Of a DNA stretch of 25,254 nucleotides, positions 1 to 25,254 are shown one piece after another. The DNA lies in IMG/VR virus record IMGVR_UViG_3300030101_002866, positions 1-25,254 of that record; one strand, written 5' to 3'. The notes under the pieces were generated by a model. The model did not search any database. It was not told the origin of the DNA and saw only the letters and a program-made list of their open reading frames with translations. Position numbers and translations under genes: made by a program. The DNA comes from a virus. How positions within the stretch are numbered: the stretch's first letter is position 1; the number at the start of each line of letters is the position of its first letter.

Positions 1-247
1 CGCAGTTCTCTACATAAGATGTCTTGTTAATGAATGTGCTACCCTTAAATTCCTCAGCTAATCCGTTAGCTAATACTCTACCTTCTTCATTCAGGATAGA
101 TGCAAGGATAGTTATTGATTGGTCTGTCTTCTCTACTATTTCTGTAGTAAGCGAATAGTTTGGAAAGTTTTTTCTGAAATAAATAAGTCTCTCATTTACT
201 TCAACATACTCTTTTCCGTGAATGTTTATTGTTTTTAATTTTGCCAT
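1..247 (-). CDS. Erf/Sak-type single-strand annealing protein, N-terminal part (cut by window edge)
   Basis: Reading leftward from an ATG at 247, the first 82 residues are visible and the gene runs off the window at position 1. The protein starts MAKLKTINIHGKEYVEVNER, then has LIYFRKNFPNYSLTTEI and ends at INKTSYVENC. The segment TSYVENC, normally followed by ETSAVGRALG in this family, and the opening HGKEYVEVNERL are characteristic of phage Erf/DUF1071-type recombinases. Those proteins anneal single strands during phage recombination and replication. The start lies inside the 3' end of the upstream gene (47-nt out-of-frame overlap). The call is from motif memory; the C-terminal half cannot be checked here. 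Confidence 0.75.
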   Translation of the reverse strand, partial: MAKLKTINIHGKEYVEVNERLIYFRKNFPNYSLTTEIVEKTDQSITILASILNEEGRVLANGLAEEFKGSTFINKTSYVENC

Positions 248-650
248 TTGATTTTGAATTTAATTTAAATTTAATTTTACTGTACTTATTTAGTACATTA
301 GTTCGTGCCGACTTTAGCGACTGAATCTGTTTAGGATTCCTTCTACCGTTCATTTCTCTTTTAATTGATGCTTCAATTTTATCAAGTTTTAAACGATAGT
401 TAGACAAAGATAATTCATAAACACCAATTCTCCAACCTTTTTCTAAAAAAATATTTAGCTGAGGTTCGGTAATGTTTGAATACCACTCTCCGCCTAATGA
501 GGTGTTTAATATTTCAACCGTTTTTGTTTCGTGGTCTTGATGAATTTTGCACCCATACAACAATCGAGCATTGTATTTATTTCCACTTAGGTTTGCACTA
601 TACTCGTCTGCCATTGCTTGATTCATTATGTCTTCTAAAGAATATTTCAT
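201..650 (-). CDS. Hypothetical 149-aa protein with basic C-terminal tail
   Basis: Starts at ATG 650, immediately after the stop of the DnaA-like gene. It has a mixed alpha/beta-looking N-terminal part with KTVEILNTSLGGEWYSNITEPQ and a Lys/Arg-rich helical tail from about residue 90. I do not recognise a family. The last ~15 codons overlap the start of the Erf-like gene out of frame. Its place between a DnaA-domain protein and an annealing protein suggests a role in replication or recombination, but that is context only. Confidence 0.7.
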   Translation of the reverse strand: MKYSLEDIMNQAMADEYSANLSGNKYNARLLYGCKIHQDHETKTVEILNTSLGGEWYSNITEPQLNIFLEKGWRIGVYELSLSNYRLKLDKIEASIKREMNGRRNPKQIQSLKSARTNVLNKYSKIKFKLNSKSNGKIKNNKHSRKRVC

Positions 651-968
651 TTATGAAACCGCAAACTCTACACCTCCCGTGTAAGATAATGTATTCACAA
701 TTTTTTGATAGTCTTCGTCTGACTCTACCTTATCTGAAACCACATCGATTCCGTGTATGATAGTTGAATGTCCGACATTGTATCCGTATCCACCCATATA
801 CTCTTGGATGTATCTTATCTGCATTGGTCTATGAAAACAAAGATAGTAAAGAAGATGTCTTGCATCTACAATGTCTCTTCGTTTAGATTTTGTCATTAAG
901 TCTTCCTCAGTTATGAGAAACTCTCTGCAGACTCTCTTCACAAAATAATCGAATATATTTTTCTTCAT
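651..968 (-). CDS. DnaA domain-IV-like DNA-binding protein (105 aa)
   Basis: The protein resembles the C-terminal helix-turn-helix domain of DnaA without the AAA+ part. It has DIVDARHLLYYLC (compare R/D-x-x-A-h-Y-L in DnaA domain IV), then a helix PMQIRYIQEYMGGYGYNVGH and the signature-like HSTIIHGI in the place of the DnaA DHTTVLHA motif. At 105 aa it is about the size of that domain plus a short N-terminal helix. In bacteria this domain binds DnaA boxes; a stand-alone phage copy could mark a phage origin or compete with host DnaA. The ATG overlaps the upstream stop (ATGA, 965-968). The family call is by motif. Confidence 0.72.
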   Translation of the reverse strand: MKKNIFDYFVKRVCREFLITEEDLMTKSKRRDIVDARHLLYYLCFHRPMQIRYIQEYMGGYGYNVGHSTIIHGIDVVSDKVESDEDYQKIVNTLSYTGGVEFAVS

Positions 969-1165
969 TTTATTTTAGTTTTATTGCCGAAGATTTCCCC
1001 ATATGATTTAAATATATCATTGAGAATGTCTACTGCAGAATTAGAATTATGATTTTGTTTTTCTTTTAACTGACTCATCCATTGGTCGTATCGATACTCT
1101 TCATCGATGTGTGAGTCCTGATTTTTTTCACGCTCTTCCGTGAACATTTGCTTTGATTTTGACAT
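965..1165 (-). CDS. Hypothetical 66-aa charged protein
   Basis: First gene downstream of the promoter at 1191-1222. It is very hydrophilic (Lys/Glu/Asp/Asn-rich; HIDEEYRYDQWMSQLKEK) and has no membrane segment or recognisable motif. Its stop overlaps the DnaA-like start by 4 nt (ATGA), indicating translational coupling. Function unknown. Confidence 0.65.
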   Translation of the reverse strand: MSKSKQMFTEEREKNQDSHIDEEYRYDQWMSQLKEKQNHNSNSAVDILNDIFKSYGEIFGNKTKIK

Positions 1166-1190
1166 ATAATTTGATTTGATATTTGATTAG

Positions 1191-1222
1191 TAAATATACT
1201 TAATGTTTATTTATTGTCCAAA
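1191..1222 (-). promoter_or_regulatory. Bacteroidetes-type early promoter
   Basis: On the minus strand TTTG (1222-1219) is followed after exactly 20 nt by TATATTTA (1198-1191), one base from the TAnnTTTG consensus. The -33 element lies in the last codons of the upstream DUF1599-like gene. It would drive 965-1165, the DnaA-like gene, 201-650 and the Erf-like gene. Confidence 0.65.
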
Positions 1223-1491
1223 TTTTTTCTATTCTTTTTCAGTTGAACTTTTAATAAGATTAAGTATCCGATTAAGTCACTGACGCTATCTTCAGTTGCG
1301 TCTGTTATGCCACGCATTTTAATACGAGATAGCTTATCATCTATCCTCGCACACAACCCCTCCACTGCATCTAACTTACTAAATATTTTAGGTGGATTGT
1401 TTGCGGTATCTCCATACGCTTTATTCTTTTCAAGTAAAAGCATTACTATTTTTCTTGCCTCTTCTTTTATTATATCTTCTGTCTTCGCCAT
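1207..1491 (-). CDS. DUF1599-like protein (nucleotide-modification-associated type)
   Basis: 94 aa containing EKNKAYGDTANNPPKIFS near the N-terminus, ARIDDKLSRIKMRG in the middle and EDSVSDLIGYLILLKVQ near the C-terminus. This order (KAYGD, ARIDDKLSR, E-D-x-x-DLIGYLxLL) is typical of the small phage DUF1599/Nmad1 proteins, all-alpha proteins often found with base-modification or nucleotide-pool genes. The biochemical role is not established. The start overlaps the stop of the upstream gene by one base. The final codons contain the -33 element of the next promoter. Confidence 0.7.
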   Translation of the reverse strand: MAKTEDIIKEEARKIVMLLLEKNKAYGDTANNPPKIFSKLDAVEGLCARIDDKLSRIKMRGITDATEDSVSDLIGYLILLKVQLKKNRKNLDNK

Positions 1492-1826
1492 TATATCTTC
1501 ATAAAATTATTATCGAAAATATACTGCTCGACTTCATTAATATCTTTGTCCTGCTTATCCGCCTTATACCAAGTTCCATCTTTCAGTAACTCTATGTAAG
1601 CTCCGCTAATGTACGCCATTACATTCGTGGTGTCATCGTGCAATGTGTCTCCTTGAAAATTGTTTACAAAGTCAATACGACTTAACAATCTACCCGTGTC
1701 TTTGAAGACACTAATAGTAAATTCTTTCTCTTTGTCTGCATATTGTTGCATCCTTTGGATGTAATAGGTATCGGGCTTGGCTCGTAATTTTTCTGCCGTT
1801 GCCTCCTTTAAATAAATTGATTTCAT
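1491..1826 (-). CDS. Hypothetical 111-aa protein; carries an internal palindrome copy
   Basis: Soluble protein starting MKSIYLKEATAEKLRAKPDT and ending FDNNFMKI; the pattern GAYIELLKDGTWYKADKQ is the most ordered-looking part. No family recognised. The stretch coding V-F-K-D-T (1696-1711) is an exact copy of the 16-bp palindrome that otherwise lies in spacers of this module. It is translationally coupled to the DUF1599-like gene (stop/start overlap at 1491). Confidence 0.7.
   Translation of the reverse strand: MKSIYLKEATAEKLRAKPDTYYIQRMQQYADKEKEFTISVFKDTGRLLSRIDFVNNFQGDTLHDDTTNVMAYISGAYIELLKDGTWYKADKQDKDINEVEQYIFDNNFMKI
1696..1711. repeat. 16-bp palindrome copy 1 (intragenic)
   Basis: Exact GTGTCTTTGAAGACAC (7-bp arms, TG centre) inside the 1491-1826 gene, read as V-F-K-D-T on the coding strand. 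Confidence 0.85.
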
Positions 1827-1837
1827 AATATTAAATT

Positions 1838-1972
1838 TTAATGTTCGACTTGTTCTTCTACTTCATCAAGGTGTTGGTTAACAACCCTTGAAACATAAAG
1901 AGGAATGTCTACCAATCTTTCTTTGGTGCCATCCTCCCATTCGACTTCTATGCTATACGCTTTTATCCTCAT
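1838..1972 (-). CDS. Small hypothetical protein (44 aa)
   Basis: I take the start as ATG 1972, which overlaps the TGA of the upstream gene (ATGA, 1969-1972). A longer reading upstream would only extend antiparallel through that gene in another frame. The product, MRIKAYSIEVEWEDGTKERL..., looks like a small beta-rich, acidic domain. A G-rich run lies upstream of the ATG. Function unknown. Confidence 0.65.
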   Translation of the reverse strand: MRIKAYSIEVEWEDGTKERLVDIPLYVSRVVNQHLDEVEEQVEH

Positions 1973-2232
1973 ACGACTTCCCCCCTTTCTTCTGCTTGTG
2001 ATTCCTCGTGTGTCATCACAACACAATCTCCTACTATAACCTTTCCACACATTGCAGATACTTCTAAGTTCATTGGTAAGTGCATAAGTATTCCTTCCTC
2101 GTTACAGAAGATTACATACTTGTCGGTATACACTGCTTCAATGTATCCGCCTACTGCTTTTTGTTTTGGCTCAAGTCCGAGACATTGAAAGTTATCCGTG
2201 ACTTCTCCGTTTGCTTTGATTAATTTTGCCAT
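1969..2232 (-). CDS. DUF3846-like small phage protein (87 aa)
   Basis: Starts at ATG 2232, downstream of the promoter at 2266-2297; more upstream codons would precede the promoter and are rejected. The sequence has VGGYIEAVYTDKYVIFCNEEG, then LMHLPMNLEVSAMCGK and VIVGDCVVM. The order GGYIE-V, CNEEGxLxxLPxN, IVGDxV matches the small phage DUF3846 type. No enzymatic activity is known. Confidence 0.68.
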   Translation of the reverse strand: MAKLIKANGEVTDNFQCLGLEPKQKAVGGYIEAVYTDKYVIFCNEEGILMHLPMNLEVSAMCGKVIVGDCVVMTHEESQAEERGEVV

Positions 2233-2265
2233 AAGATTTAATTTAATTAATGTTTGATTTCTGTT

Positions 2266-2297
2266 CAAAGATAGTACAATTATTTTGATTGTCCAAA
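2266..2297 (-). promoter_or_regulatory. Bacteroidetes-type early promoter
   Basis: Minus strand TTTG (2297-2294), 20-nt spacer, then a perfect TATCTTTG (2273-2266). It lies in the 3' end of the upstream gene, as at 1191-1222. It drives the DUF3846-like gene and the three genes coupled to it. The leader contains AATCAAACATTAAT, also found in the leader of the 4791 promoter. Confidence 0.75.
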
Positions 2298-2600
2298 TAT
2301 TTGACTGCCATATTTTACCCACCAATGTCCATCTATAATTCGCTTGTCTACCTCGTGCCAATTTTGAATAGCCATCGGCTTTGGTTTTGGTAAGAGTCCG
2401 ACTTCAATACCAATTCGTAGTCCTAATTTCAATGCCTCGTCTATCTCATCGTGTGATTCGATTAAGGATTCAGAGTCATCATCGTGTACTACAAATAATT
2501 CGTGAGCCAACCATACCTCTTCTCTTTTTTTCTTTCCGTACTTCATTCGTTCAGTTACATCAAGCCAAACAAATCCGTCTTTAGTTATATATATTCCCAT
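2280..2600 (-). CDS. Hypothetical 106-aa protein
   Basis: Starts MGIYITKDGFVWLDVTERMKY and continues through VWLAHELFVVHDDDSESLI to WHEVDKRIIDGHWWVKYGSQ. It is soluble, with Trp/His-rich segments. No family recognised. The stop is one base from the following promoter's -33 box region. It sits directly after the 2602-2895 gene. Confidence 0.65.
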   Translation of the reverse strand: MGIYITKDGFVWLDVTERMKYGKKKREEVWLAHELFVVHDDDSESLIESHDEIDEALKLGLRIGIEVGLLPKPKPMAIQNWHEVDKRIIDGHWWVKYGSQIFGQSK

Positions 2601-2601
2601 T

Positions 2602-2895
2602 TTAATTTAAATTTAATCGTGGTACAAACCCACTAAGTTTATGTTTTAATATTAGTATTACTTTTTCTTCTATGTAGCTATACCACTCTACTATATGATA
2701 GTCTTGTGTTCCATTGACTTCATCGTGTCCTCGCTTACATTCGCCATCGTAAAGTTTGTGTAGTCTGAAATATCTGTTACTGATTTCTCTAATTAGAAAG
2801 TCTTCTGTTGCTTGGTCGCTCAGAGGAAGACTCTCAAGTTCTAATATCTCTCGCATCATAAATTGTGCAAGTGCTTGTTTAGTTTTCTTATTCAT
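2602..2895 (-). CDS. Hypothetical helical 97-aa protein
   Basis: Predicted mostly alpha-helical (MNKKTKQALAQFMMREILEL..., EWYSYIEEKVILILKHKL). It has one CKRGHDEVNG segment but no paired cysteines. No family recognised. The start overlaps the 3' end of 2888-3292 by 8 nt. Confidence 0.65.
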   Translation of the reverse strand: MNKKTKQALAQFMMREILELESLPLSDQATEDFLIREISNRYFRLHKLYDGECKRGHDEVNGTQDYHIVEWYSYIEEKVILILKHKLSGFVPRLNLN

Positions 2896-3292
2896 TGCTC
2901 TTCAGTTTTAAGTTAAACACTTCATCTGCTACAATATCTATCGCAAGATAAACTTGTTCAATCGTAGCTTCATTGTTCAATGCTTTGATTAATACTTCTT
3001 GTGCCACTTCACTTTCACAATCATAGTTCTGCATTACATCTTCTATGTGCCAAAGGTTATCGGTCTGATATCCTCGCAACTCTAACTCATTGCGTAAGTC
3101 TTGCGTTGATATTTCTTTCAAGTCTTGCGTTGATACTTCTTCTATAATCTCATCTATCATTTGAGATGCTTCCATACTTGGATAATGGTCTATTGGATTT
3201 CCAAAAGTTTTCTCGTAAAGAGATTCGATTTGCTCTACACTTAGATGTTCTTTTAAGAATCTATATAATTTGATTTGTTTTATGTCTTTCAT
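2888..3292 (-). CDS. Conserved-type phage protein with duplicated STQDL motif (134 aa)
   Basis: The C-terminal half (DLRNELELRGYQTDNLWHIE, then YDCESEVAQEVLIKALNNEATIEQVYLAID) resembles a small helical protein common in flavobacterial phages, best known by its LxxRGYxTDNLWHxxDV and ALxNEATMEQIW-like segments; its function is unknown. Residues around 53-65 repeat themselves (VSTQDLKE-ISTQDLRNE), encoded by two near-identical ~21-nt tandem units at about 3098-3140. It is the first of three overlapping small genes. Confidence 0.68.
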   Translation of the reverse strand: MKDIKQIKLYRFLKEHLSVEQIESLYEKTFGNPIDHYPSMEASQMIDEIIEEVSTQDLKEISTQDLRNELELRGYQTDNLWHIEDVMQNYDCESEVAQEVLIKALNNEATIEQVYLAIDIVADEVFNLKLKSNE

Positions 3293-3317
3293 TTGATTTA
3301 ATTTTAATTGATTAATA

Positions 3318-3602
3318 CTATAGATGTCCTCCTGTTTTTAGTTTGTCACAATCGTATCTCCATTCAGATTCTGAATCAGGTTCGTTCATACAAGAATTGT
3401 AATGTGAATTAGCATCAGCATCTGTTCCAAAGCCATATTCATATGTGGCTTTATCCATTGCCTCGTCTATTTTATCTACATATAAGTCCTCGTGTTCAAA
3501 CAGATAGTCAGTCAAATTGTCTTCTGTTATATTGTTTGGTACTTCTATTTCTACTTCTGCAAATTTGTGGTAGATACTTCTTTGTTGAATTTTTACTTTC
3601 AT
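3318..3602 (-). CDS. Hypothetical 94-aa acidic protein
   Basis: Start chosen at ATG 3602. Reading further upstream would run through the spacer hairpin at 3617-3642. The product begins MKVKIQQRSIYHKFAEVEIE and has an acidic body (TEDNLTDYLFEHEDLYVDKI) ending in HYNSCMNEPDSESEWRYDC. The N-terminal part looks like a beta strand pair followed by a helix. No family recognised. Confidence 0.66.
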   Translation of the reverse strand: MKVKIQQRSIYHKFAEVEIEVPNNITEDNLTDYLFEHEDLYVDKIDEAMDKATYEYGFGTDADANSHYNSCMNEPDSESEWRYDCDKLKTGGHL

Positions 3603-3616
3603 TTGATTTGATTTAT

Positions 3617-3642
3617 GAGCAGTGTCTTTGAAGACACCGCTC
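3617..3642 (-). repeat. Spacer hairpin with palindrome copy 2
   Basis: GTGTCTTTGAAGACAC (3622-3637) extended by GAGC/GCTC arms, giving an ~11-bp stem with one mismatch. It sits about 15 nt upstream of the ATG at 3602 and just after the stop of the amidotransferase fusion gene. On the minus strand no U-run follows, so it is not a simple terminator. The flanks (ATTAATCAG upstream, ACTGCTCATAAATC downstream) match copy 3 closely. No CUGAUGA...GAAA core is present, so it is not a ribozyme. Confidence 0.75.
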
Positions 3643-3657
3643 TGATTAATATTTATT

Positions 3658-4725
3658 TTAACAATACTCGCTATTGATTTCATCTTTGGTATACTCCGCT
3701 CCACATCCTACACATTGGTAGTTATCTGATATGCCATCGTGTACCAAGTCATTGAAACAAGCAGTGCAGTATGGAGAACTGCTCTCCACATCACAATCAA
3801 AGTCTAACTCTACTTGTCTGTCATCGACTACGATTGGCTCATCGAAAGTGAATGGTCGGTAGCTATACTTTGGTCTTTGGTATTCGTAAGACTCAGTATG
3901 ATTCTTACCATTCCATCTACCCTCTTCTTGTGGATTGAAATAAACCCAACACATCAACTCTCTGTCTTTGACGATGATAGGAATTTGCTTTCGCTTGTAC
4001 CATCTTGGATGTCCTTCTAACCCATCTATGCTCTTTAGATTGGCATCGCTGACTTTGAACACATCAACTTTTACATTGTGTCCTTTGCCTTTCTTTTCGA
4101 ATAGGTAAGGTAGTCCATCAACTACCAAAGGATACTTGTCCTTTGTCTTTCCATTACCGAGATGTTTTGATGAGGTAAGGTAAGTGTAGTAGTTACCAAA
4201 CCCTTTCTTCAGTGTTCCATACACTGCGATAAGATTGTCTTGTAACACATTACCTTTAGAGTACCACACTCCATCTTTCTTTACCCAATTCAACTTGTTG
4301 TAGATTTGGAATGTTCTGTTGCGAGTATTGATAGATACAAACCTTGCTTCAAACTTCTGTAGCTGACTCGCCCAAGTATGTCGTGGTGTCTTGCCAAGTC
4401 TGATAGCTAAGTCTTCAGTGTCTGTCATTCGCTCACTGCCATATCCTTGTGCAGTTCCATTCATCATCAACAACTCATCTTTGTTGTATCCACATCTGAA
4501 TGGATGAGTATTCTCTTTACAGATTCTACCAATGGTTGCATACCTAAAGTGTGCAATGTATGGTCTGTCTGTATTGAGCAACTGATACTCTTTTGATTTG
4601 TGATAGCTGACCTTGAAAGTGTCGAGCCATACGATTCCCAATCCATGAGGATTGATTTTTGCGGATGTTTTAAGAACTTCTGTCGGCACATCCTTGCCTT
4701 TCTGTTTAATAATAATGATACACAT
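3658..4725 (-). CDS. Class-II glutamine amidotransferase / gamma-glutamylcyclotransferase / zinc-ribbon fusion (355 aa)
   Basis: Domain 1 (about residues 1-160) reads as an Ntn-type glutamine amidotransferase. Cys2 directly follows Met1 (MCIIIIKQKG), with NPHGLGIVW, IAHFRYATIG around Arg61 and MNGTAQGYG...TDTEDL, equivalent to the HNG...SDTE segment. Domain 2 (about 164-262) is AIG2/GGCT-like: AVYGTLKKG at 168-175, KYPLVVDGLPYL, then IDGLEGHPRWYKR with candidate catalytic Glu237. Domain 3 is a C-terminal zinc ribbon, Cys320-x2-Cys323 and Cys338-x2-Cys341. Both enzyme types act on gamma-glutamyl/amide bonds. Together with the amidoligase nearby they match the amidoligase-linked phage gene sets described by the Aravind group; substrate unknown. 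Confidence 0.8.
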   Translation of the reverse strand: MCIIIIKQKGKDVPTEVLKTSAKINPHGLGIVWLDTFKVSYHKSKEYQLLNTDRPYIAHFRYATIGRICKENTHPFRCGYNKDELLMMNGTAQGYGSERMTDTEDLAIRLGKTPRHTWASQLQKFEARFVSINTRNRTFQIYNKLNWVKKDGVWYSKGNVLQDNLIAVYGTLKKGFGNYYTYLTSSKHLGNGKTKDKYPLVVDGLPYLFEKKGKGHNVKVDVFKVSDANLKSIDGLEGHPRWYKRKQIPIIVKDRELMCWVYFNPQEEGRWNGKNHTESYEYQRPKYSYRPFTFDEPIVVDDRQVELDFDCDVESSSPYCTACFNDLVHDGISDNYQCVGCGAEYTKDEINSEYC

Positions 4726-4740
4726 AGTGTTTCGATTTAT

Positions 4741-4770
4741 GTAGCAGTGTCTTTGAAGACACAGAACTAC
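4741..4770 (-). repeat. Leader hairpin with palindrome copy 3
   Basis: GTGTCTTTGAAGACAC at 4747-4762, framed by GTAG/CTAC arms (4741-4744 and 4767-4770). It lies in the leader between the promoter at 4791-4822 and the ATG at 4725. Sequence on both sides is nearly the same as around copy 2 (ATTAATCAG ... ACTGCT(A)CATAAATC), so the two spacers share ancestry. No ribozyme core is present. Confidence 0.75.
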
Positions 4771-4790
4771 TGATTAATGTTTGATTTAGA

Positions 4791-4822
4791 CAAAGATACG
4801 ACAATAATTCGACATATCCAAA
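4791..4822 (-). promoter_or_regulatory. Bacteroidetes-type early promoter for the amidotransferase fusion
   Basis: Minus strand TTTG (4822-4819), 20-nt spacer, perfect TATCTTTG (4798-4791). The expected start is about 5-8 nt downstream, giving a ~55-nt leader that contains the palindrome hairpin. Confidence 0.78.
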
Positions 4823-4832
4823 TCTTTTTTTT

Positions 4833-4994
4833 CTATCTACTGACAACTGCAGTAAATTTTTCTCGAAGAATCCACTTGTACTTTCCGATGTTCTCGTTGT
4901 ACACTCTGTCGATTGCTTCCCATTTCGTATAAGCAGGTACGACTTTGATTTGTCGCCCTGCATACCTGACCTTAAAGTATTTCTGTCTTTCCAT
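4833..4994 (-). CDS. Small basic hypothetical protein (53 aa)
   Basis: ATG 4994 overlaps the TAA of the upstream gene by one base (TAATG), and the frame runs to TAG at 4833-4835. The product MERQKYFKVRYAGRQIKVVP...KYKWILREKFTAVVSR is Lys/Arg-rich with alternating hydrophobics, suggesting a small beta-alpha domain. It was chosen over an overlapping reading in another frame because of the start/stop coupling and its composition. Function unknown. Confidence 0.65.
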   Translation of the reverse strand: MERQKYFKVRYAGRQIKVVPAYTKWEAIDRVYNENIGKYKWILREKFTAVVSR

Positions 4995-5344
4995 TACTTC
5001 TCGTTTTGATTAACAACTTTGCCGTCTACCATTCTCTCAACTCCGATTATCTTATGTCCCTTTCGACACATATAGCTATACCAATTCTCGAAATGCTTTT
5101 CGTTGTTAAAGTCTTTGACATTGGTTCCATAGTTACCATACACAGATTTAATTGTGATGCAGTATGTTACTTTCTCTTGCGGTTTGTAGTCCAACTTGAA
5201 CTGCTCCATCTTTTCGTGGATATTCTTACCGCTATAGTCCTTGTAGTTACAAGGAAAGTCTACAAGTTTGCTATTAAAGTTTGAAGAGTAAACTTGTGTA
5301 AATGATTTGACTGCTTCATCAGTCCATTCGAATTTAGTTTCCAT
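4994..5344 (-). CDS. Hypothetical 116-aa protein downstream of a hammerhead ribozyme
   Basis: The start is ATG 5344 (METKFEWTDEAVKSFTQVYS); a longer in-frame reading would pass through the ribozyme at 5364-5427 and is rejected. The middle contains QEKVTYCITIKSVYGNYG and the end has FENWYSYMCRKGHKIIGVER. It is soluble. No family recognised. If the ribozyme cleaves, its mRNA would begin with a 25-nt leader carrying a 5'-hydroxyl. Confidence 0.68.
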   Translation of the reverse strand: METKFEWTDEAVKSFTQVYSSNFNSKLVDFPCNYKDYSGKNIHEKMEQFKLDYKPQEKVTYCITIKSVYGNYGTNVKDFNNEKHFENWYSYMCRKGHKIIGVERMVDGKVVNQNEK

Positions 5345-5363
5345 ATTTTTGTTTTTAATGTTT

Positions 5364-5427
5364 GACATAGAGAGCAGTGTCTTTGAAGACACCACCCTTT
5401 CGTTCATTGAGAACTCATCAGTATGCC
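5364..5427 (-). ncRNA. Type I hammerhead ribozyme (HHR3), palindrome copy 4 as stem III
   Basis: Read on the minus strand from 5427: stem I strand GGCAUA, core CUGAUGA (5421-5415), stem II GUUC-UCAAU-GAAC (perfect 4 bp), core GAAA (5401-5398), a long stem III in which GGGUGGUGUCUU pairs through AAGACACUGCUCU around a CA loop (13 bp counting A15.1-U16.1, with three G-U pairs), C17, then UAUGUC pairing back to GGCAUA (6 bp, one G-U). All invariant core nucleotides are present. Predicted cleavage is after C17, between 5370 and 5369. The 5' end overlaps the TAG of the TM-protein gene and cleavage would lie 25 nt before ATG 5344. Confidence 0.85.
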
Positions 5428-5648
5428 TACGCTCTATCTTCTTTCCACACTGCGATATTTATGAGTAGTAAAAACCAACCAATTACTAAACAAAATATAC
5501 TCGTTGCTGAGGCATAAGTGAACTCAACGAAACTAAAATACTCTGCATTGTTTTTCCATATGTCAATTAGAACTCTAAGAGCCATTGAATAAACGAATAG
5601 TGTTACGATGTTAAGTGTTACATTTTGAATGTTGTTAAATGTCTTCAT
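5427..5648 (-). CDS. Two-TM membrane protein (73 aa)
   Basis: Two hydrophobic helices are visible: about residues 9-30 (VTLNIVTLFVYSMALRVLID) and 46-68 (ASATSIFCLVIGWFLLLINI), separated by a short polar loop NNAEYFSFVE and ending in charged WKEDRA. It is likely an inner-membrane protein. It sits between the amidoligase gene and HHR3, with HHR2 in its 5' leader. Function unknown; it could anchor or assist an envelope-acting pathway encoded by its neighbours. Confidence 0.68.
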   Translation of the reverse strand: MKTFNNIQNVTLNIVTLFVYSMALRVLIDIWKNNAEYFSFVEFTYASATSIFCLVIGWFLLLINIAVWKEDRA

Positions 5649-5672
5649 TTTATTAAAATTTAAATTTGTTAA

Positions 5673-5724
5673 TCTGTTTCGACCTTTCGGTCATCATCAG
5701 GATAGGCACACACCTATCGACAGA
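5673..5724 (-). ncRNA. Type III hammerhead ribozyme (HHR2)
   Basis: Minus strand from 5724: stem III strand UCUG, U16.1, C17, then stem I GAUAGG-UGUGUG-CCUAUC (6 bp), core CUGAUGA (5700-5694), one extra U, stem II GACC-GAAA-GGUC (4 bp, GAAA tetraloop), core GAAA (5680-5677), and CAGA closing stem III with UCUG. Predicted cleavage is between 5719 and 5718, after GUC. Stem III is open, so the ribozyme body would stay on the 70-nt leader of the TM-protein gene (ATG 5648). The only departure from the textbook fold is one unpaired base between A9 and stem II. Confidence 0.85.
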
Positions 5725-5760
5725 AAGCAGTTTTACATCTTGCTTAGGATGAGATAGAAC

Positions 5761-6759
5761 TCAGAAATAAAACTCTTCTTTGAACTTTCTTACATCAGTG
5801 TATTCGTTTGGTGTGTAACCTCTCTTGTAACACCCTCTACGACCACCAAACTGATAGGTTAACTCTCTATCATTACTCCACCATCCCTCAAACCATCCGA
5901 CCATCTCTAAGTCCATCTTACTACCATTGATGACTTTCTGCATCTTCTTAGCTAAAGCAATAGTCTTTGCAACTTTCTCAGCATCGTTGTTGAACATCGA
6001 TAATAAGATTGGCTTTACTGCATTACAGAAATGGTGTAGTGATGAATTTTGCTTGTTCACTGCGAAATCAATCAACTGATAAAAGAACTCGTATCTGCGA
6101 ATCGTTTGCTTCACTGATGTGAATCTTGATGGAACTCTGAACTCTACAACTCCATCGCCATCTAAAGTTTTGTAGTTAGCAATCGTGTACTTTGTACTCC
6201 ACTCTGCAGATGTGTCCATAGTGATGTTACCTCTGCAAAAGTAATTGTTCACTCTGTGTCTGTAGATGGCATAAACTAAACCACTGAACTTCTTCATTCT
6301 GTCAGATAACTCTCTACCACTCATATCCTTAACTCCCAATGTAATGTGACCACCACATTTTCTGTTAGATGGGCTGAACTCATCGTTAATTATTTTCTTA
6401 GCTTGGTGGAACATATTGAACACTTTCGTTCTCCACATTGATTTGTCTACCAATGGTAAGATGTGAGTAACTGCCTCAGCACCACAACTACCATCGTGTT
6501 CAAATCCACATAACAGAGGATACTCTTGAACTGCACTCCTATGAAATCTGTTCTTCTCGAACTCCATTCCGATTGTGAATATACTTGAAAAATCATCAGC
6601 CACATTTACTCTTGCACTACTCGGTAGACCATTGATGTCCACTGCTTCTGCTTTGTTCAGTTTGTATGGATGTGGCTTACTTCCATAGCTTGAGATTCTA
6701 CCTCTTGAAGACTCGTTGTGAATCTCGAACTGAACTCCTTGTTGATTTAAATTTCTCAT
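5761..6759 (-). CDS. Putative COOH-NH2 amidoligase (glutamine-synthetase-like fold), 332 aa
   Basis: Signature segments in order: TIGMEFEKNR (Glu66/Glu68 region), CGFEHDGSCGAEAVTHILPL at 84-103, KCGGHITLG at 134-142 and DGVVEFRVPSR near residues 200-212. The set GxExE, DGSxxxEAVT, CGxHhxxG and VEFR is what is seen in the ATP-dependent amidoligases with a GS-like fold that join amines to carboxylates. Those enzymes are known to occur beside GAT-II and GGCT/AIG2 proteins, as here. The substrate could be a peptide, the cell wall or a protein tail. Flanked 5' by HHR1 and 3' by HHR2. Confidence 0.78.
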   Translation of the reverse strand: MRNLNQQGVQFEIHNESSRGRISSYGSKPHPYKLNKAEAVDINGLPSSARVNVADDFSSIFTIGMEFEKNRFHRSAVQEYPLLCGFEHDGSCGAEAVTHILPLVDKSMWRTKVFNMFHQAKKIINDEFSPSNRKCGGHITLGVKDMSGRELSDRMKKFSGLVYAIYRHRVNNYFCRGNITMDTSAEWSTKYTIANYKTLDGDGVVEFRVPSRFTSVKQTIRRYEFFYQLIDFAVNKQNSSLHHFCNAVKPILLSMFNNDAEKVAKTIALAKKMQKVINGSKMDLEMVGWFEGWWSNDRELTYQFGGRRGCYKRGYTPNEYTDVRKFKEEFYF

Positions 6760-6783
6760 TTTAAATTTAATTTTTGTTGGTTT

Positions 6784-6835
6784 TCTGTTTCGTCCTTTCG
6801 GTACTCATCAGCACAGACACTCATCTGTGGACAGA
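6784..6835 (-). ncRNA. Type III hammerhead ribozyme (HHR1)
   Basis: Minus strand from 6835: stem III strand UCUG, U16.1, C17, stem I CACAG-AUGAGUGU-CUGUG (5 bp), core CUGAUGA (6811-6805), stem II GUACC-GAAA-GGAC (four pairs with one bulged A), core GAAA (6791-6788), then CAGA pairing with UCUG. Predicted cleavage is between 6830 and 6829 after GUC, 70 nt upstream of the amidoligase ATG at 6759. From CUGAUGA to the closing CAGA it matches HHR2 at nearly every position, and the one stem II change differs together with its partner, while the stem I sequences differ. This is the pattern expected of two functional relatives. Confidence 0.85.
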
Positions 6836-6861
6836 GGATAGTGTCTTTGAAGACACTACCC
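6836..6861 (-). repeat. Hairpin with palindrome copy 5, abutting HHR1
   Basis: GTGTCTTTGAAGACAC at 6841-6856 extended to a 12-bp stem (GGAUA/UACCC side with one G-U pair). It ends exactly where the stem III strand of HHR1 begins. On the minus strand it is preceded by CAAAGGGTAG, close to the CGAAAGGGTGG of HHR3, suggesting it derives from the same type I stem III. After HHR1 cleavage it would lie a few bases from the new 3' end of the upstream mRNA. Confidence 0.8.
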
Positions 6862-6869
6862 TTTGTGAT

Positions 6870-7496
6870 TTAGATTTCTCTTGCTATATCTCTCATAGTG
6901 TTAAACATTTTCATCAGAGATTCATCGATGTCGATTTCTAACTCACCATTGATTGAGATTCCGCTCTCACTAAGTCTTACAGAGTAACCCTTTTCCCCAT
7001 TTACACCATCCTTAGCGATGCTGAATGTAGCATAAGTTTTCTCTCTTGCAACTTCGTTATCCTCTGTACCGCTCTCTTCGTTCTTAGCATACTTCAGTAA
7101 CGCTTCGATACTTCTCTGTACATCTTCGCCATTATTCTCTGCTCTTGTACACTCTCTCTTGAACTTCGTTACCACAGATGATTGCTCTATCTGTAGCTTA
7201 CCCGCTTTGTTCATCTTGTAACCGAATGACTTCTGCCATCCGAATACTCTGTTGAAGAATACTTCGGTATTGTTCCATTCGATACCCTCATCTTCTAACT
7301 GAGTCTTTGTCTCAGCTTTGTTAAACCATTCTAACGATTGGCTAACTAACTTCGCTAACTTCAGTGATTTGTCGAACTTGTTCTTCTTCGCATCAGATAC
7401 TTCAGTGATTAGATTCTCGATTGTAGCAAAGTTTACTTGGCTACGAACTGATGGCAGTGCTAAAAAGTCTGCCTCGATTTGCATTAAATTTCTCAT
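6870..7496 (-). CDS. Hypothetical 208-aa protein, first gene of the ribozyme-containing operon
   Basis: Helical N-terminal two thirds (AKKNKFDKSLKLAKLVSQSL, EWNNTEVFFNRVFGWQKSFG, VVTKFKRECTRAENNG, RSIEALLKYAKNEE) and a beta-rich C-terminal part (YATFSIAKDG, YSVRLSESGISING, ELEIDIDES). No family recognised. The N-terminus MRNLMQ resembles that of the amidoligase (MRNLNQ), and both start regions share ATGAGAAATTTAA. It is driven by the promoter at 7558-7588 through a ~55-nt leader with a small GAGGA/TCCTC hairpin. Confidence 0.7.
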   Translation of the reverse strand: MRNLMQIEADFLALPSVRSQVNFATIENLITEVSDAKKNKFDKSLKLAKLVSQSLEWFNKAETKTQLEDEGIEWNNTEVFFNRVFGWQKSFGYKMNKAGKLQIEQSSVVTKFKRECTRAENNGEDVQRSIEALLKYAKNEESGTEDNEVAREKTYATFSIAKDGVNGEKGYSVRLSESGISINGELEIDIDESLMKMFNTMRDIAREI

Positions 7497-7557
7497 AATT
7501 GATTGATTTTTAAGTGTTTATGTTTATTTGAGGACTATTCCTCGTTCATATCTTTGG

Positions 7558-7588
7558 TAAATATAGTCTATTTCATTGAATTACCAAA
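7558..7588 (-). promoter_or_regulatory. Bacteroidetes-type early promoter, rightmost on the minus strand
   Basis: Minus strand TTTG (7588-7585), 19-nt spacer, TATATTTA (7565-7558), the same -7 variant as the promoter at 1191-1222. It lies about 62 nt upstream of ATG 7496 and would start the mRNA that contains all three hammerheads. Confidence 0.65.
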
Positions 7589-7733
7589 CACTTTTCTAAT
7601 TTTCTTTCATTCTTTGTTCAATTCTTTTATTTTCTCTCTGTTACAAGCATTTACAGATTCTTTGTTCACTATGGTTTGTAATGGGTAAATAAATCTCAAT
7701 CAGAGGTTAAGGAGATTCTCTCTCTATCTCCTT

Positions 7734-7749
7734 GTGTCTTCATAGACAC
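7734..7749. repeat. Palindrome variant copy 6 (intergenic)
   Basis: GTGTCTTCATAGACAC: 6-bp arms GTGTCT/AGACAC with a TCAT centre, the most diverged copy of the family. Confidence 0.6.
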
Positions 7750-7833
7750 TAATCTTCTTTCTCTCTCTGTAGAGGGAAGGCACCTCATCTGTGAGGGAAG
7801 GTAATCTGTGCAGATGTACTGCACTGATAAACG

Positions 7834-7886
7834 ACAGAGGTAGACAGGGACAGGAACAGGTCAACAGGGAGCCAACAGAGGCACAG
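7834..7886. repeat. ACAG(R)G iterated motif, about 7 copies
   Basis: ACAG starts at 7834, 7844, 7850, 7856, 7864, 7875 and 7883, mostly as ACAGG, ACAGGG or ACAGAGG, all on the same strand and spaced 6-11 nt. Such short same-direction iterations resemble initiator-binding iterons. The DnaA-like and Erf-like genes of this phage would be candidate partners; that is inference. Confidence 0.5.
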
Positions 7887-7928
7887 AAAAAAGGCAAAAA
7901 AATCAGAACCGCAGGTACAAAAAGCTAA

Positions 7929-7989
7929 CCCCCCCTGCCAAAAAAAAACGGGTTCCGGTTGCGGGGGTGCACACGCAGGGTGGGGGGGG
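7929..7989. repeat. C7/A9/G-tract cluster with inverted C/G arms
   Basis: A C7-TGCC arm (7929-7939) faces GCAGGG-T-G8 (7975-7989), allowing a hairpin. The plus strand also has four G tracts of at least 3 (7950-7952, 7963-7967, 7978-7980, 7982-7989), a loose G-quadruplex candidate. The composition differs sharply from the AT-rich surroundings. Confidence 0.5.
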
Positions 7990-8023
7990 ACCTAAAGACT
8001 ACACATATCTAAAAAAAATTTAC

Positions 8024-8031
8024 TATCTTTG
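8024..8031 (+). promoter_or_regulatory. -7 box TATCTTTG upstream of the first rightward gene
   Basis: Perfect TAnnTTTG 20 nt before ATG 8052, preceded by an A8 run. No TTG/TTTG element is found at the usual distance. Confidence 0.6.
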
Positions 8032-8051
8032 TATAAACTAAACAATCAGTT

Positions 8052-8258
8052 ATGCACGGATTTAAAATACCACCATCAATGATGGGATACGAAGTAAAGG
8101 ACGGCAGGTTAATTAATATGGCACCTTCCCCTGAAATGGGAATCACAAAACTTGCTATGATGAAAAAAGCAAAGAAGAGATTTGATAAAGTTCAAATGAT
8201 TGCAGAAGGAAATGAATTAGCTAATGCTAACATTGACCTATTCAAAAAAGATATTTAA
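8052..8258 (+). CDS. Hypothetical 68-aa basic protein
   Basis: A stand-alone gene between its own -7 box (8024) and terminator (8304-8335). The sequence has MHGFKIPPSMMGYEVKDGRL followed by a Lys-rich helix (ITKLAMMKKAKKRFDKVQMI) and an acidic/amide end. It is Met- and Lys-rich with no membrane segment. No family recognised. Its isolation as a single-gene unit at the strand switch suggests an early rightward or regulatory product. Confidence 0.65.
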   Translation: MHGFKIPPSMMGYEVKDGRLINMAPSPEMGITKLAMMKKAKKRFDKVQMIAEGNELANANIDLFKKDI

Positions 8259-8303
8259 GAAATTATAGTGTGTCGTAAACTATAGTGTTTTGATGTTTGA
8301 TGG

Positions 8304-8335
8304 AAAGAGAGAGTCACCCCGACTCTCTTTTTTTT
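8304..8335 (+). terminator. Rho-independent terminator
   Basis: AGAGAGTC (8308-8315) pairs with GACTCTCT (8321-8328) around an ACCCC loop, extended by A-T pairs and followed by a T8 run (8328-8335). It ends the 8052-8258 transcription unit just before the tRNA. Confidence 0.85.
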
Positions 8336-8336
8336 G

Positions 8337-8411
8337 TACCCCTATTAGGACTCGAACCTAAAACCTACAGATTAGAAGTCTGTTGCTCTATCCATTTGAG
8401 CTATAAGGGTA
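8337..8411 (-). tRNA. tRNA-Arg (anticodon UCU)
   Basis: Minus-strand cloverleaf of 75 nt. Acceptor TACCCTT/AGGGGTA (one G-U), D arm GCTC...GAGC, anticodon stem ACAGA/TCTGT with loop CTTCTAA (anticodon TCT), and T arm TTAGG-TTCGAGT-CCTAA. No CCA is encoded. It decodes AGA, the Arg codon this AT-rich genome uses heavily. Confidence 0.92.
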
Positions 8412-8608
8412 AAATTATGTTATCTTTTTATTTATTGTGTTGAGTTAGTGTTGAGTTAGTGTTAACTTTAAAAACTCTAACTTATTGTAAATCAATTACT
8501 TAACTACTATAGTGTTAACTTTGACGACTTTAGAGCTATCATACGGAAAATATATTATTACACACTTAAAAGGTAGTAGTAGTAAAGATACCATAAACCA
8601 AGCACATA
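8412..8608. other. Repeat-rich spacer upstream of the groEL promoter
   Basis: Contains GTTGAGTTAGT twice in tandem (8439-8449, 8450-8460), TAGTGTTAACTTT twice (8457-8469, 8510-8522, each with the GTTAAC palindrome) and CTATAGTGTT (8507-8516), which also occurs at 8280-8289 on the other side of the tRNA. No gene is seen. The repeats are candidate operator sites for the chaperonin promoter. Confidence 0.5.
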
Positions 8609-8639
8609 TTGTAAACCATAATAATTTTTTATATCTTTG
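8609..8639 (+). promoter_or_regulatory. Strong Bacteroidetes-type promoter of the groEL operon
   Basis: TTG (8609-8611), 20-nt spacer, perfect TATCTTTG (8632-8639), 26 nt before ATG 8666. This is the only rightward promoter in the window with a well-placed -33 element. Confidence 0.75.
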
Positions 8640-8665
8640 CATAATAATTCAAATCAAATAACATT

Positions 8666-10267
8666 ATGCAACAAGGATTCACTCCGAAAGAACTTCACTT
8701 TTCTGATGAAGGTAGAACCAAACTCATTAGTGGTATAAATAAAATAGCTGCCGCAGTAAAATCAACTTTAGGTCCAAGAGGTAACACAGTGCTTATTGAA
8801 TCACCGGAACACCTTCACGGTATAACCGTAACTAAGGATGGTGTAACAGTGGCTAAATCTATTTCATTATTAGACCCGGTTGAGAACCTTGCGGTTAGGA
8901 TGATGAAAGAGGCAGCAGACAGAACTGCTTCCGCAGCCGGTGATGGAACAACAACCGCTATTGTATTAGCTGAAGCATTAGTTAATGCAGGAACCGAATT
9001 GATTGACGACAATCGAACCGAAGTGTTAAGACACATTGTAGAAGAAACCAAACAGATATCGAAGTCGCTAAAAGTAAAAGGTAAGAAACTTGATTCCAAA
9101 AGACTTCGTGATGTAGCTATTATATCTGCGAATAATGACAAGCAGATTGGAGACATCATTGCTGATGTATATGAAAGCGTAGGTAGTGATGGTGTAGTTA
9201 CAGTAGAAAAAAGTAAAACCTCATCTACTTATTATGAAACCACAAAAGGTATCAAAGTAAAAAGAGGATATGCCTCCAACCTATTTATCAATGACCAAAA
9301 GCGTGATGAGTGTGTCTTCGAAGACACTTATGTATTGGTTTGTGATACAGAGATAAATAACATCTTACAAATAGAGAACATCTTGAAACCAATTATCAAT
9401 GAAGGTAAAAAATTATTAATGATTGCTCATTGCTCACAGAATGTAACAAATACATTAGCAGCTAATGTAATTAAGAACGGATTAAAAATTTGTACAATAC
9501 AACCACCTGACTTTGGATATAGACAACACGAGCTGATGCAGGATATCGCAGTTAGCGTGGGTGCAAAGTATTTCAGCGAGAAAACAGGCGATGACTTGAG
9601 TTTGATTAATTTCAACGATTTGGGTCACTGTGCTAAGGTGATAGTTAGCCGGGACTCAACGGTCATCGTTAAAGATGATAATGAAACATCTGAAGAAGTA
9701 AAAGAAAGAGTAACACAACTTCAAGAAGCTCATAAAAATACTAAGCAGAAAGAAGATAAAGAATTTATAAACCAACGTATAGCTTCGCTATCAGGCGGTA
9801 TAGGTGTGGTATATGTGGGAGGTAATACAGACCTTGAACAAAAAGAACTGTATGATAGAGTGGATGATGCGGTATGTGCAGTTCGCTCTGCACTTGAAGA
9901 AGGTATACTACCCGGAGGTGGATTATCACTATATAATTTTCATAAAAGCTATACAGTAAAAGAAGCAGGAGAAAAAGACTACGCAAAAAAAACTGCTTAC
10001 GCAGTTTTAGCTGAAGCGTTAAAGTCACCACTTTATCAGATATTAGAAAATGCAGGATTAGATGCTGATAGAGTTTACGATGATTGCAAAGGAGCACTTT
10101 ACGGTTACGATGTAAAAAAAGAAAAGTACGGTTACCTGATGACACTCGGAGTCATAGACCCCGTGAAAGTCACAAGACAAGCACTGCAGAATGCAGTATC
10201 AGTAGCGGTTACTATTTTATCAACCAATGCTATCGTGACTATGGCACGTAGCTATGAAACAAAATAA
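8666..10267 (+). CDS. groEL: GroEL-like chaperonin (Cpn60), 533 aa
   Basis: Full-length group I chaperonin that folds proteins in an ATP-driven ring with a Cpn10 lid. ATP-site motifs are intact: TLGPRG (34-39), TKDGVTVAK with Asp58 (E. coli Asp52), GDGTTTA (92-98), RVDDAV with Asp401 (Asp398), EEGILPGGG (E. coli EEGVVAGGG) and IDPVKVTR with Asp498 (Asp495). The apical domain is recognisable (RGYASNLFIN; PDFGYRQ where bacteria have PGFGDRR). The C-terminus ends ARSYETK and lacks the GGM-repeat tail. It starts at ATG 8666 behind a good promoter. The next gene overlaps the stop (TAATG). It probably folds a phage virion protein or replaces host GroEL. Confidence 0.93.
   Translation: MQQGFTPKELHFSDEGRTKLISGINKIAAAVKSTLGPRGNTVLIESPEHLHGITVTKDGVTVAKSISLLDPVENLAVRMMKEAADRTASAAGDGTTTAIVLAEALVNAGTELIDDNRTEVLRHIVEETKQISKSLKVKGKKLDSKRLRDVAIISANNDKQIGDIIADVYESVGSDGVVTVEKSKTSSTYYETTKGIKVKRGYASNLFINDQKRDECVFEDTYVLVCDTEINNILQIENILKPIINEGKKLLMIAHCSQNVTNTLAANVIKNGLKICTIQPPDFGYRQHELMQDIAVSVGAKYFSEKTGDDLSLINFNDLGHCAKVIVSRDSTVIVKDDNETSEEVKERVTQLQEAHKNTKQKEDKEFINQRIASLSGGIGVVYVGGNTDLEQKELYDRVDDAVCAVRSALEEGILPGGGLSLYNFHKSYTVKEAGEKDYAKKTAYAVLAEALKSPLYQILENAGLDADRVYDDCKGALYGYDVKKEKYGYLMTLGVIDPVKVTRQALQNAVSVAVTILSTNAIVTMARSYETK
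9312..9327. repeat. 16-bp palindrome copy 7 (inside groEL)
   Basis: GTGTCTTCGAAGACAC, here a perfect 16-bp palindrome, encoding V-F-E-D-T in the apical domain. It differs from the main form by one centre base. Confidence 0.75.
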
Positions 10268-10509
10268 TGGATAGTCATTGGAGATATAATAACTACTTAA
10301 CTAAAGAACAGAAAATTGATTTTAATTTAATGATAGTCAAGAAGACACCTATCGATGAGATTTGTAAAAAGTATAAAGTATCTAAAAGGTTTGTTAAATA
10401 TAAGTCTTTGAAATACTCAACTCCTACTATCCCTATTTATTTGGGAAGTAAACAAGAGCCATACTATTCTGATGAAATGATGTATGGTAAGTTAAACTTA
10501 AATTTGTAA
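10267..10509 (+). CDS. Small HTH-like protein (80 aa)
   Basis: ATG overlaps the groEL stop (TAATG). Residues about 11-46 (LTKEQKIDFNLMIVKKTPID, then EICKKYKVSKRFVKYK) look like a helix-turn-helix of the resolvase/sigma-like kind: an I-x-x-I-C-x-K-Y-x-V-S recognition helix. The rest is a Tyr-rich tail. It could regulate the chaperonin operon, but no operator match can be shown. Confidence 0.65.
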   Translation: MDSHWRYNNYLTKEQKIDFNLMIVKKTPIDEICKKYKVSKRFVKYKSLKYSTPTIPIYLGSKQEPYYSDEMMYGKLNLNL

Positions 10510-10510
10510 T

Positions 10511-10660
10511 ATGGAATATGCAATAGAAAGTCCTGTATTCGATGCGTTTAGACAAAACGAAAAAAAAATCAAAGAGGCAATAACATTCCTCAGAGAAAAT
10601 GATTATGTTGTCTACAAACAAGGAGAATATAAAAAAGATGAGACAGAGAAAGCTAAATAA
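10511..10660 (+). CDS. Small hypothetical protein (49 aa)
   Basis: ATG one base after the previous stop (TAATATG), TAA at 10658-10660. MEYAIESPVFDAFRQNEKKI then KEAITFLRENDYVVYKQGEY is a plausible helix-helix peptide with a charged end. Function unknown. It sits between the HTH gene and groES. Confidence 0.6.
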   Translation: MEYAIESPVFDAFRQNEKKIKEAITFLRENDYVVYKQGEYKKDETEKAK

Positions 10661-10790
10661 TGGAATCATAAAACATTTAGCAAAGTTGTTTCCTAACAAT
10701 CAAGAGTTAGGAGCAGAGATAAGAAAAAGAATAGTTAATGAAAGCAATAGGGAAAAACGTAGTAATACAAAAGATAGAGGAAGAGGTTAA
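10638..10790 (+). CDS. Small basic hypothetical protein (50 aa)
   Basis: I take the start at ATG 10638, overlapping the preceding stop region. MRQRKLNNGIIKHLAKLFPN then NQELGAEIRKRIVNES reads like a genuine amphipathic helical protein. The last ~17 codons overlap the groES start out of frame and are Arg/Lys-rich and low in complexity. It fills what would otherwise be a 77-nt gap. Confidence 0.5.
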   Translation: MRQRKLNNGIIKHLAKLFPNNQELGAEIRKRIVNESNREKRSNTKDRGRG

Positions 10791-10995
10791 AACCGAAAGC
10801 GGTTTGTTGTTATCCAATGAGGATGCAAAATCTTTTAGATATCAAAAAGGTAAAATTATTTTACCCGGTTCTGAATGTTGTGATTTAAAAAAAGACGACA
10901 TTGTTTACTATGATACTCGAAACTCTTACACCTTAATAATCAATAGTGATAATGTCACGATTATTCAAGAGAGAGATGTCGTTGTTGTCTTATAA
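10738..10995 (+). CDS. groES: GroES-like co-chaperonin (Cpn10), 85 aa
   Basis: MKAIGKNVVIQKIEEEVKTE with ESGLLLS at 20-26, which fits the flexible GroEL-binding mobile loop (SGG-I/V-L in bacteria), then KGKIILPGSE (the G-x-V-x-x-V-G-x-G segment), LKKDDIVYYDTR (VKVGDxVLF) and VTIIQERDVVVVL (xLRExDILAxh). The length is close to bacterial GroES (~95). It lies in the same transcription unit as GroEL but downstream of it, the reverse of bacterial groES-groEL order. Its 3' end overlaps a convergent regulator by 35 nt. Confidence 0.88.
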   Translation: MKAIGKNVVIQKIEEEVKTESGLLLSNEDAKSFRYQKGKIILPGSECCDLKKDDIVYYDTRNSYTLIINSDNVTIIQERDVVVVL

Positions 10996-11395
10996 ACTCA
11001 TTCATTTTAATTATCGCATTTCGATACCTTCTATCCGAATAAGATACATTCTTTAAAAACATAGGATTCTGAGAAGGTGACGTAGGCATCTCTTCGCCAT
11101 TTAGTTTCTTATAGATTGAAGTTATAACTCTTTTAGACTTGTACGATAAGTTGTACAAACCTTTTGTCTTTCCTTTTCTTTTTCTAAATACTTCAATCCA
11201 TCCATCACGCAACAGTTTATTGAATCTGTTTTCGTCCCAAGACAATATTTTGTCGAACTCTTCAAATTTATCTTTTGAAAAATAGCTTTCAGAGTTTAAG
11301 AAAAGAATCACATCTAAATCCGACTGTGTGAGACCATACTTTACTTTAATGTATTGGCGTATGATTCTCCAATATTTTAGGTAGTCGTTGTTCAA
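10961..11395 (-). CDS. Winged-helix/MarR-like transcription regulator (144 aa)
   Basis: The only leftward protein gene in the late half. Predicted helices followed by a wing: KYWRIIRQYIKVKYGLTQSD, VILFLNSESYFSKDKFEEFD, WDENRFNKLLRDGWIEVFRK then RKGKTKGLYNLSYKSKRVIT. This matches a MarR-type fold (ILxxL...F....ELxKxLxWDxxRxxxLxxxGWI..hR.....K..LYxLSxKGKxxV). The start is a TTG at 11395, as no in-frame ATG precedes it. It shares a divergent promoter with the late genes and converges on groES, so it may control both. Confidence 0.72.
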   Translation of the reverse strand: MNNDYLKYWRIIRQYIKVKYGLTQSDLDVILFLNSESYFSKDKFEEFDKILSWDENRFNKLLRDGWIEVFRKRKGKTKGLYNLSYKSKRVITSIYKKLNGEEMPTSPSQNPMFLKNVSYSDRRYRNAIIKMNEFIRQQRHLSLE

Positions 11396-11416
11396 AATAC
11401 AATGAATTAAATTTAT

Positions 11417-11434
11417 TAACTTTGTACAAAAGTA
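11417..11434. promoter_or_regulatory. Overlapping divergent -7 boxes around a 10-bp palindrome
   Basis: The plus strand has TAACTTTG (11417-11424), 17 nt before ATG 11441. The minus strand has TACTTTTG (11434-11427), 32 nt before the regulator TTG start. Between and across them lies TTTGTACAAA (11421-11430), a perfect palindrome. One bound regulator could block both promoters. Confidence 0.65.
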
Positions 11435-11440
11435 ATAATT

Positions 11441-11617
11441 ATGCCTGACAAGTTAGATTTTAATAGCACGTCTTTCAAAAATTCCCAAGCAGCTAAGATT
11501 GTAAAGAACAAGCCAAACTCGTATGGGAGCAGAAAAAAGAAATCTAAAAACCCTACAGGGATTTTAGGATTATCTTTCTTAAATCCTAAAAAGGGAAGAT
11601 TTGGAAGTTACTCGTGA
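11441..11617 (+). CDS. Small basic hypothetical protein (58 aa)
   Basis: First gene of the late unit. It begins MPDKLDFNSTSFKNSQAAKI and continues with a Lys-rich stretch (RKKKSKNPTGILGLSFL) to PKKGRFGSYS. The opening is acidic/polar, the rest basic. No family recognised. Its TGA overlaps a GTG start for the next reading frame. Confidence 0.65.
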   Translation: MPDKLDFNSTSFKNSQAAKIVKNKPNSYGSRKKKSKNPTGILGLSFLNPKKGRFGSYS

Positions 11618-11751
11618 GAAAAGACAAATGGCTCATAGAGCAATATAATCGAAACAGGTTACCTAAAGATTGGGTATATACAATAAAAGAATTATGGCAA
11701 AAAAGGGAAGAGCTAAAAAGAAAGGAAACAAAATCTGTCCGGCAGGAATAG
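11614..11751 (+). CDS. Possible overlapping small protein with GTG start (45 aa)
   Basis: Frame opens with GTG overlapping the previous stop (GTGA) and runs to TAG at 11749-11751. It encodes VRKDKWLIEQYNRNRLPKDW then VYTIKELWQKREELKRKE, a plausible helical basic protein. Its last 58 nt are shared out of frame with the next gene. The first 80 nt would otherwise be non-coding in a module with almost no gaps. Confidence 0.4.
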   Translation: MRKDKWLIEQYNRNRLPKDWVYTIKELWQKREELKRKETKSVRQE

Positions 11752-11861
11752 CTTGGGCGAAAAGAACCTTTGATACTTACCCTTCAGCTTATGCTAATAT
11801 GGCGGCAAGTAAATATTGCAAAGACCCTAACTATGCTAAAGGAGCTAAAAAGAAAAAGTAA
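11694..11861 (+). CDS. Small Lys-rich Cys-containing phage protein (55 aa)
   Basis: ATG 11694 is preferred to an upstream TTG. Sequence: basic start MAKKGRAKKKGNKICPAGIA, then WAKRTFDTYPSAYANMAASK and YCKDPNYAKGAKKKK. The segment CPAGIAWAKRTFDTYPSAYANMAA is of a type seen repeatedly in marine phage genomes among late small genes. Two Cys residues and a Lys-rich composition suggest nucleic-acid binding or a virion component. Function unproven. Confidence 0.72.
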   Translation: MAKKGRAKKKGNKICPAGIAWAKRTFDTYPSAYANMAASKYCKDPNYAKGAKKKK

Positions 11862-11980
11862 TGGACGCAAAAAAATTAAAAGAAATTTCAAGTCAATTAA
11901 AAAAAGCATCTGCTATGCATAAAGCACAAGCGGGTAAGATTGATAGATTAATTAAGTCAATGTCAAAGAAAAAGAAATGA
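11861..11980 (+). CDS. Very small Lys-rich protein (39 aa)
   Basis: TAATG coupling with the previous gene and ATGA coupling with the next. MDAKKLKEISSQLKKASAMH then KAQAGKIDRLIKSMSKKKK is one long amphipathic basic helix. Too short for family assignment, but the coupling on both sides supports it. Confidence 0.6.
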   Translation: MDAKKLKEISSQLKKASAMHKAQAGKIDRLIKSMSKKKK

Positions 11981-12093
11981 GCAAGTTAAGTAAAGCACAG
12001 AGAAAAATTGCAAGAGCTGCTATGCCTTTTGATAAGATTACAAAAGCAGATTTTGACGTATTGAAGAAACGTAAAAAAAATAAAAATAAATAG
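11977..12093 (+). CDS. Very small basic phage protein (38 aa)
   Basis: MSKLSKAQRKIARAAMPFDK followed by ITKADFDVLKKRKKNKNK. The pattern LSxxQRKIAxAAxPxDKITxADFxxLKxxK is one I recognise from many marine phages, always as a tiny gene in a basic-protein cluster. Function unknown. Confidence 0.68.
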   Translation: MSKLSKAQRKIARAAMPFDKITKADFDVLKKRKKNKNK

Positions 12094-12095
12094 TT

Positions 12096-12251
12096 ATGCC
12101 AACAGTTAGTTATAAGTGTGCAAACACAGGAAAAATGAAAAAACAAACTTTCCCTTACAATGCAGTAGGTAAAGCTCAGGCAGTTGAGTTTGCTAAAACA
12201 ATGGGGGGAAAAATTAAAAACAATCCAAATAGATATTCAGACGGATACTAA
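12096..12251 (+). CDS. Small hypothetical protein (51 aa)
   Basis: MPTVSYKCANTGKMKKQTFP, YNAVGKAQAVEFAKTMGGKI, then NNPNRYSDGY. It has one cysteine and a beta-beta-alpha-looking layout, similar to tiny phage proteins that carry a K-M-K-K-x-F-P-Y-x-x-x-G-K motif. ATG is 2 nt after the previous stop. Confidence 0.65.
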   Translation: MPTVSYKCANTGKMKKQTFPYNAVGKAQAVEFAKTMGGKIKNNPNRYSDGY

Positions 12252-12253
12252 AA

Positions 12254-12508
12254 ATGGGTGAGTTAAAAAAATGGAGAGAAGAGAAGTGGGTTCGCATAGG
12301 AACTGATGGTTCTATCAAAGGTGCTTGTGGGACAAGTAAAAATAAAAAGAATCCCGACAGGTGTTTACCTTTGAAGAAAGCTCAATCTATGACAAAAGCG
12401 GAGAGAGCGAGAACCGCAAGAAAAAAGAAACGTGCCGGAGCACGAGGTAAAACAGTTGTAGCTAATACTAAAGCAGGAAGAGTTACAAAAAAATACACTA
12501 AGAGGTAA
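12254..12508 (+). CDS. Lys/Arg-rich protein with CGTS...DRCLP motif (84 aa)
   Basis: N-terminal part MGELKKWREEKWVRIGTDGS then IKGACGTSKNKKNPDRCLPL with two Cys, followed by KKAQSMTKAERARTARKKKR and a basic tail. The WVRI...GxIxGxCGTSKxKKNPDRCLPxxKAQSxTKAERA pattern is widespread in marine phages and some algal viruses. The combination of a two-Cys knuckle and a very basic tail suggests binding to packaged DNA, but this is inferred. Confidence 0.74.
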   Translation: MGELKKWREEKWVRIGTDGSIKGACGTSKNKKNPDRCLPLKKAQSMTKAERARTARKKKRAGARGKTVVANTKAGRVTKKYTKR

Positions 12509-12798
12509 TGGCGGATAAATCTAAAATGAAATGCAATGTCGTTGTACGAAGTGATAGAGCGGGTAAAAAGAAAATGGTTAAAGCCTGTGAAGGAGGAAAA
12601 GAAAAACTCATTCATTTTGGAGCAAAAGGATATGGACATAATTATTCACGAGCTGCGAGAAAGAGCTTCAAGGCACGTCATAAGTGTGGAACCGCAAAAT
12701 CAAAACTAACTGCAAGATATTGGGCGTGTAAAAAATTATGGGCAGGAGCAGGTGGCTCAACCAAATCAAGTCCGAAAAATAGACAAGGAAAATATTAG
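12508..12798 (+). CDS. Small basic phage protein with IHFGAKGY and RARH-type motif (96 aa)
   Basis: Starts with a one-base overlap of the previous stop. Contains EKLIHFGAKGYGHNYS, then AARKSFKARHKCGTAKSKLT and ARYWACKKLWAGAGG. The IHFGxxGY...RxxFxARHxC...T..YWxCKxLW signature is a common small virion-region protein in phages. It has five Cys including a CKARHKC-like spacing that might bind metal. Promoter box at 12799 follows directly. Confidence 0.72.
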   Translation: MADKSKMKCNVVVRSDRAGKKKMVKACEGGKEKLIHFGAKGYGHNYSRAARKSFKARHKCGTAKSKLTARYWACKKLWAGAGGSTKSSPKNRQGKY

Positions 12799-12806
12799 TA
12801 TCTTTG
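12788..12806 (+). promoter_or_regulatory. Late-type promoter GAAAAT-N5-TATCTTTG
   Basis: TATCTTTG at 12799-12806 followed by TAAC, preceded by GAAAAT (12788-12793). There is no -33 TTTG. It begins in the last codons of the previous gene, 20 nt before ATG 12827. The same layout occurs at 16652-16671 and 24021-24041. Confidence 0.6.
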
Positions 12807-12826
12807 TAACATAAATACATACTGTT

Positions 12827-13021
12827 ATGGCTAAAAAGAAAAAAGACGATATTATGATTAAAGAATCCAATCAAGGAAAGTTTACTAATTGGGTCAAAAA
12901 AAATATGCCGGGTAAATCTACCTGTGCGGCTGCATCAGCAGTATTGAAAAGTAAAACCAAGTATAAACCAAACGTAGTCAAAATGGCGAACTTCGCTAAT
13001 AACTTTGGCTGCAAAAAATAA
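12827..13021 (+). CDS. Small basic Cys-containing protein (64 aa)
   Basis: Basic start MAKKKKDDIMIKESNQGKFT, then NWVKKNMPGKSTCAAASAVL and VVKMANFANNFGCKK. Two Cys 28 residues apart. The KFTxWVKKNMPGKSTCxAAxAVL...VVKMANFAxNFGxKK form is familiar from marine phage late regions. Likely virion-associated or DNA-binding; unproven. Confidence 0.68.
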   Translation: MAKKKKDDIMIKESNQGKFTNWVKKNMPGKSTCAAASAVLKSKTKYKPNVVKMANFANNFGCKK

Positions 13022-13027
13022 TTTAAA

Positions 13028-13234
13028 ATGAAACAAGGTTATAATGACAGACTTGATGAGTCTATTGGAATGAAGCACAAAGGACCAAAATCTCAGTCTA
13101 TGAAAAGTAGAAGAGATGAGTCAAAGGGAATGGCTAAAGCTATGACAGGTCACGCTTATAGTGGAGACCACCATATGGATAAGCACTACCCTAAAAGTGT
13201 AAAAGGTCATTTAGACAAACTTATCAAAAAGTAA
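13028..13234 (+). CDS. Small His/Lys-rich protein with DESxGM repeats (68 aa)
   Basis: MKQGYNDRLDESIGMKHKGP and SMKSRRDESKGMAKAM share an R-x-DES-x-GM motif in tandem. The end HAYSGDHHMDKHYPKS is His-rich. The R(K/R)DESKGM motif is common in small phage proteins of this neighbourhood. Charge pattern suggests a structural or DNA-contacting peptide. Confidence 0.66.
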   Translation: MKQGYNDRLDESIGMKHKGPKSQSMKSRRDESKGMAKAMTGHAYSGDHHMDKHYPKSVKGHLDKLIKK

Positions 13235-13235
13235 G

Positions 13236-13376
13236 ATGGGTAAGTGGTTAGTTAAAATCGGATTATGGATGCAACGGGCGTGGAAGAAACTTCTATGCAA
13301 GTGGAATTGGCTAATTTCTAAATTGATTATAGAAGTGGACGAATGTCCGGTTGCACAATGTATGTGTAAGAAATGA
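13236..13376 (+). CDS. Small Trp-rich Cys protein (46 aa)
   Basis: MGKWLVKIGLWMQRAWKKLL then CKWNWLISKLIIEVDECPVA and QCMCKK. It has five Trp and an amphipathic basic helix that could associate with membrane, followed by ECPVAQCMC (three Cys in 7 residues). ATGA coupling with the next gene supports expression. No family recognised. Confidence 0.6.
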   Translation: MGKWLVKIGLWMQRAWKKLLCKWNWLISKLIIEVDECPVAQCMCKK

Positions 13377-13540
13377 AATGGAATGAGAAATCAAAAGGCT
13401 TTGGCGACACAGTTGCTAAGGTAACTCGAATAACAGGCATTAAGTCTGCAGTAGATACAGTTGCGAAGAAGTTAGGGACCGACTGTGGCTGCGATAAAAG
13501 GCGTGATACCTTAAACAGAATAATTCCCTATCAAAAATAA
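13373..13540 (+). CDS. Small conserved phage protein with CGCxxR motif (55 aa)
   Basis: MKWNEKSKGFGDTVAKVTRI, TGIKSAVDTVAKKLGTDCGC, then DKRRDTLNRIIPYQK. The pattern GxGDTIxKxTxxTGIKxxVD...GxxCGCxKRxxxLNxxxPY is one I recognise from many Bacteroidetes phages and satellites near tail or head genes. The adjacent Cys-Gly-Cys could bind a metal or form a disulfide. Function unknown. Start at ATG 13373 overlapping the previous TGA. Confidence 0.72.
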   Translation: MKWNEKSKGFGDTVAKVTRITGIKSAVDTVAKKLGTDCGCDKRRDTLNRIIPYQK

Positions 13541-13545
13541 AAATT

Positions 13546-14019
13546 ATGGCGTATCAAAAATTACAAGGTAAAAGAGCTATAAATGTATATCCTACGGATA
13601 ATGTAATTATTCCCGCACCGGGAGATGAAGCAGTATCAGGAAATACAGACGCTAACACCGCAAATAAGTTAGTGGACTCAACTGCATTGTTTCAAACTAA
13701 AAGTATTATTCCGGGAGCTACTGTATATAATACTGATACCGGTGCTGCTGCAACGGTAACAGGAGTAGATAGTCCTACAACTTTAAGTTTGAGTGCCGAC
13801 ATCTTTACCGCACAACCTGAGGCTTATGTAGTGTATAACACTAATAACAGTGAAGGTCCTGTTTTATTTGTTGGAACAGGCGGTACATTAACTATTAAAA
13901 CAGTTGGTGGAGATGTTGTCCAATTAACTAATGTAGCTAACGGTTCATTTATTCCTATTATGGTTCAGTGTGTACAAAACTCAGGAACCACATCAAGTGG
14001 AATTATAGCATTGTGGTAA
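13546..14019 (+). CDS. Small virion structural protein, beta-rich (157 aa)
   Basis: Almost all beta: MAYQKLQGKRAINVYPTDNV, a middle repeat-like ATVTGVDSPTTLSLSADIF segment, and GTGGTLTIKTVGGDVVQLTN ending GSFIPIMVQCVQNSGTT then IIALW. The C-terminal half (GGxLxVxTxGGDxVxxxNVxxGxFxPxxVxxVxxxGTTAxxIIALW) is a recurring small phage structural domain, probably a head decoration or tail spike component. No signal peptide. Confidence 0.7.
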   Translation: MAYQKLQGKRAINVYPTDNVIIPAPGDEAVSGNTDANTANKLVDSTALFQTKSIIPGATVYNTDTGAAATVTGVDSPTTLSLSADIFTAQPEAYVVYNTNNSEGPVLFVGTGGTLTIKTVGGDVVQLTNVANGSFIPIMVQCVQNSGTTSSGIIALW

Positions 14020-14020
14020 T

Positions 14021-14176
14021 ATGGGTAGTATAATAGCTATAGGAAATGCAATACTAACTACTATAATGAGTGGTAGTGGTACTGTGCCTACAAATTTTTT
14101 GATAACCGAAAATGCATTCGCTCCGCCTAATGACCAAATAGTCACTGAAGCGGGAGTTGATATGATAGCAGAATAA
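14021..14176 (+). CDS. Small hypothetical protein (51 aa)
   Basis: MGSIIAIGNAILTTIMSGSG then TVPTNFLITENAFAPPNDQI and EAGVDMIAE. Short hydrophobic N-terminus followed by a polar tail. It lies between two structural genes with 1- and 10-nt gaps, and may be a structural accessory. No family recognised. Confidence 0.58.
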   Translation: MGSIIAIGNAILTTIMSGSGTVPTNFLITENAFAPPNDQIVTEAGVDMIAE

Positions 14177-14186
14177 AAATAAAATT

Positions 14187-14987
14187 ATGGCAACAAAATT
14201 TTCACAGTTTAGTGCAGTAGCTCCATCAGGAACAACAGAGATTGTTGGATTAGATGGGGGTTCAAATGCAAAGTTTGCGATTAGCACTCTTAATGTAGGT
14301 AATCTCGGAGGTCTTCCTTTGTCTATAGGAAACGGAGGTACCGGTCAAACAACTCAACCTTTAGCATTAGACGCAATAACTGATGCAAACAATCAAGTTG
14401 CTAATGATATACTGTATATAGACGGTTCAGGAGCAAGTAATGTAGCTGCTTTTACTGACCCTTCAAGATTACCGGGTGTTCCGGAAAGAATAGGGATATA
14501 TGCAGAATATCAAAACGGAACCGCAGGGGGGACATATTTTAACTTTCCTAATGGAGGTAATACGGATATTCCTTTTAACTTTTCACAAAATTGGTCAACA
14601 AGTAACATTAACAGTATTTCAATGACTTTCAATGGTCAAGCAGGTGCTGCCGGTAATACCACCTTTACTTTACCTTTGTCCGGTTATTATAAGTTTACAG
14701 TAAATTTAAATTTCTTTGACCAAGTACAAGGATTGAAAGTCACTTCAAATTTATTTAACGTTAGCACTTCTGCACAAAAAGGAGTTATATTTCAAAGATG
14801 TGAAGCTAATGTTACTATCGAACAAATGTATGTTGGAGTTGCTACACAAATATTTACTGCAAACGACCAAGTACAAATTTATGCTGAATTTTCCGGTGGA
14901 ACAGGTACACCTGACCCTTATCCAAGTACAACTTCAGCTAATTATCCGGGTGCTTCAGTATTAATTGAATATTTAGGTCAACCTTAA
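14187..14987 (+). CDS. Tail fibre / receptor-binding type protein with C1q/TNF-like domain (266 aa)
   Basis: N-terminal virion-attachment-like segment (MATKFSQFSAVAPSGTTEIV then FAISTLN), the tail-fibre linker LSIGNGGTGQTT around 46-57, and a C-terminal beta-sandwich from about 125 with FTLPLSGYYKFTVNLNFFDQ, VGVATQIFTANDQVQIYAEF and ASVLIEYLG, a pattern typical of C1q/TNF-like trimeric domains. It probably forms a trimeric fibre or host-binding tip. Exact host ligand unknown. Confidence 0.75.
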   Translation: MATKFSQFSAVAPSGTTEIVGLDGGSNAKFAISTLNVGNLGGLPLSIGNGGTGQTTQPLALDAITDANNQVANDILYIDGSGASNVAAFTDPSRLPGVPERIGIYAEYQNGTAGGTYFNFPNGGNTDIPFNFSQNWSTSNINSISMTFNGQAGAAGNTTFTLPLSGYYKFTVNLNFFDQVQGLKVTSNLFNVSTSAQKGVIFQRCEANVTIEQMYVGVATQIFTANDQVQIYAEFSGGTGTPDPYPSTTSANYPGASVLIEYLGQP

Positions 14988-14995
14988 AATTTAAC

Positions 14996-15109
14996 ATGGA
15001 ATATCAAACATCTATAACAGTAGACATCAAAGACTTAAAAATAACATATGAAATTGTAAATGAAGATGACTCAGATAGACAAGGATACAACATTCAGGTT
15101 AACCCTTAA
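14996..15109 (+). CDS. Possible very small protein (37 aa) overlapping the next gene
   Basis: MEYQTSITVDIKDLKITYEI then VNEDDSDRQGYNIQVNP, a plausible beta-hairpin peptide filling the 72-nt gap between the fibre gene and 15060. The last 50 nt overlap the next gene out of frame. Supported only by gap-filling and composition. Confidence 0.42.
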   Translation: MEYQTSITVDIKDLKITYEIVNEDDSDRQGYNIQVNP

Positions 15110-15365
15110 AGATGCGGCAGGATTAGGGTTTGTTCTCGTAAGCATATTAAGTGTTTACTTTTCTTTGAAAGCTGATATTGCATTAGCAATGGAAAAACCT
15201 GAACCGGTTATATCTGAGCAAGAATATCATTACAAAGATGAGATTGTTAGAAAAACCATTATGTTAACACAACAAGATGTTGACGCAATGAAAGAAGATG
15301 TTAGAGAGATTAAAGAAACATTAAAAACTTTAGAAGCACGACTTTATGAAAATAAAAGAAAATGA
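15060..15365 (+). CDS. One-TM protein with C-terminal coiled coil (101 aa)
   Basis: Residues about 19-37 (AAGLGFVLVSILSVYFSLKA) form one TM helix. The rest is a charged coiled coil (DVDAMKEDVREIKETLKTLE). The start could be ATG 15060 or 15066. It opens the lysis block (secreted thioredoxin-fold protein, small basic protein, amidase, holin-like protein), so a role in membrane disruption or virion assembly at the membrane is possible. Confidence 0.68.
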   Translation: MKMTQIDKDTTFRLTLKDAAGLGFVLVSILSVYFSLKADIALAMEKPEPVISEQEYHYKDEIVRKTIMLTQQDVDAMKEDVREIKETLKTLEARLYENKRK

Positions 15366-15697
15366 AAAATTTAATTTATTGCTTATTATTATTGTTGCCG
15401 TTTTCATCTAATGTAGAAAACAAAACGGATGACATTTCATATGACTACACCGTACTTCATTTAAACGCTAATTGGAATAAATCCAATGCAGTTCCTATCG
15501 ATAAATTAATTGGCTGCAATCTTGAGTGGGCTTTGATTGAAGAACAATCCTCAGCAGTAAAAGAAAAATTTTCAAAGATACCCGTAGTTGCGTTAAAGAA
15601 AAAAGGCGAACCCGTAAAAGTATGGGAAGGAAACATTATGTTTGAACCTACAGTAACTGTAGAAGAAATACAAAAAGTATTAGATTCTCTTAGATAA
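15362..15697 (+). CDS. Secreted thioredoxin-fold-like protein without CxxC (111 aa)
   Basis: A signal peptide is clear: MKNLIYCLLLLLPFSS (residues 1-16). The mature part has YDYTVLHLNANWNKSNAVPI, where the thioredoxin active-site WCxxC position reads W38-NKSN with no cysteines, then SKIPVVALKKKGEPVKVWEG (cis-Pro strand and the G-E-P-V turn) and a C-terminal helix EIQKVLDSL. It keeps the fold-like order beta-alpha-beta...IP-beta-beta-alpha but not the redox site. ATGA start coupling. The role in the periplasm is unknown. Confidence 0.66.
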   Translation: MKNLIYCLLLLLPFSSNVENKTDDISYDYTVLHLNANWNKSNAVPIDKLIGCNLEWALIEEQSSAVKEKFSKIPVVALKKKGEPVKVWEGNIMFEPTVTVEEIQKVLDSLR

Positions 15698-15822
15698 TGG
15701 CTAAGATTCATATACCTATTTATCGTGAAAAGAATCACAAGAAAAGACCGGGAGTTCATTCAAAGAATGCATCCAAAAGTCAAACAGGATATAAACAAAA
15801 ATACAGAGGACAAGGAAGATGA
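15697..15822 (+). CDS. Small basic protein preceding the amidase (41 aa)
   Basis: MAKIHIPIYREKNHKKRPGV then HSKNASKSQTGYKQKYRGQG R. The pattern KRPGVHxKNxxSKxxxxxxYKKKYRGQGR is a familiar tiny phage protein found next to lysis genes. Start overlaps the previous stop (TAATG), end overlaps the amidase start (ATGA). Function unknown. Confidence 0.68.
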   Translation: MAKIHIPIYREKNHKKRPGVHSKNASKSQTGYKQKYRGQGR

Positions 15823-16283
15823 TACCATCAGAAATAGAAAACATTATAATACACTGCTCTGCGACAAGAGAAGGTGATGATACAATAAATGCAGAAGTAA
15901 TAGATAGATGGCACAAGGCAAGAGGATGGAAAGGGTGTGGATATCATTTCGTTGTATTAATAGATGGAACCATTGAAAGAGGAAGGTCAATAAATATTTG
16001 TGGAGCTCACACAAAGGGAAAAAATTGTAAGTCTTGGGGGGTATGTTATATTGGTGGCGTGGAGAAAGATGGTAAAACTCCTAAGGATACTCGAACACAA
16101 AAACAAAAAGAGTCATTAGAATACTTGTTGTATTTTTTAAAACTACTTGCACCTGAAGCAAGTATTAACGGACATAGAGATTTCGCTAATAAAGCGTGTC
16201 CAAGTTTCGATGCAACTAAAGAATATCAATACTTAAACAAAGATATTTTTGAAGACATTTATGGAGATGAAACAGATATTTAA
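15819..16283 (+). CDS. Endolysin: N-acetylmuramoyl-L-alanine amidase, T7-lysozyme type (154 aa)
   Basis: Amidase_2 enzyme that cuts the MurNAc-L-Ala bond of peptidoglycan. Zinc ligands by comparison with T7 lysozyme: His12 (IIIHCSAT), His119 (INGHRDF) and Cys127 (KACPSFDA). Lys125 and Tyr42 (GCGYHFVV) match the T7 catalytic Lys128/Tyr46. At 154 aa it matches T7 lysozyme length (~150). No signal peptide, so export depends on the holin-like protein encoded next, whose start overlaps. Confidence 0.92.
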   Translation: MIPSEIENIIIHCSATREGDDTINAEVIDRWHKARGWKGCGYHFVVLIDGTIERGRSINICGAHTKGKNCKSWGVCYIGGVEKDGKTPKDTRTQKQKESLEYLLYFLKLLAPEASINGHRDFANKACPSFDATKEYQYLNKDIFEDIYGDETDI

Positions 16284-16659
16284 AAAATTATTCGGATTAG
16301 AAAACTTGGGTCAAAAGGTCGGGGACTTGGCTGATAGATTTATTCAATCTAAAGATGAGAAGGCTCAGTTTGAAAAAGAGATGACACAAATATTTCTTGA
16401 TGCTGAAAAAGATATTCAAAAGAACATTAGTGATAGATGGAAAACTGACATGGCAAGTGATTCGTGGTTGTCTAAAAACGTAAGACCTATGGTTTTAATA
16501 TTTTTAGTTGTATCCACTGTGCTCTTAGTTTTTATTGATGCAGGTGTAATTCATTTTGAAGTAAAATCTAATTGGGTAGACTTATTGCAATTAGTTTTAA
16601 TAACAGTGATTTCTGCATATTTTGGAGGCAGGTCATTTGAAAAGATTAAAAGAAAATAA
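16267..16659 (+). CDS. Holin-like membrane protein (GTA/3TM-holin type), 130 aa
   Basis: Start taken at ATG 16267 (ATG 16261 is equally possible), overlapping the amidase 3' end by 17 nt. The N-terminal half is a charged helix (MKQIFKKLFGLENLGQKVGD...EKDIQKNISDRWKTDMASDS). Then WLSKNVRPMVLIFLVVSTVL forms a TM helix near residues 73-95 and DLLQLVLITVISAYFGGRSF a second near 104-124. The DxWLSKNVRPxVLhhL...GGRSxEK pattern fits phage/GTA holins. It would release the amidase. Sequence similarity by motif only. Confidence 0.75.
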   Translation: MKQIFKKLFGLENLGQKVGDLADRFIQSKDEKAQFEKEMTQIFLDAEKDIQKNISDRWKTDMASDSWLSKNVRPMVLIFLVVSTVLLVFIDAGVIHFEVKSNWVDLLQLVLITVISAYFGGRSFEKIKRK

Positions 16660-16671
16660 TTTGTAACTTTG
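16652..16671 (+). promoter_or_regulatory. Late-type promoter GAAAAT-N6-TAACTTTG
   Basis: TAACTTTG (16664-16671) followed by TAAC, with GAAAAT at 16652-16657. No TTTG at 19-20 nt; the nearest TTTG (16636-16639) is 24 nt away. It lies 23 nt before ATG 16695. Confidence 0.6.
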
Positions 16672-16694
16672 TAACAAACCAAAATTAAATCAAA

Positions 16695-16919
16695 ATGAAA
16701 TTAAGTAAAGAAGAATTAGAAGAAGTGCAGTCTATTAATACTGACTACACAAAAAAGAAAATTATGCTTGGAGACTTAGAAATTCAAAAAGCAGCAATCG
16801 TTTCTGAAATAGGAGCTTTGAAAATAAAGTTTGCTCAGAACGAAAAAAAATTGATAGATAAATACGGGAAAGATTCTGTCATTAATTTACAGACAGGAGA
16901 TGTCCAACAAAAAAAATAA
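16695..16919 (+). CDS. Small coiled-coil phage protein (74 aa)
   Basis: MKLSKEELEEVQSINTDYTK then KKIMLGDLEIQKAAIVSEIG and KFAQNEKKLIDKYGKDSVIN followed by LQTGDV. The LSKEEL...L...EY......LGxLExQKxxL...I......N...L.xKYGxxSINLxTGE layout is a recurring small helical protein next to fibre genes in flavobacterial phages. Two helices and a short beta end. Function unknown; possibly structural. Confidence 0.68.
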   Translation: MKLSKEELEEVQSINTDYTKKKIMLGDLEIQKAAIVSEIGALKIKFAQNEKKLIDKYGKDSVINLQTGDVQQKK

Positions 16920-16925
16920 ATACTA

Positions 16926-18290
16926 ATGGCTAAAATTTCTACATATATCATTGATAGTACACCCCAACTAACTGACAAAGTTATTGGAACTGATGTAAAC
17001 GATAATGACATAACCAAAAATTATCTAATTGGTGATATTGTAGCTTTAGTCCCATCCCCAACTTTGTCTCCAACAAAAATGTTTTATGGAGACGCTGCTT
17101 CTTTAGCTGCTGAAACCTCAACACTAACATACATAGTAGGGGGTTCAGGTATAGTTGCAGAAGATACTGTTGTAATGAGCGGTACTCTATTGGCTGATGT
17201 ATGTAGCATTAACAGTGTTACATCTGTATTGGTTGGTAAAAGAGTTCTTTCACAACAAAGTGGAATTGCAAATTCAGTGGCTATTGGACAAGACATTTGT
17301 GATTCAGGAGCTAATAATTGTGTAGACAATGTATTGATTGGAAAAGAAATGTTATCTGCAGCCGCAGACTCATTTACAAAAAATGTATTGATTGGAAGTA
17401 AAGTATTAAATCAATCGTCACAACAAATTGATTCTAACACTGTAATTGGATATGAAGCAGGTCAAGCATTAGACGTACCTCTTTCTGCTAACATATTTAT
17501 TGGTGAGGAAGCTGCTAAACTTGGTGGTCTTAGTGGACAGAATTTAACTACTAACATTGCTATAGGGCAACAAGCCGCATTAAATTTAGGTAATTCAGGT
17601 AACAATGCACCAACAAATAACATTGCTATTGGTACTAATGCAGGTAAAGCAAACAGTGGTAATAACAATATTCATATAGGAACCAATAGCGGAGTATCAG
17701 CTAACTTAGGATTCTTTAATGTAGGGTTAGGTGCTAATGCTTTAACGAGTCAAGTTGGCGGAGACTTTAATGTGGCTATAGGTAATGATGCTTTAGAACA
17801 ATTACAAACCGGAACTACTAATACTGCGGTTGGGAAAGCTGCAGGTTCAACAGTAGTAGGATTTACTAATACTACCAACTTAGGTCATAACTCTCAAGCA
17901 CAAGCAGACAATGAAGTTGTTTTAGGAGATAATAATGTAACAACACTTAGATGTAATACACAAGTTATTTCAGGTCTTTCAGATTTAAGAGACAAGGATA
18001 ATATTGAAGATTTGTCTTTAGGGTTAGAGTTTATTATGGATTTAGACCCTGTGACTTGGGATTGGGATAGAAGAGATGGTTCAATGGAGGGTAAAAAAGA
18101 CTCAGGTTTTGTAGCTCAAGAAATAGATGAAGTTGTTTCACAGTGGGAAGCTGAAGAAATCTTACCAACATTAGTAAACAAAAATAATCCTGATGCTTGG
18201 GAAGTTGGTAATGCAGCTTTGATACCTGTATTAGTAAAAGCTATACAAGAATTAAAAGCAGAACTTGACGCTTGTAAAGCGGAAAAGTAA
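16926..18290 (+). CDS. Tail fibre with YadA-like repeats and S74 intramolecular chaperone domain (454 aa)
   Basis: N-terminal attachment segment MAKISTYIIDSTPQLTDKVI then VNDNDITKNYLIGDIVALVP, typical of flavobacterial phage fibres. Residues about 110-340 are a repeated trimeric-autotransporter-like motif (NVLIGKEML, NIAIGQQAA, NIAIGTNAG, VAIGNDALE, AVGKAAG). The C-terminus is a peptidase S74 (endosialidase chaperone) domain: SDLRDKDNI with the self-cleavage pair Ser352/Lys357, SGFVAQEIDEV, and LIPVLVKAIQELKAEL as the terminal coiled coil. The domain helps trimerise the fibre and then cuts itself off before Ser352. Confidence 0.88.
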   Translation: MAKISTYIIDSTPQLTDKVIGTDVNDNDITKNYLIGDIVALVPSPTLSPTKMFYGDAASLAAETSTLTYIVGGSGIVAEDTVVMSGTLLADVCSINSVTSVLVGKRVLSQQSGIANSVAIGQDICDSGANNCVDNVLIGKEMLSAAADSFTKNVLIGSKVLNQSSQQIDSNTVIGYEAGQALDVPLSANIFIGEEAAKLGGLSGQNLTTNIAIGQQAALNLGNSGNNAPTNNIAIGTNAGKANSGNNNIHIGTNSGVSANLGFFNVGLGANALTSQVGGDFNVAIGNDALEQLQTGTTNTAVGKAAGSTVVGFTNTTNLGHNSQAQADNEVVLGDNNVTTLRCNTQVISGLSDLRDKDNIEDLSLGLEFIMDLDPVTWDWDRRDGSMEGKKDSGFVAQEIDEVVSQWEAEEILPTLVNKNNPDAWEVGNAALIPVLVKAIQELKAELDACKAEK

Positions 18291-18301
18291 AATTTAATTA
18301 A

Positions 18302-18529
18302 ATGGATATTAGAAAAATCTCTATAGGTCCTGACTATAAATCAGGAGCAATGCACTACATAGTAGGGCAAAGTGTATTAGGTTCTGCATACACTATTCAT
18401 CTCATAAAATATTACGAAGAAACAGATTCGATAAAAATTTGGATTGAAGATGCCGATGGAGTAATTGTATGTTGGAAAGAGTTTACTTCAACAATGCCAA
18501 TATCCATTGAGTACAATATAAATTTTTAA
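18302..18529 (+). CDS. Small conserved phage protein (75 aa)
   Basis: MDIRKISIGPDYKSGAMHYI, VGQSVLGSAYTIHLIKYYEE, then IKIWIEDADGVIVCWKEFTS and MPISIEYNINF. MDIRKISIGxDYK...MHYIVGQxVLGxxYxIHLI...WKEF...PVSIEYNINF is a small domain I recognise from many Bacteroidetes phages, just upstream of the terminase region. Beta-rich, soluble. Function unknown. Start coupling with the next gene (TAATG-like overlap at 18529). Confidence 0.72.
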   Translation: MDIRKISIGPDYKSGAMHYIVGQSVLGSAYTIHLIKYYEETDSIKIWIEDADGVIVCWKEFTSTMPISIEYNINF

Positions 18530-19092
18530 TGAAATCTATTTATCAGTTTATAGTTAGTCCTGTAAATAACAAGCGATATAACAACACTAAAAAAGTTGGT
18601 GATGTTGATTTAGTTATAAGTACGTCAGAAGAAAATCATACTACATCAAATCGTGAAGCAACGGTTATTGAGACTCCAATCAACTATAAGGGTCCTATTG
18701 AAAAAGGAGACACATTATTAGTACACCACAATGTTTTCAAGTTCTACAATGATATGTACGGCAAGAGACAAAGTGGAAGGAGCTTTCTCAAGGAGAATGT
18801 TTTTCTTATAGACAGTGAACAGTTTTTTGCTTATAAGAAAGACGGGGAATGGAATGGATATGACAGGTATTGTTTTTTAAAACCTGTTCCGGTAGAAGAA
18901 AGTTATATTTACAAACCCTTCAGTACAGAGCCTTTGATGGGAGAAGTAGTAATAATTAATCAAGGTTTAAAAGACAAAGGCGTAAAGGTTGGTGACAAAG
19001 TGTGTTACAAACCAAATCAAGAGTATCAATTTAAAGTGGACGACCAAACTCTATATAGATTGTATGACCACTGTATTACTTTAATTTTATGA
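18529..19092 (+). CDS. GroES-fold-like protein with two Cpn10-type halves (187 aa)
   Basis: The C-terminal half (114-187) reads like Cpn10: YCFLKPV (DRVLVKP), MGEVVIINQGLKDKGVKVGD (G-x-V-x-x-x-G...VKVGDxV), then FKVDDQTLYRLYDHCITLIL (xDGxxYxxLxExDILxxh). The N-terminal half (1-105) repeats the order: YQFIVSP, REATVIETP (44-50), IEKGDTLLVHHNVF (58-70), and VFLIDSEQFFAYK (91-103). So this looks like a tandem or swollen GroES-like protein. It may work with the viral GroEL or host GroEL like T4 gp31, or use the fold structurally. The call is by pattern; remote homology needs a profile search. Confidence 0.6.
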   Translation: MKSIYQFIVSPVNNKRYNNTKKVGDVDLVISTSEENHTTSNREATVIETPINYKGPIEKGDTLLVHHNVFKFYNDMYGKRQSGRSFLKENVFLIDSEQFFAYKKDGEWNGYDRYCFLKPVPVEESYIYKPFSTEPLMGEVVIINQGLKDKGVKVGDKVCYKPNQEYQFKVDDQTLYRLYDHCITLIL

Positions 19093-19364
19093 GTAAAGAA
19101 ATTAAATTAAGAATAATTGAAGCCGGAAATCAAGCGGTTGAACAACTAATAAAAGTTGCTAAAGAAAAAATTATAAAGCCTGACCCTGATGACGACCTTG
19201 CTGCAGACCGATTAAAGAATGCGGCAGCCACAAAAAAACTATGCATATTTGATGCATTTGAAATACTAAAAAGAATAGAAGAGGAAAGAGCGGCTTTAGA
19301 AGGAAATAATATAGACACCAAAGTAGATACTAAACAAGGATTTGCAGAACGAAGGTCAAAATAG
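19089..19364 (+). CDS. Putative small terminase-type helical protein (91 aa)
   Basis: MSKEIKLRIIEAGNQAVEQL, IKVAKEKIIKPDPDDDLAAD, then RLKNAAATKKLCIFDAFEIL and KRIEEERAALEG. Helical, charged, with a conserved-type KPDPDDDLAADRLKNAAATKKL segment. It sits directly before TerL, where small terminase subunits usually are, with the TerL start inside its 3' end. Function inferred from position; it is shorter than most TerS proteins. ATGA start overlap. Confidence 0.6.
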   Translation: MSKEIKLRIIEAGNQAVEQLIKVAKEKIIKPDPDDDLAADRLKNAAATKKLCIFDAFEILKRIEEERAALEGNNIDTKVDTKQGFAERRSK

Positions 19365-21573
19365 CATATTATACAAAGTTGTAAAAGACTATGTTCCTAA
19401 GAATGTTTTATCGAATAAAAATCGTAATCATTCTTGGTTGTATGGTTACAATGATAAGTACGATTTAATTGTTATTTCTAAGTCAGGTCAAATAGGAGAG
19501 ATACTATATATTTCAGGTCTTTACATAGCTTTACCGAAAGAACCTAAAGAGTGTCTTCAAAGACACTCCACCTCATCAGAACAATATTGGGAAAGGCAAG
19601 AGTTACCAAAACCTTTGAGTAAGATATCATCCATCTTTCAGTGGAATGAAATGCCATCTGAATTTAAATCAAGATGGGTGGATTATATAGAAGCTGAGTT
19701 TGACAACAGAGAGTTTGGTTTTTGGTTTATGAATAAAAGTAAACCAACTTACATTACAGGAGCTCACTATATGTATTTACAGTGGACTAATATTGATGTA
19801 GGATATCCTGAATACAGAGAAGCAAACAGAATATTATATATATTTTGGGAAGCATGTAAAGCAGACAAGAGAAGTTTTGGAATGATATATCTAAAGATTA
19901 GACGTTCAGGATTTTCTTTTATGTCTTCTTCTGAATGCGTCAACACAGGAACACTTGTAAAAGATTCTCGAGTTGGTATACTTTCTAAAACAGGTTCTGA
20001 TGCTAAGAAAATGTTTACAGATAAAGTTGTTCCAATTAACAGTAGACTTCCATTCTTTTTTAAACCAATTATGGATGGAATGGATAAACCTAAAACTGAA
20101 TTAGCTTATCGTGTACCTGCATCTAAGATTACCAAAAAGAATATGTATGATGTGGAGGAGGATGAAATAGAAGGGTTAGATACCACAATAGATTGGAAAA
20201 ATACAGATGACAACTCATATGATGGTGAAAAACTTCTGCTATTAGTTCACGATGAAAGTGGAAAATGGTTAAAACCAAATAACATATTAAATAATTGGCG
20301 TGTTACAAAAACTTGTTTACGATTAGGTAGTAGGATTATTGGTAAATGTATGATGGGTTCTACATCAAATGCTTTAGCAAAAGGTGGGGGAAACTTCAAG
20401 CAATTATTTTATGACTCTGATGTAATGAAGCGTAATGCAAACGGTCAAACAAAAACAGGATTGTATTCTTTATTTATTCCAATGGAATGGAATATGGAGG
20501 GGTTTATTGATAGGTATGGTCAACCCGTAATAGACGATGTGGTTGATAAAGTAAGGGGTATAGATGATGAGTATATAACACAGAGTGCGTTACAGTATTG
20601 GAATAACGAGGTAGAGTCATTAAAGCACGACCCTGATGCGTTGAATGAATATTATAGACAGTTTCCAAGAACAGAGTCTCACGCATTTAGAGATGAAAGT
20701 AAACAATCATTATTTAATCTTACTAAGATATATCAACAGATTGATTATAATGATGCAATGATTTCAGAACAACATTTAACAAGAGGTTCTTTTCATTGGG
20801 TTAACGGAATCAAAGATACTTCAGTTTATTTTACACCCGACAAAAGAGGAAGATTTATTATTACTTGGGTTCCGACCAAAGGAATCCAAAACAATATCTA
20901 TACCAAAAATGGTAAGAGATATCCCGGTAATGAACACATAGGTGCTTTTGGATGTGACTCATATGATATTAGTGGAACAGTAGGTGGTAAAGGTTCTAAT
21001 GGTGCACTACACGGACTTACTAAGTTTAGTATGGAAGAAGCACCAAGCAATGAGTTTTTTTTAGAATACATAGCAAGACCACAAACCGCAGAGATATTTT
21101 TTGAAGATGTTTTAATGGCTTGTGTATTTTATGGTATGCCAATACTTATAGAGAACAACAAGCCACGATTGTTATATCATTTCAAAAATAGAGGGTATAG
21201 AGGTTTCTGTATGAATCGTCCCGATAAACAATTTATCAAGCTATCAAAAAGTGAAAAAGAATTAGGAGGTATACCGAACTCAAGCGAAGATGTAAAACAA
21301 GCACACGCAGCAGCTATTGAATCCTACATAGAATCACACGTAGGATTATCACAAGATGGAGATATGAAATCAATGTATTTCAATCGTACATTAGAAGATT
21401 GGGCAAGGTTTGATATTAACAACAGAACTCAGTATGATGCTTCTATTAGCTCCGGATTAGCTATAATGGCGTGTCAAAAGCATTTATATATGCCTGAAAA
21501 AAAAGAGTCAAGAATTATGATTAACTTTGCAAGGTATACTAACGAGGGAAAATTAAGTCAGATAATTAGATGA
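19342..21573 (+). CDS. terL: Terminase large subunit (TerL), 743 aa
   Basis: DNA-packaging motor ATPase plus nuclease. An adenine/Walker A-like segment is KIRRSGFSFMSSSECV (the R-x-x-G-x-S variant), Walker B is LLLLVHDESGKW with Asp304-Glu305, and the coupling motif is MGSTSNALAKGG. The nuclease part has GAFGCDSYDISGT with metal ligand Asp539, PILIENNKPRLLYHF, and a C-terminal DVKQAHAAAIESYI region. The start is TTG 19342; no ATG occurs in frame for the first ~100 codons, and the frame is closed upstream at 19324. A palindrome copy lies at 19551-19566 inside it. Length fits the long TerL proteins of crAss-like and related Bacteroidetes phages. Confidence 0.9.
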   Translation: MQNEGQNSILYKVVKDYVPKNVLSNKNRNHSWLYGYNDKYDLIVISKSGQIGEILYISGLYIALPKEPKECLQRHSTSSEQYWERQELPKPLSKISSIFQWNEMPSEFKSRWVDYIEAEFDNREFGFWFMNKSKPTYITGAHYMYLQWTNIDVGYPEYREANRILYIFWEACKADKRSFGMIYLKIRRSGFSFMSSSECVNTGTLVKDSRVGILSKTGSDAKKMFTDKVVPINSRLPFFFKPIMDGMDKPKTELAYRVPASKITKKNMYDVEEDEIEGLDTTIDWKNTDDNSYDGEKLLLLVHDESGKWLKPNNILNNWRVTKTCLRLGSRIIGKCMMGSTSNALAKGGGNFKQLFYDSDVMKRNANGQTKTGLYSLFIPMEWNMEGFIDRYGQPVIDDVVDKVRGIDDEYITQSALQYWNNEVESLKHDPDALNEYYRQFPRTESHAFRDESKQSLFNLTKIYQQIDYNDAMISEQHLTRGSFHWVNGIKDTSVYFTPDKRGRFIITWVPTKGIQNNIYTKNGKRYPGNEHIGAFGCDSYDISGTVGGKGSNGALHGLTKFSMEEAPSNEFFLEYIARPQTAEIFFEDVLMACVFYGMPILIENNKPRLLYHFKNRGYRGFCMNRPDKQFIKLSKSEKELGGIPNSSEDVKQAHAAAIESYIESHVGLSQDGDMKSMYFNRTLEDWARFDINNRTQYDASISSGLAIMACQKHLYMPEKKESRIMINFARYTNEGKLSQIIR
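19549..19568. repeat. Palindrome copy 8 (inside terL), 20 bp
   Basis: GAGTGTCTTCAAAGACACTC: the 16-bp core in the opposite orientation to most copies, extended by two base pairs on each side, coding K-E-C-L-Q-R-H-S. Confidence 0.75.
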
Positions 21574-24005
21574 AAGACATAAAAATAAATATTTCATCTG
21601 CAGGATTTCCAAGTCAATTTGTTCCTGATGCAGAAAAGGCTACAGACCAATATGGATTGATGATAGGACAAGCTATTCAGTATGAATGGTTCCGTAAAGA
21701 TGGAAATGGTTGCAGATTCTATGACCAATGGCGAGAGTTTCATAGGTTAAGATTATACGCAAGAGGAGAACAGTCCATCGCTAAATATAAAAATGAATTA
21801 GCTATTGATGGAGATTTATCTTATCTAAATTTAGATTGGACTCCTGTACCTGTTATCCCAAAGTTTGTTGACATTGTAGTAAATGGAATGTCAGACAGGT
21901 TATTTAAAGTAAAGGCATATGCTCAAGATGCAATGTCACAAGCCAAGCGTTCTAAATATCAAGATATGGTGGAGGGACAAATGGCTGCTAAAGATATTTT
22001 AAGTATCGTAAAAAAGAAAAGTGGATATGACCCTTTTGTAATTCCTGAAGACGAACTTCCTCAATCTGACGAAGAGCTTTCATTATATATGCAGTTAAAC
22101 TACAAACCGGCTATTGAAATAGCAGAGGAAGAAGCCATTAATACTTTACTTGATGAAAATCATTATGAGGATATTCGCAAAAGAGTTGACTTAGATATTA
22201 CCACTTTAGGAATAGGTATGACAAGACATCAATTCTTACCCGGTGCAGGAGTAGAGATTAAATATGTTGACCCTGCAAATGTAGTGTACAGTTATACTGA
22301 AGACCCATACTTCAAAGATTGTTTTTATTGGGGTGAAGTAAAAACAATACCTATGACTGAATTGATGAAGATAGACCCTTCACTAACTAATGCTGATTTA
22401 GAAGAAATTTCAAAGTATAGTCAAACTTGGTTTGATTATTACAATGTAGCACAATATTATCAAAACGATATTTTTTATAGAGACACTTGTACCCTTCTTT
22501 ATTTTAATTATAAGACGACAAAAAAGATGGTGTATAAAAAGAAAATAACTGCTTCGGGTGGCGATAAGGTTATTGAAAAAGATGATAGCTTTGACCCACC
22601 AACAGAAGTAATGGAAGAGGGTAACTTTGAAAAGTTTGAAAAGACCATTGATGTGTGGTATGACGGAATAATGGTTATGGGAACAAACATTATTTTGAAA
22701 TGGGAACTTGCTCGTAATATGGTAAGACCAAAATCGACAAGTCAACACGCACTACCAAATTATGTTGCTTGTGCTCCAAGAATGTACAAAGGAATTTTAG
22801 AATCATTAGTTCGTAGAATGATTCCTTTTGCTGATTTAATTCAAATGACTCATTTAAAATTACAACAAGTAATTGCACGTGTTGTGCCTGATGGTGTATA
22901 TATTGATGCTGACGGGTTAAATGAGGTAGACTTAGGTACAGGTAACGCTTATAATCCTGAAGACGCATTAAGACTTTATTTCCAAACCGGTTCTGTTATT
23001 GGTAGGTCTTACAATCAAGATGGAGATTTTAATCAAGGTAAGATACCAATTCAACAATTAAACTCTAACTCAGGAGCCTCTAAAACACAAATGCTTATTA
23101 CTAATTATAATCATTATTTAAATATGATTAGAACAGTAACAGGATTAAATGAAGCAAGAGATGGCACAGACCCCGACCCAAACTCTTTAGTAGGTTTACA
23201 AAAACTTGCTGCATTAAATTCTAATGTAGCCACACGCCATATTCTTGATGGAGGTTTATACATTTATAGAAGTGTAGCTGAAGCATTAACATATAGAGTG
23301 GCAGATATTTTAGAGTATTCAGATTTTAAAGATGATTTTGCGAACAAGATTGGAAAGTATAATGTCTCTATCCTTAATGAAATAAAAGACTTATATATTT
23401 ACGATTTTGGAATCTTTATAGAAATTGCACCTGACGAAGAAGAAAAAGCAAAACTTGAACAAAACATTCAAATGGCTTTATCTAAGCAAGATATTAATTT
23501 AGAAGATGCTATAGATATAAGGGAACTTAAAAATTTAAAACTTGCTAATCAGTTGCTGAAATTAAAACGTCAACAGAAGCAAGATAGAGAAGAGCAAATG
23601 AATATGCAGAAACAAGCTATGACTGCTCAACAAAATTTAAAGTCTCAAGAGATGGCTGCACAATTAGCAATGAAAAAACAACAGATGGAGATGCAAGGAA
23701 AGATGCAGTTGGAACAAGCCAAGATTGCTTTTGAAATTGAGAAAATGAACAATGAAGCAAAATTAAAATCTCAATTAATGGCTGAAGAGTTTAGCTATAA
23801 TCAGCAGCTTAGAGACATTTCTGAGAAAGCACTGCAAAGTAGAGAAACTCAAAGAGAAGACGCAAAATCATCTCGTATCAATCAACAAAACACACAACAA
23901 TCTCGATTAATTAATCAGAGAAAAAATAATTTACCTCCACAAATATTTGAATCTAACGAGGACAGTTTAGATGGTTTTGATTTAGCTGAGTTCTCTCCAA
24001 GATAA
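21570..24005 (+). CDS. Portal protein (811 aa)
   Basis: Large portal next to TerL (ATGA coupling). Recognisable parts: early AIQYEWFRKDGNGCRFYDQW, the portal-type PKFVDIVVNGMSDRLFKVKA near 105-130, DITTLGIGMTRHQFLPGAGV then KYVDPANVVYSYTEDPYFKD, MYKGILESLVRRMIPFADLI with the clip/stem helices, and TGLNEARDGTDPDPNSLVGL. The C-terminus from about 655 to 770 is a Gln/Met/Lys-rich coiled coil (EEQMNMQKQAMTAQQNLKSQ), likely the crown/barrel region. Size and order (TerL, portal, scaffold, capsid) fit crAss-like-type phages. Confidence 0.88.
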   Translation: MKDIKINISSAGFPSQFVPDAEKATDQYGLMIGQAIQYEWFRKDGNGCRFYDQWREFHRLRLYARGEQSIAKYKNELAIDGDLSYLNLDWTPVPVIPKFVDIVVNGMSDRLFKVKAYAQDAMSQAKRSKYQDMVEGQMAAKDILSIVKKKSGYDPFVIPEDELPQSDEELSLYMQLNYKPAIEIAEEEAINTLLDENHYEDIRKRVDLDITTLGIGMTRHQFLPGAGVEIKYVDPANVVYSYTEDPYFKDCFYWGEVKTIPMTELMKIDPSLTNADLEEISKYSQTWFDYYNVAQYYQNDIFYRDTCTLLYFNYKTTKKMVYKKKITASGGDKVIEKDDSFDPPTEVMEEGNFEKFEKTIDVWYDGIMVMGTNIILKWELARNMVRPKSTSQHALPNYVACAPRMYKGILESLVRRMIPFADLIQMTHLKLQQVIARVVPDGVYIDADGLNEVDLGTGNAYNPEDALRLYFQTGSVIGRSYNQDGDFNQGKIPIQQLNSNSGASKTQMLITNYNHYLNMIRTVTGLNEARDGTDPDPNSLVGLQKLAALNSNVATRHILDGGLYIYRSVAEALTYRVADILEYSDFKDDFANKIGKYNVSILNEIKDLYIYDFGIFIEIAPDEEEKAKLEQNIQMALSKQDINLEDAIDIRELKNLKLANQLLKLKRQQKQDREEQMNMQKQAMTAQQNLKSQEMAAQLAMKKQQMEMQGKMQLEQAKIAFEIEKMNNEAKLKSQLMAEEFSYNQQLRDISEKALQSRETQREDAKSSRINQQNTQQSRLINQRKNNLPPQIFESNEDSLDGFDLAEFSPR

Positions 24006-24020
24006 TTGAATAAATTGAAC

Positions 24021-24041
24021 GAAAATTATTTATTAACTTTG
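24021..24041 (+). promoter_or_regulatory. Late-type promoter GAAAAT-N7-TAACTTTG
   Basis: TAACTTTG (24034-24041) followed by TAAA, with GAAAAT (24021-24026) upstream and no TTTG at 19-20 nt. It lies 17 nt before ATG 24058 and would raise expression of scaffold and capsid. Confidence 0.62.
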
Positions 24042-24057
24042 TAAAAAATCTAATCTA

Positions 24058-25221
24058 ATGGAAATAAAAGTAAAAGCGGTTGAGGCTACCGAAAAGTCTA
24101 AACAAGAAATTGAACAAGAGTTACTTGATAAACATAGTAAAGAAAATGAAAAACAAGAAACTCAAGTTACAACAAATGACTCTAACGTGGAAAGAGTGGT
24201 TATCGGCAATGAGAGTTCCACCACCACAGAAGAGCAAGAAAGTGTACAATCGAAAGATGAAACACAAGAAGAGACAACTCAATCCTCAGAGTTAAAAGAG
24301 GAAGACGTTCTTTCATTTATTAAGAATAGATACGAAAAAGAGTTTACATCGGTAGACCAAATCTTTGACCAAAAATCAGAGAATGAGGAATTGCCTGAAG
24401 ATGTAAAGGCTTATTTCGAATATAAAAAAACCACCGGTAGGGGGATTGAAGATTACGTAAAACTTAATCGAGATTTTTCTACTATGGACGAAGACAGTTT
24501 GTTGGAAGAATATCTTTTAGCTTCAGGTGAAGCAACTGATTCAGAAGATGTAGAAGTTCTTATGGATGACTACACATTTGATGAAGAGCTTGATGAAGAG
24601 AAAGATATTAAGAAAATTAAAATGTCTAAGAAAAAAGCTATTGCAAAAGCTAAAAAGTTTTTTGATGAGCAAAAAGAAATGTATAAGCAACCGGTTGAGT
24701 CAAGCGGCACTGCTATTTCTGAAGAGCTACAAAAAGAAATTGATAGTTATAAGCAATATTTAGCTGAGGCTAAAAGCAGCGAACAGGAAATAAAAAGGAA
24801 AAGAGATTGGTTTATAGATAAAACCAACGAAGTATTCACAGATTTCAAAGGTTTTGATTTCAAGATAGGTGATGCTACTTTCACTTTTAATCCCGGTGAC
24901 GGCAACAAACTTAAAGAAAACCAACTCGATAGTTCAAAGTTTATAAATAAATACCTTGATAATGAGAGTGGTTTAATTAATGATGCGGCAGGTTACCATA
25001 GGGCATTAGCCATCGCAACAAATCCGGAACGATTTGCTCAGTTTTTTTATGAGCAAGGGAAAGCTGATGCAACTGAGGATGTTACACGCAAGATGAAAAA
25101 TGTTGATATGTCTGAGCGTAGAACACCGCAGTATACAAGGCAAAATAAGGATGGGTTGCAAATCAAGTCTATATCTACTCCAAGTAGTAGAGGCTTGAAG
25201 ATTAGAAGTAATAAAAAGTAA
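24058..25221 (+). CDS. Scaffold-like acidic head-assembly protein (387 aa)
   Basis: Very acidic, low-complexity N-terminal half (QEIEQELLDKHSKENEKQET; EEQESVQSKDETQEETTQSS; FDEELDEEKDIKKIKMSKKK), helical middle (AISEELQKEIDSYKQYLAEA), a folded-looking segment FKGFDFKIGDATFTFNPGDG, and a basic C-terminus ending SSRGLKIRSNKK. Position between portal and the next gene, acidic coiled-coil character and a basic tail fit an internal scaffolding protein that binds capsid through its C-terminus. No protease triad seen. Family not certain. Confidence 0.68.
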   Translation: MEIKVKAVEATEKSKQEIEQELLDKHSKENEKQETQVTTNDSNVERVVIGNESSTTTEEQESVQSKDETQEETTQSSELKEEDVLSFIKNRYEKEFTSVDQIFDQKSENEELPEDVKAYFEYKKTTGRGIEDYVKLNRDFSTMDEDSLLEEYLLASGEATDSEDVEVLMDDYTFDEELDEEKDIKKIKMSKKKAIAKAKKFFDEQKEMYKQPVESSGTAISEELQKEIDSYKQYLAEAKSSEQEIKRKRDWFIDKTNEVFTDFKGFDFKIGDATFTFNPGDGNKLKENQLDSSKFINKYLDNESGLINDAAGYHRALAIATNPERFAQFFYEQGKADATEDVTRKMKNVDMSERRTPQYTRQNKDGLQIKSISTPSSRGLKIRSNKK

Positions 25222-25244
25222 TAACCATTTAAAAATTAGAAATT

Positions 25245-25254
25245 ATGGCAGGAG
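25245..25254 (+). CDS. Start of next gene (probably major capsid protein), cut by window edge
   Basis: ATGGCAGGAG opens at 25245 after an A-rich leader, giving Met-Ala-Gly. By the order TerL, portal, scaffold this should be the major capsid gene, but only three codons are visible. Confidence 0.4.

Follow-up and report, generated by a model that had tools for sequence, protein, structure and literature searches.

Hammerhead ribozymes in consecutive spacers of a phage operon: a comparative case for the cutting of polycistronic RNA into single-gene messages

Hammerhead ribozymes (HHRs) clustered around single genes were described in prophages by Perreault et al. (2011; PMC3088659), who proposed that long phage transcripts are processed to single-gene mRNAs and reported that a triple HHR arrangement was cleaved in vitro and in E. 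coli, and that HHRs of A. tumefaciens cleave polycistronic RNA in E. coli. In 2011 it was still unsettled what hammerheads do in bacteria and phages. The phage locus described here resembles those arrangements in having multiple HHRs round single genes or short gene blocks and leads to the same single-gene mRNA proposal; thus the idea of a ribozyme series as gene separators in a phage operon, which the original prediction took to be undescribed, is not new. As far as the accessible portions of PMC3088659 go, a flush stem-loop, a stop-codon overlap, promoter avoidance and a tRNA-like substitute are found only here, and the words "stem-loop" and "terminator" are absent from its main text. Moreover, the gene identities in that work are not constant, whereas in our clade of phages of about 60 kb the sites keep the same neighbouring genes.

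Two systems built on other cutters are also close. In the cip-cel operon of Clostridium cellulolyticum (PMC4423207), selective RNA processing and stabilization likewise cuts a polycistronic RNA in its spacers, with stem-loops at the new 3' ends setting relative transcript amounts; the sites were mapped by RNA sequencing, and the abstract describes no built-in ribozyme. In contrast, the cutter in our locus is part of the RNA itself, and an effect on transcript amounts would be presumptive. As for RNase P, which cuts polycistronic operon mRNAs (Li and Altman, 2003, cited in PMC11143913), punctuation by tRNAs would mean that a tRNA-like fold between genes marks the cut. This fits minihelices that we found in relatives, though the window uses HHRs and the minihelices are not called as tRNAs. 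Finally, the Rfam families Hammerhead_3 (RF00008) and Hammerhead_1 (RF00163) share the core, the three stems and the cut site with the elements described here, which differ in being short forms that mostly score below the Rfam cut-offs.

The window, by which we mean the whole stretch of DNA analysed, is a viral record of 25,254 bases. The terminase shares 74% identity with that of MW202828 and about 45% with those of Flavobacterium elemo phages, which makes this a podovirus-like phage, probably of Bacteroidota. On the minus strand, a promoter is followed by the 208-aa gene, HHR1, the 332-aa gene, HHR2, the TM protein gene, HHR3 and the 116-aa gene (Table 1). The original prediction had put three hammerheads in these consecutive spacers, and the core pattern, a structural scanner and covariance models all located them there; what it had overlooked was that HHR3 belongs to a different permutation, that stem-loops lie flush with the elements, and that relatives carry tRNA-like substitutes.

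Table 1. Features of the operon region, copies of the genome-wide palindrome, and tRNA-like minihelices of relatives. Positions are those of the window unless a relative is named.
Feature	Position	Strand	Remarks
Promoter, Bacteroidota-type -33/-7 (TTTG ... TATATTTA)	7558-7588	-	consensus match only; start of transcription unit
208-aa gene	6870-7496	-	conserved among relatives
Stem-loop GGGTAGTGTCTTCAAAGACACTATCC, flush with HHR1	6836-6861	-	MFE -19.8, z -6.5 (50 nt preceding cut)
HHR1, type III hammerhead	6784-6835	-	predicted cut 6830/6829
332-aa gene, distant glutamine synthetase/amidoligase-like fold	5761-6759	-	AlphaFold2 and Foldseek
H-type pseudoknot, putative, preceding HHR2	5725-5751	-	6-sequence comparison
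HHR2, type III hammerhead, extra U between core and stem II	5673-5724	-	predicted cut 5719/5718
TM protein gene, 73 aa	5427-5648	-	relatives found; last base of stop codon is first base of HHR3
HHR3, type I hammerhead	5364-5427	-	predicted cut 5370/5369; orthologue in L012
HHR3 stem III hairpin, 12 bp	5371-5398	-	includes genome-wide repeat GTGTCTTCAAAGACAC
116-aa gene, downstream of HHR3	4994-5343	-	leader 26 nt from predicted cut
Promoter-like motif, next after 7558-7588	4791-4822	-	spacer without HHR
Palindrome GTGTCTTCAAAGACAC	1696-1711, 3622-3637, 4747-4762, 5377-5392, 6841-6856	-	exact repeat
Palindrome GTGTCTTCAAAGACAC	19551-19566	+	exact repeat
Minihelix	L031 10880-10922		acceptor-like stem and T arm
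Minihelix	L034 3104-3148		acceptor-like stem and T arm
Minihelix	L042 11098-11142		acceptor-like stem and T arm
Minihelix	L088 9902-9943		acceptor-like stem and T arm
Minihelix	L153 5969-6011		acceptor-like stem and T arm; others besides these five

The core pattern CTGANGA-N-CGAAA has three matches in the window, all of them at HHR1-3, with 0.27 expected by shuffling (five matches were reached in none of 100 shuffles). The core elements CUGANGA and GAAA are conserved in all three, as are U16.1 and H17 at the cut. According to the structural scanner, which covered all three hammerhead permutations, stems I, II and III measure 7, 4 and 5 bp in both HHR1 and HHR2, and 6, 4 and 12 bp in HHR3. The predicted cut of the type I element lies at its 3' end, and those of the two type III elements lie near their 5' ends. 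Stem I of HHR3 is formed by GGCATA pairing with TATGTC, its first G being the final base of the TM stop codon TAG, and ribosomes terminating at that codon could unfold the ribozyme. Minimum-energy folding alone did not cleanly recover the type I fold of HHR3. Two further scanner matches, at 25041 (plus) and 19564 (minus), were set aside as chance, their stems being weak or oddly spaced and lying within genes. We also noticed an ATG at 5407, inside HHR3, that opens a longer frame of 137 aa, sharing the phase of the 116-aa gene. Cutting at the predicted HHR3 site would take off this ATG and leave the one at 5343.

At its curated cut-offs Rfam reported no HHR in the window, and we therefore built covariance models of our own from the type III and type I alignments of relatives. 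These gave 64.6 bits (E 1.5e-19) for HHR1 and 63.9 bits (E 2.6e-19) for HHR2, both outside the training set, and 62.6 bits (E 7.9e-16) for HHR3, itself in the training set. Rfam listed HHR1 alone, at 35.7 bits against a curated cut-off of 48.5, with HHR2 and HHR3 unlisted, and it matched just one of seven related loci. Since our models R1 and R2 score strongly, we take the low Rfam scores to reflect limited sensitivity. Most of these elements escape standard Rfam annotation, and so they are probably far commoner than recorded. The extra U beside the HHR2 core may slow cleavage, as may a U-U mismatch that replaces the usual G-C as the first pair of stem II (CTGATGATACCAAAAGGTTGAAAC) in a variant that recurs in several relatives (L002, L005, L012, L074, L085, L112, L149 and L155).

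Relatives were fetched using the operon proteins as queries. Among them, the scanner counted 167 HHRs of type I or III on the operon strand, compared with 2 on the opposite strand, in 69 of 92 sequence clusters, with 10 loose matches in the reversed sequences of the same loci. Compensatory changes occur in 14 of the 17 pairs of the type III alignment (66 sequences) and in 12 of the 14 pairs of the type I alignment (24 sequences), the respective covariation being 0.71 and 0.97 against at most 0.14 and 0.15 in slid controls; the core columns are invariant in A5. These alignments indicate that the three stems round the hammerhead core are kept by compensatory change. In the spacer 3' of the 332-aa gene, an HHR core is present in 58 of 76 relatives (control 0) and missing in the other 18, some of which lack any recognisable cutter at this place. 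L012, the closest relative (protein 78% identical), has three HHRs of identical types and order. HHR2 is kept in L001, L002 and L005, the latter two also having a type III element downstream of the TM gene. In these three phages HHR1 is missing at the matching spacer of about 36 nt, and cutting at the HHR1 spacer is thus not essential. Like the window, relatives have several HHRs between co-directional phage genes. Among 48 relatives with whole records of about 61 kb, we counted 105 HHRs in 41 genomes, and wherever a genome has at least two they all fall within 4.8 kb; HHRs therefore mark one operon region and not the whole genome.

Absence from some relatives, together with a mutated core in L053, is what one would expect if the HHRs were chance or decayed motifs without function, a reading whose probability we put close to nil in view of the covariation, the 58 of 76 loci with a core against none in the control, and the shuffling control. 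In L053 itself, the spacer after the 332-aa gene retains intact HHR stems around a changed core (CTGATGT), and this copy is perhaps decaying or inactive.

With respect to transcription signals, the promoter that the original prediction placed at 7558-7588 does have a -33/-7 motif by consensus match, and its remark that the HHR spacers are promoter-free is supported, in that the window's three contain no -33/-7 promoter and those of relatives have the motif at chance level. More specifically, the Bacteroidota -7 motif TAnnTTTG is present in 4 of 107 HHR spacers, where shuffling predicts 4.5, and in 72 of the 267 spacers without HHR, where it predicts 22.5 (Fisher p 3e-8). The window's further promoters, at 4822-4791, 2297 and 1222, are all in spacers without HHR. 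Sigma-70 promoters were not found in the three HHR spacers of the window, nor were terminator-like sites (a G+C-rich hairpin with a U run) on the minus strand there.

The placement of the elements within their spacers is regular. Typically, about 36 nt separate the stop codon from the start of a type III HHR, and about 22 nt separate its end from the following ATG. Of the 38 type I elements, 20 have the upstream stop codon inside the 5' strand of stem I or sharing a base with it, and the most frequent distance from cut to ATG is 22 nt. An upstream hairpin of at least 7 bp accompanies 113 of the 127 type III HHRs (random windows have one in 18%), and in 93 of the 127 cases the gap between hairpin and the inner 4 bp of stem III is 0-1 nt. 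For the 50 nt preceding the type III cut, the mean z is -3.9, with 94% below -1.5, against a mean of -1.15 and 33% in the control, the first 50 nt of same-strand spacers without HHR. In type I elements the closing hairpin is stem III itself, and HHR2 and its relatives have a putative pseudoknot upstream instead of a stem-loop, with all nine pairs formed across six sequences and compensatory change in four of the pairs. From these hairpins, stem III and the pseudoknot it follows that nearly every cut upstream message would end directly behind a folded element, which at the predicted processed 3' ends is a stem-loop and at HHR2 the pseudoknot.

Comparison across the clade (conservation, stem-loops, promoter avoidance and tRNA-like substitutes) supports the splitting of a polycistronic RNA that the original prediction had put forward, and we think it quite probable that the hammerheads divide such an RNA into single-gene messages. 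The three spacers would then be RNA-processing sites. One RNA would run from about 7550 through the 208-aa, amidoligase-fold, TM and 116-aa genes, and each hammerhead would cut it in its own spacer. The products would be pieces of about 720, 1110 and 350 nt and the remainder of the RNA, each cut leaving a 5'-OH and a 2',3'-cyclic phosphate end. The upstream message would end behind the stem-loop at HHR1, the pseudoknot at HHR2 and stem III at HHR3, and this folded element would presumably protect the 3' end. With such protection every gene would have a separate mRNA half-life while needing neither a promoter nor a terminator to itself, and the genes could be differentially expressed.

The same geometry bears on a different reading, which we consider possible but rather doubtful, namely that the ribozymes mainly shape the downstream leader by removing upstream RNA for the ribosome to start, the stem-loop serving only to insulate folding by stacking on the short open stem III. 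The gap of 0-1 nt is ideal for stacking, type I elements with their closed stem III need no separate hairpin, and a 22-nt leader is the commonest outcome of a type I cut. However, a type III cut leaves about 70 nt and two hairpins on the downstream message, unlike leader cleaning, and the same stem-loop often precedes the tRNA-like elements, in which there is no open stem III. It is also conceivable, although very unlikely, that paired cuts release a fragment whose 5'-OH and 2',3'-cyclic phosphate ends are joined to a circular RNA in a retrozyme-like manner. These ends suit RtcB-type ligation or back-ligation and single genes are indeed flanked by HHRs, the clearest case being the TM-gene segment between HHR2 and HHR3, but the flanking HHRs are often of different type and not repeats, many phages have a single HHR, and Perreault et al. 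sought spliced or circular products and found none (PMC3088659).

The flush stem-loop of HHR1 and stem III of HHR3 both contain a 16-nt palindrome, GTGTCTTCAAAGACAC, with six exact copies in the window, some inside genes. Many related phages have it as well, with as many as about 13 copies in a genome and 0 in the reversed control, and other phages have a covaried palindrome of their own, such as GTGTCGTTAACGACAC with 14 copies in MW202828. Within spacers its orientation follows transcription (150 versus 33), and within genes it is without such bias (82 versus 76). The notion that the palindrome is a remnant of a type I HHR was rejected by its genome-wide spread. That spread, including copies in both orientations within genes, would suit palindromic hairpins that are DNA operators or dispersed repeats along which HHRs were carried as passengers. 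We hold this to be highly improbable, as the HHRs have covarying stems, keep to a single strand and can follow unrelated hairpins too, and as in whole genomes the HHRs are confined to one operon region, whereas the palindrome is everywhere.

A further point in favour of intergenic cutting comes from the 18 relatives without an HHR core after the 332-aa gene, about half of which have a tRNA-like minihelix there. It consists of an acceptor-like stem, a short linker in which GGT is frequent, and a T arm whose loop is TTCGANT, without D and anticodon arms; the acceptor-like stem is a perfect 7 bp in, for example, L031, L034, L042, L046 and L080. Such a stem accompanies 26 T arms of the operon strand against 3.7 expected with shuffled flanks (opposite strand, 4 against 3.05), about 5 of these 26 resembling the 3' halves of real tRNAs. 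ARAGORN called no tRNA in the ten loci tested. In many minihelices the palindromic stem-loop stands directly 5' of the acceptor-like stem, and in 13 of 30 a hairpin of at least 6 bp ends no more than 5 nt away. Moreover, L088 combines a minihelix at the HHR1 position with an HHR at the HHR2 position. The minihelices are possibly minimal RNase P substrates, for which a cut would be expected at the 5' side of the acceptor-like stem, and in these spacers the RNase P of the cell would take the role that the HHR has elsewhere. Another structured element (CCTCCTGTCAGAAACGGCAGGGGGATTTGGTGGTAGAAAC and a varied version) occupies the HHR2 place in L040 and L070.

A conserved design in about 70 phage groups, in which the ribozyme has apparently been swapped for a tRNA-like element occupying an equivalent position, is strong comparative evidence for intergenic mRNA cutting as its purpose. 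Beyond this, we regard it as an evenly balanced possibility that the clade of Bacteroidota phages uses a general mRNA punctuation, a protective stem-loop flush with an interchangeable cutter (a type III HHR, a type I HHR placed at the stop codon, or a minimal, tRNA-like substrate of RNase P), which would replace promoters and terminators and give each gene of the operon its own mRNA. Such modules could serve as operon-building parts. Checked against the open-access literature, what is new is the clade-wide conservation, the stem-loop and cutter module, the interchangeable cutters, the promoter avoidance, and the HHRs in two cultured phages; the module with its interchangeable cutter and its clade-wide use go beyond the descriptions found there. 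The two cultured members, Flavobacterium phage elemoB_14-3B (type III at 19025-19079, type I at 17213-17270) and Cellulophaga phage phi19:3 (type I around 21769-21817), make the proposal directly testable. Our models had no match in the cultured phage phi38:1, Tenacibaculum phage Gundel_1, the crAss-like cr10_1 or MW202828.

Regarding the encoded proteins, searches of Pfam and PHROGs with the 208-aa protein returned no match. For the 332-aa protein, Pfam likewise gave no match and PDB sequence searches no firm result. In Foldseek searches, its AlphaFold2 model (mean pLDDT 85) resembles glutamine synthetase, PafA (the Pup ligase) and phage proteins that bear the name amidoligase; the matches are weak against the PDB (TM about 0.3, E 1e-4) and somewhat better against viral models. 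Judged from these fold matches, the name amidoligase in the original prediction is plausible, yet the relationship would be a distant one.

A pattern scan of viral contigs showed HHRs in 77 of 80 stretches among the matches listed, many of them outside the clade, and phage HHRs are thus common. In one unrelated viral contig of 66.6 kb (L187), seven type I HHRs lie within about 4.6 kb (8690-13240, minus), an array longer than that of the window.

Follow-up and report, generated by a model that had tools for sequence, protein, structure and literature searches.

A hammerhead ribozyme with a variant junction and an abutting pseudoknot at a probable transcript-processing site in a podovirus operon

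Genes and RNA features of the locus

The window analysed here is the whole stretch of DNA, a 25,254-base virus record in which GroEL and portal genes are present. Its TerL is 74% identical to that of a podovirus from Manatee Spring and 45% identical to those of Flavobacterium phages, and the source is a podovirus related to phages of Bacteroidota; no hammerhead was found in the nearest named phage, MW202828. One leftward operon of the window contains three hammerhead ribozymes, two of type III and one of type I, among the following features:

6836-6861, minus strand, 11-bp hairpin GGGUAGUGUCUUCAAAGACACUAUCC adjoining the second hammerhead (fold prediction)
6784-6835, minus strand, second type III hammerhead, its stem II interrupted by a one-base bulge (covariance model; predicted cut 6830/6829)
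5761-6759, minus strand, gene for a 332-aa protein between the two type III hammerheads (open reading frame; glutamine-synthetase-like or carboxylate-amine ligase fold suggested)
5725-5751, minus strand, H-type pseudoknot abutting stem III (stem 1, CAUC 5751-5748 with GAUG 5739-5736; stem 2, AAGCA 5745-5741 with UGCUU 5729-5725)
5673-5724, minus strand, type III hammerhead ribozyme (core pattern, scanner and covariance-model match)
5693, minus strand, unpaired U at position 9a, separating A9 from stem II (covariance-model alignment, single insertion)
5427-5648, minus strand, gene for a small two-TM protein downstream of the 5724-5673 hammerhead, with 24 nt spacing (open reading frame; TM segments read by eye)
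5364-5427, minus strand, type I hammerhead, with the GTGTCTTCAAAGACAC palindrome forming its stem III as a 12-bp hairpin (scanner; z -3.7)
4994-5344, minus strand, gene following the type I hammerhead (inferred start 5344, in the frame of the open reading frame 4994-5407)
4747-4762, minus strand, palindrome hairpin before the GGACT gene, without a hammerhead (palindrome scan)
3658-4725, leftward, gene for a GGACT-domain protein (domain match)
3622-3637, minus strand, palindrome hairpin after the GGACT gene, without a hammerhead (palindrome scan; relatives carry a hammerhead there)

The preliminary description of this DNA had placed a type III hammerhead on the minus strand at 5673-5724, in the leader of the TM-protein gene. 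Its class, strand, coordinates and helix order were all borne out by the sequence and the model match, and the leader position was confirmed, 24 nt ahead of ATG 5648. That description was incomplete rather than wrong, having overlooked the second type III copy, the type I copy and the abutting pseudoknot.

The 332-aa protein had no match in Pfam or PHROGs. In a Foldseek search its AlphaFold model (pLDDT 73, pTM 0.80) weakly matched glutamine synthetases and YbdK (best E 2.6e-3), which suggests an amidoligase-like enzyme beside the GGACT protein, a name to be taken as a lead. Its gene, hereafter the flanked gene, sits in a conserved cluster with the GGACT gene. A synteny comparison revealed relatives of the two-TM protein gene in five contigs (L002, L003, L006, L065 and L090), and a protein scan with the TM protein as query revealed no relative.

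The second type III hammerhead (6835-6784) likewise lies 24 nt ahead of a start codon, ATG 6759, and the same site is occupied in L090. The type I hammerhead (5427-5364) has a predicted cut at 5370/5369, before ATG 5344. L088, L090 and L123 retain it, and there the changes in both stems II and III are paired, with stem II going from GTTC/GAAC to GGGT/ACCC and one stem III pair deleted on both strands. The 16-bp palindrome GTGTCTTCAAAGACAC was found at 8 places in the window (1696, 3622, 4747, 5377, 6841, 7734, 9312 and 19551; 0-1 mismatches, better strand), where 0.25 matches were expected. Since some copies lie inside genes (groEL, terL), it may serve as a DNA site in addition to forming a hairpin in RNA. 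At 3622 the hammerhead present in relatives appears to have been lost and the hairpin retained.

Structure of the hammerhead at 5724-5673

Reading the minus strand from 5724, UCUGU (5724-5720) pairs with ACAGA (5677-5673) to form a stem III of 5 bp, counting A15.1-U16.1. C5719 follows, then the 6-bp stem I, in which GAUAGG (5718-5713) and CCUAUC (5706-5701) enclose the loop UGUGUG. Beyond CUGAUGA and one unpaired U, GACC (5692-5689) and GGUC (5684-5681) form a 4-bp stem II around a GAAA loop, and GAA leads back into stem III. Stem I, the CUGAUGA core and the GAAA-capped stem II are thus present as previously described. The core carries C3 U4 G5 A6 N7 G8 A9 and G12 A13 A14, the A15.1-U16.1 pair, and at H17 a base other than G. 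As H17 is C5719, cleavage is predicted between 5719 and 5718, the same placement as before. Stem III is open and stems I and II are loop-capped, as is characteristic of type III. Stem II does not rest directly on A9 and G12, because U5693 intervenes; this single unpaired U, noted earlier as the only oddity, was confirmed and is not unique, as it recurs in 17 distinct ribozymes. In the two loops of a candidate loop I-loop II tertiary contact, the loop I motif UGNGUR and a purine-rich loop II are conserved across relatives, although the scan pattern itself fixed most of loop I. The window's loop I resembles the UGUGCU-type loop of sTRSV.

Detection and comparison with Rfam

A relaxed hammerhead scanner gave 2 matches in the real window (the 5724-5673 and type I copies), compared with 17 matches in 200 shuffled windows. 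When a covariance model was trained on 38 canonical sequences, all from other phages and none from the window, it matched exactly two sites there: 5724-5673 (66.8 bits, E 5.9e-16) and 6835-6784 (64.4 bits, E 2.5e-15). This supplies the covariance-model check that the preliminary description had proposed. A chance fold, or a DNA-level repeat without RNA function, could draw on the scanner's background of about 0.09 matches per shuffled window; it is already refuted by comparison and has practically no probability left, given this E value, strong covariation across phages and a fixed place before start codons.

Upon scanning the whole window, the Rfam model Hammerhead_3 (RF00008) gave no match to 5724-5673, even at E 10. 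With only 131 bases as the target, the site scored 33.0 bits (E 6.6e-6), below the gathering score of 48.5 bits. A canonical phage relative, L013, which shares the window's stem I, also fell short (45.4 against 48.5 bits), which indicates that the cut-off excludes this phage group. At gathering, Rfam reported no type III hammerhead in eight relatives that do contain them; the Rfam models and cut-offs therefore miss most of the group. In the L013 phage contig, Rfam also placed a DUF805b RNA (3733-3765, 42.7 bits) 530 bases downstream of the hammerhead. L046, a viral contig, carries seven hammerheads (six type I, one type III) within about 8 kb, one of which passes the Rfam cut-off.

Covariation among relatives

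Five relatives picked by protein alone carry type III hammerheads, and in three of them (L002, L003 and L006) the ribozyme lies directly 3' of the flanked gene. Among the matches listed, a hammerhead was found just 3' of this same glutamine-synthetase-like gene in 29 relatives. Viral contigs were scanned with the pattern TGTC N6 TGNGTG N6 CTGATGA, which occurred in at least 119 stretches; gene order marks many of these contigs as relatives. As this pattern fixes no stem I letters, stem I pairing is a result and not a filter: all six positions pair in 87 of 98 distinct viral matches (among the matches listed), compared with 10 of 104 from bacterial and archaeal contigs. The sequence matches thus mark the hammerhead group as strongly viral. 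Similar type III hammerheads were observed in contigs binned as Parcubacteria, Nanosynbacter, Saccharibacteria, Wolfebacteria and Patescibacteria (L129, L160, L164, L174 and L206), which are possibly phages of those hosts or misbinned phage contigs.

Covariation was measured in alignments of whole ribozymes. In the canonical set (38 relatives), 98.4% of helix cells were paired and the covariation was 0.828, against at most 0.14 with the partners slid; in the 9a set (14 relatives), the values were 99.1% and 0.940, against at most 0.17. Taking all model matches, the 131 distinct type III rows (among the matches listed) were 96.7% paired with a covariation of 0.821 in an alignment that was itself fitted to the model. 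The six-position stem I test is the unbiased one, because the canonical and 9a sets were chosen by a scanner that demands pairing.

The nearest relative, L090, has a flanked protein 77% identical to that of the window and carries its hammerhead between the flanked gene and the TM gene, with A at position 17. At this same site stem I reads TGGTAG/CTACCA where the window has GATAGG/CCTATC, and both stem III and the core are conserved, which is the kind of compensatory stem I change that had been put forward as a check. The preliminary description had also held that uncompensated changes in the stems of relatives would speak against a ribozyme. For stems I and III the comparison with L090 showed the reverse; stem II is less regular and is mismatched at 10.1/11.1, as U.U in L090 and as A.A in L065, each of which forms a recurrent class. 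Across the covariation sets and at the L090 site, the three helices around the core are kept by compensatory change. Judged by its sequence, 5724-5673 is a genuine type III hammerhead with a variant junction, for which cleavage is predicted.

Junction variants

The hammerheads fell into junction classes, and the identity of base 17 goes with the class. Among the matches listed, 70 have the canonical G10.1-C11.1 pair (C17 in 62, A17 in 3), 27 have a U.U mismatch (A17 in 24), 13 have an A.A mismatch (C17 or U17), 17 distinct hammerheads carry the 9a insertion (all C17, mostly with a 5-bp stem II), and 3 carry an A6a insertion. The A6a core, CUGAAUGA, was seen in L040 (5089-5138) and L078 (6176-6225 and 8710-8761). 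By locus, 24 of 29 hammerheads after the flanked gene are canonical with C17 and 13 of 14 after the GGACT gene are U.U or A.A (among the matches listed). The classes are real at these loci, but the contrast between them is biased, since most of the contigs came from a scan whose pattern demanded C17.

It was the stem I pattern that brought out the general 9a class. In that type III sample, and among the matches listed, all 16 sequences with a 5-bp stem II also have the insertion; of those with 4 bp, 68 lack it and 4, including the window's, carry it. The association is strong when shared ancestry is ignored (Fisher 3e-14). The combination of a 9a U with a 4-bp stem II therefore accounts for 4 of 89 distinct sequences in this sample (among the matches listed), with three stem II types, the window's being unique. 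An exact scan for the window's stem II with the 9a U gave no match elsewhere, and this exact junction is thus rare. The coupling of the insertion to a 5-bp stem II amounts to a natural experiment on hammerhead geometry.

These variants bear on whether the ribozyme might be slow or dying, a hammerhead by descent whose core is spoiled by the extra U and a loose stem II and which is kept as a leader hairpin. Near-core insertions (A6a, C2a/b) were reported to reduce activity elsewhere, A6a being weakly active (PMC3088659), two further hairpin sites in the window (3622 and 4747) have no hammerhead, and the exact stem II of 5724-5673 is unique. Stem II may indeed be loosely constrained here, since L090 has the U.U mismatch. 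However, every pair and core base of 5724-5673 is intact, and the 9a U occurs in 17 distinct sequences (among the matches listed) with stems I-III covarying in the 14 aligned, which argues that the 9a junction is under selection. We consider such decay unlikely. Because U5693 is a recurrent natural variant, and active core variants exist in published collections, it gives no ground for exclusion. The U10.1.U11.1 mismatches and the A6a insertion were already noted in PMC3088659; in its main text we came across no 9a insertion linked to a stem II of 5 bp. The four junction types would presumably cut at different speeds, and the cutting speed may be tuned by the junction.

Start codons, hairpins and the pseudoknot family

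The position of the hammerheads was highly uniform. An ORF start lies 15-35 nt downstream in 105 of 128 classified hammerheads (about 82%; among the matches listed), against 8.9% of random points; in the window the spacing is 24 nt for both type III copies. On the other side, a strong hairpin lies directly 5' of stem III in 63 of 86 (73%; among the matches listed), compared with 9 of 86 at a control position 60 bases upstream and 7 of 86 in shuffled sequence. At 6835-6784 this abutting structure is the GTGTCTTCAAAGACAC hairpin, and in the type I copy it is stem III itself. In both arrangements the upstream RNA would, after cutting, end a few bases past a hairpin. We also considered the abutting hairpins as intrinsic terminators and rejected this, as most have no T run and a terminator scan lists none at 6861-6836 or 5751-5725.

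At 5724-5673 the abutting structure is the pseudoknot, whose short helices are joined by CU, A and UAAAAC in 5' to 3' order. The scan pattern CCTNAGCANGN5AAACTGCT occurred in at least 120 stretches. Stem 1 changes in pairs (GGAC/GTCC in L002, AGAC/GTCT in L003, TATC/GATA in L055); at least 3 contiguous stem 1 pairs are present in 142 of 142 copies, one pair being fixed by the pattern, and the covariation is 0.479, against at most 0.14 with the partners slid (both among the matches listed). The family CCUNAGCANGNNNNNAAACUGCU, present in the window, in loci L235-L314 and in others, was observed in at least 120 viral contigs. A single stretch can hold as many as 4 copies, which lie directly behind stop codons, ahead of tRNAs or start codons. 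Where an ORF ends close by on the upstream side, its distance to the motif is mostly 8-14 nt; in 17 cases, in other phages, a tRNA begins 2-14 nt (mostly 4-8) downstream, and a hammerhead core follows in 7, including the window and L090 (all among the matches listed). The pseudoknot end lies 5-6 nt before the hammerhead cut. Rfam gave no match to the pseudoknot at the places tested, no description of the family was found in the open-access literature, and blastn gave no useful match to the hosts of the phages that bear it. A widespread phage pseudoknot is thus exposed, and the surrounding architecture and this family are more surprising than the hammerhead itself.

The adjoining pseudoknot raises the alternative of a regulated switch, in which the pseudoknot, or pairing of UCAUC with the GAUGA of the core, gates cutting in response to a ligand, a protein or the speed of transcription. 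The pseudoknot is a compact, covarying fold next to stem III, with a stem 1 strand able to pair with core bases; in an 88-nt context, the predicted minimum-energy fold makes this UCAUC-GAUGA pairing and leaves stem III open, in a program that cannot draw pseudoknots. In most relatives, however, unrelated plain hairpins fill the same slot, and most phages with the pseudoknot have it without a hammerhead (among the matches listed). The pairing with the core would moreover be lost in L002, where the strand is GGAC. A switch of this kind is accordingly rather improbable. Because other phages keep the fold without any hammerhead, the pseudoknot or hairpin and the hammerhead may have separate roles.

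Proposed role in transcript processing

From its sequence and setting, we consider it probable that the hammerhead processes transcripts of the leftward operon into separate mRNAs with structured ends. A long operon transcript would be made, and the ribozyme would fold and cut after C5719 in the cell. The upstream message, from the glutamine-synthetase-like gene, would end in the pseudoknot plus UCUGUC with a 2',3'-cyclic phosphate, and the downstream message, from the TM-protein gene, would have a 5'-OH end followed by the two hairpins of stems I and II, its start codon lying 24 nt past the ribozyme. Together with the hammerheads at 6835-6784 and 5427-5364, it would divide the operon into individual messages. 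Their structured ends may slow exonucleases, the upstream fold protecting the 3' end, and may allow each gene its own level. The processing of phage transcripts by tandem hammerheads was proposed and partly shown in PMC3088659, where long transcripts with such hammerheads on either side of phage genes were processed in vitro and in E. coli. Against this reading stand the competing UCAUC-GAUGA pairing predicted in the 88-nt context, the rarity of a 9a U with a 4-bp stem II, the U.U mismatch in stem II of L090, the shortness of the pseudoknot helices, and the occurrence of the hairpin or pseudoknot on its own in other phages.

More tentatively, and with somewhat less than an even chance, this could be one form of a general, uncatalogued way of making phage mRNA ends, in which a compact fold (a hairpin or the CCUNAGCA...AAACUGCU pseudoknot) lies upstream of a cutter that is either a hammerhead or a tRNA cut by RNase P. 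The speed of the hammerhead would be set for each gene by junction variants (9a, and U.U or A.A at 10.1/11.1) linked to the cleavage-site bases. What hammerheads do in phages is treated in the literature as an open question (PMC6155905, PMC3088659). The hammerhead set offers a concrete, testable picture, with a fixed start-codon distance, a structured upstream cap and conserved sites beside one gene.

Comparison with known systems

Retrozymes and viroid-like circular RNAs also have paired type III hammerheads, 0.6-1 kb apart. By analogy, the two type III copies could release the intervening gene (5719-6829) for ligation into a circle: they have the same orientation, lie about 1.1 kb apart and share identical stem III strands, and L057, L064, L084 and L086 have a similar spacing. 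In contrast to those RNAs, the window's pair flanks a protein gene in a dsDNA phage, with no sign of circles, and the differing stems I and II mean that the unit is not a repeat bounded by near-identical hammerheads. The third copy, next door, is of type I, many relatives have a single hammerhead at the flanked gene, and circles were sought and not found for similar arrays (PMC3088659). We regard a circle as very improbable.

Theta (HDV-like) ribozymes beside tRNAs in gut phages (PMC10879173) are alike in being self-cleaving ribozymes in phage RNA processing; they belong to a different ribozyme class, and here the link to tRNAs is only through the pseudoknot family that precedes tRNA genes. 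The type III hammerheads of RF00008 from plant satellite RNAs, for example sTRSV, share the core, the stem order, the UH cleavage site and a 4-bp stem II with a purine tetraloop. The window's copy differs in the extra U (9a) between A9 and stem II, scores below the gathering score, and belongs to the operon of a DNA phage, where a start codon follows after 24 nt. In setting there is a likeness to the clustered hammerheads that Perreault et al. 2011 (PMC3088659) described in phages and prophages, in which several hammerheads flank single phage genes and were proposed to cut long transcripts; in the main text of that paper we came across neither a fixed spacing to start codons nor a hairpin or pseudoknot abutting the cut. 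Phage hammerheads are thus known, and the junction variants and the capped-cut architecture look new.

Follow-up and report, generated by a model that had tools for sequence, protein, structure and literature searches.

Type III hammerhead ribozymes in hairpin-ribozyme-AUG cassettes of a phage genome fragment and their probable role in message processing

The window analysed here, a 25,254-base virus fragment from IMG/VR taken at its full length, contains two type III hammerhead ribozymes, HHR3 and HHR2, and one type I hammerhead, all within the minus-strand block (Table 1). HHR3 is located between a 208-aa gene and an amidoligase-like gene, with 40 nt from the upstream stop codon to its predicted cut and 24 nt from its 3' end to the amidoligase-like ATG, while HHR2 is located between the amidoligase-like gene and a 73-aa gene. 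The type I hammerhead precedes the next gene, for which the longer, mechanically defined ORF starts inside the ribozyme. A tRNA-Arg (UCU) gene was identified on the minus strand at 8336-8410, close to a groEL-like gene (8666-10267) and around the boundary of the two oppositely transcribed blocks. The terminase and portal proteins are most similar to those of MW202828 (Manatee Spring; 74-76% identity), followed by the Flavobacterium elemo phages (45-47%), with the Cellulophaga and Tenacibaculum phages being more distant than elemo. A search of the phages collection at the DNA level with the HHR3 locus recovered no relative.

Table 1. Features of the ribozyme-containing minus-strand block. Ribozymes, helices and cuts are predicted.
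Feature	Position	Strand	Remark
208-aa gene, upstream of HHR3	6870..7496	-	No assigned function; adjoins the amidoligase-like gene in four relatives too
Stable hairpin GGGTAGTGTC-TTCAAA-GACACTATCC	6836..6861	-	Flush with HHR3 stem III
HHR3, type III hammerhead	6784..6835	-	Cut between 6830 and 6829
HHR3 stem III, 5' strand UCUGU	6835-6831	-	3' strand ACAGA, 6788-6784
HHR3 H17	C6830	-	Cut C6830/C6829
HHR3 stem I, CACAGA/UCUGUG	6829-6812	-	6 bp, loop UGAGUG
HHR3 core CUGAUGA	6811-6805	-	
HHR3 stem II, GUACC-GAAA-GGAC	6804-6792	-	4 bp, A bulged inside
HHR3 core GAA	6791-6789	-	
Spacer from HHR3 to start codon	6760..6783	-	A/U-rich, 24 nt
Amidoligase-like gene (probable), downstream of HHR3	5761..6759	-	332 aa
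HHR2, type III hammerhead	5673..5724	-	U inserted between A9 and stem II; cut 5719/5718
73-aa gene behind HHR2	5427..5648	-	
Type I hammerhead	5364..5427	-	Cut 5370/5369
Gene behind type I hammerhead	4994..5344	-	Likely true start ATG 5344, 19 nt past the ribozyme

The initial annotation had named the gene behind HHR3 an amidoligase gene. This is a probable assignment, which agrees with sequence motifs, a neighbouring glutamyl-cyclotransferase gene and a weak fold similarity of the modelled protein to glutamine synthetase and YbdK, but not with the searches of the 332-aa protein against Pfam and PHROG, which gave no match. The predicted structure is poor (pLDDT 48.5), and a PDB structure search with this model yielded no match under E 0.05, the top 14 being glutamine synthetases, YbdK-type ligases or Dop throughout. 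We refer to the protein as amidoligase-like.

Read on the minus strand from 6835 to 6784, HHR3 has the sequence UCUGU-C/CACAGA-UGAGUG-UCUGUG-CUGAUGA-GU(A)CC-GAAA-GGAC-GAA-ACAGA, where the slash marks the predicted cut. The three helices comprise an open stem III and closed stems I and II, as demanded of a type III hammerhead, and both parts of the catalytic core, C3UGANGA9 and G12AA14, are present. The A15.1-U16.1 pair is formed by A6788 and U6831, H17 is a C, i.e., not a G, and the 10.1-11.1 position is a Watson-Crick pair (G6804-C6792). Judged by its predicted fold, the segment is a complete type III hammerhead, for which cleavage is predicted. Stem I is paired as described initially, but over 6 bp rather than 5 bp, and stem III has 5 bp when the A15.1-U16.1 pair, an essential one, is included.

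The Rfam model RF00008 matched HHR3 with 35.7 bits (E 2.3e-4 against all of Rfam and 5.6e-8 against RF00008 alone), which is below the gathering cut-off of 48.5 bits, as are the scores of its canonical relatives, of which the best reached 47.6 bits. Because of this score, HHR3 owes its classification as a type III hammerhead to its anatomy, and we did not assign it to RF00008. A covariance model based on 18 sequences, all from other phages and none from the window, gave 68.6 bits for HHR3 (E 9.6e-18) and 55.7 bits for HHR2, as compared to 13 bits for the best non-hammerhead place in the window. In 300 dinucleotide shuffles of the window, the hammerhead scanner identified a single type III candidate, whose score was 32; the genuine type III hammerheads of the window reached 38 and 41. 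Since the folding energy of HHR3 on its own is unremarkable (z -1.3), its support comes from the core sequence and from comparison. The core, the model score and the shuffles confirm the type III hammerhead proposed for the leader of the amidoligase-like gene.

HHR2 and HHR3 can be aligned without gaps over 59 nt with 78% identity and, from their sequences, look like paralogues. The type I hammerhead, GGCAUA-CUGAUGA-GUUC(UCAAU)GAAC-GAA-AGGGUGGUGUC(UUCAAA)GACACUGCUCU-C/UAUGUC, combines the core with three helices, of which stem I is open; its scanner score of 51 compares to 37 for the best type I candidate among the 300 shuffles, and the fold of lowest energy predicted for it is the hammerhead (z -3.7). 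No type I hammerhead was found at the equivalent place in the relatives. Its stem III is the hairpin GTGTCTTCAAAGACAC, which is repeated within the minus-strand block. Across 29 loci, we counted 121 occurrences of the 16-nt palindrome GTGTCTTNNAAGACAC, of which 26 immediately precede a type III hammerhead on its 5' side, 32 fall within ORFs and 63 are intergenic or elsewhere. The window has this palindrome on the minus strand at 6841-6856, 5377-5392, 4747-4762, 3622-3637 and 1696-1711, and in coding genes at 9312-9327 and 19551-19566. Here, the sequence itself has been kept, beyond mere pairing.

We compared the locus to five contigs that encode the amidoligase-like protein with 43-52% identity and in which most of the gene order is kept. 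Three type III hammerheads each were identified in L007, L008 and L011, two in L009 and one in L010. The site upstream of the amidoligase-like gene is occupied by a hammerhead in only one of four relatives (L009, 4911-4967), and by the hairpin alone in L007, L008 and L011. Conversely, the site downstream of the gene, which corresponds to HHR2, has a hammerhead in L007, L008 and L011, and none in L009. According to the initial annotation, the ribozyme would be refuted if the fold were absent from close relatives in which the flanking genes are retained. Such absence was found at the HHR3 site in three of the four relatives, but neighbouring gene starts carry hammerheads in all four, which argues for turnover of sites rather than for a chance motif.

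The helices show clear covariation. In an alignment of 13 sequences, 93.8% of the cells are paired, with 51 double-change cells compared to 17.9 in shuffles, and in an alignment of 128 distinct sequences 95.4% are paired, with 666 double-change cells compared to 188. Covariation was seen in all three helices in both alignments. Stem I is different in almost every copy, and all six of its pairs change on both sides in the 13-sequence alignment, yet it is 100% paired in both sets, which supports the natural covariation initially suggested from the two copies of one genome. These changes also bear on the possibility that the hairpin-hammerhead unit is a short repeat that moves or recombines with little benefit to the phage. 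Such spread would be consistent with the restriction of the HHR2/HHR3 identity to the ribozyme, with duplicated cassettes of 101-112 nt in L007 and L011, and with the variable presence of copies among syntenic sites. However, compensatory changes keep all helices and the position relative to the AUG is constant, which indicates purifying selection on function, and we consider selfish spread unlikely.

HHR2 and HHR3 differ in how stem II accommodates an additional base. In HHR2, the pairs are G-C, A-U, C-G and C-G, with a U left over ahead of the stem; in HHR3, they are G-C, U-A, C-G and C-G, with an A bulged inside. The claim of a shared extra base next to stem II is thereby upheld for the 13-nt stem II region, which both copies have, but not for the base itself, which in HHR3 is inside the stem and not beside the core. 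From the equal length and the ungapped identity of the two copies, the 13-nt region was probably already present in their common ancestor copy. A bulge like that of HHR3 was observed in L004 and possibly in L018 and L019 (GUUCC/GGAC, with an alternative U-G wobble pairing), and an inserted base like that of HHR2 in nine other copies. Neither form occurs in the hammerheads of L007, L008, L009 and L011, which are the most complete relatives, whereas an extra stem II base is found in unrelated phages (L004, L015-L017 and others). It is therefore not a mark of the wider lineage, and the suggested lineage-specific variant of the fold was rejected for the close relatives.

To survey the wider population, we scanned IMG/VR with patterns in which loop I, the core and the spacing were fixed and positions 10.1, 11.1 and 17 left open. 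The scans recovered 17 stretches with a 13-nt and at least 120 with a 12-nt stem II region, and a model search with a threshold of E 1 gave 158 matches, spread over 97 loci and with E far below the threshold in nearly all cases. Together with the first set, the model matches yielded 153 parsed copies (130 distinct) among the matches listed. In these 153 copies, the median distance from the ribozyme 3' end to the ATG is 23 nt (quartiles 19-29) and the median distance from the upstream stop codon to the cut is 40 nt; 7 copies fall within ORFs of at least 100 aa. In 119 of 152 copies, the ribozyme is preceded by a stable hairpin that abuts stem III and the last paired base of which is 4-5 nt ahead of the H17 cleavage base in 97 copies. 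Folding below -10 kcal/mol was obtained for 79% of the stretches that precede ribozymes, as compared to 22% of control stretches. The common layout is thus a stop codon, a hairpin, the ribozyme, about 23 nt and an AUG.

Two or more type III copies, and at most five, were identified in 36 of the 94 fetched loci. Most of the genes downstream of type III copies have no assigned function; those that could be named encode ATPases, an ArdC-like anti-restriction protein, DUF932, HNH and homing endonucleases, a clamp loader and glutamyl cyclotransferase. Type I hammerheads are frequent in the same loci (48 scanner hits, some in overlapping records). In about 10 kb of one phage contig, L086, the scanner detected seven hammerheads of type I along with one of type III, and several type I hammerheads each were seen in L115 and L062.

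The position 10.1-11.1 is G-C, U.U or A.A in all parsed copies, except for one G-U beside an inserted base. Among the 130 distinct sequences, H17 is C in 68 of the 78 G-C copies (inserted-base forms included), A in 36 of the 42 U.U copies and U in 5 of the 10 A.A copies. Outside the helices, the strongest couplings are 17-10.1 and 17-11.1, followed by couplings within loop I and between loops I and II; loop I is conserved as UGNGUG, and L1.2 and L1.4 with L2.3 are among the top couplings. Sequence weights were used in this analysis since single-linkage clustering at 80% or 75% placed nearly all sequences in one cluster. Within single phages, C17 is found in 15 of 18 G-C copies versus 1 of 19 U.U copies (p about 1e-6, with kinship ignored), and shared descent of sub-families may underlie the coupling. 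Mixed core classes (G-C, U.U, A.A and inserted base) were observed in single phages such as L007, L008, L011, L013-L016, L066, L078 and others, in which the cleavage-site base differs in step with the class. Base-pairing of H17 with 10.1, which the complementarity had prompted, was dropped: U17 is common with a G-C closer in the bacterial assemblies (by eye), and only the statistical coupling was therefore kept.

We consider it somewhat unlikely that these classes form a tuned set, in which interchangeable hammerheads of the G-C, U.U, A.A and extra-base types, each with a preferred H17 base and its own rate, would set the ratios of neighbouring gene products in an operon. The variants also touch on the question of decay, by which inactive hammerhead-like hairpins would be retained merely as structured leaders. 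The bulge in stem II of HHR3, the extra base of HHR2 and the frequent 10.1-11.1 mismatches elsewhere would be in line with such decay, which is quite unlikely given that the core nucleotides are intact and that the helices covary. Moreover, according to Perreault et al. (2011; PMC3088659), U.U at 10.1-11.1 is a natural variant that came as a surprise, and no other mispair is as active.

The fold, covariation, placement and recurrence of the cassette hammerheads are best explained if HHR3 acts in cis in gene-by-gene message processing with end protection, as part of a hairpin-ribozyme-AUG cassette, and we regard this as probable. Hammerhead cleavage generates 2',3'-cyclic phosphate and 5'-OH ends, and from this established chemistry we infer the ends produced in the cell; cleavage in the cell and the effects on RNA stability and expression are inferred likewise. 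In the phage, the cultured relatives of which infect Flavobacteriia, the intergenic cassette would be transcribed as part of the accessory or early block, whereupon HHR3 would fold and cleave at C6830/C6829. This would leave the upstream message with the stable hairpin (6836..6861) at its end, followed by some six nucleotides and a 2',3'-cyclic phosphate, and the amidoligase-like message would start with a 5'-OH and a 70-nt leader containing the remaining ribozyme. Together, HHR3, HHR2 and the type I hammerhead would split one long transcript into near single-gene mRNAs, the ends of which would resist exonucleases and 5'-phosphate-dependent decay, so that the level of each gene could be set separately. 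Against this reading, the bulged A in the 4-bp stem II may slow the reaction of HHR3, the HHR3-site copy is missing from most relatives that keep both flanking genes, and the Rfam score is below the cut-off.

The two same-strand ribozymes that bracket the amidoligase-like gene could also release a 1,111-nt RNA (6829-5719), the 5'-OH and 2',3'-cyclic phosphate ends of which an RtcB-type ligase could join to form a circular mRNA. The presence of several type III copies in many loci would agree with such excision, but single copies are common, the spacing between copies is variable, and circular or spliced products of phage clusters were sought and not found by Perreault et al. (PMC3088659). We hold circularisation to be very unlikely.

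The main rival to gene-by-gene processing is remodelling of the 5' leader, in which a triphosphate or long leader is exchanged for a structured 5'-OH leader near the start codon, with effects on stability or translation, and in which separation from the upstream gene is incidental. The tight 23-nt distance to the AUG agrees with this, as does a hammerhead in the cultured Flavobacterium phage vB_FspP_elemoA_7-9A (19081-19139, minus strand; 34.6 bits with model R1). This type III hammerhead has a complete core and helices, is located about 12 nt before the CDS 18854-19069, and would, by its position, trim the first leader of an operon, the upstream neighbour being divergent. Most copies, however, follow a stop codon at about 40 nt, with a stable hairpin immediately ahead of them, and this placement speaks for 3'-end formation too. 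We regard leader remodelling as possible though not probable as the main function, and both can hold together. The elemo ribozyme is not flanked by two genes of one strand, so gene separation cannot be the sole use.

In elemo record MT497017.1 (L180 2540-2900), a long leader precedes the hammerhead and the gene upstream is divergent, so that cleavage should free a leader RNA plus the mRNA. Over a 201-bp stretch around the elemo hammerhead, the 68 matching Flavobacterium phage records, which share one host strain, all show identities of 99% or more. With model R1, no match was obtained in MW202828 or in Maribacter phage Panino, Cellulophaga phages phi38:1 and phi13:2 and Tenacibaculum phage Gundel, the latter four chosen as cultured relatives by terminase and portal; only elemo matched. 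The same type III hammerhead, with a UGNGUG-type loop I, was observed in contigs, chromosomal or phage, of GTDB bacterial assemblies (L149-L174), mostly of Patescibacteria (Saccharibacteria, Parcubacteria and others). A search of the accessible literature for these copies found no paper.

The hammerhead as such is known, and the role of hammerheads in phages has been a question since 2011. Our additions are the cassette geometry, the size of the population missed by Rfam, the occurrence of A.A closers, the coupling at H17 and a hammerhead in a cultured phage, none of which we found in the openly accessible literature. A large population invisible to Rfam, with one repeated layout and often several copies per genome, points to action at gene borders, and the elemo copy makes the question testable. 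The natural core variants provide new data on which stem II closers are tolerated and on why the cleavage-site base changes alongside.

Type III hammerheads of the sTRSV type, which process the replication multimers of plant satellites, have a topology like that of HHR3, with a 6-bp stem I, a UGUG-type loop and a 4-bp stem II with a tetraloop. Unlike these RF00008-type ribozymes, the phage copies are located in mRNA leaders of DNA phages and score below the Rfam cut-off. The HDV-like theta ribozymes of gut phages are likewise self-cleaving phage ribozymes, but belong to another class that is tied to suppressor tRNAs and recoding (PMC10879173).

The closest parallels are the clusters in which hammerheads flank phage genes, where polycistronic RNAs of ~2 kb were cut in vitro, and in E. 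coli for one cluster, and for which gene-length processing of long phage transcripts was proposed (Perreault et al., 2011; PMC3088659). In both cases, several type I and type III hammerheads flank accessory phage genes, with the anti-restriction gene ardA behind hammerheads there (PMC3088659) and an ArdC-like gene here. Our copies differ in that they occur in phages of the Flavobacterium/Cellulophaga kind and in a fixed hairpin-hammerhead-AUG layout. About 40% of the type III copies among the matches listed have U.U or A.A at 10.1-11.1, a mispair that was at first rejected in the 2011 study unless activity was measured (PMC3088659). HHphage of the haloviruses HF1/HF2 is similarly located ahead of an early gene, a helicase, at 13 nt from its start codon, but this ribozyme has a 2-nt insertion beside C3, whereas HHR3 combines a normal CUGAUGA core with a bulged stem II (Perreault et al., 2011; PMC3088659).

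Follow-up and report, generated by a model that had tools for sequence, protein, structure and literature searches.

The viral DNA analysed here, 25,254 bases that make up the whole of one IMG/VR virus record (IMGVR_UViG_3300030101_002866; hereafter the window), and the phage and bacterial contigs compared with it support the view that a predicted folded RNA lies exactly at the new 3' end that self-cleavage by hammerhead ribozymes (HHRs) would create, and that this placement recurs in many unrelated phages and with either ribozyme topology. Judged by sequence, the arrangement is real and widespread, and its putative 3'-terminal elements are of two kinds, a hairpin and a pseudoknot that we call motif M. 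The anatomy recurs, the terminal elements covary, a U-tract is generally lacking and the folded element changes position with the topology of the ribozyme. On balance we think that an intergenic module of this kind divides polycistronic phage transcripts into individual mRNAs and that the terminal structure serves the new 3' end.

Results

Three hammerhead ribozymes between genes of the window

The window holds three HHRs, all between minus-strand genes (Table 1). HHR1 and HHR2 can be assigned to type III, with a CUGAUGA...GAAA core, an NUH triplet, closed stems I and II and an open stem III, and HHR3 to type I, with the same core, closed stems II and III, an open stem I and a predicted cleavage site near its 3' edge. 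A first Rfam scan of the window gave no HHR at gathering score. HHR1 reached 35.7 bits (E 1.6e-5) against Hammerhead_3, under the gathering score of 48.5, and HHR2 and HHR3 were absent from the Rfam matches even at E<=5, so that their assignment rests on the core consensus and three paired stems. When the core was scrambled as a control for the HHR core search, no matches were obtained.

The palindrome before HHR1 occupies positions 6836-6861 of the minus strand, or 6835-6862 with an outer A-U pair counted. Folded alone, this hairpin gave -16.9 kcal/mol, with a 12-bp stem and a UCAA loop, followed by CUGUC. An intrinsic terminator, which needs a G+C-rich hairpin with a U-tract directly after it, was considered for this site and rejected, as CUGUC comes next instead. 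The same 17-nt palindrome serves both as the HHR1 hairpin and in stem III of HHR3. An earlier note on this DNA had claimed that cleavage by HHR1 leaves a product ending in the 12-bp palindrome hairpin and a short tail, and that HHR3 leaves the TM-protein mRNA ending in its palindromic stem III. Coordinates and predicted fold bear out the former and the sequence the latter, and all the ribozymes, cleavage sites and structures at new 3' ends that the note had proposed are real by sequence.

Table 1. Features of the window, in order along the minus strand where a strand is given; all positions are those of the window.
Feature	Position	Strand	Remarks
Upstream gene, 208 aa	6870..7496	-	No Pfam family; stop codon ends at 6870, hairpin 7 nt further on
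Hairpin, 12-13 bp	6835..6862	-	Predicted end of the 208-aa mRNA after HHR1 cleavage; holds GTGTCTTCAAAGACAC at 6841-6856
HHR1, type III hammerhead	6785..6834	-	Predicted cleavage between 6830 and 6829 (GUC)
Gene between HHR1 and HHR2, 332 aa	5761..6759	-	No Pfam family (ORF and Pfam search)
Motif M element, CAU-CCUAAGCA-AG-AUG-UAAAAC-UGCUU pseudoknot	5725..5751	-	Would end the upstream product after HHR2 cleavage
HHR2, type III hammerhead	5674..5723	-	Predicted cleavage between 5719 and 5718 (GUC)
Membrane-protein-like ORF (by sequence), 73 aa	5427..5648	-	Its UAG stop runs into stem I of HHR3 at the 5' edge
HHR3, type I hammerhead	5364..5427	-	Predicted cleavage between 5370 and 5369
HHR3 stem III, GGGUGGUGUC..GACACUGCUC	5372..5397	-	3'-terminal hairpin of the upstream product; GTGTCTTCAAAGACAC at 5377-5392
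Gene 3' of HHR3, starts METKFEW	4994..5344	-	No Pfam family (ORF and Pfam search)
Bare palindrome, no HHR	4747..4762	-	Just upstream of GGCT-domain gene 3658-4725
Bare palindrome, no HHR, GAGCGGTGTC..GACACTGCTC	3622..3637	-	Gap after GGCT-domain gene
Palindrome copy	1696-1711		Inside small minus-strand ORF
Palindrome copy, one mismatch	9312-9327		Inside GroEL ORF
Palindrome copy, exact	19551-19566		Inside terminase ORF

The 332-aa gene is presumably amidoligase-like. In the gene at 3658-4725, a weak match to a class-II glutamine amidotransferase that lies below the cut-off is followed by a gamma-glutamyl cyclotransferase domain (PF06094).

The terminase of the window shares 74% identity with that of the spring podovirus MW202828 and about 45% with those of Elemovirus, a genus of Flavobacterium phages; phages of Cellulophaga, Maribacter and Tenacibaculum match less well. 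The host of the window phage is therefore likely a member of the Bacteroidota. Neither the window operon nor the HHR1 region gave a useful BLAST match among phage records. MW202828, the nearest named relative by terminase, has no intergenic HHR with a paired stem II and one coding look-alike only, so these ribozymes come and go. Elemovirus elemoA, an isolated phage of Flavobacterium sp. BAL314, bears two hammerheads, one of type III (core 19089-19112, L626) and one of type I (core 17318-17341, L626), the latter starting at UAG as HHR3 of the window does. Upstream of the elemoA type III ribozyme there is weak structure only, which counts against a universal rule.

Folded RNA directly before type III hammerheads

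Fold energy (kcal/mol) of the 35 nt before the ribozyme was taken as the measure, with a threshold of -6 or below. Matches with an unpaired stem I, sites too near contig ends and near-duplicate upstream sequences (more than 70% identical; other cut-offs in some scripts) were dropped before counting. The HHR sets from viruses and genomes, like the motif M set, are samples among the matches listed and no census.

In set 1, obtained with a type III pattern in virus contigs (83 HHRs listed), the 35 nt before stem III had a mean of -11.1 kcal/mol, compared with -5.5 in dinucleotide shuffles, -2.4 downstream and, at eight more distant positions on the upstream side, -3.6 to -4.4; 15 false matches with an unpaired stem I averaged -3.8. 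Set 2 is independent and was found with a pattern with a different stem III. There, 51 of 60 HHRs among the matches listed reached -6 or lower, compared with 13-21 of 58-59 offset positions. Half of the chance matches in this set, which is richer in G+C than set 1, also did so (10/20), from which it follows that G+C-rich genomes give a background. In bacterial genome contigs the proportion was 16 of 18 listed HHRs, against 6-11 of 18 at offsets, and many of these contigs are titled Patescibacteria. Type III hammerheads with upstream hairpins were seen in contigs (L504-L621) titled Patescibacteria, Vogelbacteria, Nomurabacteria, Parcubacteria and Woesebacteria. Finally, 173 dereplicated virus type III HHRs among the matches listed, a set that takes in the majority of both earlier virus sets and cannot count as independent of either, had a mean of -11.0, with 121 at or below -6; elsewhere the means were about -4 (further upstream) and -2.7 (downstream), and 36-57 of 167-171 offset positions reached the threshold. 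A paired test on 167 of these HHRs gave p=2.6e-21.

The upstream hairpins differ in sequence from phage to phage, and their position is tightly set: the hairpin ended 0-2 nt from stem III in 50 of 57 listed cases of set 2, and the unpaired tail left by cleavage would measure 5-8 nt in 116 of 148 folded virus cases and 16 of 16 genome cases among the matches listed. Of 205 listed HHRs, 93 lay cleanly between two called same-strand genes, with medians of 33 nt between stop and HHR and 23 nt between HHR and start. The best window in the stretch from stop codon to HHR was at or below -6 in 99 of 114 cases, against 167 of 322 junctions without an HHR in the same loci.

The rule has exceptions. Neither a 35-nt hairpin nor motif M was found before 48 of the 173 listed HHRs; by eye, somewhat under half of these 48 have a longer hairpin within 70 nt and the rest nothing clear, and about 30 of the 173 show no convincing upstream structure even within 70 nt. 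Moreover, hairpins were not significantly more frequent where a same-strand gene lies just upstream than where none does (94/128 against 24/41, Fisher p=0.08). A role at the mRNA 3' end predicts a clear difference here, so this result counts against that role.

Two further sequences were noted before HHRs. One, recurrent and weakly folded (L027, L037, L052, L097, L104, L121), resembles CTATGGCAATCTCACGA.GYC.ATTTT.GRC.AATTT and is possibly another terminal structure. The other comprises long A+T-rich hairpins around ATATTTACTRGTAAATAT (L018, L040, L095, L097, L112, L121).

Motif M, a covarying pseudoknot after stop codons

The AAGCA/UGCUU element before HHR2 folds alone with only -2.4 kcal/mol, and pairing of CAU with AUG turns it into the putative motif M pseudoknot, which starts 9 nt past the stop codon ending at 5761. 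The small AAGCA/TGCTT hairpin that the earlier note had placed near the HHR2 end is thus right in position, but the plain weak hairpin gives way to the covarying pseudoknot. The window copy forms both pairings, CAU/AUG and AAGCA/UGCUU, but has UAAAAC and so misses the strict pattern, which is n3-CCURAGCA-WG-n3'-N-UAAAC-UGCUY with both helices. The pattern is that of an H-type pseudoknot, in which the trinucleotide ahead of CCU pairs into the loop.

A scan of virus contigs for CCTRAGCANNNNNNTAAACTGCTY yielded at least 126 copies, 117 once dereplicated. Among the matches listed, Watson-Crick pairs occurred in the stem in 115, 113 and 77 of 117 copies at positions 1, 2 and 3, including both A-U/U-A and G-C/C-G, and pairings in a shifted register were less frequent, at 6 to 53 of 117. 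On the 60 of these 117 copies that were aligned, stem A scored 0.473 for covariation, compared with 0.138 in shuffles, none of 500 reaching 0.473. Stem B is fixed by the search pattern except for its outer R-Y pair, and its constancy is therefore uninformative; a relaxed motif M with other stem B sequences was also tried and discarded, as it returned mostly background.

A same-strand gene ends within 200 nt upstream of motif M in 102 of the 117 listed copies, and in 26 of these 117 a TAA stands exactly 8 nt before the CCT. Copies are found in the named phages SIO1 (just past the stop codon of ribonucleotide reductase), crAss-like cr7_1 and phiEcoM-GJ1. Some (range L384-L503) adjoin tRNA genes (L391, L460, L503). 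Rfam 15 covariance models matched no family to motif M in 12 loci. At E<=5 the motif M stretch of the window gave no credible Rfam 15 match but two weak long sRNA matches far below gathering, one of 15.9 bits spanning the site (237-position model, gathering 128) and the other of 17.4 bits. No description of motif M was found in the literature covered, which took in few subscription journals and preprints, and a prior description is possible.

In loci found by motif M, CTGATGA occurred within 80 nt of 0 of the 126 listed copies, and in HHR-bearing loci 5 of 12 listed copies precede an HHR core (p=1e-9). Taken together, these counts suggest that motif M is a general phage element, positioned after stop codons, and that the ribozyme module takes it up at times. 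Look-alikes of motif M precede HHRs in L129, L130, L058, L074, L088 and L128. The L074 contig, which has an HHR, motif M and tRNAs, also has a GOLLD RNA match at 3417-3830 under gathering (85.4 against 150 bits).

The folded element moves with the cleavage site

In type I hammerheads the structure lies elsewhere. Among the dereplicated matches listed, the 35 nt before type I HHRs had a mean of -4.2, with 7 of 29 at or below -6. Stem III alone had a mean of -10.6 (25 of 29 listed), and for the final 35 nt of the product upstream of the cut the mean was -12.3 (27 of 29 listed). The stability of stem III is partly a selection effect, as only ribozymes with 4 bp or more in this stem had been accepted. 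Type I HHRs thus lack a preceding hairpin and have a folded stem III instead; where the cut shifts, the structure shifts with it. Within loci, the sharing of hairpins by type I and type III HHRs exceeded 2000 of 2000 permutations, with few of the 23 loci carrying the signal, and some hairpins are common to different phages rather than shared within one locus.

These data bear on the possibility that the upstream hairpin serves the ribozyme itself, by insulating a short open stem III from coding RNA or by stacking coaxially on it so that cleavage is faster. The spacing between hairpin and stem III is tight enough for stacking, and in these type III HHRs the stem is short, at about 4-5 bp. An insulator should, however, occur before type I HHRs too, where it is missing, and the hairpin can be replaced by an unrelated pseudoknot, so we regard a helper role as unlikely, though it is the rival that fares best. 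As an insulator that flanks any ribozyme, the hairpin is weakened as a candidate by the same type I HHRs.

Copies of the palindrome away from ribozymes

Six exact copies of the 16-mer GTGTCTTCAAAGACAC stand in the window, where about 1e-5 would be expected, and the reversed control has none. The minus strand carries five of the six, namely those of HHR1 and HHR3 and three without an HHR. Across 411 kb of related phages there are 112 GTGTC-N6-GACAC palindromes, many within called genes, and decoy palindromes have 0-1 copies in the same 411 kb; a chance origin is ruled out by the copy number against expectation, the reversed control and the decoys. In 34 palindrome-family hairpins before type III HHRs among the matches listed, stem positions 1-7 were paired in 34 of 34, and two-sided changes numbered 12 at stem position 7 and 15 at position 8. 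One relative (L369, 13561-13616) has an HHR, then a second bare palindrome hairpin, then a gene matching the one at window 4725; at the matching site the window has the bare palindrome alone.

The palindrome thus lacks specificity for ribozymes, and 77 of the 112 copies in related phages have no adjoining HHR. Together with the many copies in called genes, including those in the GroEL and terminase ORFs of the window, and the scarcity of decoys, this fits a phage-wide repeat or a protein-binding site (for a phage regulator or an RNA-binding protein, for example) to which ribozyme proximity is secondary. The upstream-hairpin rule nevertheless stands in the 136 HHRs left without the GTGTC/GACAC family, to which the window's own belong (paired test, p=4.6e-16), and hairpin sequence varies between phages; such a repeat or binding site is an improbable account of the rule.

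Absence of terminator anatomy

At least 5 T in the 8 nt past the hairpin were found in 10 of 148 virus and 3 of 16 genome cases among the matches listed, and with T runs this scarce the anatomy is not that of an intrinsic terminator. The lack of a U-tract fits the earlier suggestion that the ribozyme acts in place of a terminator. That the hairpin is itself an intrinsic terminator or attenuator, with the ribozyme merely trimming read-through RNA, is very improbable, since the ribozyme begins where the U-tract should be, even though the location past stop codons is where a terminator would stand and a few cases (e.g. L012) do join a hairpin to a T run.

Discussion

In the transcript-splitting module, the order would be stop codon, terminal structure, hammerhead ribozyme, ribosome-binding region and start codon. 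A long transcript would run through it, the last ribosome of the upstream gene would leave, and the hammerhead would then fold and cut; as the UAG stop overlaps stem I of HHR3, cutting there may wait for the last ribosome. Hammerhead chemistry leaves a cyclic phosphate on the upstream product. The upstream mRNA would hence end in a G+C-rich hairpin or a pseudoknot followed by a 5-8-nt tail with a 2',3'-cyclic phosphate, the ribozyme's own stem III being the terminal hairpin in type I. The downstream mRNA would carry a 5'-OH, and in type III the closed stem I would stand at its very start.

Such a 3' end should resist 3'-to-5' exonucleases. According to the available parts of the respective papers, PNPase requires a 3'-OH (PMC3014915) and RNase R a single-stranded 3' landing region (PMC2777011), so the end should last. 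The former source also describes RNase II and RNase R as indifferent to the kind of 3' terminus (PMC3014915), and against these two only the structure and the short tail could therefore help. From the anatomy of the module we infer cleavage in the host, exonuclease protection and the fate of both products, and the placement of the fold suggests that viruses obtain protected ends on their messages with neither terminator nor protein. A wider reading, which we offer tentatively, is that phages of many hosts and elements of Patescibacteria would produce protein-free 3' ends by a ribozyme and an exonuclease-blocking structure, and that motif M would be an undescribed pseudoknot family that also protects phage mRNA 3' ends without a ribozyme.

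With a structure at the new 3' end in both topologies, phage hammerheads would have a concrete and testable task, which is to divide one transcript into individual, stable mRNAs where no terminator acts. Motif M could serve generally to stabilise mRNA 3' ends and could be of practical use. The idea is testable in culture with elemoA, an isolated phage whose host is Flavobacterium sp. BAL314.

Comparison with known systems

In intrinsic terminators and REP-type 3' stem-loops, a stable stem-loop near the mRNA 3' end slows 3'-to-5' exonucleases. The stem-loop near the 3' end is common to those systems and to the present one, whereas here the end is predicted to be made by a ribozyme and to carry a cyclic phosphate and a 5-8-nt tail without a U-tract. 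The compact pseudoknot of motif M also has a likeness, by analogy only, to the exoribonuclease-resistant RNAs of RNA viruses as described in the part of that literature available; those RNAs block the 5'-to-3' enzyme Xrn1, whereas motif M sits in phage mRNAs past stop codons.

A close precedent is the work of Perreault et al. 2011 (PMC3088659), the available text of which reports hammerheads of several types, clustered between prophage genes, and self-cleavage of some of them in vitro and in E. coli. It proposes that phage hammerheads cut long transcripts into operon- or gene-length mRNAs, and calls their functions unclear as of 2011. In that available text no structure adjoining the cleavage site is mentioned, and the word terminator occurs 0 times in the main text. 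Intergenic phage hammerheads that cut polycistronic RNA are thus common to that account and ours; what would be added here, although it may have been described elsewhere, is the structure at the 3' terminus, be it hairpin or pseudoknot, and its change of place between ribozyme types.
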